Positions 1-64,000 of a DNA stretch of 64,000 bases are shown one piece after another; within the stretch, counting starts at the first letter, position 1; each line of letters opens with the position of its first letter. The DNA is taken from assembly GCF_037975245.1 (NCBI RefSeq), contig NC_092581.1, forward strand, positions 18,653,303 through 18,717,302. Direction: 5' to 3'. A program made the translations under genes and the position numbers. This stretch comes from Apostichopus japonicus. Its lineage: Eukaryota > Echinodermata > Holothuroidea > Aspidochirotida > Stichopodidae. The notes under the pieces were generated by a model. It had not been told where the DNA came from. It was given only the letters and a program-made list of their open reading frames with translations, and made no database searches.

Positions 1-303
1 GCCACAAGCAAACACAAATTAAAATGAAATAAACTTGCCTTGCTTTTATCTGCTTCAATATCAGCGAACTTTATAACAACCGCTTGACAAGCTGTGATCG
101 TTTGTATAGATACTGTAGCTCTCCTGCCTGTGAAAAACTCTGTCAAAACGGAAAAGAATGTCTATTATGATAATATCGTCTTTGTGTTACGTCTGGTAAT
201 ATTGATGGGAAAAAGGTACAATGCCGCAGACCAATATATAACAGAACAATGAATGATTGTATGTATTGTTTATACCAAATGGTAGAATTCATTGAGAGGT
301 TAC

Positions 304-3300
304 CTTGTTCTCCAAACCATATCGGCCAGTAATTTGCATCCAGTTCTGTTACCACCTTCTTCTCATGAATCACAGAAACTCTGTAAAATTAATGCAGTGA
401 TTATAAAAGTGTATTCTGAATCAAGCTCTCTCGAGTACAATGTGCACCTTACGTGTGTGATATCTGTAGTAGCTAACTTATTCCTGATACTCTATTTCCA
501 ACGAGCATATTACTTACAGCCACTCTGAGAAACGTTTCCCTAAAGATTTTTCCCAGAATCCTGACAGACTTGAGCTTGGGGGTGAATGCCCTCTCCCTGG
601 TAGGGTCTGTGGGGCCCTCTCCCCTCCCCATGGTGGTCTCTGTGGCGAGGCCCAGTATTTCATTCTCTTCCTTAAAACTTCTTGATGTTGAGGAATAATA
701 ATTTTAAGGGTCAGTTTTGAGCACACTAACATAATTTTGGAAGCAAGAGTGATGACCTATCAATCTTACTGTAAGTTCAGTCATTTTTCGTAAATATTTC
801 CCGAATTTCCTTGGCATGTTGCAGTCACATGGGTATAACCCTATGGCTGGATGCACTGGGCCTACGTCTTTATGCATCGCTGAATTATACCCCTGTTTGC
901 ACATTATCCTGTGATCAATGCACAGTGGACCTTTGAGTAACCCCTAATTAATGGCAGAAGTTCAGTGACTATGACAGATGGTGCATGACAAACAGCGATG
1001 CCACCTTAAGTGATGTCACCTTAACTTTAACACTAATGACCCATATTAATGAGCAATAAACGATACCTCTTCTTTAAAAGTTCAATTTTCAACTAAATGG
1101 CAGTGTCTTCATAGCCTTGTAAAATCATCGTTCTTTCTCACCAAAGAATTAAACCTCCAGAGATGTTTGAGTTTAATCTGAATCGCAACAAATGAAATGC
1201 ATGACCGTGTGTGAGTTCACTTACATTCCTTTGGTTATGACAGTAATCTCGTCGAGACCTTCCGTCTCGTGACACAAGAAAGTCTTTGGTGGAACCAGCG
1301 TTACTGGTCCTACTTCACTGTCAGGGGAGACTGCATCTAACAAATACTTCATAGCACCCTCATGCCACTTTGTAAACATTGGTATCTAAGAAAACAAAAG
1401 AAATAAAATAAAATAAAATGCATCTACCTTCTTGTGGTTATGGAACCCAGACCTCAATCAGTTTTAATAGTTTCCTCCTGTGGCGGACAACACCCATGTG
1501 AAAGTCAATGTTGCAAAAAGAATTGCAGGAATGAACTCCCTGCCCCCCCCCCTTCACCCTGTAGAGGCCCTATCATAAGGGTTAAAGCTGAATAAGATCT
1601 CTTTGTACAAGCCTATTCCAGTTTTTCTAGTGCCAGCATGACAGGAGTCAACAAAGAATATTGTAGTCCATTAGTTGTGAGAATTATTATGATAATTCCT
1701 GCAATGATCAATCATAACATATATATGATGTTATCACTTCCAAGTGTATGGTGCGCCATGGGCATGTAGGGCCATTGCCTTGAAAGCAAAGCGAAGAATC
1801 ATTGATGTTTCCTGAAAAGCTTGCTAACTAATTTGGTGGCCAACAAATGTTAGGGGAGGAAGGGTGGCCGGTGGGGAGGGGGGGTGGGGGGAGGTCTGAG
1901 GCAAAGATAACTGTTGGTAGTTATATAAAGTCATTACTGGGAGAAATAAATATCAACATAAAACTCAAAATGTAACATGCTTTACCTTTCTCAGATCTAT
2001 TTTTGCAATTTTTGCTAAATTTGTTGCTTGATGTACAGATCCATTGGTGTCAAAGTATTTGCGTCTCACAAAATAATCTTCTAACCCGACGGAAACGACC
2101 CTCTCCTCACCCATGGCCTGCCTGAGCTTGTCATTTTTCACGAGTAATAAGCGGGTCCTACAAACAAAAACAAATATTTGATCATAAATTTTTTTATGTC
2201 AGATTAAGAAAGTTAGTTAAAGTTTGTTATTTTTTGTCCAATGTAACTGCTTATTTATTGCATTATGGAAGAAAATCAAAACGTACCCCTCGAGGGCCTG
2301 AACTGAAGCTGTGCATGGGATGAAAAAGAGTGTGGAGAGTTCCCCAAAGAAATCTCCGGGAAGTAAATTAGCGATGATGTCACCGTGTGAAGATAAGACC
2401 TGTGCTTCTCCTTCGATGATGATATAGATGCCTTTAGACCTTGCACCTGCAAGACGAGGACAAAAAAAAAAAATGGTTCTCAAGAAAAAATATTCCTCTT
2501 AAAGCTATAAAGTTCATTGTAGTTGGCCCAAACATTTCACAAGGCCAAAAACAGTTTCAAGGATTACGTACAAGAAGCACTCTCCTGGCTGTTTTCAGGG
2601 TTTTCAACTTATTCACAGAGGAGAATACTCCAAAGGATAGCAGTAAAATAATTGTTGAAGTTTGGCCACTAGTAACCATTCTTTGAATTTATAGTGTATT
2701 TTCATCCTCAACCCAAGCACAGTGTAACAATAGTGGTTTTGCACATTTGCAAAGCAACTTGGTGCCAAAATGAGGTCACTAAACCACAGAATATTGTGTC
2801 ATAGTGTCCCACAATGTAAATGGGATCCATAGGCAACCAGTCAACAAAAGAAAGGTTTTCTTGTCCCTTTGACCTGAGATAAACAAGGAAATTTGGGAAT
2901 CACAAGGAAATGAAAAGAAACTCCGGAAACCACCAAACTGAATGCAGGTCACAGTTGAGTACATTTAATCAACAAAAACAACAAAGGAAAAAAACATCCT
3001 ACATAATGCAAAGAAATCTGTTGCTTTACAAACTTTTGAATTTGATATTGTCAAATAAAAAAGGGTTTCATAGAACAGCAGTTTGTGGGGACGGTGTGTC
3101 AAATTTCGATGACATGAATCATAGGCACAGATTTAATTTACCTTTAAGCAATACAAACTGGCTTTCAATGACTTCCACTCTTTCTACTGCCATAGCCATC
3201 TTTTGAACTGCATTTTCTGTGACAGCATTCGGTGGAAACGGCAGCTGATACATGCATTGACGCAGCATGGAGTAAACATGATCCTAGGAGCGTGAGTAGC

Positions 3301-3979
3301 AGAAGCGGGGGAAAAAAGAAGGCACAGAAAAGAGATATATTATATATATAGAGTGAAATAGAAATATATGTATAATATCAAGTACAGTATAGGAAATTTT
3401 AAAAATTCTGCATTTATTAGTTGATGCAAGAATTAACCACCTCGCAGCTAAAAGGGGAAACGTCATCGAACAAGTTAATCAGATGGTTAAAGGGTGTGAA
3501 GACTCCCGCAAAAAGGAACGTCCAATGCCGGTAACCTGACATAGTTTCGAAGTTTTAGATACCACCATCGATCCCAGAAAATACACACACAGCTTGCTAC
3601 CATCGGTAATTAGACACTAGTGTACAGTCAGTACATACAGCTGCGGTCAATATTACCACAGCACAGTGTATAAACGATACAGCCATGGACATCCCATATT
3701 CATTACTGTCTGCATTTTGTAACGACACAAACAAAACGTCACTTGCTAACAACAGAAAGTTAACTTTTTCAGATGTCTGCTCGCAGTTTGGGGCGAGTCT
3801 TCACTGCCTTTAAACAAGTCTTATTGCACCTTCAGGAATAAGCTTACCTGTAAATAATGGTTTACTGACTTCGGTCTTCTAACCCCACTTTTTGACAAAG
3901 TGGATGAATTATAGGAAGAGGAAGGTGAATTTCCCATTGCCTTTTCTGTTATGTTAATAATGTCCTCTTGCTCTTGGCT
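304..3979 (-). CDS. Protein with two cyclic-nucleotide-binding-like domains, partial
   Basis: Six exons read on the minus strand with matching phases: 3848-3979, 3142-3283, 2287-2446, 1986-2157, 1225-1385 and 304-380 (844 nt). All have AG acceptors and GT donors, and the joined frame has no stop. The first CNB fold holds GIYIIIEGEAQVL, then LPGDFFGELSTLF, the phosphate-binding cassette. A second CNB fold begins near FLCHETEG and continues ITVITKGIVSVIHEKKV...WFGEQ, then runs off the left edge. The cassette Arg that normally contacts the cyclic phosphate is Cys (IPCTASVQA where the family has PRAATV), so nucleotide binding by the first fold is doubtful. The Ser-rich N-terminal exon is open upstream to its acceptor, so the start is unknown; MGNSPSSS could serve. 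It lacks enough sequence to decide among PKA-R, PKG or orphan CNB proteins; I favour an orphan CNBD-type protein. Confidence 0.8.
3487..3813. mobile_element. TTAA-flanked MITE, copy 1
   Basis: A 327-bp element in an intron of the CNB gene, bounded by TTAA on both sides. Terminal inverted repeats read AGGGTGTGAAGACTC at the left and, on the other strand, AGGCAGTGAAGACTC at the right. It has no coding capacity. A second copy lies at 32828-33193 in the opposite orientation; the pair shares long near-identical stretches, for example the block around 3565-3610. TTAA targets are typical of piggyBac-like and Kolobok elements, so this is probably a non-autonomous derivative of one of them. Confidence 0.75.
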
Positions 3980-4050
3980 CTGTAGAGGCGGGGAGAACGA
4001 AACATGGAGGAAATATTGGAAATATTAAGAACTGTATTGTGCTATATGAG

Positions 4051-4346
4051 CAGGCGCATAGCCAGGAATTTGCCAAGGGAGGGGCAAAACTGTAGATTCG
4101 GCATTGCAAACTATCTAAGCGTAGTGCCACCATGGTGGCGCGAAGCAGACAAGAAAATTTTGGCTGAAAATGCCTTCCAGATCACTGGAAATGGCACTTT
4201 CCAGGCCTTGTAAGTTGCATCTTAGCATTATCTCTTATGAAAATACTAGCGATATCATAAAAACATTAAAAAAAGATTTTTTTAAATTATGCTCAATGGG
4301 GGGCGACTGCCCCCTTTGCCCCCCCCCCCCCTTGGCTACGCGCCTG
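4051..4346. mobile_element. Short inverted-repeat element (MITE) with CAGGCGC termini
   Basis: The left end reads CAGGCGCATAGCCAGG and the right end, on the other strand, CAGGCGCGTAGCCAAGG, giving about 16 bp of terminal inverted repeat around 296 bp. The right arm contains a long C homopolymer near 4318. No clean target duplication is visible (TATATGAG left, TGATAGAG right). The ORF across the left half is not a gene. It is a non-autonomous DNA transposon of uncertain superfamily. Confidence 0.6.
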
Positions 4347-4799
4347 TGATAGAGAGGGATAAAGGCCTCTGTGGCATCACAAGCGATGAAACATATCAGA
4401 GGTTGCAGTTATTATTAGTCCTAGCCAGCTAAAAGTAAGAGATCTTTCCCTCAGGATTCGAGAAATTCATGGTTTTGCCATTTAAAATGGTTTTGCCAAA
4501 TGGTTAAATTCCAAAATAAGGCTCTATAGATTGGATTAGCCACCTGATGTGAATTATAAATTCAAAGTGGAATGCACAAAAAGGGGCGATGTCTCCTCCC
4601 CCTTTCCTCCAAATTCTGACAATGTTCAGACTAGCATTCTGGCTAATTAGTTCATGATTACCATGATTGCAACCTTGGTTGCAAATGTGTAATTATTTAC
4701 TACACAATGTCAATAAGAGATTATTTAGACCATCGAGACTTGATTTCCTGATTGGTAGATGACAAAGAGTGGTTATAAAAATTGGGGAAATTGTCTACA

Positions 4800-6510
4800 T
4801 ATATTAAAGGTGTATAGTCTGGAGTTCCTCAGGGAAGTGTAATTGGGCCACTACTCTACATCCTGTTAATTAATCACATGCCTGAAACTGTTCATTGTAA
4901 CATTTAACTGTCTGATGATGCCAAGATTCCTTCTGCAATTACTAACCAGAATGACTACAATAGTGTCATGTTCATATAGTCATTGGTGTTATCCTTCCCC
5001 TTGTGGGAACAGTGGATGCAAATTATGAAAAATTCTTTGCCCATCACTTCCCAGGCAGTGCAGTACTTAAGCTTTCCTTGAGTGTATCACAGCAAAGTTT
5101 GAAGCTAGGAGACAGTTTTCAAACTCCCTCCTCTATGGAGACCATTGTATAGTCGGATTTCCCATAGTAAGAAGAGTATAAGTAGAAGCTTGTAATTCCG
5201 ACATAATATAATTGTAATGTAATAGAAGTCAACGGAAACACAGCACACAAACATGTAAAGTAACAGTAGTAAAGTAAACGTTATTCCTCATTGCCAAGTT
5301 GTCGTGTTCGCTTAGACCAGGGTTGTCCAACCTACGGCCCGCGGGCCACAGTCTGGCCCGCCGCAGGGTTGCGTCCAGCCCGCCAGAGATGCTCTACGGT
5401 GCGAAATTTTAGTGAGCAGATTTATTGATAACAATTTGAAGCTATATAATCAATCATTCGCACCTTCTGGGTCCAAAAAACTGCATACAGGTCAGTTTGT
5501 GTGACACTATCTTAGCGGAGGGGGGGGGCGGCTGAACTTTATTCATCTGTTTTATCAGGAAGGAAAATAAATCAGTGCGCTCCGCGCGCAGTGCTCACAT
5601 TTTGTTGCCTTGGGCTTCGGGCAAAAAAATCGAAAAATCGAGCGTAGGGTTCATGCGGCCCCTCCTTCATCATAATCATTCCATGTGGCCCTCCTCGGCA
5701 AAAGGTTGGACAACCCTGGCTTAGACAGTCATACATTAAAGCAGTGTAGTGACATGCATATATGGTATAATAATTATATGTGGTGGATATCACAAATAGC
5801 CTTAGAAATGACCTACAAAGTCTCCACGAGTGGACAAAAGTTTTGGCAAATGTTTTTCAATGCATATAAATACAAAGTTATGCATCTAGGGAGAAATAAC
5901 CTGCAGCCCTGGATTACCATATGGATAATACCATTCTTGAGGCAGTTTCTGAGGAAAAGGATCTGGGAGTCGTGGTTGATGATAACTTAAAAGTTTGTTA
6001 TTCATGCTGAGAAGCAAGTCAATAAAGCAAACAAGACCCTTGGCCTTATCCATAGGTCCTTTAATTGTTACGATTTTGCAAGAGTCACTAATTAAACTGT
6101 ACAAGTGACTTGTGAGAACTCATCTTGATTACTGCAATGCTGTCGTCGACTCACAATTCGCGAAGCAGATGAATACGCTTGAAGCTGTTCAAAGGAGGGC
6201 CAACATACCTGTACCATGCATTAAAGGCCTAGACTATGATGAGAGACTGAGAATTAATTGTTAGCTTACCATATTTTGTTTATAGGTGAAGCAGGGGAGA
6301 TATGATTGAAACCTATAAGTATACTTGTGAGATTTATGCCATTGCTGACCTCCCTTTTCTGTTGGATATATCTGTAACTCGTGGCCACTGCTTTCAACTA
6401 GTAGTTAATACCAAACTTAGTCTTAAGTTCTTCTCTTCTAGGGTGGTTAATGTGTGGAATTATCTCCCTGAGATAGTAGTCTCTGCACCGACTCTTATTA
6501 TCTAAACACA
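4800..6510 (+). pseudogene. CR1/L2-like non-LTR retrotransposon relic (reverse transcriptase 3' half)
   Basis: Fragments of a reverse transcriptase are readable in shifting frames. VPQGSVIGPLLYILLINH starts near 4820, followed by a damaged catalytic motif (LSDDAK for the usual ADDAK). After the hAT insertion come SLHEWTKVLANVF, YKVMHLGRNN, SEEKDLGVVVDDNLKV, THLDYCNAVVDSQF, NTLEAVQRRAN and DMIETYKY, ending with FFSSRVVNVWNYLPEIVV near 6470. The order and motifs fit the palm and thumb to C-terminal part of CR1/L2-type LINEs. It is dead: it has stops, frameshifts, a 5' truncation and an inserted element. The stretch 4990-5310 has no recognisable RT and may be another insertion. Confidence 0.8.
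5318..5718. mobile_element. hAT-type non-autonomous transposon with 8-bp TSD
   Basis: A 401-bp element with 16-bp perfect terminal inverted repeats (CAGGGTTGTCCAACCT at both ends, inverted). It is flanked by the direct repeat GCTTAGAC at 5310-5317 and 5719-5726. The perfect 8-bp target duplication and CAGGG termini are diagnostic of hAT elements. No transposase is present. The left subterminal part is rich in CGGCCCGCGGGCC-type sequence, as seen in several hAT families. It sits inside the CR1-like relic, so it inserted after that element. The intact duplication suggests it is relatively young. Confidence 0.9.
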
Positions 6511-9500
6511 AAAACAGACTTGATCATTGATGATCACTGGAAAGTTTACAGATTCTCCATCAATCCATTCCCAAAGGATTAGTTTGTATTGAGTTAGATA
6601 GCCTAGACTGAGGTTAGAGATGAGTCTTTATTTGATTGGTCAACAGGATCTCCGTATCAATACCAAAGAGGACGTATGTAAGTATAGGCCTAGACTATGT
6701 ATGTAAATGCATTACGAGGCTTTAACCTAGGCCTTGCCCTGATGGCCAAGGCGTGAGGCCTTCTGCTTCTTAATCTATCTTAGGCCTAGGCTAGACTAAG
6801 TAAAGACTGAGTGTAGCCTAGGGAATTTGAAGTTTTGAAGGCCTAATGATTAAGAATTTAAGGTTATCTTGATACTTCTAAAGAAATTTCACCTTACTGA
6901 GAGCTTCAACACACAAACTCAAATAATTTTTATAAGTCACCAAACCCGGCCCGTCACTCCTTTAGGGCCTATACATTGAAGCTGTAACCATGCATCTATC
7001 CTACGTACGTTATTAATTGAGTGTACCATGGTCACCTGAACTGGTTCAAAGAAGCACGAACCTATCTCCAAACAGTCGTTTATTCGATTGCGAAAGTTAA
7101 CATAAATATCTCAAAATTCTTATTAACCAGGTTTTCCCTTATCTTAGCTTAAGCTACTAAGTATATGAAGATGGGCCTACCTTGAAGTGGTGTTTTGCAA
7201 GCAAATAACCCAAAACGTATCCCAAAATCAGTTTTTGTTTACAGGTACAACATATTTTTGCAAGATTCTCTTACACTTTTGGCACACAAGCGAAAGCCTC
7301 AACCAAACCTCTCCGATTTAAATATTCACGAATCCAAACAAGTACTCACAATGAAAACCAAAGATCCGTGAAGCTTAGTATAAATACCGGCTCGTAGTCG
7401 TATTTGGAAATTAGATTACATGTACCAGACGGCCGTGCATTGCACTCAAGAAGGTCAGAGAAATGGGATGTACGTTGACAAAGTTCTATTGTTATGGTAA
7501 TTAAAACCTGTGAAACAAATTTCAATTGACTATTCATGTGGAAAATAACAATAGCAGTAGTAGCAGTGAGTAAACAACGGTCGGTGCCAAAAGTCAAAAT
7601 ACGCCTTATACGCTACTTACGAATTCAAATACTGTACCGTATTAAAACGGTTGATCGATTTCGGGGGTAAAGCCGCTTATGCAGACACTATATTTGCAAG
7701 GGGTCGACCGAAGGCTTGAACACGGTTTATATTTAACTTCGTAAGTAAGTATGCAATTTGACAAACGTATGAAGGAATTCGTGAAAGCGATTAGTAAAAA
7801 ATACCTGCGCAAGAGTGCAGATATCGGTCGCTCAGCTTGCACGTGACTTCTGTATAACGAATCTCTTACATAAAAGAGCGTGGTTTTAACCAAATGAATA
7901 ATCTAAGGAGATCAAGCCTTTTCCCAGTAAAAATACTTGTTCGTTGTGAAAACAAGGATATGATTGAAGAGCTAAAGTACTGTGCCTGCCATATCAAGTT
8001 TCACTTTTCGAAGGTAAAGGGGCATTCACGAAGATGGTCCGTCCGTACAGTGTAGTTTGCAAATATACGTGGCACTTTAAAGAAGATCTCAAATTTATCA
8101 TAGGTTAACAAATTATCACAGCACCGCATAAACGAGTCAATAGTTCATTAAGATCCATATGTGGATATATAGAAATCTAATTAGCTGCATTCAATAGCTC
8201 AGATCGTTTCAGAGACTGATGCGACTATCATGTCTAAAATTAATCTATATTTCCTTTCCAACAGAGCGCCCTCTTCTAAAGAAAGTTTTAGACAACTAAA
8301 TATCGAGGAAAACTATTTTGACAGGGATGATCCTTTCGGGCTTCCGTCACCTTAATCTCTGAGATTTCCATTCTCTAGATGAACGTAACGCAGAACAGAA
8401 TACAGCTGGACAAAGATTAATTAAAGGGAATAGTGTGTATAGCCTCCCTCTCCAAACCAACACCTCCGCCAAAAAAGTTAAACCTGCGAAAATTGTCCTA
8501 TTTTAACGCTCCTAATGTTTTCAACAATAGTTCTTCATTCATGGTAGTAGCACTGAGCTTCTACAATGCAATTTCTGCCAGTCAGTCTATATACAGTGCG
8601 TTCCAACACTGCCATAAACATTAAGAAAAATGTGTTCAAAATATTTGAATACTTTCTGTCAAACCTTAAGCTGCTTTAATAAAAATGCTTTGATAGTGAG
8701 TCAAAAACATTGACCAAAGTGCAATTGTGGGAGGATCAGAAGAGAGGGGGGTGGAGGGGGGGGGGATACAAAAAAAAAAAGCTATGTTAGAAGCAGCTGA
8801 CATCTTGTGTGTTATCACTAAGAAAGTTTAGTTTTAGTTCTCATTTCTGTCAACAAGTATCAGGTCATTTGAATTCATGTTTTGGGTACCATGTCGAATA
8901 ATTAGCTTCTCTTGGAGAAATATCACATTCCTCAAAGTCACTACTGTAGCATTGTTTATGTTCATCCATAACCCGACCACATAGATACAATATACATTAT
9001 TAGTTTAGTGACATTTACTGTCCAAACAGGCCTTTAATAGACCATAAAAACAGCTCCTAAATTTCTCACAGTTCCAAACTGTGACACCAAGCAAAAGACA
9101 AAATAGGTAACACATTTTCAGATTCAGTGCTATCAAATTTAATGAAACTACATAAAATGAAACACTTTTCTACATTTTCGGTTCCAAAATAAGAACCGAC
9201 ATTACTACGGAAAGTAACCGGACACATTCCTAAATTGATGTTATACTGTTGTATGTGGATGTGAAGAGCTATAGAAAAGAAACAGACACACACAGTATAA
9301 CAACAAACCCCATGAAACATCACACTCAGGTTAACCTGAAGACACAAATATTGAAAGTTTGATAAGATCACATTATCATTATCTTCTATGAACAATATCA
9401 TAATCATTTTTCCCCTTTTTTTTTGGGGGGGGGGAGGGGGCATCGACTGTTTAAATTTATGTTGAAGAGTAATCAAGCAATTCCTTGTTGCTTCTACATG

Positions 9501-12390
9501 ATCACATTTATCCATGGATACAACAAGTCATTGGTATCACTAACACCATATAATGGTAAATTGTTGAGGTATTCATAAACTTTGTTCCATTTCCCATGTT
9601 CCCCGACCGCCAGGGATGGGTTTTTCGGGAACAGAATGGGAATGGTAACAAACAGAGGGTAGAACCTACAATGTGCCATGGAAAGTCATCTCACTGTAAG
9701 CATTATTAAACTTAACTTCTCCGACACTTACAATGGGGCATTTACCCCCTCATTCCTAGTCTTGGTCAAGAAGATTGTTCAATATATAAATATCGTCGAA
9801 GTATAACACTAACTGAGGGCGCCCTTTCACAAATCTGCCTGTCAGGGGAATAAGCCTTAAAACTGGTTTTGACAGATTTTGGAAAGAGGATGTAAGGGCG
9901 CACTCATTTTAATTGTAACAGTCCAAGTAAGAGCAGAATGACAGGGTCTTGAACAAGACTACCTCATACCACAAAGGCTGGATATGTGCCTGACATGAAT
10001 CAACTAAGCACTTCATATGTTAATGACAGCAAAGCCTAATAGAACTCTGTAGTAAGCTGAACAACCCCTATTTATTCAGCAAACTGAACAAAACTCAAAG
10101 ACAAGGATATGTAATGAGACACTTCTGCATATAAATTAGCTGATTGCAAATTCACACTTTTAATACTAAAAGCACTCCACTTTCTATTCTCAACTTTCCA
10201 CTCATGTAACTAGATCAATATGTCGTGCATACGGTATGAAAACAAAAGCTAATACTCATTAACCTTACTACTAGTCTAACGTTACTAAAACTCAACTTGA
10301 CAGTTAACAGTCAAGTAGGCTAAACCTACGGTGGTATAATCTGCAAAGATATATTTGAGACATACTGTAGGTGACTATTCATGGTTGTACTGATCTCAAC
10401 AGATATTAGCAGAATCATTAGTAAATGTCTCATACCAACAATGCTCTATATAGCTACATAGGAAGATTTTACTTAAATTCTAGTAACTTAAGAATTTCAG
10501 TGATACCAAGTTTACAAACAAAGACATCATCTGAACAATTCATTACTTCCTCCGTCTAAAGGAATGACTAGTAATAATTATATGATTATATGAATTTATT
10601 TCCCCAAACGCCTTGATCAAAACTAATACAAAAATGGGAAGTTGGAAACATATATTTCCCATCGAGATCATTTTTATACATATTTCCTCATTAGGAAATG
10701 CTGCATTCTTTAATTTGTCCGATGACTAAGACAAGAACTAATTTAACAACATGACAGACCACCATTTAATATGCAAGCAGTCCATCCACTCAGTCTCTGA
10801 CTTGTTTATTCTGTAAGGAGTCCATCCACTCAGGAAACACAATATCCAAACAGCAGTTCATCCAATATGTAATAGGCAGTTCATCCATACCGTAACGTTC
10901 CATTAAGATTGCAGCATATCTACTCAGTCAGCATATGCAATAAGTTGTTCACTCTGTCCTGTCAGTGAGCAGTTCATCCATTCCATAACTATCCATTAAG
11001 AATGCAGCATATCTATACAGTAAGTATACACCATAAGTTGTTCACTCTGTGAGCAGTTCATCCATTCCGTAACTTTCCATTAAGAATGCAGCATATCTTT
11101 TCAGTGAGCATAAGCCATAAGTTGTTCACTCTGTCCTGTCAGTGAGCAGTTCATCCATTCCATAACTTTCCATTAAGAATGCAGGTATATCTATTCAGTG
11201 AGCATATGCCATAAGTTGTTCACTCTGTGAGCAGTTCATCCATTCCATAAATTTCCATTAACAAAGCAGCATATCTATTCAGAAAGCATATACTGGTTCA
11301 CTCTGTGATCAGTTCATCCAATCCGTAACTTTCCATTAAGAATTTGTAGCATATCTATTCAGTGAGCATATGCCATAACTAGTTCACTCTGTGAGCAGTT
11401 CATCCATTCCGTAACTTTCCATTAAGAATGCAGCATATCTATTCAGTAAGCAAATGTCATAACTAGTTCACTCTGTGAGAAGTTCATCCCTTCTGTAAGT
11501 TTCCATTAAGAATGTAGCATATCTATACCGTCAGCATATATACTTCACTCTGTGAGTAGTTCATCCATTCTGTAAGATTCTATTGACAATGTAGCATATC
11601 TATTCAGGAAGCATAAGCCATAAGTAGTTCATCCCGTGAGCAGTTCATCCATTCAGTAAGTTTCCATTAAGATGTAGCATATCTATTCAGTAAGCATATA
11701 CTAGTTCACTCTGTGAGCAGTTCATCCATTCTGTATTTAGTAGTTCATCCACATCATATAAAGGGATTGAATGTTCATCCAATCTGCATTTGGTCATTTA
11801 TCCCTTCTGTTAGTGTCCATTCAGAAAGCATTTCATCAATGCAACGACCACTATCCCATCTGATTACTAGTGGCTGCAGTTTTCAATTAGTACTTTACTT
11901 GAAGTTAATGATTGAAGAAGTTATCAATTAACTTCAAGTCCACCACTACTTGCTATTTTGTCATAATTGATTCCAGTACCTATTAAATTTGCCACATGTC
12001 CCACCTCCCAACCAAAAAGAAACCCCCGCCATTACCACCCCTTCCCTATCTCTTCTTTCACCACCAAACCCCCCCACCAAAAAAAAAACAAAAAAATGGT
12101 CATTGAGCAGACAAATATGGCCTTTCAATGGCCATGTTTGCCTTGAACTTTTCATCCTTGTGCAGTCCAAGACATTAAAACAGTAACTCTGTACATAAGA
12201 TATACAATAATATTTGCATATTTGAATACCAAATCCGCAATCACATGTTCCTCGTGCCATATACGCATCCTGTTGGTCAGCATCTGTGACCATTACGACC
12301 CGTTCTTCCTCATTTTGTACATCCCATCGATCAAAAAACCTTGATTGTTTGAAATAAGTTTGCACCCTCTTGAAGCAGGTCAAAGGTCAT
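6511..12390. other. Intergenic or downstream region without a recognised gene
   Basis: No coding exon with family similarity is visible. 6600-7190 holds many GGCCTA/TAGGCC words. A possible noncoding first exon of the CNB gene could end at a good minus-strand donor near 7180 (TTCAAG followed by gtaggccc), but I cannot prove it. A tandem array occupies 10780-11760 and lies downstream of the TAF12 stop, so it may belong to that gene's 3' UTR. Poly-G runs occur near 8748 and 9424. Confidence 0.6.
10780..11760. repeat. Tandem array, unit about 80-95 bp, about 10-12 diverged copies
   Basis: Repeated words include TTCACTCTGTGAGCAGTTC, CATCCATTC, TTTCCATTAAGAATG, CAGCATATCTATTCAG and CATAAGTTGTTCACTCTG. 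They recur in this order, with TTCACTCTGT near 10946, 11038, 11124, 11218 and onward. Some copies carry an extra CCTGTCAG insertion, so unit length alternates. The outer copies (10780-10900 and after 11740) are worn down to CATCCACTCAG-like remnants. The array lies about 0.6-1.6 kb downstream of the TAF12 stop codon. Confidence 0.85.
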
Positions 12391-15300
12391 TCATTTTTTC
12401 AGCGTTTTCCTGATGAGCGTCATTCTCTGTTTATGAGCCTCCGTTGCTGCTGGTCTTTTAACTTGCCTGTTTTCTTCCGACGTGTAACCAGGGATCCACA
12501 TGTTCCAATTTCTCTCTGAAAAGGAAAAGATATATAAACATAATAATAATAATTATAATAATAATCATACTAATAATAATAATATTAATCATAATAATAA
12601 TAATAATAATAATAATACAAAAGATTAAAACAAAAAGTGAAATTTGTTATTTCACATCTTCCTGTGAAACTGTGGAAGCATACTTCCCCCATTACCTATG
12701 CACTCATTGTCTCAACCTGTGGCGCCCTTAAAATTTAACATGACCATAAGCAAGTATATTCGCAAAACCTCTTACCTAAGTGAAGCAGGACATCTCGGAC
12801 CTCCAACGTACTGGACTTCCTGTGTTTGGCCAGCTGGCACCCAGCAGTGACTATATTCTCAATGAAATCGTCAGCGATTTGTAACAGCATCTATTAAAGA
12901 AGAAATCACAAACGTCTCACTGAGCTAAACGAAACACCAGATAATCAAAATATAATCTATTGCATAAAGATTTCTACTTTGTCATTTCAAGCAACAGATT
13001 CTACATGGCATCAAGGTTTACAGATGAGAAAGTTGATCTCTTGTAAGATGATTAATATGGGCAAGTTCAATTGTGTTTTTCTCACAGCTATAGTTGCCAG
13101 GGACATCACATGACTATAATCCCTAGAAGCCTTCACCATTCCATGACTTTATTGATTGAAAAACAGTCAGCAGTAAATCAGTTTGATTTTTTCCCAGCAT
13201 GAATTACATTTTGAAGTTCTCTCTGACAAAATGTTCGATTCGGAGGAATACACAGGATTCGAAATGCATTTGATATTTTGTAAACTTCAAAATTCTTCTA
13301 TTGTTAAATGTACAGCAAAGATTATAAAAAGCAACCAGCCTTGGATTTGGTACTGATTTATAACTATTCTATGATAATAATCGCTCATTTTCATTCTCAG
13401 TGTACAAATCGGTCGTTTGTCATATAGCTACGGTTTTTCAGACCAACCAAAATCTATGGCCTGGTTCTCCAAGGGACAACCAGAAAAAAAATCGTTAAAA
13501 AGTTGTCCAGTAAATCTATTTACCTCTTCCACATCTTCATCCAGCTGGGTGTTAGGATCAATCTCCCTCACCAAGTCCTGAATCTTCTTCTTATTTAAAA
13601 CCTTTTTGATAATAAAACAAAAAGTACCACAAGTTAACACATTTTTGTTCTATTGTTGTAGCAAAGGGATGGGGATGCATGTACATTCTGTGATTGTATC
13701 CATCACGTTAGAGACAGCATTTCTTGGCTATGCAATTTAAAACTCTTTCACTTTTACAATTTCCAACATACACACACATTTACCAGAGAGGACAATCGTC
13801 ACTTTAGACAGCGAGCCAAAGGAACTGTGATGGCGTTGCACCGATAATTTGACAGTGCTTGACCTTTGACCAAGACCAAGACTTTCTGCTCTACCTCTAT
13901 TCAATTTGACCAATGGTACCTGATTCCTGTTATTTAGTTTTTGTTCAATCATCTCACGTGTGCATTGTCTGAGCTGTGTCTCTATTGCGATATTCAATTT
14001 GACCAATGGTACCTTAATTTTTTGTAAATCATCTCACCTGTGAATTGTCTGAGCTGTGTCTGGACGCTGAGTCACTCATGGTGTTTCCCGGCCTGCCACT
14101 CTTTCCCAAAGCCAGCGACTGGCTCTGACTTTTGGCCAGTGCTAGTTGAATCTCTTGTTGTCTTAACTTTTCACTCTTGACCTACAAAGGACACAGAATT
14201 GGACATCTCTAAGGATGATAATGAGGCTGATATCTTATATCTCCATATGTATAAACCAATAGCAAGAGAAATTTTAATTTGGGTCTCTGAGTTATCGATA
14301 GTTACAAATTATGCATTTATACTTTAAATTAACGGTAGGTAAATTGAAATACCTATCCTATTGACCTATTGATCCTGTTGACCCGAATCATCCGGTCTTT
14401 CAACATTGATAGATGATGGCATTCTCTTGTATCAAATTATTTATTACTTTCTCGAAAGGTTGATATTTTTGTGAGAAATGACCCACCCATATTTGTGGCC
14501 AATAAACACAAACCAGCACGATCGGACACATGTACAGTTTTGAATACTTCCAAGGCACGACCAACAATAATTTAACTTACATTTAAACATTAATTAAATT
14601 TATTAATTAATTATATAAGTAAATGAATAATGCAAACCTGACTGGGAAATTTGAGACAATGGGGGAAAAAAAGGGAAAAGAAAGTTATGGCTGAAATGGG
14701 ATTTGAACAGGTGACCTCTGGGCTTGCAACCTAGGGGGGTCACTGGTTCAATTCTTGTTCCAGCCATAAATTCTTTGCTCTTTTCCAATTTAAACTTAAT
14801 GGAAGTTTTCACAATACCGAAATGGCATACCCAAGATATGGGAAATCTACAATCTGGTCTCACATCAGCTTGCAAATGCAGCATAACATGACTTACGACC
14901 TCTGAAAATATCAGCTAATGACCAACCCTTGCTTGTTCCGTGAGAGCTTTGCTCATTAAATCCCGGAGTTTCTTCAAGTCTTGCTCCTGTCTGACATTCA
15001 AAGATCCGGCTTTCTCAAGTTGTTCCAATCTCTGAAAGAAACCAAATTATGTAAACTCAGATTCATCTCGCTGAAACAGACTTCCAAGACGGGGGGGGGG
15101 GGGGGGGGGTTAGCTAGTCTTCCAATATCAGATCCTGTTTCGTTGTACACAAACGAGACGAGGAACATTCAGAGGGTTTTCAGTAAATAGGAAGTTTTTT
15201 ATCCTTTTATATTAAGGAAAGAAATCTTGTTTTTCATTCTCATCTAACACTTCTCCGGTCTCACCAGATTCAGTCAATCGACAAGTGAACATTTTCTTTC

Positions 15301-18300
15301 TTGTTAAAAGAAAGAAGAGAGAATCAGGAGGGACAAACAGTCCTCCATCGTGGACCCTGATCAAACTCCATCTTTCTGACAGATGTGGCTGGCTAGTAAA
15401 TGGTCATTGGCTTTATCCATTCATGATATTACTTAATATCTTCAGCCCCAAATCCTACATGTAAATGAGGCTAGTTTCATCTGCTTTGAACATGTGATGT
15501 AAATCTGACTGAAGATGATATTGATCTCCTGTTGTCAGTCTGAAAAATTTGAACACCTTATATGGTGATAATAAATGTCAGAAAAACTAGGGATGCACCG
15601 GATCCAAATTTTTGGATCCGGCCGGAACCGGATTTTGCCGGATAGTACTTGAAATCCGGCCGCAACCGGATTTTTTCATAACACAAAAGAAAATCATAAA
15701 TAAGAAGTAGAAGTATGAAACAAGGAGCAAATCTTAGGTGAGGTATACGCATATTATAAAGAAGGTGAAATTAAGACCCCATTTATGAGATTAAATATGA
15801 CTTGAAGTGGTGTAATTTACATTCTTTAATAAAATAACTACAATAAAATTATTGACAAGCTTGATACAGTATGTAAATTTGTTTGCTGAAAAATACTGCA
15901 TACTACCTATGAAGTTTGTTTTAAAACGGGAAGCTAAATTTCACAAATCTCATACTTTATACTGAATAAAAAGATTATTTAATTGTTGCAGTAACACTAC
16001 TATCAGGATTTAGAATTGTCTTTTATTATTCATTATTTGGTAACAAATTTTTACACTGCAATATTATCTATATAAAAAAAAAAAAAAAGCATTGCATCTT
16101 TCCAGAAGTGGAAGAAACTTCTTATCTATCTTTTATCTATCCTTTAAAATGGAATTGAATGTTCATTAGAACACTTAAAGATTTAGGTTTTTCATGAACT
16201 TTTAGGAACATTCATCGTGACAAGAGATATCTCTTTCTGTGAGAAAATTAGATACTGTTTTTTCTATGACTGGCACCCCATTTGGTGGAAACTCTTCTAG
16301 TCCATTGCTTCATTTATTTATAAAAGTGCCAAGATTACAATTTGCATATTGCCATGACTACAAACAATGAGTAACAATTGACAGCTTTCTAGACAGGAAA
16401 TGGACTGTAGTGGTCCACAAAAAGATCCATTGTTTTGACTTCTTAAGGTCCTAATGCACATGTTTGGATTTTGAACATTTCATTTCATGCAAGTGTTTCT
16501 CTCTGACCATATAAGAGATTGTTTCACACATAAAAATTCAGAGAAAACATAAACGCCAACAATAATGGGAAAGTAAAGATTCAATGGAACAGTATTTTGA
16601 CAGATAAGTATATGAGTGGTCTATTTTAACTGCACAATATTAAACTGATGAAGGCTGCAAGAAATGATTTCACTGCAAACTGTATTTGTTGTAATAGAGC
16701 TCTTCATATTATTATAGTAGTTGTATTATTTTGGTTGATCTTTAGAAACAGTGGGTCAGACCAGTGAGAAAATTCAATTAAACATGTTAAACCTAATTTT
16801 TCCTTACTTTGAATGTTTTTATTAATTTTTGGAAATAGTTTACATTGATTTAAGTTAATACCAACACCTTTTTAAGGAATAATTCAGGGCAGATTTTGAA
16901 AAAGATCCGGCCGGATTTTGAAAAATATCCAGCCGGAACCGGAAGCGGATAATTTCTCACTATCCGGCCGGATAGTCCTGCAGGACCGGATATCCGGTGC
17001 ATCCCTAAGTACTTTTAAGTTGCCATGGAATCAAATGATGCACAAACAAAGAATAAGTACTCTTCTTCTACAGATACTCTTGACATATCTAAAAATTGTG
17101 AAATGAAGTTGACAATACTTGATACTTCATATTTATATTATAAATATTGTTATAAAGTGCATGGATTGAAGAAATGAGTATCACTAATAATGAAGAAAAG
17201 CGATGCAATTAACAGAATAAGTTGCAGTGAGGGTGGCGGAGAGCTTTGAAAGATGCTTAATGTAGTAAAGAGAAGGAACCACTAGCCAGCTGAGTAATAA
17301 GCCCCTGAAGTGTGCAAAAGCATCAATATAAGTTGATGGTCATTCTGGAATTTCTGGGCCTCTGTAAGTGTTCCCTGAAATCTTTGAGATCATTTTAATG
17401 CAGCATTGACAATCTGATGGATTTGGACCGTCAAGGCAGGAATCCATTTGGTCACGTTTTGGTTTACGTTTGGAATTTACAATGCAGCTTTCATTTGTTT
17501 AGTATATATCTTTAATTATGTTGTTGCTGCTACTAATGTTTCTAATTTTCTACAGTTAGTTCTAATTTGTTATTTTTTTTCTTTATTTAGTATTCTTATT
17601 TTAAGAGGAGCAGGGGGGGGGGGGGGGGGACTTAACTGGATTAACTTGAGCAAATTCTAGTTCTTCTATCTGACATGCTATATAGCAATTTACCAACAGA
17701 AACATTCATTTGTTATAAATTCAGAGACGGAAAATTTTCTCAAATTTTTATCTTTCTGTCATTTCTTAAATAAATCAAGTCATTCTTGGCATTGACACTG
17801 AAAGCTGCCAGTATTGCCAACACCAACTCAGTAATCTTTCAAAATTGTTTTTTTAAAACATGATTATTGAGGAAGATACTGACAGATAAATGATACGGTC
17901 TGACATCTAAATGCCAAAACTTAATACCTTACACCTCATGGAGGATCAAAACGATGCCTCAAAGATACAGAATATGTTGTGCTCACTTTTTCTGAATAAC
18001 AAATTTGTGGATCCAATTCGCACATGCAATTAAGTCTGTATCATTGTGAAAGGAAATGTAGCCTAGTCACCATTCTTGTGAAACTGTTTTATTTTTGTTT
18101 TGTTATGTTATGAGATCTCAGAGATAGGCGGGTTATCCCAGTGCTGGTCATTGGGGGTTGCAAATATGTTCAGTTCTCCTAGCTTCTTGTTTTAGACTCT
18201 ACTACATGAATTCACCTCTGAATGCAAGCCAAATAAAGGAAAAAGAGAAATTGCAATTTAAGCATAGATGACAGACTATCATTGACTGTGCCAGTAGAGA

Positions 18301-19192
18301 AAAAAAATTGTCTGCAATGGTTAAATTAATATTTCTTTATATACTTGATGAATGTAGCAATTCTATTAGTAGATGGAACAGCGACACCAATGTTTGAAAT
18401 GGAATGAAAAGATGAATTTCAATGCCTCCAGTCAAAAAATGCAGCCAAGATATGAAGAAAGAGAGCAAAATGTTGTCAAATACAGTAGATCTTAAAAAGG
18501 ATAAAGTAGAATAAAATGTTGACCAGAAATGCATATAATCAGGGTTCTTGCATTTTCCGTGACACAACAAAAGAAAAGGATTTATCACTTTTCATTTCAC
18601 CAAAATGATCCATTTCCTTTATATTGTTCACAGCCCATCTGAAGGTGGTCACAGGACTGTCTTGACATCTGTGATTCTGGACTCTTGATGTCGTCAAACC
18701 TAATTTTGTTACAACTTTTCATAGTATTTTTGGACTTTTTTGTCTTTCCTTTCTTTTGCAAAATATTCTATGTCTGTGTCAAGCTTTCGCATATTTCTTG
18801 TCTTTTCCATTCTTTCATGGAATTTCACGACAGCAAGAACCCTGAATGATGTACAACAAGAGAATTTGAAAATGTTATTTAAAGGAAGCGAGTAAAGTTA
18901 GAATCAGGATATATGTCTCTGTCACCTGTGAATCGTGAAGTGAAATGTAAGCATTTCAAGATAAAACAGCGTGGAGATTTTAGTAGCAGAACGCCGAAAT
19001 GCTGGTTAGTAGAAGCAGGAGAGACGTCTGAACTCGGATGTGACTTACACTTATCTGCGCCTCAATATCATGAATAGTCTCCTGCAGGGTCTTTCTTGGA
19101 GCCTGCGAGGAGGTGGAGGAGGAGGAGGAGGGCGGTGCGGGTGACGGTAACAATGCGGTATTGGTTGACTGCACTGTTGGCGACTCATTCAT
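12391..19192 (-). CDS. TAF12: TAF12, TFIID/SAGA histone-fold subunit
   Basis: Six coding exons on the minus strand: 19049-19192, 14927-15031, 14038-14181, 13524-13601, 12776-12890 and 12391-12515. They sum to 711 nt, a 236-residue protein with consistent phases. The conserved histone fold spans about residues 132-206: [15 protein letters not shown], then [16 protein letters not shown], then [20 protein letters not shown] and [11 protein letters not shown]. The C-terminus [14 protein letters not shown] matches the family end. TAF12 pairs with TAF4 in TFIID and with ADA1 in SAGA and acts in RNA polymerase II initiation. The N-terminal 48 residues are Ser/Pro-rich, followed by a Gln/Lys-rich probable coiled coil, making it longer than the 161-residue human protein. 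The start at 19190-19192 is the first in-frame ATG after an acceptor at 19228, so a 5' UTR exon probably lies upstream. The exon 2 donor (AGG followed by gttggt) is weak. Confidence 0.95.
12539..12617. repeat. (AAT)n microsatellite
   Basis: An imperfect AAT/ATA trinucleotide tract in the last TAF12 intron, about 25 nt upstream (in the transcript sense) of the final exon's acceptor. Confidence 0.9.
13900..14061. repeat. Direct duplication of the TAF12 exon 3 end and its splice donor
   Basis: Two copies, 13900-13981 and 13993-14061, share TTCAATTTGACCAATGGTACC and AATCATCTCAC followed by ATTGTCTGAGCTGTGTCT. The right copy contains the last 24 nt of TAF12 exon 3 and its true donor at 14037/14038. 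The left copy keeps an equivalent donor (gtgagatgatt on the minus strand) at 13957/13958. The copies differ by a short indel and a few substitutions. Confidence 0.85.
14685..14769. repeat. 85-bp imperfect palindrome with tRNA T-arm-like arms
   Basis: Both strands read TTATGGCTG, then a TTGAAC core, then GTGACC, giving arms of about 35 bp around a short CTTGCAA/TTGCAAG-like centre. Each arm ends like a tRNA T-arm plus acceptor (GGTTCAATTC or TGTTCAAATCC followed by CAGCCAT). It lies in the TAF12 intron between exons 2 and 3. It may be a transposon remnant or a head-to-head pair of tRNA-like pieces. No cloverleaf can be formed with confidence. Confidence 0.6.
15588..17007. mobile_element. 1.4-kb non-autonomous DNA transposon with GC-rich subterminal repeats
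   Basis: The left end TAGGGATGCACCGGAT is repeated exactly in inverted orientation at the right end (16992-17007). Subterminal blocks contain many CCGGCCGGAT and AACCGGATTTT words in both arms. The core is AT-rich without an ORF. AGGGATGCACCG termini resemble some hAT families, but the flanks show no clear 8-bp duplication, so the superfamily is open. It sits in the long TAF12 intron. Confidence 0.8.
18540..18844. mobile_element. Possible short hAT-like MITE
   Basis: The left end CAGGGTTCTTGC is matched by its inverse GCAAGAACCCTG at the right end, enclosing 305 bp. The CAGGG start recalls hAT ends. There is no convincing target duplication and no ORF. It lies in TAF12 intron 1. Confidence 0.5.
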
Positions 19193-21991
19193 TGTTACTA
19201 CAGATTCTTTGTGTAAATCAATATCAACTGTCAAAGGCAGGAAATCAAAAATTCATAAACATTGTAATTGTTTGTTTTAAAAAAAGGATTTCACTAAATT
19301 CAGTGGCCACTATGATGACCACTTACATGTACTTATATGCAAACTTGTGTGAAATATTAGTTTATTAAGCATAGCATTAAAGGTCTGCTGTATAGACCCC
19401 AACTATAGCATGCTATCATGGAAAAGTTTCTTGGGATTATGTAATCGACCTGCCTTGGTCGTAAATGACCTCTTTTTACCAATTAGTCTGCAACGCCTGC
19501 CACATATAATTTTCTTGTATGAGGGTCCTCCTGTGAACGCTGTATGATTAACTACACTGTAGACATGAACATATTTCCACAGTGTTTACACAAAGAGCCT
19601 AATGATGTTAAGAAGCTATGCAGGCTAATTATTAAGCCTGAGGTTGATTTATGACCGCGGCAGGTTGATTACATAATCCCAAACTTCCCTACCTATAGCG
19701 TGCTATAATAATAGGAGACAATAAATCAGATCTTTAAGCACTTTATTAAGCATATTTCGTACAATTTTATAATATGATTTGTCTTCGATACATTTTGCTT
19801 TCACTTGACGATTTATTTTCAATCTAAATCGGATCCTCAGTATCTTACTCACATCTGATAATGTTGTGTTCTCAACTGAACTGCTAATTTATGCAATTAA
19901 AACCCTGATCGAAGGAGCTCATCTCAATATCTGGCTAAATTTTCTGAAGTTGGGCCGTTGAATAGAACTTGTCAAATTATGCAACACAGGGCAAATTTTT
20001 AATCACTGGCAATCCCTCTTTTCTTATTGGTTATCCAACCAACAAATTTGTTTGTTCGAAAAATGGGAGCAAAACAGCAAAGAATGAACAATATGCATTT
20101 TCGCCGGTATAGTATCGCAAAATGGGCAAATTGCTATACAAGTGTAAACATGTACAGCACTTTTTGCACATAGAAACCATAGTATTTAATCAGAGAAGGT
20201 TCTGAGGCCTTCAAAATTGCGACACAAAATTTGATCAATAGATTATGCCCTTAATAAATACACTGTAGGAGACAATGCAAGTTTTAAATGGTCATCGAAT
20301 TGTCCAGGACGATCAAATTGCTGTTCGGGCAATCAACATTAGCTTTGGAGGTCGTCCGGCAGACGATTAGTTGTTTGTATCAGACTCAGATTACATTGTA
20401 CATAATAATCCCAAATACAGAAGATAAAATGATAAATTGGTATTGCCCTCCACCACTACACTAAGAACTTGGTCGTCTCAGATGGTCGGACTCCGTTAAA
20501 TACTTGCCCAGTGACACATATCCAGATCAGAATCTTTTGAGTACTCTATTTGTATCTCAGTGTGTGGATCACACACACTGTGGATCACATCTCCTGCAGT
20601 TGTGTTCCTCAATGGAGTGTTAGGAAACAGAGACCTAGATCAGATTTGGAGTCTTGGACGAGTTTGGAACAAGTTTGATGATACTCTCGAAAGCACTGTG
20701 TTGACATTGTTGTTGCTAGGCCAATGGCTCTTAGTCTAACATACAATAAATAGAGTTGGTAATTATCTCTGTGGTGTCTTTTGATTCAGTTATAACTTGC
20801 TGAACAGTATTTCATATATTTACATGCAGTGGATAAAAGCATTTTTACTTGCATGGATGAGACCATATACAATACTAGTTCATAGGAATTTATTCATTTG
20901 CATCCTTTAAATATTTTTAAATAGCCTACCTGCTGTAATGTATAGCCTAATGTTCAGGCCTAGGCTAGGTGTAAGTTAGGTCTAGGGCCTAATTTAAGTT
21001 GGCTTACACTCTTTTGAATTAGATTAGATTAGGAAGTTATCACACCTTGAATGATAAACATTAGACAAAGACTAAGCCTATCAATTAATTTTTAAGTATA
21101 GCCAATAGTTGGCCTGCTATTTCTGTGGAAGATACGCCGAGATTTTGAATATAAACTTATCATTCTAATGAACGATATTTATTAAGGCCTTACGTTATAA
21201 AACTGCAGTGTACCCTTAAAATAAATTACCAGTAAAACATTACTTAGGCTAGGCCTAGGCCAGACGGACCTACACTATAACATAACGTTAATTTTAACTA
21301 AAGCCTAACGTTATATACAATACACACAGTATTACTGCAGTGCCGCTTTTCAATGAAAATGCGCCAACGTGAAAAACTGGGAGATATTTATGATACCCAT
21401 TACCTAGAATTTCGATAAAAATTAGCTCACTGCATTCTGAATGTCATTTCTCGTTTGTTCGATTGTCATGCCGGTACAGTGTGTGTATGGCGCGATAATT
21501 AGTTAAGATGGATTGTAGCATTTCTTCCATGTACCCCTATGGTCACATCTACCACCAATTAATTGTTTAGTCATGTGCAAGATTACCTGATGCTGTTTAC
21601 ATGATTTGCCAGGTTTAGGACAGAGCCGGGCTGTATACCACAGCAACGTACCTCTTACCAGTCGTTTGTCGTGTCATTTCAGTGAACGAGAGGGTCCTAC
21701 CCCAGTAGCCAAAGGTAGTTTCTTTTGTTTTGCCAATATCAATATTTAGGGTTTGGTGCAGGTATGTAGGCCTATAGAGTTTTCTCACCAGTCTGAGTGC
21801 GTATTCCAATGAACTCTCAACTACGCTGAGTACCATGCAGCTCCCTGTCTAAACCTCGCATGAGCGTTTCACAGTAACAAGAAAGGGATTGTATCATTAG
21901 GGCTGTCTCTAGGGGGTAACTAGGTATACATATTCGTCCAACCTTTAAAGACCATCACTCTATTTGTATACTAATGCAGGTTTTAAAAAAG
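19193..21991. other. Intergenic region between divergent TAF12 and PEBP genes
   Basis: It should contain both promoters and any 5' UTR exons. It holds a TTAA-flanked element at 19377-19737 and a GGCCTA-rich block at about 20920-21300. I see no coding exon; the short ORFs have no family signature. Confidence 0.6.
19377..19737. mobile_element. TTAA-flanked MITE, second family
   Basis: TTAA bounds the element on both sides (19377-19380 and 19734-19737). The arms are long imperfect inverted repeats. The left arm runs AGGTCTGCTGTATAGACCCC, TATAGCATGCTAT, then GGGATTATGTAATCGACC. The right arm on the other strand runs AGATCTGATTTATTGTCTCC, TATAGCACGCTATA, then GGGATTATGTAATCAACC. Arms extend about 100 bp. 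No ORF is present. It is distinct in sequence from the 3487-3813 family. Confidence 0.75.
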
Positions 21992-23566
21992 ATGGAAGCA
22001 TTTACAGAATGGAAGATTGTTCCTGAGGTCATTGAAACAGTACCCCTGGCAGTTGCAGAGGTTGCATGGTCTAATGGAGTCAAAGCAGATATGGGAAAGA
22101 TACTAACAACTACTCAGGTATGGCATAGAAAATGGTCATTCTTGTTGAATGATATAAATGCCACAGACAAAATGTATGGAAAGTATGAGAGCAAAATAGC
22201 AACATGAAAATATATATTTTCCTCATGGCACCTAAGCTCTATGGCAGATGACGTTTCAACTACCAATTTCCAACTTGCATGGGAAATGTTTATCTTAATT
22301 GGTTTAAATTACCATCATGCAGGTCAAAGATCGACCGAAGGTCACATTTCCACATGAGTCTGGGTGCCTGTACACAGTTATTATGACAGATCCCGATGCT
22401 CCAAAAGATAAAGCCGAAGTCCATCACTGGATGACAATCAACATTAAAGATGGTAACTCAGAGACCGGTCAAGTCCATTCAGAGTACTTTGGATCTAGAC
22501 CACCTCAGGGAACAGGTAACTTTACTTTGCTTCTAACTTACCTGCATCCACACAACCATCGTACTCTCACTCTCCTGTGTCTAAAGCTATCTGGTAAACT
22601 ATATAATAATTTCACTGATAAATACCAGCCACTCACCAGTGAACGGCCATATTTCATTCGGGCTGCAACTAGCATTCCTGAAGTGTTGCATGTAAGTGCT
22701 GTGCTAGTAAATATATGATCATACAAACCAGGTAAGTTTGGGGTATCTTTCCAATAAATTCTGTTGCTTCAAATATGAGACCCTAAGAGTGGTAATCATA
22801 AGTGTCACCCACAGGTACAGTATGCCTGACATTTCAATCTTGGGGGGCACAGGGGGTTGGGGGCACAGCACTTAATTAGGGGGGCACAATGTTTATTTGT
22901 GAATGCCATCCTGGGGGGAGGGGTCTAAGGGGAGGGGTGTTTTTGATTAATTAAGGGTCCTTAGATGCAAGCTGGTGCTATATTTTGCAACTTGATGTAA
23001 CTTTATGTTCAAGAATTTTCTAGCTTATCCTGTTCGATATTTATGTTTTTAATTGAGTCAGAAAAGTTTTTGTTTGAGTATTTTTTTAACACTACAAATT
23101 GCATCTGGGGGTCATGATTTTTTGAGGGGAGGCCCCTCCCCCCCAAGGCCACCCACTGGGGACACCACTGTTGATCATGCTCAAGATTCAGACTTTGGGT
23201 CAAGAAGAAGATTTGTAATGATATCCCATAGCAGAGATCCTTCATAAATTATGAAAATATTGATATCTTAGGTCAAATTCGACTTGGGTCTACCATTTCT
23301 TTCTCTATGTTATTTCTCCTATCGTGTTTGATATTTCAGGAATACACAGGTATATATTCTTAGTTTACAAACAGCCCAGTGATTACACTCCTACCGAAGC
23401 TTACAGACCTCGCAATCGAGAGAGGAGATGTCTTTGGAGTGTACGGCAGTTCGCCAAAGATAACAATTTGGGAAATCCAGTGGCGGGGAATTTTTATCGG
23501 GCAGAGTTTGATTCCTATGTTCCAACCCTGCATGCAGAACTGACTTCTGCAACCCCACAAGAATGA
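21992..23566 (+). CDS. Phosphatidylethanolamine-binding protein (PEBP), first copy
   Basis: Three exons, 21992-22117, 22323-22515 and 23340-23566, join to 546 nt encoding 181 residues, close to the usual 187. The family core is clear: YTVIMTDPDAP (residues about 62-72), HHWMTINIKDG, EYFGSRPPQGTGIHRYIFLV and PVAGNFYRAEFD. The Asp of DPDAP, the His of HHW and GxHRY are the conserved anion/phospholipid pocket residues. PEBPs are small cytosolic proteins that bind phospholipid headgroups; vertebrate PEBP1 inhibits Raf signalling, but that role cannot be read here. An in-frame ATG at 21974 would add six residues; I chose 21992 because the bases before it (tactaatgcag) could be an acceptor. A second PEBP gene with the same exon phases follows at 27521. 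Confidence 0.93.
22812..23174. repeat. Degenerate G-rich repeat in PEBP intron 2
   Basis: A G-run-rich block whose right end, on the other strand, reads CAGTGGTGTCCCCAGTGG, similar to ends of common inverted-repeat elements. The left end is too worn to confirm a matching terminal repeat, so the boundaries are approximate. Confidence 0.35.
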
Positions 23567-26500
23567 GAAGACTGTACCATCTTATGAGACATTCCAGAGG
23601 TTTTGAGCATGATGTCATACTTTCCTCAAGTGCTGCTTAAATTTAACATAAGAGATAGGAAAAGGTTTAAAGTAAATTTCATACATAAATTGCTACATTT
23701 GATTCAATCCTCCAAACTTTGCCAGAGAGTTGAGATATGACAAGTTAGAACACTGGTGACCAATCAAGGCTTTAAAATACAAGTTTGTAACATATTAAAC
23801 ATTAAAGTTCATGCACATGTTCCCATGTGATTTACTGTTTAACTAAATTTTATAAATCATTTTATCTTTAAATACAAAGAAAAAAAGGAGTGATTCAATT
23901 TTGAAAATGGAAAATAAGAAACATTGTCTCCCAGGAGGATATATTCCTTTCAGTAGAGATATATGAGCATATTTCCCTGTTTGTTAAATGCGCTTATTTC
24001 CGGACGTTCAGGTTAATTAATCATTTATATAAACAATGGTACAAGTAAATGACTATAGTATTTTAGACAAGCCTAGCCAATCAGAAGACAACGTTAAAGT
24101 TTTGCAGCCCAATCCAACGAAATGCATATATTGTTATATTTTGTTTGGTCAGTCTAGTACACTTTTCTGGGGCTTAGGCAGGAACAAACCTGTATTATAC
24201 AACTAATTAATATATACCTAAGCTATAGATATTAATACAAGTCTGTGAATGAAAGGAAAGTATTGTTGTAATATCATTACCCTCATCTTTTGAATTCAAC
24301 TATTTTTTTAAAGTAATAACGTATGGTTTCCTCTTCTTATGTTGTCGTAATAAATCAATCCAAGGATACCGATACGACAACTGAACTATTGTACTTTAGA
24401 ACATTTTAGCTTTATTCAATGTCGGTTATTGGAATGTCCAGTATAGCCAAACATTTAGTCAATTTATAAAACTGAAGCCTAAGGGTAGGAGTATGGAAAT
24501 ATTGATTCCTTTTTGAAGTTGAAAATGCTTGAATATCATCTAGGCAACAATCAGTTTGTATGGTTTCTTAACAAAGAGAAATCTTTGGCCCTGTCACCCC
24601 TTCCCCTTTCACTTCCCCCAAAGGAAGAATAATGCCTGGAAAGTAAAAGGATGATGAAATATTGGTACTATTAAAACATTTTTGTGTAGTATCCAATCAT
24701 TTTTCTAATTTTCATAGCAACTTTGGAGACCTAATGTTTAGGATTAGAAATGAATGTTATATTGGAAAACAGTTTAGGTCAAGGTAAAGATGAAAAATCA
24801 GTGAATATGTCTTTACTTACTGTTAGAATGGATTATGAGTGATATGCGCAAGGTTTCAAAGGTGGGGCAAAAGTTGAACCCCCCTTACCTACCTCTGACA
24901 GATTTGCAAATGCCACTGTGGCTGCTTCAACAACACAATAAAAAAGTTATGGTAGCTTTTTGTACTGATATGTAGCATTTTGTTTGAAGTTATAAATCAT
25001 CTATTCCACAATAAAAATAAGTTTTCTGCCGTAAATTACCTTTTTTATTTTTCCTCCTTCTTTTTTTTGTAACAATCGCATCAATTGTTGCACTAAAATC
25101 TTCCACATTTAAAATGATAATTCAATTGACCATGCCATCCTACTTACTGAAATAAGAGGTGGACCAGATAGTTGCCGAATTATAATTAAAGTATTATTTA
25201 TGTAGTCTATTAATAATAAATTAAGTAATGCATGTAATTCTATGAAATGGTTTATGTTTGGTAGATTGGTAAAAATGGAATATTTAACAAAGGGGTATGT
25301 TGTGAAAAGATTGTTTTAGTTAAATCAGAGAAATATGTTATATTTATTTTGTATGGCAGGTAATTGTAGGTGATTTTTTTATTGTTACAAACTAAGACCT
25401 CACTTGGTAATTTGTTTGAATAATGGTTGGTACATTGCTTTAGTATCATTGCAGGGATGCATCTAAGTGGTGAAATTGCTTTTTTTTTTCATTCATTATT
25501 CTACGTTTTTATTCAGTGTTTGATGGATGAAATATAAGAGATGCCCACTTGTTAGTGAAATTCCTACAATCAAAACATCAGTGAAGTAATTTCCTGAAGA
25601 AAAAAAATAAATGCAAACGAACAAGTAAAATTATTATTAAAAAACTTTAACATGAAATCAAGTCATGAAATCAAGTATCGGTACTATTGTAAAAATGTAA
25701 GTATATTGCAAAATAAATTGACACTGCTGGTAAACAATATCTGCTGAAATCTGTCATTTTACCTTCTGTTAACAAACATGTGAATTGTATTATGCGCCTA
25801 TCGTGACAGGTAATTTCTTGGGCTCTCATTGATTGGACAAACATAATATTTGCTTGAAATAGATATATGACGATTTTCCCGCCAACACCGGTTTCCTGTG
25901 TTCCCATTGGCTCGTTAAAAATTCAGCGTTCTAGTTGGACGAAATGGGCCGTATGTCGAATAAACTTGGCAGTACTCAGTTTCTCATGCTCTCATGCATA
26001 GGAGGACTTGTTCAGATGTTTCACTGTGTAACATTCTTAATGGGTAAAGTTGTGGTAACTTTCTTCTGCCAGTCTCAGCTGAGCGTTGCCCAGTTCTTAC
26101 TTCAAAGTTAGACGTTAATAATTTCCAGGTCTACTGGGTGCCCTTTATAATAGTAATAATCATTAATATAATAATCAGCAGTTATTTTTACGACGCTTAA
26201 GTGACCACAAATTTGGGATATTATGGATTACAACTTATACATCGGGTGACTTCCAATTCAAACATTTTAACTCAAATTTGGAATCTTATCAATTTAGAAA
26301 GTCATTTCAGATGGGAAAAGCGTAGTGTGCTCTAGGATAAAAAAACCCACCTTAATATGACCGGTCGGGAATCGAACCCGAACCTCCCGATTTGCTAAGC
26401 CTCATTGCTTTAAATTGCACCGCCTTTATCCACTCGGCCACAGCACCGGTATTATATTATTCGAAAAGAGAAAAAAATAATGTGAAGTGCATTCCAGTAT

Positions 26501-27520
26501 GCGCATAAAGCCTCTTGCCCACCCCTCCATGCACATGCCCCTCCCCAAAAACCTGAGGTGGGTAAATTTTGAACATAAACATGATCGTTGATTAGTTAAT
26601 GAAATGCATGAAAATGAACACGTGTTAACCGAATGCGATCGTGTATATTACTGTCATGTTAGACAATCGAGAATGTTTCATTTTTAAAATAAATGTTGGT
26701 TATTATACAAGATTGAGCCGTTCTCTTGCCGGAGAATTTAGTCTCCACACACTAGTAAGAAGTTGCAGGTACGATAAAACATATTTAGGAAATTGCATGC
26801 AAGGAAATAAATTCAATACAACAGACCGTATGGCTATAAAGCATTTCCAAGACTGCAATTACCAAACGGTACGTTTTAATTTCTGTTGTTTTCCTTATAT
26901 TTTATCAACAACGAGGCTCTTTTTGAAAAACGAAAGAATAGTTTTTATTATATTAACGGAAAAATGGTTATTTTCCATTAACACACTAAGGGGCACTTCT
27001 TATATAAAGACCTATATAATATATGCTTCATATATACTGTGGTCTATTTAAGAAAGGATTTTACCAATATATGTGGAAAATATAGCGATAAAAAACAACC
27101 TGCTTTAAGTTCTGAATAGTCAATACGTCCATCCGGCAAAGATAAGCCTTTCGCAAATAAAGGATCACGATAGAACTATATTTCATGAGCTCTCAGTTGA
27201 GCAGATGGCATACATTCGACATTAAAGAACGTCCATGAAATTGGCAACTAATTTATTTCAGATATTAACTGGTTGCATCGACCTGCATGGGGCAGTTGCA
27301 TGGCTTTCAACTGTAAACCGTGCCAATATCAAACCGCCTGGTAACGCCGATGCTAACCTGAAGAAAGCAAAAAATATATTTATCTATAAAAGAAAGCGAG
27401 AAAATAGTGTAATTTCATATATATATATACATACCGTTCGCTGTCTTCTTCTCCATTGCACGCTTGAATTGCGCTTATCGTCTCGGTTATTGATGTCACG
27501 TATTCATTACGTTGGCAATT
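23567..27520. other. Intergenic region between the two PEBP genes
   Basis: Probably the 3' UTR of the first PEBP gene (an ATTAAA lies near 23796), then about 3.5 kb with no recognisable gene, apart from a tRNA-like element at 26359-26450. ORFs up to 136 codons near 26.6 kb lack family signatures. Confidence 0.6.
26359..26450 (-). repeat. Class II tRNA-like sequence (tRNA-derived SINE or pseudo-tRNA)
   Basis: On the minus strand an intact A box (TGGCCGAGTGG) and B box (GGTTCGATTCC) are separated as in Leu/Ser tRNAs with a long variable arm. A T7 run about 20 nt downstream could end RNA polymerase III transcription. The T stem pairs, but the seven bases before the A box (GGTGCTG) do not pair with the 3' strand (CCGGTCA), and the anticodon stem is poor. 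I therefore read it as the head of a SINE or a decayed tRNA, not a working tRNA. Confidence 0.6.
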
Positions 27521-29651
27521 ATGGAGGACAACCACCAGTTGATTCCACAGGTGCTTGATGATCTCCCACAAGGTGTCCTCAGGGTGGAATGGACAACCGA
27601 CGGGACCACCTTATCGGCTAACATGGGGAATGAACTCACCCCCACCCAGGTAAGCACCATTACAAGCCAAGGTAAGCACCATTACAAGCCCTAGCACTCC
27701 AGTCCATAGGGTATGCAAGTAAACTGCACCAATCCGTTATTTCAACGAATTGATACGCTCTGATGCTGCAGTCCCCTTATACTGCAGGGACTGCATATTA
27801 ACTTCCATGCAGTAGCGGATTCAGGATTTCGCGAAAAGTAGGGGCGGGGGAGGGGGTGCTCAGGCGAGATATAAGTATCGGTATAGATATCGAAGTTACA
27901 ACCAAAAATAGCGGTGCATTTATAAGTAAACACCGGTAAAATGACGAAGGAAATCAAATTATATTTTCAATATCTGTGACGTATCACTTTATCATTCTAT
28001 GCTTATCTCTCGATGATATGAAGTGATACCAAACAGGTACATCATTATGTAGACAGTAAGCGGCAGAATGAGAGAGATGAAAACATTTTCCTTCGCACCT
28101 TTGTTAACAAATGACACGATATAAGCTAAACTAGAAACAATATAAAACACTTTGCTAAAGATCTTCGATATATGACAATAATGTACCCCTAAGTAGTAAG
28201 TTTTCGATATTCTTTCAACCTCGGATCCATGTATCTTAACACTTTGTGATTAAGATGACAAGCTTCATGCTTTATGTTGATGTTAGCAAACAGCATTTCC
28301 TTCGATTTTCTTGGGATTGAGCAATAAGTTCTTTCGATCGCATGTTGAAATTATTTCATTAACATATTGTTTATAATTCAAATGATCATTGACAATTGAA
28401 CTCCGGGATAGTTTGCACGATAATGCAGTGTCATCAGCATATTTTGCGACTGAGAGAATATCAAATGTATTTTTTTGTGATAAGGATTCCGTATAATTTT
28501 GTGTCCGTACAAACGATGTTTTAGCATAAGGATTAATGGTAACATTTAGAACTTCGGAACTTTGTAGCATATTTGGAAGAAATACCGTCTTCGGAGATGT
28601 ATGATGATACTGATAGCATAGACATATGTGCTCTTTTGATTGATTTCAGCTCCAATCAGTTCACAATAAGCAATTAAACATTAATCTCATCAGATCATCC
28701 CTTTCTAATCCTCCTCTAGGTATGTACCCCACCTGACATCATCACATGGGATCAAGCTGACTCAGAAAATCTCTTCACGTTGCTCATGGTGGATTTGGAT
28801 CCTACTATTCAAGATGAATCTAATAAATACGAAGTCATTCATTGGTTGGTTTTCAACATACCCGGAAATGACGTAGGGAAAGGGACAACTCATGCAGAAT
28901 ATATTGGACCGTTACCACCAAAAAACACTGGTAAGTTATGCATTGATAGCCTAGAGATGGGATTTTCACTAATTTAATTCCACCCGGATTGTCGATTTTG
29001 CTAACTTTGCCTCTCCCGCTTCCCATTCTATAAAAAGCGTGTGTTTAAAGGGGTTGGGATGCCCGTGTTGGTGAGGGAGGGGGGGGGGGGGACTTGGGAT
29101 ATCTGTAAAACAAATTGTACCATCGGAATCCAGAAATGAGCTTATTCAATTATTGCCTTAACTGGCAGTTAACAGGTGACAAACGCCTACAGTGGAATTA
29201 CGACCTTCCTTACCGGTTTCGATTTCTATACATACAACCAGCTTCCATAGTCTAGTGGTTAGGGTGGCCGCATATAAAGCTTTAGCCCCGGGTTCGAATC
29301 CAGGTGGAGGCTGGAAGTTTTTTCACTGTTCTGGATTTTCCAACTGACAATTTCAATTATATATCTATATAAATATGTATATATATATGAATATATATAT
29401 TATTGTTATAATTAGTATTATTATTATTACTTGTTGTTGCAGGTGTCCACCGTTATGTATACTTCGTCTTCAAACAGACTGGTCCTGTAACTCCGAAAGA
29501 CGCTTACCGCCCTTTCTCACATGAAAGAAGATTACCTTTTAGGACTCGTGAATTATGTAACCAGTATGAATTTGCAAAACCAGTTGCAGGCAATTACTTC
29601 ATTGCTCAGTATGACGATAACGTTGACAGTATGGCAGCTAAGCTTCTGTAA
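27521..29651 (+). CDS. Phosphatidylethanolamine-binding protein (PEBP), second copy
   Basis: Three exons, 27521-27649, 28720-28930 and 29443-29651, give 549 nt and 182 residues. Intron positions and phases match the neighbouring PEBP gene. Visible core: NELTPTQVCTPPDIITWD, LMVDLDPTIQDE, VIHWLVFNIPGND, AEYIGPLPPKNTGVHRYV, PVAGNYFIAQYDD. The pocket loop is DLDPT instead of DPDAP and the first His of HHW is Ile, while the key Asp, His and GxHRY remain. This suggests a working fold with an altered ligand rim. The start is the first in-frame ATG of the exon. AATAAA occurs at 29769, about 120 nt after the stop. Intron 1 holds a reverse transcriptase relic and intron 2 a tRNA-like element. The pair most likely arose by tandem duplication and then diverged. 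Confidence 0.93.
28283..28570 (-). pseudogene. Reverse transcriptase fragment of a non-LTR element
   Basis: The minus frame contains AKYADDTALSCKLS, then YVNEIISTCDRKNLLLNPKK, matching the YADD catalytic motif and following helix of a LINE or group-II-like RT palm. Only this short piece (best between 28283 and 28460) is recognisable; upstream residues do not look like RT. It is antisense inside PEBP intron 1 and presumably a dead insertion. Confidence 0.6.
29241..29312 (+). repeat. tRNA-like sequence with pol III boxes (SINE head or pseudo-tRNA)
   Basis: Seventy-two bases with a fully paired 7-bp acceptor stem (GCTTCCA with TGGAGGC), an A box TAGTCTAGTGG, a B box GGTTCGAATCC and a T6 run just downstream. 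The anticodon stem pairs only 3 of 5 positions and the apparent anticodon is ATA, which is not a normal nuclear tRNA anticodon. It resembles a tRNA-Glu-type backbone. It lies in sense orientation in the last PEBP intron. Confidence 0.6.
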
Positions 29652-30712
29652 CATACAGGAAGTGACGTCAGTTAAATTACGGTGCATATATTGTGCGGTC
29701 GGTCCTCCTGTTAGTAAGGTCGCAGTAGCTTCTGACAAATCCGTATCATTAATTGAGCAAAATGAAAAAATAAATAAACTGAGAAACAACTTTGATTTTG
29801 TATCATTGCAAGAGTATAATATAATGCATAAACATAATGCATACATAAAGCGCATACATATATACACATATAGGCACATATATAGTACATTTTTTAGTGC
29901 ATACATGTCGTGCAGATGTTCTAAGATTTACTTCATTCTAATTACATTTTGCTAAATTTCTCAACAATACGATAATTTTTAAATAACATCGGCCGCTTTC
30001 TCATTACGAATTTTTTTTTTTTATTAACGAAAGAGGACACTTCTAATCTATGGAAAGTAACACTTTTGGAGAATTTCCCCCCAAAATGGGAAAGGCACAC
30101 GCGCCCCCCCCCCTCCACTCTTCCCGTCCTAGGTACGAATGAGACAATTCTACGTAAAACAGGGTGATGGTGTCCAGACTGAATTGATAAGGACATTATT
30201 AGACTGATAAGACCGTTTAAGACATTAAAGTAACAAGAACAGAATGAAAACATTGGACTCTTAATAATAATACAATAAGTATATATATGGAAATAATTAA
30301 AGTCAAACACAGACATGTAATCCTGATGTCACTCTTTCGAACGCCGTTCTAGACAACAACAAAAGCACGTTGAATTTATATAACGATAAAGAAAAGTAAA
30401 ACATATGACGGACCTAGAACAAAAGCGTATGGAGGAAAATTAAGTAGGGGATGAAATTATACAAAAATTGTGCTGTTAACTTTCCTTAGAGGTAAGATGT
30501 ACATTTTTAGTGTGTCGTAAACACCATGAGTTCTATAATATTTCAGTAAATGATGAATAAATGTTGTTGCCTGAAGAGTGATGTTCCCACTAATAAAAGT
30601 CAGATTTAATTAAAAATCGGAAACAAAGTAGAATGATATTAAGAGGCCTATACTCGGAAATCGTACTCACTTCCTCTTAAAGTAAGTATTATAGACATAA
30701 TACTGCCACAAG
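29652..30712. other. Convergent intergenic region, 3' ends of PEBP and Tctex1 genes
   Basis: Contains the PEBP AATAAA at 29769 and, for the minus gene, an ATTAAA (TTTAAT on plus) near 30606, about 100 nt past its stop. Nothing coding is recognised. Confidence 0.55.
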
Positions 30713-31321
30713 TTACTCATAATAAATACCGTAAACAGTCACTACAGCAAAAAGTTCTCTATTCTCGTAAAAATACGACGCCGAACTATCAGTCTCCTGG
30801 TTCCAAAGGCCTCGACTGCCTATTTCAATGCCTTGATTCATCTTACTTCCCATGACTGTATGGACCACAATCTTGTACCGTGTAAAACGCATAGATTTCA
30901 CTCGAGTCTTAACGGCTTCGGTTATTCGCTTTGTCATCTTGCTGATTCTTGTGACGTCATACTCCTGTTCCCGTAGTAACGCTTCCAGAATGTCCTGTAT
31001 CGCCTCCGTGACTTGCGATACGTTGAACGGTTTGTAGGGAGCCAATTGATACGTATTCTGATATTGAGGTTTCTCCTGTTGTTCACGGTTTTCCGATCCG
31101 GCAATGGACGTTTTCGATATACCGCGTTTGAGTATCGAACGCATACCTGTATGAGCATTGCAGACACCATGTGCTGGTGTAGTGTTTAATTTCACACGTC
31201 GACGAAGAAGGTCCCACTTGAGTTGAGGGCTGCTCTTCGACATGGACACGGCGTCACCATATGATGGTCGCCTCTGAAGGTTCTTAGATGGGAAATCTTG
31301 TTGATCATTACTCACTTCCAT
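30713..31321 (-). CDS. Tctex1-domain protein (dynein light chain Tctex-type family), intronless
   Basis: A single uninterrupted 202-codon frame. Residues about 93-202 form a Tctex1 domain: YQLAPYKPFNVSQVTEAIQD, then YDVTRISKMTKRITEAVKTR, RYKIVVHTVMGSKMNQGIEI, SRGLWNQETDSSASYFYEN and the end LFAVVTVYGIYYE. This C-terminus and the basic, Ser-rich N-terminal extension of about 90 residues resemble the TCTEX1D/DYNLT5-type branch rather than the short DYNLT1/3 chains. Members bind dynein intermediate chains or ciliary cargo; which applies here cannot be told. The start is the first ATG of the frame and the stop is at 30713. Lack of introns beside multi-exon neighbours is notable and may mean a retrocopy origin. 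Confidence 0.9.
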   Translation of the reverse strand: MEVSNDQQDFPSKNLQRRPSYGDAVSMSKSSPQLKWDLLRRRVKLNTTPAHGVCNAHTGMRSILKRGISKTSIAGSENREQQEKPQYQNTYQLAPYKPFNVSQVTEAIQDILEALLREQEYDVTRISKMTKRITEAVKTRVKSMRFTRYKIVVHTVMGSKMNQGIEIGSRGLWNQETDSSASYFYENRELFAVVTVYGIYYE

Positions 31322-32827
31322 GTTTGAAATAATGCGTTATCTTGGCTCCTCTTTGATTGCAATAACATTAAGTTGTTAAACAGACTTGTTTTCCTTCTTG
31401 AAAGTTGTCCGGATATGAAAAAGGGTTTAATTTATATGGTTTTTGTATATATTTTTTTCACTGAATGCTACATCTGAGAACTTCCTCTGTATATAAGTTA
31501 ATTCAAGAATTCACACAGCCTGGACTTAACGAACTCCAATTCAAGGTATGACATAGGGTGACATATACACGGGCTATCTACAGTAGTCTGTCTTCTATTG
31601 TTAGATGAAGTTTCTGGCAAGAGTTTCCATCGAAAAGTTCAAACTAACATGAAGAATATAGACTCTGCTGTCCGAACGAATGTCTTTCAGTAAAACTATA
31701 CACCAACAATGTTCTGATTGGAAGTTAGACAGTGATGTCACATGACACTTCAAAGCGATACGTTGAACCAAATCTTTGTGCAACAAAACACGGCTGAACA
31801 AACAATAATCAATAGATCTATTATACAAATCCAAGTTTTAAATTTCTCAGTTTGCAAGAAGAAACGTTGAACTGTGACGATCGGACGACACATGAACTTC
31901 TATAGTTTCCCGCCAATGATGTTAACAATGAGACATCATGAACGTCCCGACTCTTAGTCTATATGTTAGTGTTAGGGAAGGTGCTGACGAGACCTGTAAA
32001 AGAACGCACACAAAGCGTCCGATTGTTACCATGGTATCAGGACTTTGTTGGACCCTCAAGGGCTCGTAGAAGACCGGTGGGCAAAGTACACATTTATTTG
32101 GATTTGATATACTTCAAACTTGGAACACGAATAACTTTATTTGTTAAAGACAAACACACTGTAATATATCTATATACATTAGTTTGAAGAGGCCCCGAGT
32201 TGTTATTACAGTGAAATGACAAATTGAACAGTTGCGAACAGGTTGTATAAGGCATTACTACGTAAAGTAACACCATCTAAGAAACAAAATGGCAGCATGA
32301 ATCTAATCGGGTTATGGTATATTAAAACCACCCGGGAGACGAAGGGAAGGTATGGAAAGGGGGAGGGGGGGGGGGTGCGGCCTGTTATAGAAGTTATGTC
32401 AGTCCTTACTTCGCAGTTATCCCTAACCCAATATATGGTTGATTGCATGGACCCTATTTTGGCTGGCTAAATCCTCGATTCTTCCATGCAATGGATCATA
32501 GTAACTGCAAATGTTCTTCAAAGGCTTTGCTTCTCTATTTTGTTGATTTATCCTTAAAACCTGATACATTTAGCATGTCTTCATAGCTGTCAAGGATCTC
32601 TGTATTAAGTTATTCATCAAAATGTAATTTTTTGTTGTTGTAGAAATTTAATTTAATTTTGCCAGGTAAGTGAATTATTATAAAGAGATGACATTATTCA
32701 TTCATTCATTCTGTTGCCAGATGCCTTAAAGGCAACCATAGGGACTGCACTGTTTGCTAATGTTAAAAAATACATTCAATTGATAGAATAAAATTATGAT
32801 AGGAACATTAACATTGTAATTGGCACT
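31322..32827. other. Upstream region of the Tctex1 gene, no other gene seen
   Basis: Presumed promoter side of the Tctex1 gene. It contains a G-rich run near 32359. ORFs here are short and without domain signatures. Confidence 0.5.
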
Positions 32828-33193
32828 TTAAACAGTATTGAAGACCCGCCCCAAACCGCGTGCCGCGCTCTGAAAAAGTTAACTTTCTGTTGCTTGCAAA
32901 TGAAGTTTTCTTCTTGTCGCTACAAAATGCAGACAGTAATGAAACGTGATACCTTGTTATCTTTTATGTGGATCTGAGATGTCCATCGCTACTACGTACA
33001 CTGTGTTGTGGGTATTGACCGCAGCTGTATGCACAGACTGTACACTATTGTCTAATTACTGACGGTAGCAAGCTGTGTGTGTATTTTCTGGGATCGATGG
33101 TGGTGTCTAACACTTCTGTTACACCTCACTGGAAACTAGGTCAGATTACCAGCATGAGACGTTTCTTTGTGCACGAGTCTTCACACCCTTTAA
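32828..33193. mobile_element. TTAA-flanked MITE, copy 2 (inverted relative to copy 1)
   Basis: Bounded by TTAA at both ends. The left end ACAGTATTGAAGACCCGCCCC corresponds to the right end of the 3487-3813 copy read on the other strand, and the right end GAGTCTTCACACCCTTTAA to its left end. Internal blocks match, such as GGTAGCAAGCTGTGTGTG and GGGATCGATGGTGGTGTCT against the complement of copy 1. No ORF. Confidence 0.75.
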
Positions 33194-35593
33194 CAAAACA
33201 TCTTTGCCATAGGAAGGTATTATCCCTTTAAACCATTTGCACCTATTCCTTTTATCCACTTATCCTCTGGTGTATTGGATGTAGATGGAATGTATCATAT
33301 TTTCAATTCCTCCATTAATAAGACTGAACAGATTGTTTGGGTAACTGTCCTTGCAAACGCTACAAAGATGTTAATTTTGATAGAGCAGGCAAGCAGAAAA
33401 AGTCACAACAAATTGCTATAATTTATATCTATATATTCTTTTCATTTATTTACTGGATAAGCATTGCACATACATTACATTGCACACTGAAAATGTTAAG
33501 ATTCTTTGAAAAATAACTGAAATCACAAACCTTTCACATAGCGAGTTTGCTTTTAGTTGTTGAAGACATGTATGAAACCAAATTTGACTCCCTAAATTTT
33601 TCTCATTTATTATATGCAAACTTTCAAACTGGTACACTACATAACTCGACCACTCTCCCCCCCCCCACCCCCCTACTGCACAAGTTTTTTATTCTGTCTT
33701 CAAACTTATATTTGGGGACCCTTCTACATTTGACACGATCACACATTTTTAAGGTCATCAGTTTTGCCGCATAATATACTATCAACAAAGACAAATGGTC
33801 TTCCATGCTCAAATTTCAACAAACATTCATTACAACCATCAGAGCCATTTCTGCAGAGAGACTTTATAGTCTACCTGCCTAGTACCTACAACACTACCAC
33901 GATGTTTTGGAAATTGGAATAATTTGGAGACACAACTTCTAGGAAAGTATGTTTGAAATATCTAAAATTTGATCAACATGCTGATTGTGTATGAATACTT
34001 TTACTGTAAGACATTGAACAAAAGAATTTTCCTGAGTTTCATAGTTTACGAAGCTATTAAATATAAATATAATTATATATAGAAAAGGTATTATTGCACA
34101 TACTAAATCTGAATGCGAGAAAGCACCTTAATTTACCCCATGGATGGTAATGTTTTATAATCTTTTGTCAAATAATAGTGAACATTTCTGCACACTAATG
34201 GAATGTCACAATACAAATAGATTTAACTATAGTATGTAAATACAAAATATGAATAGTTGGAAGATTTCATGTTAAAAGTCTAGTAGTGAAAGGTACAGAG
34301 ATTTACCATTCCCTTCACCTCTTGTTACAATACCGAAACTGCAACAGCCAACAGTGATCTTGTGTACAAAGTTATGATAGTAATATAAGTAAATTAACAA
34401 AGGATAGCTGACTGAGAAATAATAAAACTTTGTTCTTCCCCCCAAACATTAAATCAGATATATGTACAAATAGTAAATTACAGTAAAACACTAAAACATT
34501 AAAAAAAAAAGAAGTTATTTTTGATATTTATTCTTTCATTATGATCAAGTTTCCAGCCAAGATAAATTCCTAGATTTCTACTTAACTTAAAGACACAACA
34601 TAAACAGATCTCTACTATACATGAATACAGTGAAATAACTTCCATAGCAACCATTCGGAATTTCCAACAAACTGTAACTTTGTGTGTATTTATATATACA
34701 CACATATTATATATATATATATATATTCATGTCCATTTAGAAGTTAACATTTTGTCTCTTTGTAAAAATCATTTCTGTTTTGTCTAGACTCTGGATGGAT
34801 ATTCATATTACTACTTAATCCTACCTAAAGATACTATGTCATAGCAAAATAAGGTACAACTGGTCGTTATTTTCAGTTAAAAAGTGAAAGTTACATTATG
34901 ACATCTGATAGGAACTCTCATAGGACACAAAATGGATGCATGATGCTCTTATGGATAAGTTAAACTAAGTACTCTAAGTTGTACATATGGATGGTAGTTC
35001 AAGCAGCTGCTTCTGTTTGGTCCTTAATTTCAGACAATTTCCACAACCCTACAAAGAAATACTAAAATTAATATTGATAATTGTTAATTAGACACCACTG
35101 CTCGATATATATATATATATATATATTTTTTATCAGATCTTCAGCTTGACTAGTTGTACTAATGGAATGAATACTTATTACATTTTAATGTTGAATAGTA
35201 TCAGACGTTTACCAACATTCAAAAACTGCCTTACAGAACCTCCATTATGTCAAGACCCTATCAGAGATGACCGTGGTTGAACACACTGGGAAATCTATTT
35301 TCTTTCTTAAGCTCAAGAAATTAAGAAAGAAGACTTGAGTATACAAAGGCATATTTCGTGTCAATACCATCACTTGAATTTTGTCTTTCTTCAAATCTGT
35401 TTTTCAACACAGTAAAGTGACCTTTAAGAAAGGCACCATATACAAGAAGTGAGCAGTTAAAGACTTCCCACTCTGGCTTTCAACTACAATTTCTTCCAAC
35501 CATTTACTAATATGTTTGACAGAAGTTTAATGTTTCGATGAGAACGTCAATCCCACTCCTCTTGAAGCACTTTCTCTCCACCTGCAGTATGCT

Positions 35594-36055
35594 CAAATGG
35601 ATATATCCATAGGCTATCCCTGGTAGAGAGGTGTGCTCTGTGTGATCCCTACAGTATGATCCCTAATGTATCCTGATATCACTGGTTTGACCACTACTGT
35701 CAACTCCTGACTCCCTAATGTAGCCTGGAATCACTGGTTTGACCACTACTGTCAACTTCTGACTCCCCAACTGGTTTGACCAGACTCAAATGGATATATC
35801 CATAGCTATCCCTGGTAGAGAGGTGTGCTCAGTATGATCCCTACAGTCAACTCCTGTTCCCTAATGTATACTGATATCACTGGTTTTGACCAGTACTGTC
35901 AACTCCTGACTCCCTATCACTGGTTTGACCAGACTCCAATGGATATATCCATAGCTATCCCTGGTAGAGAGGTGTGCTCTGTGCTCCCTACAGTCAAGTC
36001 CTGTTCCCTTAAAATATCCTGATAACACTGGGTTTGACCAGTACTGTCAACTCCA
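35594..36055. repeat. Complex tandem repeat, three copies of about 150-190 bp
   Basis: AAATGGATATATCCATA, CTATCCCTGGTAGAGAGG and TGTGCTC recur at about 35594, 35786 and 35936. Between them CACTGGTTTGACCA and TACTGTCAACTCCTGAC recur one or more times, so there is a repeat within a repeat. Confidence 0.85.
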
Positions 36056-36542
36056 TATCACTGACGACTTGCCATCACGGTCCCCTGCTGAACAAAAGAA
36101 AGAATACCACACGATGGTTTTATGTCAAAGAATCAAATTTGTCATTTAGAATATTTACAACTCAATGGATTGGAATATCCACAAGTTGATGTACTTTTGC
36201 AGAAATAAACAATAAAATCAGTGACAACAGGGCGACCAACACACATTTTCAACTTGATTTATAGCTGATAGTCTATTACATGCAACCCTCCATATGTACA
36301 AGATGGTAAGAAATAATCGCTGAGGTAACACACAAACTTGACAAAATACCAGCATGCTCAGTCATATATTATCATAATCTGTCTGGCAAAAATGGAGCAT
36401 ATGTCAATACACTGGTAAGATACACTCTATGTCACTAGGAATGTTCCAGTAATGTTAGATTGCTTACAAAGTCATTTCATTCCCCCAACCATTTGATCTA
36501 AACCATTTAGTCAATTATGGACTAACCTAAGCAAGGAGTGTA

Positions 36543-36603
36543 CCCAACAGGATCACCCCTACACCAACAGGATCACCTCTACACCAACAGGATCACCCGT
36601 ACA
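36543..36603. repeat. 20-bp tandem repeat, three copies
   Basis: The unit CCAACAGGATCACCCCTACA is repeated three times with single-base changes. Confidence 0.9.
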
Positions 36604-36790
36604 CAGATTAGTTTCTACATACTGTAGCATCTGATATGTTCACGACACAAGCAACCTGCCTCCCCCACCCCTACTCCCCCCATCCTCAAACTCATCTAAA
36701 GCAACCATTTTCAGGGCTGAACCAACTCTTAATGGCATTTATTGTTGAATCATCCATTTCATAGCCACACAACAAAACAGGAATACTTAC

Positions 36791-36905
36791 TTCCAGACAC
36801 AGACCATAATTTCCATTTCTTTACAAAGACACCACCTGTAAGGCCGTTTAGAATTCTTCAAATATCTACGTCAATGCAGTATCTCACAGTAATGGCCAAG
36901 GCTAC
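36791..36905 (-). ncRNA. Putative noncoding or 3' UTR exon
   Basis: On the minus strand a strong acceptor (cttttattctttttgcag) precedes this 115-nt segment and a strong donor (gtaagtattcc) follows it. All three frames contain stops, so it is not an internal coding exon. The next good acceptor downstream on the same strand is at 36087/36088 (ttctttcttttgttcag). It could be an exon of a long DBHS 3' UTR or of a separate noncoding RNA. Confidence 0.35.
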
Positions 36906-38047
36906 CTGCAAAAAGAATAAAAGTCATGTTAAAGCAGTATATTGCATTCATATATAGCTCAGATTATATCACTAATACAGTTCATTTATAGCCTAGAAAA
37001 ATCAATTTTTCCATTTCCAAATAAAAAATTTGAAATGTTGCTGATTCATTTTCACATGTGATTAATACCTATATGACCTCCGAGCAAAAGAATTTCTACA
37101 TTCGCACATAGAGCCCTTTAATTTGCCTGCTAATCGAATATCATTCTGTGCGAAATACAGCTGCAATCTGACTCCTGCGTAGTGAACTCGGTGGATATGG
37201 TTACATTGCTCGGACTGGTTTTTGTGCCCAAATACTAACAGCAGCTTAAAATACCAGCAAAATGCCACGTTCTCACTAAGTATTCATAACCATCATTGTA
37301 AAATAAAACCACGAAAAGAAGCACTTCAATAATTTTAAGACTTGTTCTATTGGAACAGATATAGGTTTTCCTATATTAGGATGGTTCCCATGTTATCAAA
37401 TAAAGATTTGTAACTGTCATGTTAAAGTGGAGGTCTCAATTAAGAGAGAAAGTGAGGAAACAGTTTCCTTTTGTCACATTCCTACGAATCGGAATATGCG
37501 AGGTACTGTTCACAAGCACTGTTTCAAACCACCAAACCATCTAATATACCTCATTATCAACATTCATCATTTACAACGAGGCAAGTCATTAAGGATTTTT
37601 TTCCCCATCTGTCTCTCAGAGAACCAGGTTTCACTTTTCAGTTGGCCAGACGAAAAATTTGGGTTGTCTGAAAAAAATGTAGCAAACTAACAAAGAATGA
37701 CTACACTATATACACTGTAGGAGAAATGTGTAGGCTAGGTGAATAGAGCACCAATTTTAAGCAGGTCAAACTCTCCTTTGGGTAGATTCATAGGCCTACC
37801 ACTATTTTTGCTTTCCTCCAATGTCTGCAAAGTGATGAAGAGTCATACTAATTTATCGTTTTACCTATGTAGGGTAGTTTTAGTTACAATGCAATTTCAA
37901 TGTGATGTAAAGAACTAGCCCTCTGTCAAACAATCTCTAAAACTGATCTGGTTGATGGAACAGAAATTTTGATCTAGGGATGACCAGACTACCACTAAAA
38001 CTTCGCCCTGTACAAGAATATGTTAACAATGAATGAATTAGACTAAC

Positions 38048-38110
38048 CTTTAGATTATATTTCAAAGGCCTTCTTGTCATCTTGCCTTCTTATCATCCTG
38101 CTGATACAAC
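38048..38110 (-). ncRNA. Putative noncoding or 3' UTR exon
   Basis: A 63-nt segment between an acceptor gtttcattctttttcag and a donor gttagtc (AAAG before it) on the minus strand. All three frames have stops. Lies upstream, in the transcript sense, of the putative exon at 36791-36905. Confidence 0.3.
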
Positions 38111-39868
38111 CTGAAAAAGAATGAAACACTTAACATTAATATCACACATTTCAGAAGAAGGACTGAGATAACAATTTATTCCAGTCCATGTTGATACATC
38201 AGTACTCTCAATACAAACACACTGTACACCAAATGTTTAATACTGTCATTCAGTGCCTTGGGTTGGATTCATTCACCTTCTCTAATGCATGTTTTTCTAA
38301 GTAAAAGACATACTAACTGTATGAAATTGCTTCCAGAGCAAACTTCCTTTGATACAGGAAACACTTTCAGCAATTACAAACTGGTTACTGCATCAGTAAC
38401 CGGATTTTACAACATTTGATTGGTATAGAGACAAACTGCTCAAAGAAAAGGAATTGTTCGGGGAGAAAAGAACTTTACAACCTTTAATAGAAGAATAGAG
38501 CAGGTGTAGAATTTTACTGTGTAAGCAGATATCATACAAACACTTTCTCAGCAATGACGAAACCAATCCTCTATTAAACAGAATAACTGTGTACTGCAAC
38601 AACTGTTCCGTTCAAAATTCTTGTTAAAAATTTACAACTTAAAAAGAATGTGTATCGACTGTAGTTAATCATTTTTAACATTTTATGTTAGTGTAGAGGC
38701 TATTAAGGTAAATCTACTTGAGATGGGTAGGTGTACCCATGGGTAGGTGATGGGTAGGTGTACTCCTGAACACACTCAGGAATATGACTTCCCAATTCGC
38801 AATTGTACAGTCACAACAAAATTCGTCCATTAAGTAACACTTACAACAACTTCCAGTTGAATCCTTGTTCATCCCCATAGAGTTAATAAATTAAGAAAAT
38901 TCCTCTCGTCAGACAATCCATAGCTCATCCAAATAGATTTATGTTGCTTAACAGTAGCAATATATTTAGATTAGCCTTCCCAATACTTTAATGTACATAC
39001 AAACGTCAAGCGACAATCCATATCTGAGACCCAGCAACGGGTTGAATGGAAAGACAGGAAAATGACTGTAAGATATTTAACTTGAGCTAAAACTGAAGGT
39101 GTACATTCAAATAATGACAACCAATGCTTGTTATTCAGTCTTGCTACATCTTCACACTTCCTGGTTTCTTTATGAGGTGAGAGGTCAATTAACCCTCTTG
39201 TTTGTTGTTGTTGCAATATTTGATGCTAAAATACTGCTAAAGTACAGTTCACTAGCTGTGGTAACAGCAACATTAATGAGTTTAATAATGTTACCTACTA
39301 TTCTTTTACTATCCAAATTGCCAAAATTCAAACTCATCTTATACAGGCGATGTTCCTGACAAAATGAATGGGGCTAAAATGAATCCTACACGTGTAGCAA
39401 AGAGATTACTTGGGCAGATGGGAACCAGTATCTGTTTGCCAATCGTAGGACAATAAGTGTAATGTATCTTTTCCCCTTTTGGGTCCAAAATAATGCACTT
39501 GGAATTCAAGAAATGGTGCTTTACATTTCCCTCGATACTATCAAAGATATTTAGCAATAGTTTAGCCAGATTTTCCCAGTCAGTTTTCTACTGTTCATAT
39601 ATAAAAGTAGAAAAGTTATGACAGATTTCCAGCAGATCACAGAAAGCATCACAATACTGTACATTTGAACAATTTCATCAGAATATTCAAGAAGTGATAA
39701 CCGTAGATTGCACACAGTAGTACTACAAGCAATGAACTCGGTGATAACCAGGTTACTAATGTGGTTATTACAGGAATAATGAGTTCACCATACTGACATA
39801 TTTTAGTTTGATCTTTTAACTATGTGATGTAAATATTAATATCTTCTGTATATCCCTTGACCCCAACC

Positions 39869-40028
39869 AGTGATATCACTAGCCAATCAAGGATGTCACT
39901 AGCCAATCAGTGATATCACTAGCCAATCAAGGATGTCACTAGCCAATCAGTGATATCACTAGCCAATCAAGGATGTCACTAGCCAATCAGTGATATCACT
40001 AGCCAATCAAGGATGTCACTAGCCAATC
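39869..40028. repeat. 40-bp tandem repeat, four exact copies, CCAAT-rich
   Basis: Each 40-bp unit is two related 20-mers, AGTGATATCACTAGCCAATC and AAGGATGTCACTAGCCAATC. Four copies appear identical. The array therefore has eight CCAATC words spaced exactly 20 bp apart and four 12-bp perfect palindromes AGTGATATCACT. Confidence 0.97.
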
Positions 40029-40439
40029 AGTGGCCTTCATCAATAATCCCTAACAACACCTAGATATCCTTATCTCAGAGAACCAGATGAGCTTGTCTTC
40101 ACTAGTGAATACCCTCTAAAGGTCGTATGGTGCTGCCATGAAAATGGTTAAAAGTATTCCACTATTGGGACAGTTGCCATGACTCCCACTAGCCGGTCAT
40201 ACAACATAGACATTCCTTTTCAACTATTTTATTACTATCAAGTGTCTCGGCCATGCTCAATTTGAAATTTTAAGTGAAAATTTAAACCACCCACAGCAAA
40301 TTCCATTTAACTTTTACAGGCTGAGTAACTCTCCTTTTAAACCAATGAAATTTGAGCAGAAATTAAAAATTGAGCAGAGAATATACCACGAGGGATCAAA
40401 ACAGATTGTCTAGAATTATTTAAATTGATCTGGAAGATT

Positions 40440-40891
40440 GTCATTCCAGTGTCACTTATTAACTTGAAATTTCTAATCATGACCTTTGACATCTCTTGAC
40501 CTTTGACATAAATTTGTAATCGCTACCTGAATGTATGAATGGCTTATAAGCTTTGTCATTCCAATGTCAGTTCTAGCTTGAAATTTCTAATCATGACCTT
40601 TGACAAATGTTGACCTTTGACATAACTTTGTAATCACTACCTGAATGTATGAATGGCTTATAAGCTTGTCATTCCAATGTCAGTACTAACTTGAAATTTA
40701 TAATCATGACCCTTGACATCTCTTGACCTTTGATATAACTTTGTAATCACTACCTGAATGTATGAATGGCTTATAAGCTTGTCATTCCAGTGTCAGTAAT
40801 AACTTGAAATTTATAATCATGACCCTTGACATCTCTTGACCTTTGACATAACTTTGTTATCACTACCTGAATGTCCGAACAGCTTATGATG
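40440..40891. repeat. About 113-115-bp tandem repeat, four copies, with DR1-like motifs
   Basis: Units begin with GTCATTCCA at 40440, 40555, 40668 and 40781. Each contains TGAAATTT, ATCATGACC(T/C)TTGAC, TTGACCTTTGACATAA and CTACCTGAATGTATGAATGG. Each unit holds two TGACC-TTGAC direct repeats with a 1-bp spacer, eight in total. Confidence 0.95.
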
Positions 40892-41144
40892 GGATGTTGT
40901 AACCTTCATCTAATTTCTACAAGCATGTGTGTTGCAAATGTACAAGGAGATGACTTGTGAAGCCATGCAAACTTAAACCCATCAGAGGCTGCTAAAGAGG
41001 TTTGTTTAGAAGTCATCACCACGACACTTACACACAAACATCACTTTATTAATAGTGCGTTTGTCAGTGTTCAAACTTATGTTTCCACGATTATAAAAGA
41101 TTCCCACAGTATCGATAACGTAACCATTACAGGTGTGTTTTTGT

Positions 41145-41270
41145 TTTATGCAAAATGACAAGGTTATGTGTAGTAATTCAATCAAGAATCTTGATTATTC
41201 CACCCTTTATGCAAAATGACAAAGGTTATGTTTGTAGTAATTTCAATCAGATTCTTGAATATTCCACACA
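41145..41270. repeat. Two-copy tandem duplication, about 65 bp
   Basis: TTTATGCAAAATGACAAGG, GTAGTAATTCAATCA and TTGATTATTCCAC occur twice with small indels. Confidence 0.85.
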
Positions 41271-44200
41271 GATATATTCCAGAGGGAAAAAAGAAAGAGA
41301 TTGTATCAACTTATAACATGAAATACATCATCAACGAAACAATGGACTGTTGAGAAGTCTTTAATGACACGTCTTACCGTTTATTTTGGAGAGTAAATGT
41401 AACTTGTACAAACCACTTGCGGGGTTGGGATCCATTGTCTTTTCCAGACTTCATCTTGAATGATCCTGCACTATTTTCACACAGGTTATGAAAGCCTACT
41501 GTTCACAGTTTGGGAGAAAAAGAGAGCTAGAACGTGGAGGAGGACAAAAAGATCACAATGTACAAAATACAGTTCTTTTCTTTTCCAAGAGTGAGTGAGC
41601 GAGTGAGTTGAGTAGAAGGTTATGTAGTGGTAGTGGTTGGTAGAGGTATGTTGCATTCGACACCAGTGCTGGTCAAGACTGGACACTGGAACCAGCAGCT
41701 GATGTCTACTGCAGACAACAGGAAGCACCACTTACTGTACACATAAAGAGATCGGTCACAGTACCACAAGTCATACACTTGTTCTTCGAACAACCCTAAC
41801 ACTGTTTGGGTAATGTTCTGGGCTTTAAAAGCTGGTTCTGGTTTGCTTAGAGATATAAAATGTTGTGTATAAGTTCAATCAGGGTAGTCTCAATAAGAAG
41901 TTATCCACAGAAATGCTTAGATCCCGTAGTGATAATATTTTCAAGTCTTGATTCACCTGTAAAAATAAGTTTTTAAGTTGGTATGGTTCACTGCATGCAA
42001 ACAATTTCTAACAAACATATTTTCCAAACTACTACACAACCGTATAGGATTATATCAGTCCAGCTACCAACATTCAAAATGAATGAGTTTATTGAATTTA
42101 CCAGGACTTGGAAAATGTTTTCCAATACAGTAGTACAAGATACCTAAGAGACTAACGAAAGGTCACTTCTAAAAGTCAAGAGTCATCTTCAAGGTAACCT
42201 TTTCAGCTGCATGGTTTATTTTGATCCCCATGTCTGAAATTATTTTGTTACCCAAACACACCCCACATACCATCATGGCTTCATACTATAGCAAAGAATG
42301 CTAAAATTTGACAAGTTTAGCATGCTAAAGTTTGGTCACCAAAAGTTTCACAATAGGTGATGTTTAATGTCCAAAAAAGTTAACACAAACACATACATGT
42401 TAAGAACAGATTGTATTTATTTCTTACACTTGAGTGATAAAAAAAAGTGAAACAATGGTTTATTAATCAAAAGTACAGTATACCATATGAATGTATGAAT
42501 ATTATGATCCAAGACAGCTCATCAAAGATATTACTATGCCTGACCACACTGACCATGCATGGAGGTGTGTGGCCATTGTAAAAGGGGGTGGGGTGTCTGT
42601 TTTATATGAAACACATTCTTACAAGTCATCTGGGACTCTCCAAATTTCATTTGAAGTGATGAGTTTTTTTTTTCATTCTTCCAATTTCTTTGATTTTATT
42701 TTCTCTGAAGGTAATTTGAAAAACAACAGGTCTTAAATTTGGGAGGTGAGGATTGGGAAAGGGGGGGGGGGGGAGAGATAAGGATTTAGGGGAGAGTGGA
42801 AGAGATGCTCAGAATTCCACCCATTCCATCATGACAGGGTGATTTTAAGCCAAACTGAATTAAAAAAGAATGGAGGGAGGCAATGTTATTACTTGAGCAA
42901 TTTAAAACCCTTAACATGCTTAAGTGAAATTGTACTTGAAATAATTGCAAAGTGTGAAAATTGTCCCAGTGTTAGAATATCGGACAATGCGACAGGAAAA
43001 TTAATGAAACACTTTTAAAAAATTTAATTGTCATCTTTAATGAGGGTAGTCCTGCTCAGTGCAGAAGCACTGCTTTCCAGAGGAGCCCTCAACACTAGAT
43101 GCTACCTTATGCATTCTTTTCACTGCATACTGAGATTGCAAATCAGAGGTCACTGAAATCAAGACCAACTAGTCCATTCAAAGATGTATCATCACTCAGT
43201 TCTGTGAAAAACAGACTTTGACTAATTCATAGTTCTTGGAGAGTATGACAAAATAAAGACTTGATGTGCTAAGATACCATCTTATGGCAGTACCAAGAAC
43301 ATTCAGTGGAAAATAATCAAATAACCAAGACTTCCCGAATTGGTTTCTCACACCCGTCTTACATCATCAAGTCTCCATGACGATGGCTATTACACTTGCA
43401 AAGTTATCGGAGCCAACTTTCCTCTTTGTGGTCCATAAGCCAGGCATATCTTGGAGGCCCCAACTGGAGGACTTAGCGAAAAAACTCAGGCATTTGTGTT
43501 TACATTTTTAATGTAACATATTTACTGTGCATACGGGATGTATTTTAACAATCTCGTTTAATATATTTCATTCTTCCCACTGATATATATACTTTACTAT
43601 TTCTTGTAATAACAAAAGCCATATGAAATGGTAATGAAGGATTTTCAGTGAAATATTCTAGTATTTCGCCTTGTTTTTATCCTTTGGCCTATGTTCACTT
43701 TTTCCATTCTAATCTGCCAGCTTTTTTTATTTTGCCTTTCAATTATGGGCCCCAACATCATCAGGGGGCCTAGAGTTTGGGCTCATCTGGCCTATTGGTA
43801 AATCCCACCTGGATAACATACAGTTTAGTAAAGCCTGTGAGAGATGCAGGACAAAAAGAGGCAAACACACAGAACAATTTGAAGCTGATCCGAGCAACAT
43901 AGAGGTATGGCAAGGACTTTCAGACAAAGAATCCTTGAAGAAAAAAATTTTCTCATCACATTTCATTACTTGTCAGAGGTATAAAACCTATCTGTGTCTC
44001 CACCTGTTTCATCAACAGCTTAATGATGAATGCAAGCTTCTTTCCAAGAAACATAAGCTTTGAAAGTCCATTAATGGTACATGGAAAGACATACTGTCAA
44101 TATTAATGAAAGAGTTGGTTTTAATCATTTAAACCATTATGTTAATGTTAAAAATACTTGTTTTGGTTAATGGCCAAATGAAGAGGATCTTGACAAGAGC

Positions 44201-47200
44201 CTATAAACAACTTGTATTAAACCAAACTTTAACCTTTCTCTAAGTAACCCATTCTCCCTATCACAGCTGGTGATTACAGGAAAACCTTACAGAAAGGGAA
44301 TTGCCTTTCAAAATGTGTACACTCCGCTCAAAAAGTGAACACTCGACTCCTAAAATGTTTTCATAACAGTTCTGCAATGATAGCATATAATGCCTGCAAG
44401 TAAACATGTACCTTACTGTCTCCTCTCCCCCCCCCCCCCTGACAGGATGAAACCACTCTGCATATGAAGATCCTTTTAATGATTGAAACATCAGGCCCCA
44501 TAAACGTTAACACACAAACAGGCCTTTTCCAGAAGATAAAACCATGGTTAATTTCTCCCACCCCCTATAGAGGATCAAATCCTACTATGTTACATCTACA
44601 TTGTTACCATGTATATGCAAATCATGTCCAGTAATTACATTCGTGGTATATTCATAGCTTTTTGCATGACATTCCATTACATTTACTGACTACTGGTCAG
44701 ATGGCTACGATCATCAAATGAGAAATGGTCAGCTGGAATGTCTGACATTTTTTAGGGACATACCACAACTGTCAGACCAATGACTATGTCTACTGTATGT
44801 TAGTTGAGTTCTGGAACCGAGGAAAGGTGTTAAGAAGTTTGTACCATCGTATGGTCAGTTGTGGTGAAAGAGTCTGGGGTTGAAAAATGGTGATACCTTT
44901 GAAAAAGTGTTAATAAGTTCATACAATTACAACTGGTGATTGACACAGTTGTGCTGCGAGGTAGTCTGGGGTTGAAAACGGTTGATATCTTTGGTTTTTG
45001 TGAGATTCTCTCACATTGCATCGTGTTAAGAGTTCCCAATAAAACTCATCAAAGTATTTACATAGTTTGCTTTTCTGAAATGATACTTGCAAAAGATTAC
45101 TATGAGAAGCTTGACTTTGACAATTTATCATAACAATAAATGATTATACAGTGACGGCAAACTTCTCCAAGATGTACTATCTTGTCCTCTGTTCAAGAAC
45201 AACATTGTACGTTCACATACATACTGTATCAAGTAAAAAAAAACATGAAGCCATTACAATGGCTTTGTTACTCGCTACTTTCATATATTTACTATTGTAC
45301 AGCAGTTTCTTCACAGAAAATATCAACTTCTGGACGTCAAAAGGAAAGAATACCTGCTAAAGAGAGAAATAAAATGGCATTATCTTCGTTAAACGAGGTG
45401 TAATTTATCAGTACAAGACGACAAAATAACACGGATACTTTATAGGAGGTATACTGTATATATCCATGTACTACAACTGAATACTGTATTAAAAACTATG
45501 CACTGGAATGCAATTTAGGTGACCTCAGCAACAGAGCCTTTTGCTTCAAGATACTGTTGTTGGTCATTCACAGATATATAGATATATATGTAGTATGTAC
45601 TGCAATTTGTGAACCCCAAACACTGCTTGGGTCACATGACCATAGTTAGATAGCTGATGAATACTTAAATCACAGAATGCTACAGTATTGGTCTGCTGAC
45701 AGTGCTAAGCAAAGTACTGTACTAATGCTGTAACCAGGGTCTGCCCCCATCCACCCCCCCCCCCTTGCTTGGTCTAGTGAAAGTAGATAAATGATATACT
45801 GCACATGTAATATTTGTGTGATCAAATAAAACAGTGCCACAGATAAATAATTCTTCTACTGAATAAACTGCATGCTATTGCTGTTAGGTTTAATGCTACA
45901 AAATACAATAAATTCTTTTGAATCTGTGTTGTGGTCTGAAGAAACAGCAAGTTTGATAACTCTGCTGAAAATCATAGGGATTAGGAAATTAATTACAAAA
46001 TAAACAGAAAAAGCAAGGTACCTCTTGTCACTAACTAGTTCAACTTTCCCAAGATACCAATTCCCATGGGAGACATCCCCCCCCCCCCAAACTTCCCTCG
46101 TGAACATTGGCTCAACAGTACTAATGCTTGTTGCAACATGACCAACTCCAGTTAAGCTTCTAAATGTGACAGACTCTTCCAAAGTGGTAAACAAAATAAT
46201 CTGCTCAACAATCGGCAATTCTTAACCTGGACAAATAACCGAATATGGGGTACTCAGAATTATAAATATTGCTTAATATATTGTTGTCTTTTATCACATT
46301 TAGTGTCTGTATTAAAATAATAAGCAAGGATGCTTAAACAATATGAAAACTGGATAAACAACCAGTTATAATTAGTATGTACAAGCAAAAGATATTTGTG
46401 AAAATTACATCAAAGCAGTTCAATAGGGTATAATGATGTAGAGAGTACAGTAGCTATTGAGCAGTGAGGGTGGTCAAAGTGTCTCAAAAACATTAATTTC
46501 ATTCTCATAAACATGAAGAAATCTTTACACAAGCTGCCCAAATGTTACACTGGTTATGCCACATATAGAACATAAGTTCATTAATTCTATTGTTTGTCCA
46601 AAAATACAGCTTTCTTTCTGACTGAGAATTACTTAGCAAGGTCATCAAGCTTTTTTTATTTATATTTTTTAAAACGGTTTCTTAATTTTAAGGCACAACC
46701 TCCGAGTATTAAACTCTCTTTGGTCATTTCAATTTATGACTGTAACATACTGTAGGTTACAATAACCATTAATACTGCAGCTGTATGGTATCAAACGACC
46801 ATTGCAATTTAATTAATGAAATTAATTAGTGAAATGGTTTCACCTTCCATTTTGCACAAATCATAATCATTGTGAACATATTTTCTACAAAGACTTTCCA
46901 GATGAAATTGTCGGTTCATCTCATTCCAGCTTCTAAACTTATAATTTTACCGACCAAGTTATCAAAATATAGGATTATTTGACAAATTTGTGACTGCTTC
47001 ACAGCACTCAGAAGGTATTATCAGACACTTGTATTTTTATGTACTACATGCAGGGGCCACATTTGGAAGTACTAAGTAAGTATACACATTTGAATCTTTT
47101 CTGATGAAATCTTTTGTAGACAAATACATGTGATGATGAGAGCATCATTAAACATACCAGTTACCTGTCAAAGGAGATCCACAGCTCTTAGAGCCTGCTG

Positions 47201-47337
47201 TAGTAAAATCTGGCAGCAGCTAAAACTGATCAACTTGATAAATTCCTTTAAGGATAAAAATGCTGTAAAGAGAAGCTTAAAGTGAAGGTATTCTTCTCCC
47301 AACGAGAGAGATAACTGTAAGGCATCAAAGGTAAGGA

Positions 47338-47450
47338 AGAAGCAATAATATGGGTATGCCTCCACTCACTTCACCCCAACCCCCCTACTCCCCAGAAGCA
47401 ATAATATGGGTATCCCTCCACTAACTTCCACCCCCTCCCAAACTACTCCC
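47338..47450. repeat. Two-copy tandem duplication, about 58 bp
   Basis: AGAAGCAATAATATGGGTAT followed by CCTCCACT and a C-rich tail occurs twice in a row. Confidence 0.85.
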
Positions 47451-48673
47451 CTTCCCATCCAATTTGTCAACTATCATGGGAAGAGCAGATATGGACAGTC
47501 TAAGAGATATTTAGTTCCCATCAACTGAATCTGGCTGCTTATTGGCAGTTATCGTTAGGATGTGAAAACCAACAGGGTAATGTTACTACTGTAGTATTTA
47601 GGCAAATTTGTCAATATTTATTACTTACATTACACAGTAAGTTCCTTCACAAACCCATTTCCCCGGACTCGACGGTTCTTGGACGGTACAGATACAACTA
47701 ACCACTGAAAATGTTCTGTATCCCAACGCAATCAGATTGAAATGTTTAAGTGTGGTGTTCCCTACCTACACGATGGAGATATTACCCGGAAATAAATTCC
47801 ATGCGCCAAGTAAGGGTTAATATTTTGAAGACAAGATATGGGCGAGTTATAGTTAACAAAACAACAAATAGTTGATTATACAGGTAGTTTCTTCAATACT
47901 ATAAATAGGAATTTGTTTTGAAAGAAACAAACAATGTACACTTTCCTTTTTATCTGTTTTTTTTTTTGGTTCTGCCTTCTGGTCTTAGCAGTTGGAAAAA
48001 GAGGGAAAATATGAGGTAAGGGAAAATATGGAGTAGAGAAAATAGGAGTAGGGATGGGTGCAGTAGGGGTAGAGCATATAAGGAAGGTAAGTTCTGTGTG
48101 AAGCATAATATATATGCCTAGTGAAGTAAAAAGGAATAGTTCTCATGCTAGGATTTCCTTGTAAATTAGTGTACATAGCAGATACTTTTGGCTCATGTCA
48201 AATAGAGCACTTTTCTATAAAAAACAAATCGCTCGTAACAGGAGCACAAATAGTTAAATAATTATGTGCATAATCTTAAAAAGCACTTTAGTGTACAATT
48301 TTGTTAACTGTCCCACATGGAACTTAAACTGAAATCACATTGATTAATTAATTAATTAATGAGTTGGAAACGTTCCTCAATGAGGGGGCAATTACGGTAG
48401 CAGGTGCCGTGGATTTCTCTATACTGAATCTCCCTTCATATGTCACTACATTATATTAGACATAGGATTCATCCCATACCATCAGGTTTAAACCAAATGA
48501 GAAATGATTCATGTTTCAGACATTTCTACTAACATAAAAAAAAAACTAAATGACTCTTATACTGCAATATCTTATTTTCATGTGTCATGCAACAACGATC
48601 GAAGTATACACTAATCCACCTTAGTATCTAATTTTTTTTTCTTTCTCCATTGTAAATTCAGGATATACTTACC

Positions 48674-48783
48674 AAGATAACTAGTATACTAGTTACTACA
48701 GGATACTAGTAACTACTAGTATACTACTAGTAGTATACTACTAGTACTAGTATACTAGTAACTACAAGATAACTAGTATACTT
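48674..48783. repeat. Self-complementary ACTAGTATAC repeat tract
   Basis: About 110 bp built almost entirely from ACTAGT, TATAC and AACTAC words, many palindromic, flanked at both sides by GATAACTAGTATACT. The whole tract can fold on itself in several ways. Confidence 0.85.
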
Positions 48784-51700
48784 ACCATTCTTCTCCTTGC
48801 TCAATTGTAAACTGATGTTAATGAGCCCATTGGTATTGTGGTATTGCAAGCTTTCCAGACTAAAATATCCACATCGTCAGGCTATTTAGTATTCATCTGT
48901 GTTTCCTACAGATCACCCCCACATTCCCTCCCTTTTCCTCCATAAACTCCCTACCTCCATAAACCTCCTCCAAAGACTCCATCCCCTCCATAGACTCTCT
49001 CTCCTCCATAAACAATGAACACTATACTCCCTCATGCACCCCTCCATCCTCTTGATGAATACTGAGCAACAAGTACAAATCCTCACAAATGCTTTGTTAT
49101 TTTTGTACATGAAAAACCCCACTGCAATTGATGATCGGCCATTTGGACCCAAATGAAGTTCCTTCCCCCCCCCCCCAACCCTCGATTCCATACCACTCAT
49201 TCACTTATAAGAGGTAACTGGTACAGTAACAGTACATGGTTGTTGCAGGCGACATCATGTGGTATAAGGGTCCTTTTTTTTAAGGTCAAGGTCGTCTCTA
49301 TCAAGAATTTGATAGAATCTTTGAAATCGTTCCATAAGAGAGAAGCCAAAGCTCCAGGCAATCAATAAGATGATACTTCATGGAATATGATAAAATAAAT
49401 GACATCAATTTGCTAAAATGTTTGATCTAAAAGGTCTTATTTTACGGAGAAATTTAGGAGCAGAATAGCCTCTTATTTCTTATTGCTTGCTTGATGATCC
49501 TTGAGTTGAGAGAAAAAAGTAGTGAATCAGTAGGGGTGATTAAACAAACCAACTGGGGGAATTTTACACAAAATGCAGAGCTAAAAATTGCACAGATTGT
49601 TAGAGTTTCTTCTAATTATTTTATAACGGTGAACATAAATACAGGCAAATTTACTTCATGTTTCATTGACAAAAGGATCTCTCCAATGTTTCCAAACACT
49701 TCCGAAAATAAACTTTCTAGATCATAACTGGGAAAAATATTTCTTGGGAAAACAGAATTTCAAAAACAATGGTCAATGTTTTGATTAAAAATTATGACAA
49801 GATGGGACACTGGATGTCTAGATCAGCAAAATGATGTGTATTTTGCCTAAGTTGATAGTCAGGTGAACTTTAACCTGGAAGCAGTACAAATTTGGTTAAT
49901 CTATTTCCAAACAAGACACCTTTGACTATAGAATTTTTTTTTTAAAGTTCAAATTTACTTAATAATAATGAAAGATATTTACTGTGGTCACTAGGTGGGT
50001 AAAAATTGCTACATAACTTTCATGCTGTCATTCAACTGTAGTACAATTTAACTTTTGCATCTCATAAACTACTAGAGCCAGGGAGAGAACTTTGCTTTTC
50101 TCTTTGCAGAGTGGCCATACATCATTTACTAATTTAGAAAGACCATCATTAAGAGAAACGTCTTTGTTGAACTGCTTTATAAGTTTACCTTCCCGATCTC
50201 ATGGATTAGAACAAACCTACACAAGAAGCAGAACAGATTTCTCTGCTCTCCTTCCAACACACCTGAACGTTTCCTATTTTCAGAGTGCAAGACATTGTAT
50301 TAGATTCCCAGACAATAATATGGGTCAAACATCTTACTAGTTACACTAAACCTGTTCTTTTTAATCCATGCAGTGCTTGGACCACAACCAATAAAAGACA
50401 CAAAGTCACAATTTACAATAACTGCAGTGGAAATTACTTGCAGAAAGGAACCAATAATCAGTTCTGGACATTTTGCCGTACATGAATGAATAAACCACAG
50501 GATCAATAACAGCATTCTTGTAATGATTTAAGTTCCTATTGTGCTACAATGGATTAGCCTATGACACAATGAAAGTACTTTGAAATGTTTTCAAGCTACT
50601 TAAAGATACTGGAATAAAATTGTATTTTTTAGGTTGTGAAATTTTTTTTTCTTCAAATGTTGTCTCCTACTTAAATGTTAATAACAAACAATAGGTTGTT
50701 TTTCTACTTGCTTACTAGATACAGACAACACTAATTCATTAACTAATACTATTTACCACCCCAGTGCATTCCCCATTATGGTAAAACTAATAGAGTTGTG
50801 CATGCTACCATGCCAATGTAATTTTCTATGCTCAAAAAGGGTGTAGTCAATACAAGGGGTGTAGTCTATCTCCCAAAAAGTTTCTGGTTCAGAAATTCAC
50901 AAACAAGGATTCTAACCTGTCCATCTCTACATTTGATCTTTCCTGTCTATCTAAACTACACGATTGTAACATTCTAGCACTGTGCCATCTACTTCCCGCT
51001 TACCCATCCTTCTGAATCTATCTAAGAGAAATGTAGATAGGACAATAGAAATGGACACAGGTAAGAGATGAGTGATGTAATTGGCTAAGATTCGCTTGAT
51101 GGGGGGGGGGGGAATTAAATATATAACATAAAATAAAATTAGGTCCAGTGTTTAGGATACTAACACCTGCCAGTTAAGTGTGTTAAAACCTTGGGTAAAG
51201 TGACTTATGTGGTATGCCTTGAAGAGAAACAGCGTACGTATAAAAGATACTGCAGATCGGTTATGAACCTACTTAACTATACATCCACTGCTACAAAAGT
51301 TACTGTGGAATTATTTCACTCAAGGTAATGTTCAAAATTTAAGAATCAGGGTGGGACTTGATTCAAACCAGAGCACGCTTTCGTGCTCTTTTACAAACTA
51401 CTGGCATATCATGAAGAGGAAATAAAGAAAGAAAACAAATAAAGGACTCCTACAGAGAATAGAGAAAACAAACTCAGCATTTGTCATTAATTACACAAAA
51501 CAAACTTTAATTTTACACTATGACTTTTACAACTGAAGGCTAAAAACAAAAGAACTGTGAAAGTTTCCAAAACTGGAGAGGAAGACTCTTCACAAGGTAC
51601 AAGGACACGACATTAGAAATTAAAGATTAAAGTTCGTAACGGAAACATGTTTTTTTTTTGTTACTTCATTCGGTCTACCAATAAAAGCATAAAAAGACAA

Positions 51701-52527
51701 TTTAACACAACCTAATCAATTGAAACATGTATTAAAAAAAACTTATGCATTTATTTTCTTGTTTTGGTTTGTGACAATACCTGTAGTACTATTTACAGTG
51801 GTATTCCATCTCATCCAATTATGGCGGGATTTTTCAGATCACACTTTTTCTTGCCAGTTTCTTTTCACTGGCCACTTTCAATCTTGTATTCTTAAAGGAA
51901 TTTGGGTGCAACATTCCCACAATTTTGACCATAATTTCAGAACAACTTGACAAAAAAAATTTCAATGCATTTATAAAAGGATGAAGTCAGATACAGATTA
52001 TGTACACAAGTCTGACGTTGTAAACTGCTACAGCCAGGCTATGGTAAAAATATCCCAGGTCGGTGATCTAAAGATTTACTGACAGAGTGTATGACGACCT
52101 TCCAAACGATCACATACATTCTAATGAAACACGCTGCTATCACAGAACAGCATATTGTCTGTGCATTTAACTGTGGTTGAAAGGCGAGTTACAATCCTAC
52201 CCTTATTTACAAACAATGTGGTCCCCGGACCCACATGCAGTTGCTCATGGTCTGCAGCAACAAGAAGTGCCAAAAATGAACAAGTATAGAAACAGAGCAA
52301 GATATTGAATAGGTAACTTGCTATTGACCTTAGCTACGATACAAAAAAAAAGGCTTGAACAAGTTCTATTGTTTTGTGTCCTTCCCATAAAAGGAACTGC
52401 TTGCCAGGAAAATAATGTCCACTGGCATTCATCATATCTTTCATTTTTTTTGGATATTTTTGATTACAAATAAAAATCAGGAGATGAATAATGTGTATCA
52501 GATGTCAAAATGCTAGGACTGATCTTT

Positions 52528-55500
52528 TCAGAAACGGCGAGGACGTTTCGGGGCACCTCCTCCGAATTCACCACCGCCGTGCTCATGCAAGTCGTCCATC
52601 AGCGGTCTCGGGTTGCCTCCGCCTCCTCCCATATTTCCTGGTGGCATGTTTGGACCGCCAAAATTACCTCCTATCACACCAACTGGTTGTCCTGGTGCTG
52701 CCCCACTCATACCTCCTCCAGGGGGGAGATTACCTCGGGGATTTCCATTGAAGCCGCCCCCTCCGGATCCAGGGGTGTCAAACCGTGACGGTCGCTGCTG
52801 ATTTATAAGTCGTACAAAAAGTGCCCAAATATCCAAAAGTTTTTTACATCGTTGTAAAGGTTGGCAAAGATTTTACAAGTTTGTTGTGAGATTCCCAATG
52901 TTACAAATATCGCAAATAGTTTACGTTTTGCAATTTGTTTGTTTTTTAAAATTACGGATGGATGTGTCAATAGCATCGACAAGTTACAGTAAGGTAGGAG
53001 AGATCCACAGTCCAGGAAACGATGATTGTTTAGATGCAGGAGGTAGCGAATGCATGGTAGGAAGGAGAGATTGTGTAAAAATAAAGCAATGAAAATATCT
53101 GCAACTCTACAGTACGTACGTATTTCAATTTGGTCAACTCGAGAAAAGAGCTGCTCCTGAAAGGTTTGGAAACAAAATTTTTAGCTGAAAAAGATGATTT
53201 GCATAAAATCTTGACACACGAATGCTTTCATTGTTAACCCACTGCCTGACAGATACATATAGGGAGCCCATAAGGCCATAGTGCAATCTTAATTATAGTA
53301 TAAGTACATGGAGGACTCAATACACCTCTTACAACTGGAATGAAAATCAGAGGATGTTACAGAATAACACAACAATCTCCTCTAGCATATGCCAGACCTC
53401 CTTCAGGGGATCACATCCCCAACAACTGCACAGAAGACACAAGCTCTCCTGCAAAAGGTGCACAAAGGCTTCCATACAAAAACCGGTGTACAGCATCTAC
53501 TACTTAATCACAAATACAGTGGACGAAGGGAAAAAAATTATCAAACCAAAAATAATCGTGACATTCTCAAAGGTCACTTTAGTACAAGGTAACACTATAA
53601 GAACCACAAAGATAATTTTTACGTGTAGAAGTGATGCAGCGGCCTAGCAGGAAATATTTAACCCACAGCATCACAAAATGCGACGCAAAATGGTGAAGTT
53701 GCTGGAAGATACAAAATTCCAGGCCTTCAAAACTGCTACACCAAATCTGAACATTAAATTATTTACTGTGTGACAAAGTCGTTGACTAACTCTGCAAGTG
53801 AAGTGACGGACTGTTTCCCTCGAGGACTATTTTTCAGTCGAAAACTTCATCCTGAATATACTGTATGTGGTTATTAAGTAGTTTTTTTCATATGAATGTG
53901 TCAGTAGCCATACTATCTCAGTTGGACACATACATACAACATACAATAAATGTGGCAGTTGCCATACTGTCTTACATGGACACATACATACAACATTAAA
54001 TCTGTCGGTAAGTCGGTAATTTTTCCAAAACTATACTATACAAATAGTAGCACTCCTTTTAATTCAGATTCCTTCATTTTGCAAACTATTGTGTGCATAT
54101 TTTATTCTGATTATGTTTACAAAAGGTGCGATCCACTGTTACATTATTACCCTTCTTATTTGGAGACCCTTATTATTTGGAGATGTTGCCGAGGTAACTG
54201 ACATTCTGTTACAGGAAAGTATGTATCTAGGCTCAAATGGTGGCAAGCATTAGCAACTTCAGCAAATATAGTTTGACAATATTAGTCATAACTGAAGCTG
54301 CATTGGAGCTGCAACTGTGCATCATTTTGGACAAGCCATATCATATTTGCACATAATTTGTTCTCTATTTATGTATATAACAATACCTACATTGTAACCA
54401 ACATAACCTACATTGTAACCAAGGTTACCTATCAATGTAAGAAAGAGATCTCCATGCGCTCACAGTCGCTGAGTTGCTGCTTTGCTTGGATGCAATACTG
54501 TGTTGCTCAAAGTCAATGCACTATTTTATCACAACTCATAAGAAAAACCTTACTTTATACCCAATTCCTCACGATTTTGGTGGAGTGAAGTAACACAGTT
54601 TGTTTACAAGTAGCCTATCTTTAACGATCAACGATCCTACCACCATCAAGACTGAAACAAATTTATTGAACACATAGTACAGAATTTAAACCCTTGCTGT
54701 AAGAAGCATGTACTCATAGGCAAAGCTGTTATATTGCACAGTACTTGTGCAATCTACAAAATGGAGATTAGACAAGACTGTTGAGAGTCTAAAGGGTTAT
54801 GAACCCTGCAAGTAACATTTACTGTTTACACACATCAAGAATTTGCTTGCATACTAAGAATCACAGGCAAAATGAGATCACAAAATGTCTGCTTTTTGAA
54901 GTTTGGTACAGTAAAGTGTCACAGAAAATACGGCTTACAAATCATCATTTTCAGGATTTTGATTCTGTTTAGAAAAGTTAATGGCGGATGAACATTTCCT
55001 TGTCGCCCATTCCTGCAGGTGGAATAAATCCAGTGGACTGCTAAAATATAAGCTCATGGCTTTGCTAGACTGCATAAAGTTTGACTTCACGCAACAGGCT
55101 GTGGTACTGTTCTGTGGACTAGAATATATTTCTTAACGTGCCCTCAGAGCCACATACTATTTGCATACAGTTGGCGGCTGATATATATAGCTGGACAAAA
55201 GGCCACTCAAAGGAGAAATAAACACTCTCGTAAACAGTGAAATATTCTAATGCATCATGGTCAAAATGTCAGCTTTGGCTCCCGACAAAAAGATTTCCCA
55301 ATTTCATAATTTGCAATGGAATTTGTATTTGTAGATATTTAACTCCCATAGCACTCTGATACTTAATTAAACAAATTGTTCCCTATTCGATCTGGGATTC
55401 AAGTGAATTTCCAAGTATTACCTCCATCCTACATCGCACAAGTGAAAGCTATTGTCATGTGATCTCTGAGTAAGGAAATGGCTCTTTAATTGTTCATAAC

Positions 55501-58500
55501 AAAACTGATCATTGCTTTCTCTGTTTGGTTCAGTTATTCTGCTACAATGTTCATTTTCTAATGACACAGAATACCATTTTGAGTATATGACTACCATAAA
55601 ATGACTTACAACACTACAAGTCGGCCTGCTTAGACAGCAGCCTATTGTGCACAATACTGTATCAAATTTCAAAGACTGGTATTGGGTTTCTTTTGCTATA
55701 CAATATAGTGCAAAATGCTCTCTCTACAGTATAATGAAGACCCACCACATAGATGTTTACAAAGGTGTAGGATGTTTCTGCCATGATGTAAATGGTAGGC
55801 CAGACAGGACTCCTTAACTCATATCACGAGTCTTAATAGTTTTATATCTGAAGAACGGACCCAGTGGTCTGTGTATTAGACTATACAGTCCAGTCACCTT
55901 AATTGACGAGTTGCTAATAAACAAGTTTGTGCCTCAAGTCACCTTTTAAAGGTTATACACAAGTTACCTATGTTTGAAGGAAAATGTCTAAAGCTGAATT
56001 AACTTTGTCTCGTCACTTAGATAATAAGATTTCTATCTTTGATAGGTACGATGCTGATATTGCCCGCTGATATGACTCATGAATGTGAACTCCTAAATTT
56101 ACATAATAATTTACATAATGATAGCTTCCCATACACCTCTTTTAAACTATGTCTGCCAAAGGAAGCAAGATTTTTCTTAGCTGCTTCAGGGAGTTGTTCT
56201 TCACAAAGATCTCTGACATAAATGTCAAAGTTGATGGCTTGGGTTTGTGTCCCCCTTTAAGCTTGGCCATCAATCTCCCAACCGAGAAATTTATCCCAGC
56301 CTAAATTAGCACTACCATATGGTGCAAAATGTGCTTGTTTCTTCTTGAGAGGAACATCTAACATCATCCTTGATCACCATGATACAAGATTGCTTGGTAA
56401 TTGTTTGCATCCCCTCTAACCCCCCCCCCCCAACCCATCCAGCAGCCATTAGAGCAGTACATGACACATAAATATCAGTCTGTGCTCTGACATACTAACG
56501 ACCCTTATGAGACATCCCAACATTGAAGTTGTTGGTGGTAGATACAGACATTGTTCGGCAAACTGGGAAATTGTAAGGAAAGACACACCATAATGTCTTT
56601 GACAAAAATTATAAACAAAATATAATTAAATCACCACAACAACTTTACTATCAAGGATGAAAACAGGCAAGGCTAGAACAGAAACCTGCCTTAAATTACA
56701 AACAGCAAACCAAACACTCGCAGATACAAAAACAAAATTGTTGCTGCATGACAGCTCTGTACATCAAAAGGAGCATTAATGATGGACTAGCAACTGTCAT
56801 GTGGCCGGCCCCTGGGTTCCCGAAACTGAGTGTGAACTAGGGGCCATGTTCAAGAAGTGGTCCAGTCCTGGAGACCTTAATTTTACCATCCATACATCAA
56901 ATACTAAATGCAATTTTCACAAAGTGAACTAGAATGGACAGACTGTAATGAAGGACATTTATGGCAAAACTTTGAAATACCAAAGCAATCGCATATCTGG
57001 GAGAAAACAAACCTGACACATTACATAAACTCAAGGGGGACAATCTTTACTGAAGTAACAAACAAACAGTAGACCTAGTGTTGATTATAAAAGCATGAAA
57101 AAGTAAGTGTGTATGATTACCGACACGACTGAAGTTTGGCTTTGCAGTGGAAGGGAAAAAGAAAAACATTCTTACATGTTTGCGATTACGTCGAGTTACG
57201 CTTACAACTTATCGTTCAAATATGTTTATTTATATACACTTGAGGATACTGACAATATTACTCTTTACATATATTATCTGTAGAGGCAGTGGGTAACACT
57301 TCCCATGAAAGCATTCGACTTTACCTAACCCTTTTCCCCATTTCATTTAAATGAAAACCATCTTGTATCAAAAGATCAGTGATTTCATTTCTTGCATCAT
57401 TTCGAGTGAACCTGAAAAAATAAACTTTCCCTCTCTAAAAAGTCATTCTTTTGAGGCGGAATAAAGTCCACCTTTCAGGAGCAGCTTTTACTAAGTTTGT
57501 TTACAACCTGCTTTGAGAAAAATCAGAGAGTATGATTATCAATGCATGCAGTTCAATATGAAGTTTCAATGATTGGTTATTTAATCTGAAACAATGGTTC
57601 TGTGGTATTTCAGAATGGGGGATAGAGGGAAACAAAGGTGTCTGGTAAAAAATCCATCAGTAGAGAATTGCAGAGACACAGTCTTTACTTCCTGGGATTG
57701 CTTAAGCCCTGGTTTAGTATTGAAACTTTCCTTTCTCAATGTTAAGGAAGCAGTATCACACAATATGACCCACAGGGATATCAATATACTGGGCCCAACA
57801 GCCACAGGTCAACCCGAACAAAGCAACCAAGCCCTGCCCGCTGCAACCCCCCCCCCTTGTTTGTGAGCAACATTGACTACGGGTAAGGGCTATATTGAAA
57901 TGTTAGTCATATGGCTGCTACCAAAATGATAACAAAGTATTCAATACTCTTATCTGAAAAGTTAATTTAGCAATTAGCCAATATTTTAGAAGTCTTTACC
58001 AGTTGCTTTCATTCCCAACAATGCTGCAACAAGTAGTCATGGGGAAAACAATGGGGGGCTAGGGAGGTAGTATTTGTCTCAGGTATGAGATGTTATGAAT
58101 ATGCATCATCAGTTCATCAATGCATCATTCTACATCAGTTTAGAAGTAGAAATATCAGAGGTTACTACTACAGGAGAACATTAGTGCAAGTGCAGCAAAA
58201 TGCGTCTCAAATTGTAGGGCAAAAAATAGTTAGTAGAACCTGACAGAATACTCTATAAGCACTAATGGTTCCACAGGGGGGTATAATACAGCCATGGAAT
58301 TGAGCTTCCTTACAATGCAATGAAACCTCAACTGGAGCCTTATCAATGGCAAAATATGTAACTCAGGCACAATTCAATCTCCACAGTTATTGATAAAACC
58401 TTACAAAGTGAAGCTACTTGCTAAGGACGAAATTGGAAAGTCTGCTGGTTAAGGGGAACCACTTTGCTTTGATTCTGGTCAGTGGGTGAAGCCCCCACTC

Positions 58501-61500
58501 ATTTTCACAGTTTTCACAACAAATAACACTTATTTGCTTCCGAAAGAACCACAATGTAGTCTCTGGCTACATACTGAAGTAAAAATTACATGGTATACTT
58601 GAGCTGCCCTCACTTCTGAAGGGAAAACACAAAAGTATTTCAAGAAGGAAAAAAAAGGTATGAATGGTCAAAACTTAATGACCAATACAGTCACTTAAAA
58701 TACTAGCTAGAATGAGTGAAAAGGTCAGAGAATCGTTCTCATAATTGAACTTTATATTTGCTGAAAATGAAAGACAGTTTTCCAATTCTACGTGCAGCCA
58801 GGGGAAGTTTTGAATGGCACGGTGGCGGCACATTTCTTTACCGACAGAAATGCTGATAAAGCTATAAGTTAAACTCAATGATACAACAGAAAAGAAACTC
58901 ACAGTCTGCATATCAGGGGTCTGTACTCCTCCATCCATGAGAAGAGGTGGAGGGGGTGGAGGTGGTGGCAGTCCCCCGTTACCCCCACCGGTCATAAATC
59001 TATCCTACAGGACAACAGAAGAATGACAACATTTTAGTTTCTCACACAGCAAGCACAGTGACAGCCATTTTTTTCGTGGTTTTTTTGACAAGTGTTTTCA
59101 GACAAAATACTTACAACAAAGGAGAAATCTTATGTAGCGGAAACCCGCTCAGTCGCCCGTCTGGTTTAATCTGGTTTATAATTTCATCAGACACATGGGA
59201 ATGGCAAAGGCAAGTTTTACAAGCAGGGGAACAACCATACAGCAAAAATAAAGCTACACAAACTTAAAATCAAGTTCCTGCACGTACGGTGCGCAATTTA
59301 AGACTGGCTAGAGTTTGGTTAAATACCACCATTAATTCAACTTTTTGGTTTCTTCAGCCAACCGTACCCAATGTTCAACGAAGGATCGACTCCCAGGGAA
59401 GTGGTTTACTGAAACTATATACAGCAAAGAAGGTGCGAAAGAAAACTTTCCATGGCTGCAGGGAGTCTCTTGCTGGCAGACAATTACATGCATTTTTGAG
59501 CTTTTACAACTTTACAACAGCACATGCAGTCAACAGAAACTGTCAAACATAAAATCAAGTTTTTTACTGATCCCTCAGATACAGACATCTGTTCTTCATC
59601 ACTGCAAGGAGCATATTGAAGTATACAGTGCCACAAGAATCTTTCAAGAGCCACAAAATATTTTGCAAGATTGTTGGTTAAAACTTTTGGAAAAGTCCAA
59701 CTATGGGAAGTATCTCTTCACTTGTCACTCATTTTAGTAGTAATAGTACACCCCACCCTCCTCATGCACAGTTGATAAATGTGATAAACTCTATTACTAC
59801 CAAAAAATTGAAAGGGGAAAAAAAAACAATATTGGGAAGAAACTGCAGAATGCAAGAAGTAATATCTTTTACTTCAAACCCACTACAATATGCTCCTTTT
59901 GAATGTTGTGATACTTACGCCATCCCTCCTGTTCATGTCATCTGGCCTCATGCCTTGTCCCATATCCATTCCTTCATTCCTAATAGGCATTCCACCATCA
60001 CCCTGGTGCTGTCTCATCATTTGGTCGTCACCCATGATCACGCCACCAGGCGGGACAAACCTGTCTTCTCTCTGTCTCTGTAAGCCCTGACGTCTACAAC
60101 AAACATGGAACATGAAGCAAGTAGTACTTAAACTTGACACTCTCAAGTAGCACAACAAGTAACATGTACATATATAAATGTATAATATACGCTGCCAGCG
60201 TCACAAGTCTCCTCTTACATCAAACAAACTGAAAATCATTCAACATGAGACTACTGAAGGTTCCCACAGCTTTGGTAACTATTTCCTGCTTGAACTCATT
60301 AGAGATCTCTTTGGCCAGAACGATAATCTGATTTGGGAAAGCTGACCAGGTTGATATTCTAAATAGAACTTAACATTTTACGTATTCTGTTTCTCGTTTC
60401 TGACAAGCAAAGACTCTTCATCACATTATACAGTGTGATGGTTTGTGATGATTAAGGAAATCTAGGGACATGATTACTGATGTTGACTCCCTCATTTTGA
60501 TATCAACGGTTAGTTACTACACTGTACGTTTGATGGGAAGGGTGGAAGTTTGAGGGTGTTTCAAGGATGATGGTCAAATACCCAAGTTCAGGGCACCTCA
60601 TCCAGAAACGACTTTTGTCCAAGATAAAACCTCAATACAAGAAACTTGACATTATCTCTCACTAAGTGTAAACAGATGTTTCCATGTGAATTACAGGCTA
60701 TGAAATTATTGAATGATCTGGTTTGCCCATATCAATGAGTCAGGAATGAAGATGTAACCAAAATGCATTGTGACATAATGTACAGAGAGGAACATACTTG
60801 ATCTTAGTAATACAGTGAAAAGCAGTGTGATGTGACAAACAATAAATTCACACATGCTGTCCTGGAATGTCCATTGACCTAGACAACAGGCTTCTTCTAC
60901 TAAATATGATGGATACATCAACATACTAAATATGACATTTAATTCTTGTTGAAATATTGTGTAAAACATGGTTTTTTTCAATTTGACCCCTGGTGAACTC
61001 GAACGGCCATTGACCTCCATCCACATTAGGCTTCTAGTACTCAATGTGGTACAATGACATACCAAATATGCCATCTGTCCAAGCTTCCCTTGCGATATTA
61101 TGTTTAGGAAGGTGCGTTAGTGTAGAGAGACAAGAGACATGTTAGTAGGGGGGGGGGGGGGAGTAAATGTATGGCATTTATTGACTTCAAATGACCTTTG
61201 ACCTCCAAAAAAGCAATAATAGGCTCATTAAAACTGATAAGGCACATCTACAAACCAAATATGCGATCAGTCCAAGGTTCCCTTATGGCAATTTCATGTT
61301 TACAAGGTTTTCACCCCAAATGACCTTGACCTCCACCGAAAACTATAGGCTTCTTGTACTCAATGTGGTTCATATACATATTTAATATGATACTGGCCCA
61401 AGCTTAACTTCTTGAGATATCTATAATGTTTACAAGGTTTTCACAATTTGACACCTGGTGACCCCAAATGATCTTGACCTACACAAAAATAGGCTTCTTG

Positions 61501-63769
61501 TACTCAATGTGGTACTTCTACACACTAGGTATGAAATTTGTCTGACCTTCCCTTCTTCAGATATCGTGTTAACAAGCTGAGCGTCACAATCGCACACACG
61601 CACTTACTTACACACATATGTCATCATGAATGCAAAGTTAACGATTATCATCGAAACCAAAAACAATGAATCTCATAGCTCCTCTGCAAAACTCCTCATA
61701 TATACTACAGTATATTTAAACCCTATTCAAAATATCAATGCCTGGGTGGGAAACCGCATTCCAATTATGGAAATTACTTTGGTTCATGGCCCAGGTTATT
61801 AATTTCATTGGCTATTTTACACTGCAGATATGAAGGATTCATGACATACTGATCAGTAACTAGAAACCAGGGGTATCCCTTTACAGAACTGCACCTTTGT
61901 GGCCTTCTGTAATTTCTAGTCCTAGGAGTCAACATTTGAAATTTGAAACAAACTGGGTTGCCTACACAGATGACTATTGTTATGAATTTCACTTCTAAGA
62001 AGCAAACCTACCTTGCTTCTAAATCTTTCCTTTGTTCTTCAAGGCGTTCCAACTCCTTCTGACGATGCAGTAGCTCTGAAAAGTACATTGAGGCAAAGTA
62101 ACATGTGAGAGTTCAGCTTTCCTATTAAGTGGCACGTAGGATGGAAACTTAAGCATACTAACAAATTCCGAGCTTAAAAAATAAAAACTTTCATATTTTC
62201 CCTATGATCATATAGGACTCTTCTGTATTTCATGTTCTTAAATAATTTCTATTTCTGACAATTACTTGGGCTCACAAGATTAATTTCATGCCCACCCCTA
62301 CTTTAAACATTCTAGACTAGGCATCTATCATGGAAGGCCAAACCAAAAAGAAACTCACCTTGTCTCATTTGCATGGTGTGGTAATCATGCCTAGCCAGTT
62401 CCACTTCTTCCATCAACTTCTCTCTATCTGCAATAATTTCCTTTTCAAGTTGAGCCCTTTTGTTGTCCTCCTCCACTGACTGCTGTTTCCATCTTTGCCC
62501 CCATTCAAATTCAAAAGAATTCCTCTGGGCAAATCTTGGTGGCACCTCTCTCTCCTGGTAGAATGAGGGATTTTTGGGAACGTTCTTCTCTGGAAGGCCA
62601 TCTTCATCGTTCTTTTGTTCCAGAGGTTCGACAGTTATCGGCCTGGTAGAGCTGCGCATGAAAGTAAATTAAGATCGTCATTTCATAAATAATGCTTTGT
62701 CATGTCATGTCATGTTGGAATGGACAAATGGAACAGGCTTTTAATGAAATTTTTGGTGCATTCTCTACTTGTCTTTTCACATATTATTATGTTATTCACA
62801 ATCATCAGTACTACATTATCATCTAATAATAAATCACTACTCTGCTATGCAAGTTTCCATTTAACCCCCCCCCCCCCGACATAAAATCGAAAAATTTACA
62901 TCACATGCAAACATTGGGACACATCCACTTCTTAAATAATGAGCACACAAGCACATACTAAAGACTTCTAGTATCACCATACTGAATGAATATTCATACC
63001 TTCATACTAACGAGAAATGTTAACTAAATAACATTCTTAATGCTGGTTTGGTTATTGATCAATTTGGCTTAGGGAGGACACAACAAGACAGCATATAGAA
63101 CAAGCATTAGCAAAGTTCCAGATAGAATAGAGAAAACTACAGTACGACCAACATGTATACTAACAGGGGGCAGCGTGCAACTAGAGCAATGGTAAATGAC
63201 TAGAAAATGGAAGTTGATTACAAAGCAGCCCTTCTTTCTGGTATATATACCTATGCCTGCCACCTCAAACTTTCTTGTGCAATTGCTGCCTCTCTGACAA
63301 AGTTAGAAAATTCTCAACTATCCAAATCACCATATAAAACAACACAAAAAAACCCCTAAACAACATGTAATTTGTTAGCAATGTTAAGCTTTTAATCATT
63401 GTCGTGGGGCCTTTAAGTGTCTTCTGAAGTCACTAACTTGAAAATAAGATTTATGCAAGGCACTTACGACGTTAATAAAAAGACTCCTTCTTTAATCTTT
63501 TTGATAGCAGCTAATGCAGCTGGTTTTCTAGCAAATTCAATAATTCCCTCTCCGGTGGACTTTCCTCTATCATCAACGACGACGATCGCCCTTTCAACTT
63601 CGCCAAACAATGCAAAGGCCTCTTCAAGAAGTTCGTTTGATACAGCCGTTGATAGATTCTTGACTCGCAGAGCTGCACCGTGAGCTGCAAATCGCACCCT
63701 GATAACCCTCCCTTTGAATGTAGCGCCATCCATCTCGTTCTTGGCCGCCTCTGCATTCAACCGTGTATC
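52528..63769 (-). CDS. DBHS-family RNA-binding protein (NONO/SFPQ/PSPC1/NonA), 5' end missing
   Basis: Six exons, minus strand: 63468-63769, 62359-62651, 62012-62075, 59919-60093, 58903-59004 and 52528-52797. They join in frame to 1206 nt, 401 residues with the stop at 52528. Order of parts: the last 30 residues of RRM1 ([12 protein letters not shown]), RRM2 about 33-105 ([40 protein letters not shown], ending [19 protein letters not shown]), NOPS about 105-155 ([29 protein letters not shown]), then a long charged coiled coil to about 245. The tail is Met/Gly-rich with P8 in exon 5, Gly-rich in exon 6, ending APKRPRRF like a nuclear localisation signal. DBHS proteins dimerise through NOPS and coiled coil and act in nuclear transcription, splicing and paraspeckles. 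Invertebrates usually have one such gene, so a vertebrate paralogue name is not justified. The start and RRM1 lie beyond the right edge. Confidence 0.95.
52798..58902 (-). other. 6.1-kb intron before the last DBHS exon
   Basis: No coding exon seen. It contains a two-copy repeat around 53898-53996 (GGACACATACATACAACAT), a short CCTACATTGTAACCAA duplication near 54387, and C-runs near 56421 and 57847. Confidence 0.6.
60850..61600. repeat. Degenerate tandem repeat, about 130-180 bp unit, five copies, in a DBHS intron
   Basis: TTGACCTCCA followed by AGGCTTCTTGTACTCAATGT, ATACCAAATATG, CAAGCTTCCCTT and TTTACAAGGTTTTCAC recur. The TTGACCT core lies near 60872, 61011, 61195, 61325 and 61473. Copies are interrupted by a G-run near 61147. 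The ORF at 60706-61074 is only a passage through these copies. Confidence 0.75.
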
Positions 63770-64000
63770 CTATAGGAGAGACAGAGAAAGAAACTTCTGT
63801 TAATATTCAAACTGCTCCTACCTGTGTCTGAAAATGCATATAACCTTACAACTAGAGAGCCTGATTTGAACAGTCCTTTTGATGGTTGTAAGTATGCCAG
63901 AAAAATACTTAACGACACAAAATATTTCACTACGCTATGTGATTTACTTGTGCAAGAGGTAGGATACATTTAACTGGGATACATTTAAACAGACTTGACT

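What the first reader, a model, noticed from the sequence alone, without database searches (positions are those of the whole stretch)
36087..51449. Chain of good minus-strand splice sites in a gene-free 19-kb region
Segments 51004-51449, 45293-45356, 41736-41956, 38048-38110 and 36791-36905 each lie between a pyrimidine-rich acceptor and a GT donor on the minus strand, with a further acceptor at 36087. The two best have stops in all frames. All share the DBHS strand and lie downstream of its stop. They may be exons of a long spliced DBHS 3' UTR, which would make transcripts targets of nonsense-mediated decay, or of an unannotated lncRNA.
Basis: partly seen in the sequence, partly recalled or inferred. 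Interest (0 to 1): 0.6.

Follow-up and report, generated by a model that had tools for sequence, protein, structure and literature searches.

The report
Hidden 18-kb tail of DBHS gene
The 'empty' DNA after a sea-cucumber gene for a DBHS RNA-binding protein carries two independent evolutionary footprints of being transcribed as part of that gene, so the gene probably has a second, far-away end, as human SFPQ does, although the particular exons first proposed cannot be told from chance.

Summary
The exons are not established. Donors are ordinary. Known introns hold similar decoys.

The idea behind the finding nevertheless gains support from tests that ignore splice sites. Minus-strand G+T excess, which marks the sense strand of known introns here, is 0.0545 over 33.35-51.7 kb. 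That equals the DBHS gene body (0.0563), with no break at the DBHS poly(A) site, and it drops to 0 below 33,353. CpG depletion (o/e 0.28; intergenic 0.86) breaks independently at 33,175. The two best poly(A) signals on this strand are at 51,755 (the ordinary DBHS end) and 34,532 (the end of this domain). The last strong acceptor, 36,084/36,087, lies 1.55 kb before the latter.

Best reading: the DBHS transcription unit runs to about 34 kb, with a proximal and a distal 3' end, as in human SFPQ, whose distal isoform is destroyed by NMD. An abutting lncRNA or long read-through is not excluded. Everything is inferred from genome sequence; RNA is needed.

The parts
52528..52797 (-). Canonical last coding exon of DBHS (ends ...APKRPRRF*), with a very weak acceptor (tataaatcag|cag, -3 to -4 bits)
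   Evidence: Frame continues in phase 0 from the exon ending at 58902; acceptor scores
58902..59004 (-). Last recognised DBHS exon before it, donor CAGACT|GTGAGT; phase 0, the natural donor for skipping into a distal exon
51750..51755 (-). Proximal poly(A) signal AATAAA, 773 nt after the DBHS stop codon; GU/U score 26 (control 99th percentile 21.3)
33353..51700 (-). Footprint of a minus-strand germline transcription unit: G+T excess 0.0545, CpG o/e 0.28, continuous with DBHS
34527..34532 (-). Distal poly(A) signal AATAAA, GU/U score 28, the highest in the region and reached by 0.3% of 369 control AATAAA
34515..36084 (-). Proposed distal terminal exon: third-best acceptor (36084, tandem with 36087) to just after the distal poly(A) signal; low-coordinate end approximate
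36791..36905 (-). Candidate internal exon: acceptor 8.06 bits, donor GAA|GTAAGT 3.49 bits, stops in all frames, single-copy; unproven
38048..38110 (-). Candidate internal exon: acceptor 7.05 bits, donor AAG|GTTAGT 3.67 bits, stops in all frames, single-copy; unproven
41736..41956 (-). Weak candidate exon (acceptor 3.62, donor 2.16 bits)
45293..45353 (-).
51004..51449 (-). Candidate first distal exon: acceptor 6.87, donor 4.06 bits, donor inside an old repeat; in phase 0 it would add a 28-aa tail ending CKRARKRALV*

Best explanation
The 18.5 kb after the DBHS 3' end is not intergenic. It is the distal part of a minus-strand transcription unit that continues from the DBHS gene and ends near 34 kb. 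Most likely the gene has two 3' ends: the ordinary one at the poly(A) signal 51,755 and a distal one at 34,532. The distal end is reached when transcription reads past the first site and splicing joins the DBHS exons, past the weak-acceptor normal last exon, to a distal terminal exon starting near 36,084, with or without some of the short candidate exons. Such a transcript would lack the canonical C-terminus, or carry an intron after the stop codon, and would then be expected to be an NMD target through which the protein could limit its own level, as in human SFPQ. Shown here: sequence footprints of transcription, their common end, and the two poly(A) signals. Inferred: continuity with DBHS, the splicing, and the NMD.
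For: (1) Minus-strand G+T excess is 0.0545 over 33,353-51,700 versus 0.0563 over 51,700-64,000; a break at 51,700 gains nothing (LR 0.02) and the best break inside 33,353-64,000 gains only 6.4. The break at 33,353 has LR 54.9, and the best break was not reached in 1,000 block permutations. The excess is 0.0006 over 26,000-33,353. (2) Calibration: all 8 introns of myosin genes of known strand have positive sense-strand G+T excess (mean 0.034); eight 20-kb controls do not exceed 0.024. (3) CpG o/e is 0.28 here, 0.39 in the DBHS body, 0.20-0.63 in known introns and 0.86 in the neighbouring intergenic DNA, with an independent break at 33,175. Methylation lies mainly in gene bodies in a sea star (PMC12550476) and is concentrated in gene regions in A. 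japonicus (PMC8027599). (4) The two strongest AATAAA + GU/U sites of the strand are 34,532 and 51,755. (5) No clearly CpG-rich 500-bp stretch suggests a separate promoter inside. (6) Precedent in the same gene family: PMC6547761 and PMC12372870.
Against: Exon pairs are not above chance. Mutational asymmetry is reported to extend past gene 3' ends in mammals (PMC2927911), so long read-through could leave the footprint without any stable RNA. The boundary abuts a dispersed repeat (32,837-33,193), so its exact place is uncertain. Only eight introns, all from myosin genes, calibrate the skew. No RNA, no related genome and no conservation test was available.
Confidence: 0.5

Rival explanations
1. 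A separate, unannotated minus-strand lncRNA gene starts just downstream of DBHS (about 51 kb) and ends at 34.5 kb, in tandem with it.
For: Same footprints; own strong poly(A) signal at 34,532; no protein domain in any minus frame.
Against: No change of skew at 51.7 kb (LR 0.02) and no clearly CpG-rich stretch between 52.5 and 33.2 kb that would mark an unmethylated promoter.
Confidence: 0.22
2. Unprocessed read-through: polymerase routinely runs far past the DBHS poly(A) site before terminating near 33 kb; mutation and methylation left their mark but no spliced RNA is made.
For: Asymmetry continues downstream of genes in mammals (PMC2927911); exon pairs no better than chance; ordinary donors.
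Against: 18 kb with no decline; the domain ends beside the best poly(A) signal of the region, which pure read-through would not predict; the one plus-strand gene end in the window (PBP-family gene, last frame ends near 23.57 kb) loses its footprint within about 2.5 kb.
Confidence: 0.2
3. The segments are 5' untranslated exons of the Tctex-1-family gene at 30,713-31,336, which lies on the same strand.
For: Same strand and next coding frame downstream.
Against: Footprints stop at 33.2-33.4 kb, before that gene; 26.0-33.35 kb has no skew (0.0006) and CpG o/e 0.86.
Confidence: 0.04
4. Nothing is there: chance splice motifs in ordinary intergenic DNA.
For: Exon-pair statistics and acceptor decoys in known introns.
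Against: The skew and CpG footprints and their shared end.
Confidence: 0.04

Closest known systems
Human SFPQ alternative distal 3' UTR (altSFPQ; exon 9 joined past exon 10)
   Same: Same protein family (DBHS: RRM, NOPS); good acceptors and a distal poly(A) site downstream of the normal last exon, same strand; the first distal exon would end the frame quickly (28 codons here, 7 in altSFPQ).
   Different: Splicing, NMD and self-control are shown in human cells (PMC6547761, PMC12372870) and not shown here; the exons cannot be shown homologous; this genome has one DBHS gene (one NOPS match) where mammals have three.
Chironomus Hrp65 isoforms (DBHS protein)
   Same: A DBHS gene giving isoforms that differ in nuclear import because some lack a nuclear localisation signal (title of a reference cited in PMC12372870).
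   Different: No isoform evidence here; the comparison rests on that title and general knowledge.
Poison-exon / AS-NMD autoregulation of RNA-binding protein genes
   Same: Predicted outcome: an unproductive transcript of an RNA-binding protein gene.
   Different: Here it would act through a distal 3' end, and no junction is known.

Membership tests
SFPQ-type NMD autoregulation by a distal 3' UTR | Host gene encodes a DBHS protein | tested here: met
   RRM_1 and NOPS; best PDB matches NONO, SFPQ, PSPC1
SFPQ-type NMD autoregulation by a distal 3' UTR | Transcription of the host gene continues past the normal poly(A) site | tested here: inconclusive
   Skew and CpG footprints continue without a break to 33.2-33.4 kb; indirect
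SFPQ-type NMD autoregulation by a distal 3' UTR | Distal exons with usable splice sites | tested here: inconclusive
   Strong acceptors; donors and pairs at chance level
SFPQ-type NMD autoregulation by a distal 3' UTR | Distal poly(A) site | tested here: met
   AATAAA 34,532 with GU/U score 28, reached by 0.3% of controls; met as a sequence prediction only
SFPQ-type NMD autoregulation by a distal 3' UTR | Distal isoform is degraded by NMD and promoted by the protein itself | not testable with these tools
   Needs RNA and knock-down
SFPQ-type NMD autoregulation by a distal 3' UTR | First distal exon conserved between species | not testable with these tools
   No related animal genome is held
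Independent lncRNA gene | No coding potential | tested here: met
   No Pfam match in minus frames
Independent lncRNA gene | Own promoter | tested here: inconclusive
   No clearly CpG-rich stretch and no skew break near 51 kb; not every promoter would show these

The most novel reading that the evidence does not exclude
The single echinoderm DBHS gene has an SFPQ-like switch: skipping of its weak-acceptor last exon into distal exons up to 17 kb away gives an unproductive or C-terminally altered isoform (in one version with a new basic tail KRARKR from 51,449) that tunes DBHS levels, so this self-control would predate the vertebrate expansion of DBHS genes.
Probability: 0.22. Interest if true: 0.65.

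Novelty: new member of a known kind. Interest (0 to 1): 0.42.

Why it matters
If true, the end of this gene is misplaced by about 17 kb, and the distal-3'-end self-control of SFPQ, which is disturbed in ALS, would have a counterpart in a distant deuterostome, making its age testable. The method is also useful: in this genome, strand asymmetry plus CpG depletion outlines transcription units from raw sequence where splice-site reading cannot.

Tried and rejected
Splice chain as evidence: rejected on shuffles, the opposite strand and genomic controls. Power is low: real DBHS donors score 1.2-8.3 and acceptors -4 to 7.8 with the same matrices, so failure does not disprove exons. The human-like splice matrices were written from general knowledge, not trained on this species. 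Hidden coding gene: no Pfam match. Hidden structured RNA: only sub-threshold Rfam hits; the hairpin GAGCACGAAAGCGUGCUC near 51,380 sits in a 120-nt stretch that folds no better than shuffles. Processed copies of the supposed transcript elsewhere in the genome: none among the matches. Low skew below 33 kb being due to one large young transposon: no sign of it; the repeat at the boundary is only about 350 bp and matches in held loci are short. Tctex 5' exons: rejected on the footprints. Paralogous DBHS locus for comparison: none. A paper search for A. japonicus long-read transcripts gave nothing usable.

Full report
Setting. The window is G000:C21:18,653,303-18,717,302 of a 671,581,487-base genome in 35 contigs. 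The size and the 23 large contigs fit the sea cucumber Apostichopus japonicus assembly (671.60 Mb, 23 chromosomes, 34 scaffolds; PMC10344927); this is an inference. The minus-strand gene at 52.5-64 kb has an RRM and a NOPS domain and matches NONO, SFPQ and PSPC1 in the PDB, so the DBHS label is right. It is the only NOPS match in the genome. Its C-terminus APKRPRRF* at 52,528 looks like a DBHS end.

The observation. On position-weight matrices the acceptors at 45,353, 36,905, 36,084, 38,110 and 51,449 are the 1st, 2nd, 3rd, 4th and 6th of 1,177 AGs on the minus strand of 33.2-52.5 kb. Donors are not special. The donor at 45,293 is poor (-2.9 bits), and the one at 51,004 lies in an old repeat found at three other places. 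Counting all non-overlapping acceptor-donor pairs of 50-450 nt, the minus strand has 8 at 9 bits or more against 6.0+-1.9 in dinucleotide shuffles, and the plus strand has 10. Random 19.3-kb stretches average 5.2 with wide scatter, 2 of 20 reaching 8, and GTRAG donors follow the best acceptors at about the chance rate. A modest excess of strong acceptors remains (7 at 6.5 bits or more; shuffles 2.2, controls 2.45), but known introns reach 0-9 per 19.3 kb on their sense strand. The test is weak, because some of the genuine DBHS junctions also score poorly.

Footprint 1, strand asymmetry. In introns of myosin genes of known orientation the sense strand is richer in G+T in 8 of 8 cases (mean excess 0.034, tandem repeats masked). 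Over 33,353-51,700 the minus strand has an excess of 0.0545, the same as over the DBHS side (0.0563). A change-point search puts the only break of the right-hand half of the window at 33,353. A break at the DBHS poly(A) site has a likelihood-type gain of 0.02 and the break at 33,353 one of 54.9; none of 1,000 block permutations reached the best break. Below it, 26,000-33,353 has 0.0006. Eight 20-kb controls lie between -0.004 and 0.024. Removing the dispersed repeats changes nothing (0.0552).

Footprint 2, CpG depletion. CpG observed/expected is 0.28 over 33,353-51,700, 0.39 over the DBHS side, 0.20-0.63 in the known introns, and 0.86 over 26,000-33,353. An independent change-point search on CpG gives 33,175, 178 bases from the skew break. 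CpG loss is strand-symmetric, so it is not the same signal counted twice. In a sea star, introns are methylated at 48-50% and intergenic DNA at 11.5-12% (PMC12550476). In A. japonicus methylated CCGG sites are reported to concentrate in gene regions, then introns (PMC8027599). No clearly CpG-rich 500-bp stretch between 52.5 and 33.2 kb suggests a separate promoter; the highest is 0.76 at 37.0-37.5 kb.

Footprint 3, ends. Of the 18 AATAAA signals on the minus strand of this region, two stand out for the GU/U-rich sequence that follows: 34,532 (score 28) and 51,755 (26). Among 369 control signals the median is 11, the 99th percentile 21.3, and 0.3% reach 28. The first lies 1.2 kb inside the end of the skew domain; the second is 773 nt after the DBHS stop codon and is its natural end. 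The last strong acceptor, 36,084 or 36,087, is 1.55 kb before the distal signal, which makes a plausible terminal exon.

Interpretation. The simplest account is one transcription unit that starts with DBHS and ends near 34 kb, with a proximal and a distal poly(A) site. Human SFPQ has this plan: exon 9 is joined either to the normal last exon or to distal exons, the distal form is an NMD target, and the protein promotes it (PMC6547761; PMC12372870). Here the normal last exon has a very weak acceptor (-3 to -4 bits), which would make skipping easy. The last recognised exon before it ends in phase 0 at 58,902. Joined to 51,449 it would add 28 residues ending CKRARKRALV*, a basic tail; this is noted as a curiosity, since it was seen after the fact. 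Whether any of the short segments is an exon is open; I put each at 0.1-0.25, and the terminal exon at 36,084 at about 0.35.

Limits. Everything rests on genome sequence. In mammals asymmetry continues beyond gene ends (PMC2927911), so unprocessed read-through remains possible, although 18 kb without decline, ending at a strong poly(A) signal, is less expected. A separate lncRNA directly downstream of DBHS would look nearly the same. The break position is blurred by a 350-bp repeat at 32,837-33,193. The skew calibration uses one gene family, and the control set is small. Stranded long-read RNA with NMD blocked would decide.

Noticed in passing
window 1-33353: The same two footprints outline other units: minus-strand G+T excess to 13.6 kb (cNMP-binding gene, minus), plus-strand excess about 13.6-26 kb (PBP-family gene, plus), then unskewed DNA with CpG o/e 0.86 to 33.2 kb; CpG break at 25,775.
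   Followed up: partly
window 30713-31336 (-): Intronless 207-aa frame of the Tctex-1 dynein light chain family (PF03645, E 8e-27) lying in CpG-rich, unskewed DNA.
   Followed up: no
window 32837-33193 and 3487-3813: Short dispersed repeat of about 350 bp, with copies 84-95% identical and thousands of candidate places in the genome; one copy abuts the end of the footprint domain.
   Followed up: partly
window 37589-38012: Old dispersed repeat, 70-79% identical to dozens of places, between the two candidate exons at 38.1 and 36.9 kb.
   Followed up: no
window 29240-29313 (+): tRNA-Tyr-like gene with anticodon ATA inside DNA that recurs three times in a control locus (29172-29397), so probably a tRNA-derived repeat and not a working tRNA gene.
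   Followed up: partly
window 28283-28645 (-): Frame with a YADDTAL motif, looks like a decayed reverse transcriptase; no Pfam match at 0.01.
   Followed up: no
window 51371-51388 (-): Perfect short hairpin GAGCACGAAAGCGTGCTC inside the first candidate exon, in the stretch that would encode RARKRAL in phase 0.
   Followed up: partly
window 10876-11735 and 40434-40874: Minisatellites with 84/161-bp and 113-bp units.
   Followed up: no
L017-L018 (G000:C11:6000001-6020000): A control stretch that is almost wholly tandem satellite with CpG o/e 2.4 and almost no splice-like sites; left out of the skew controls.
   Followed up: no
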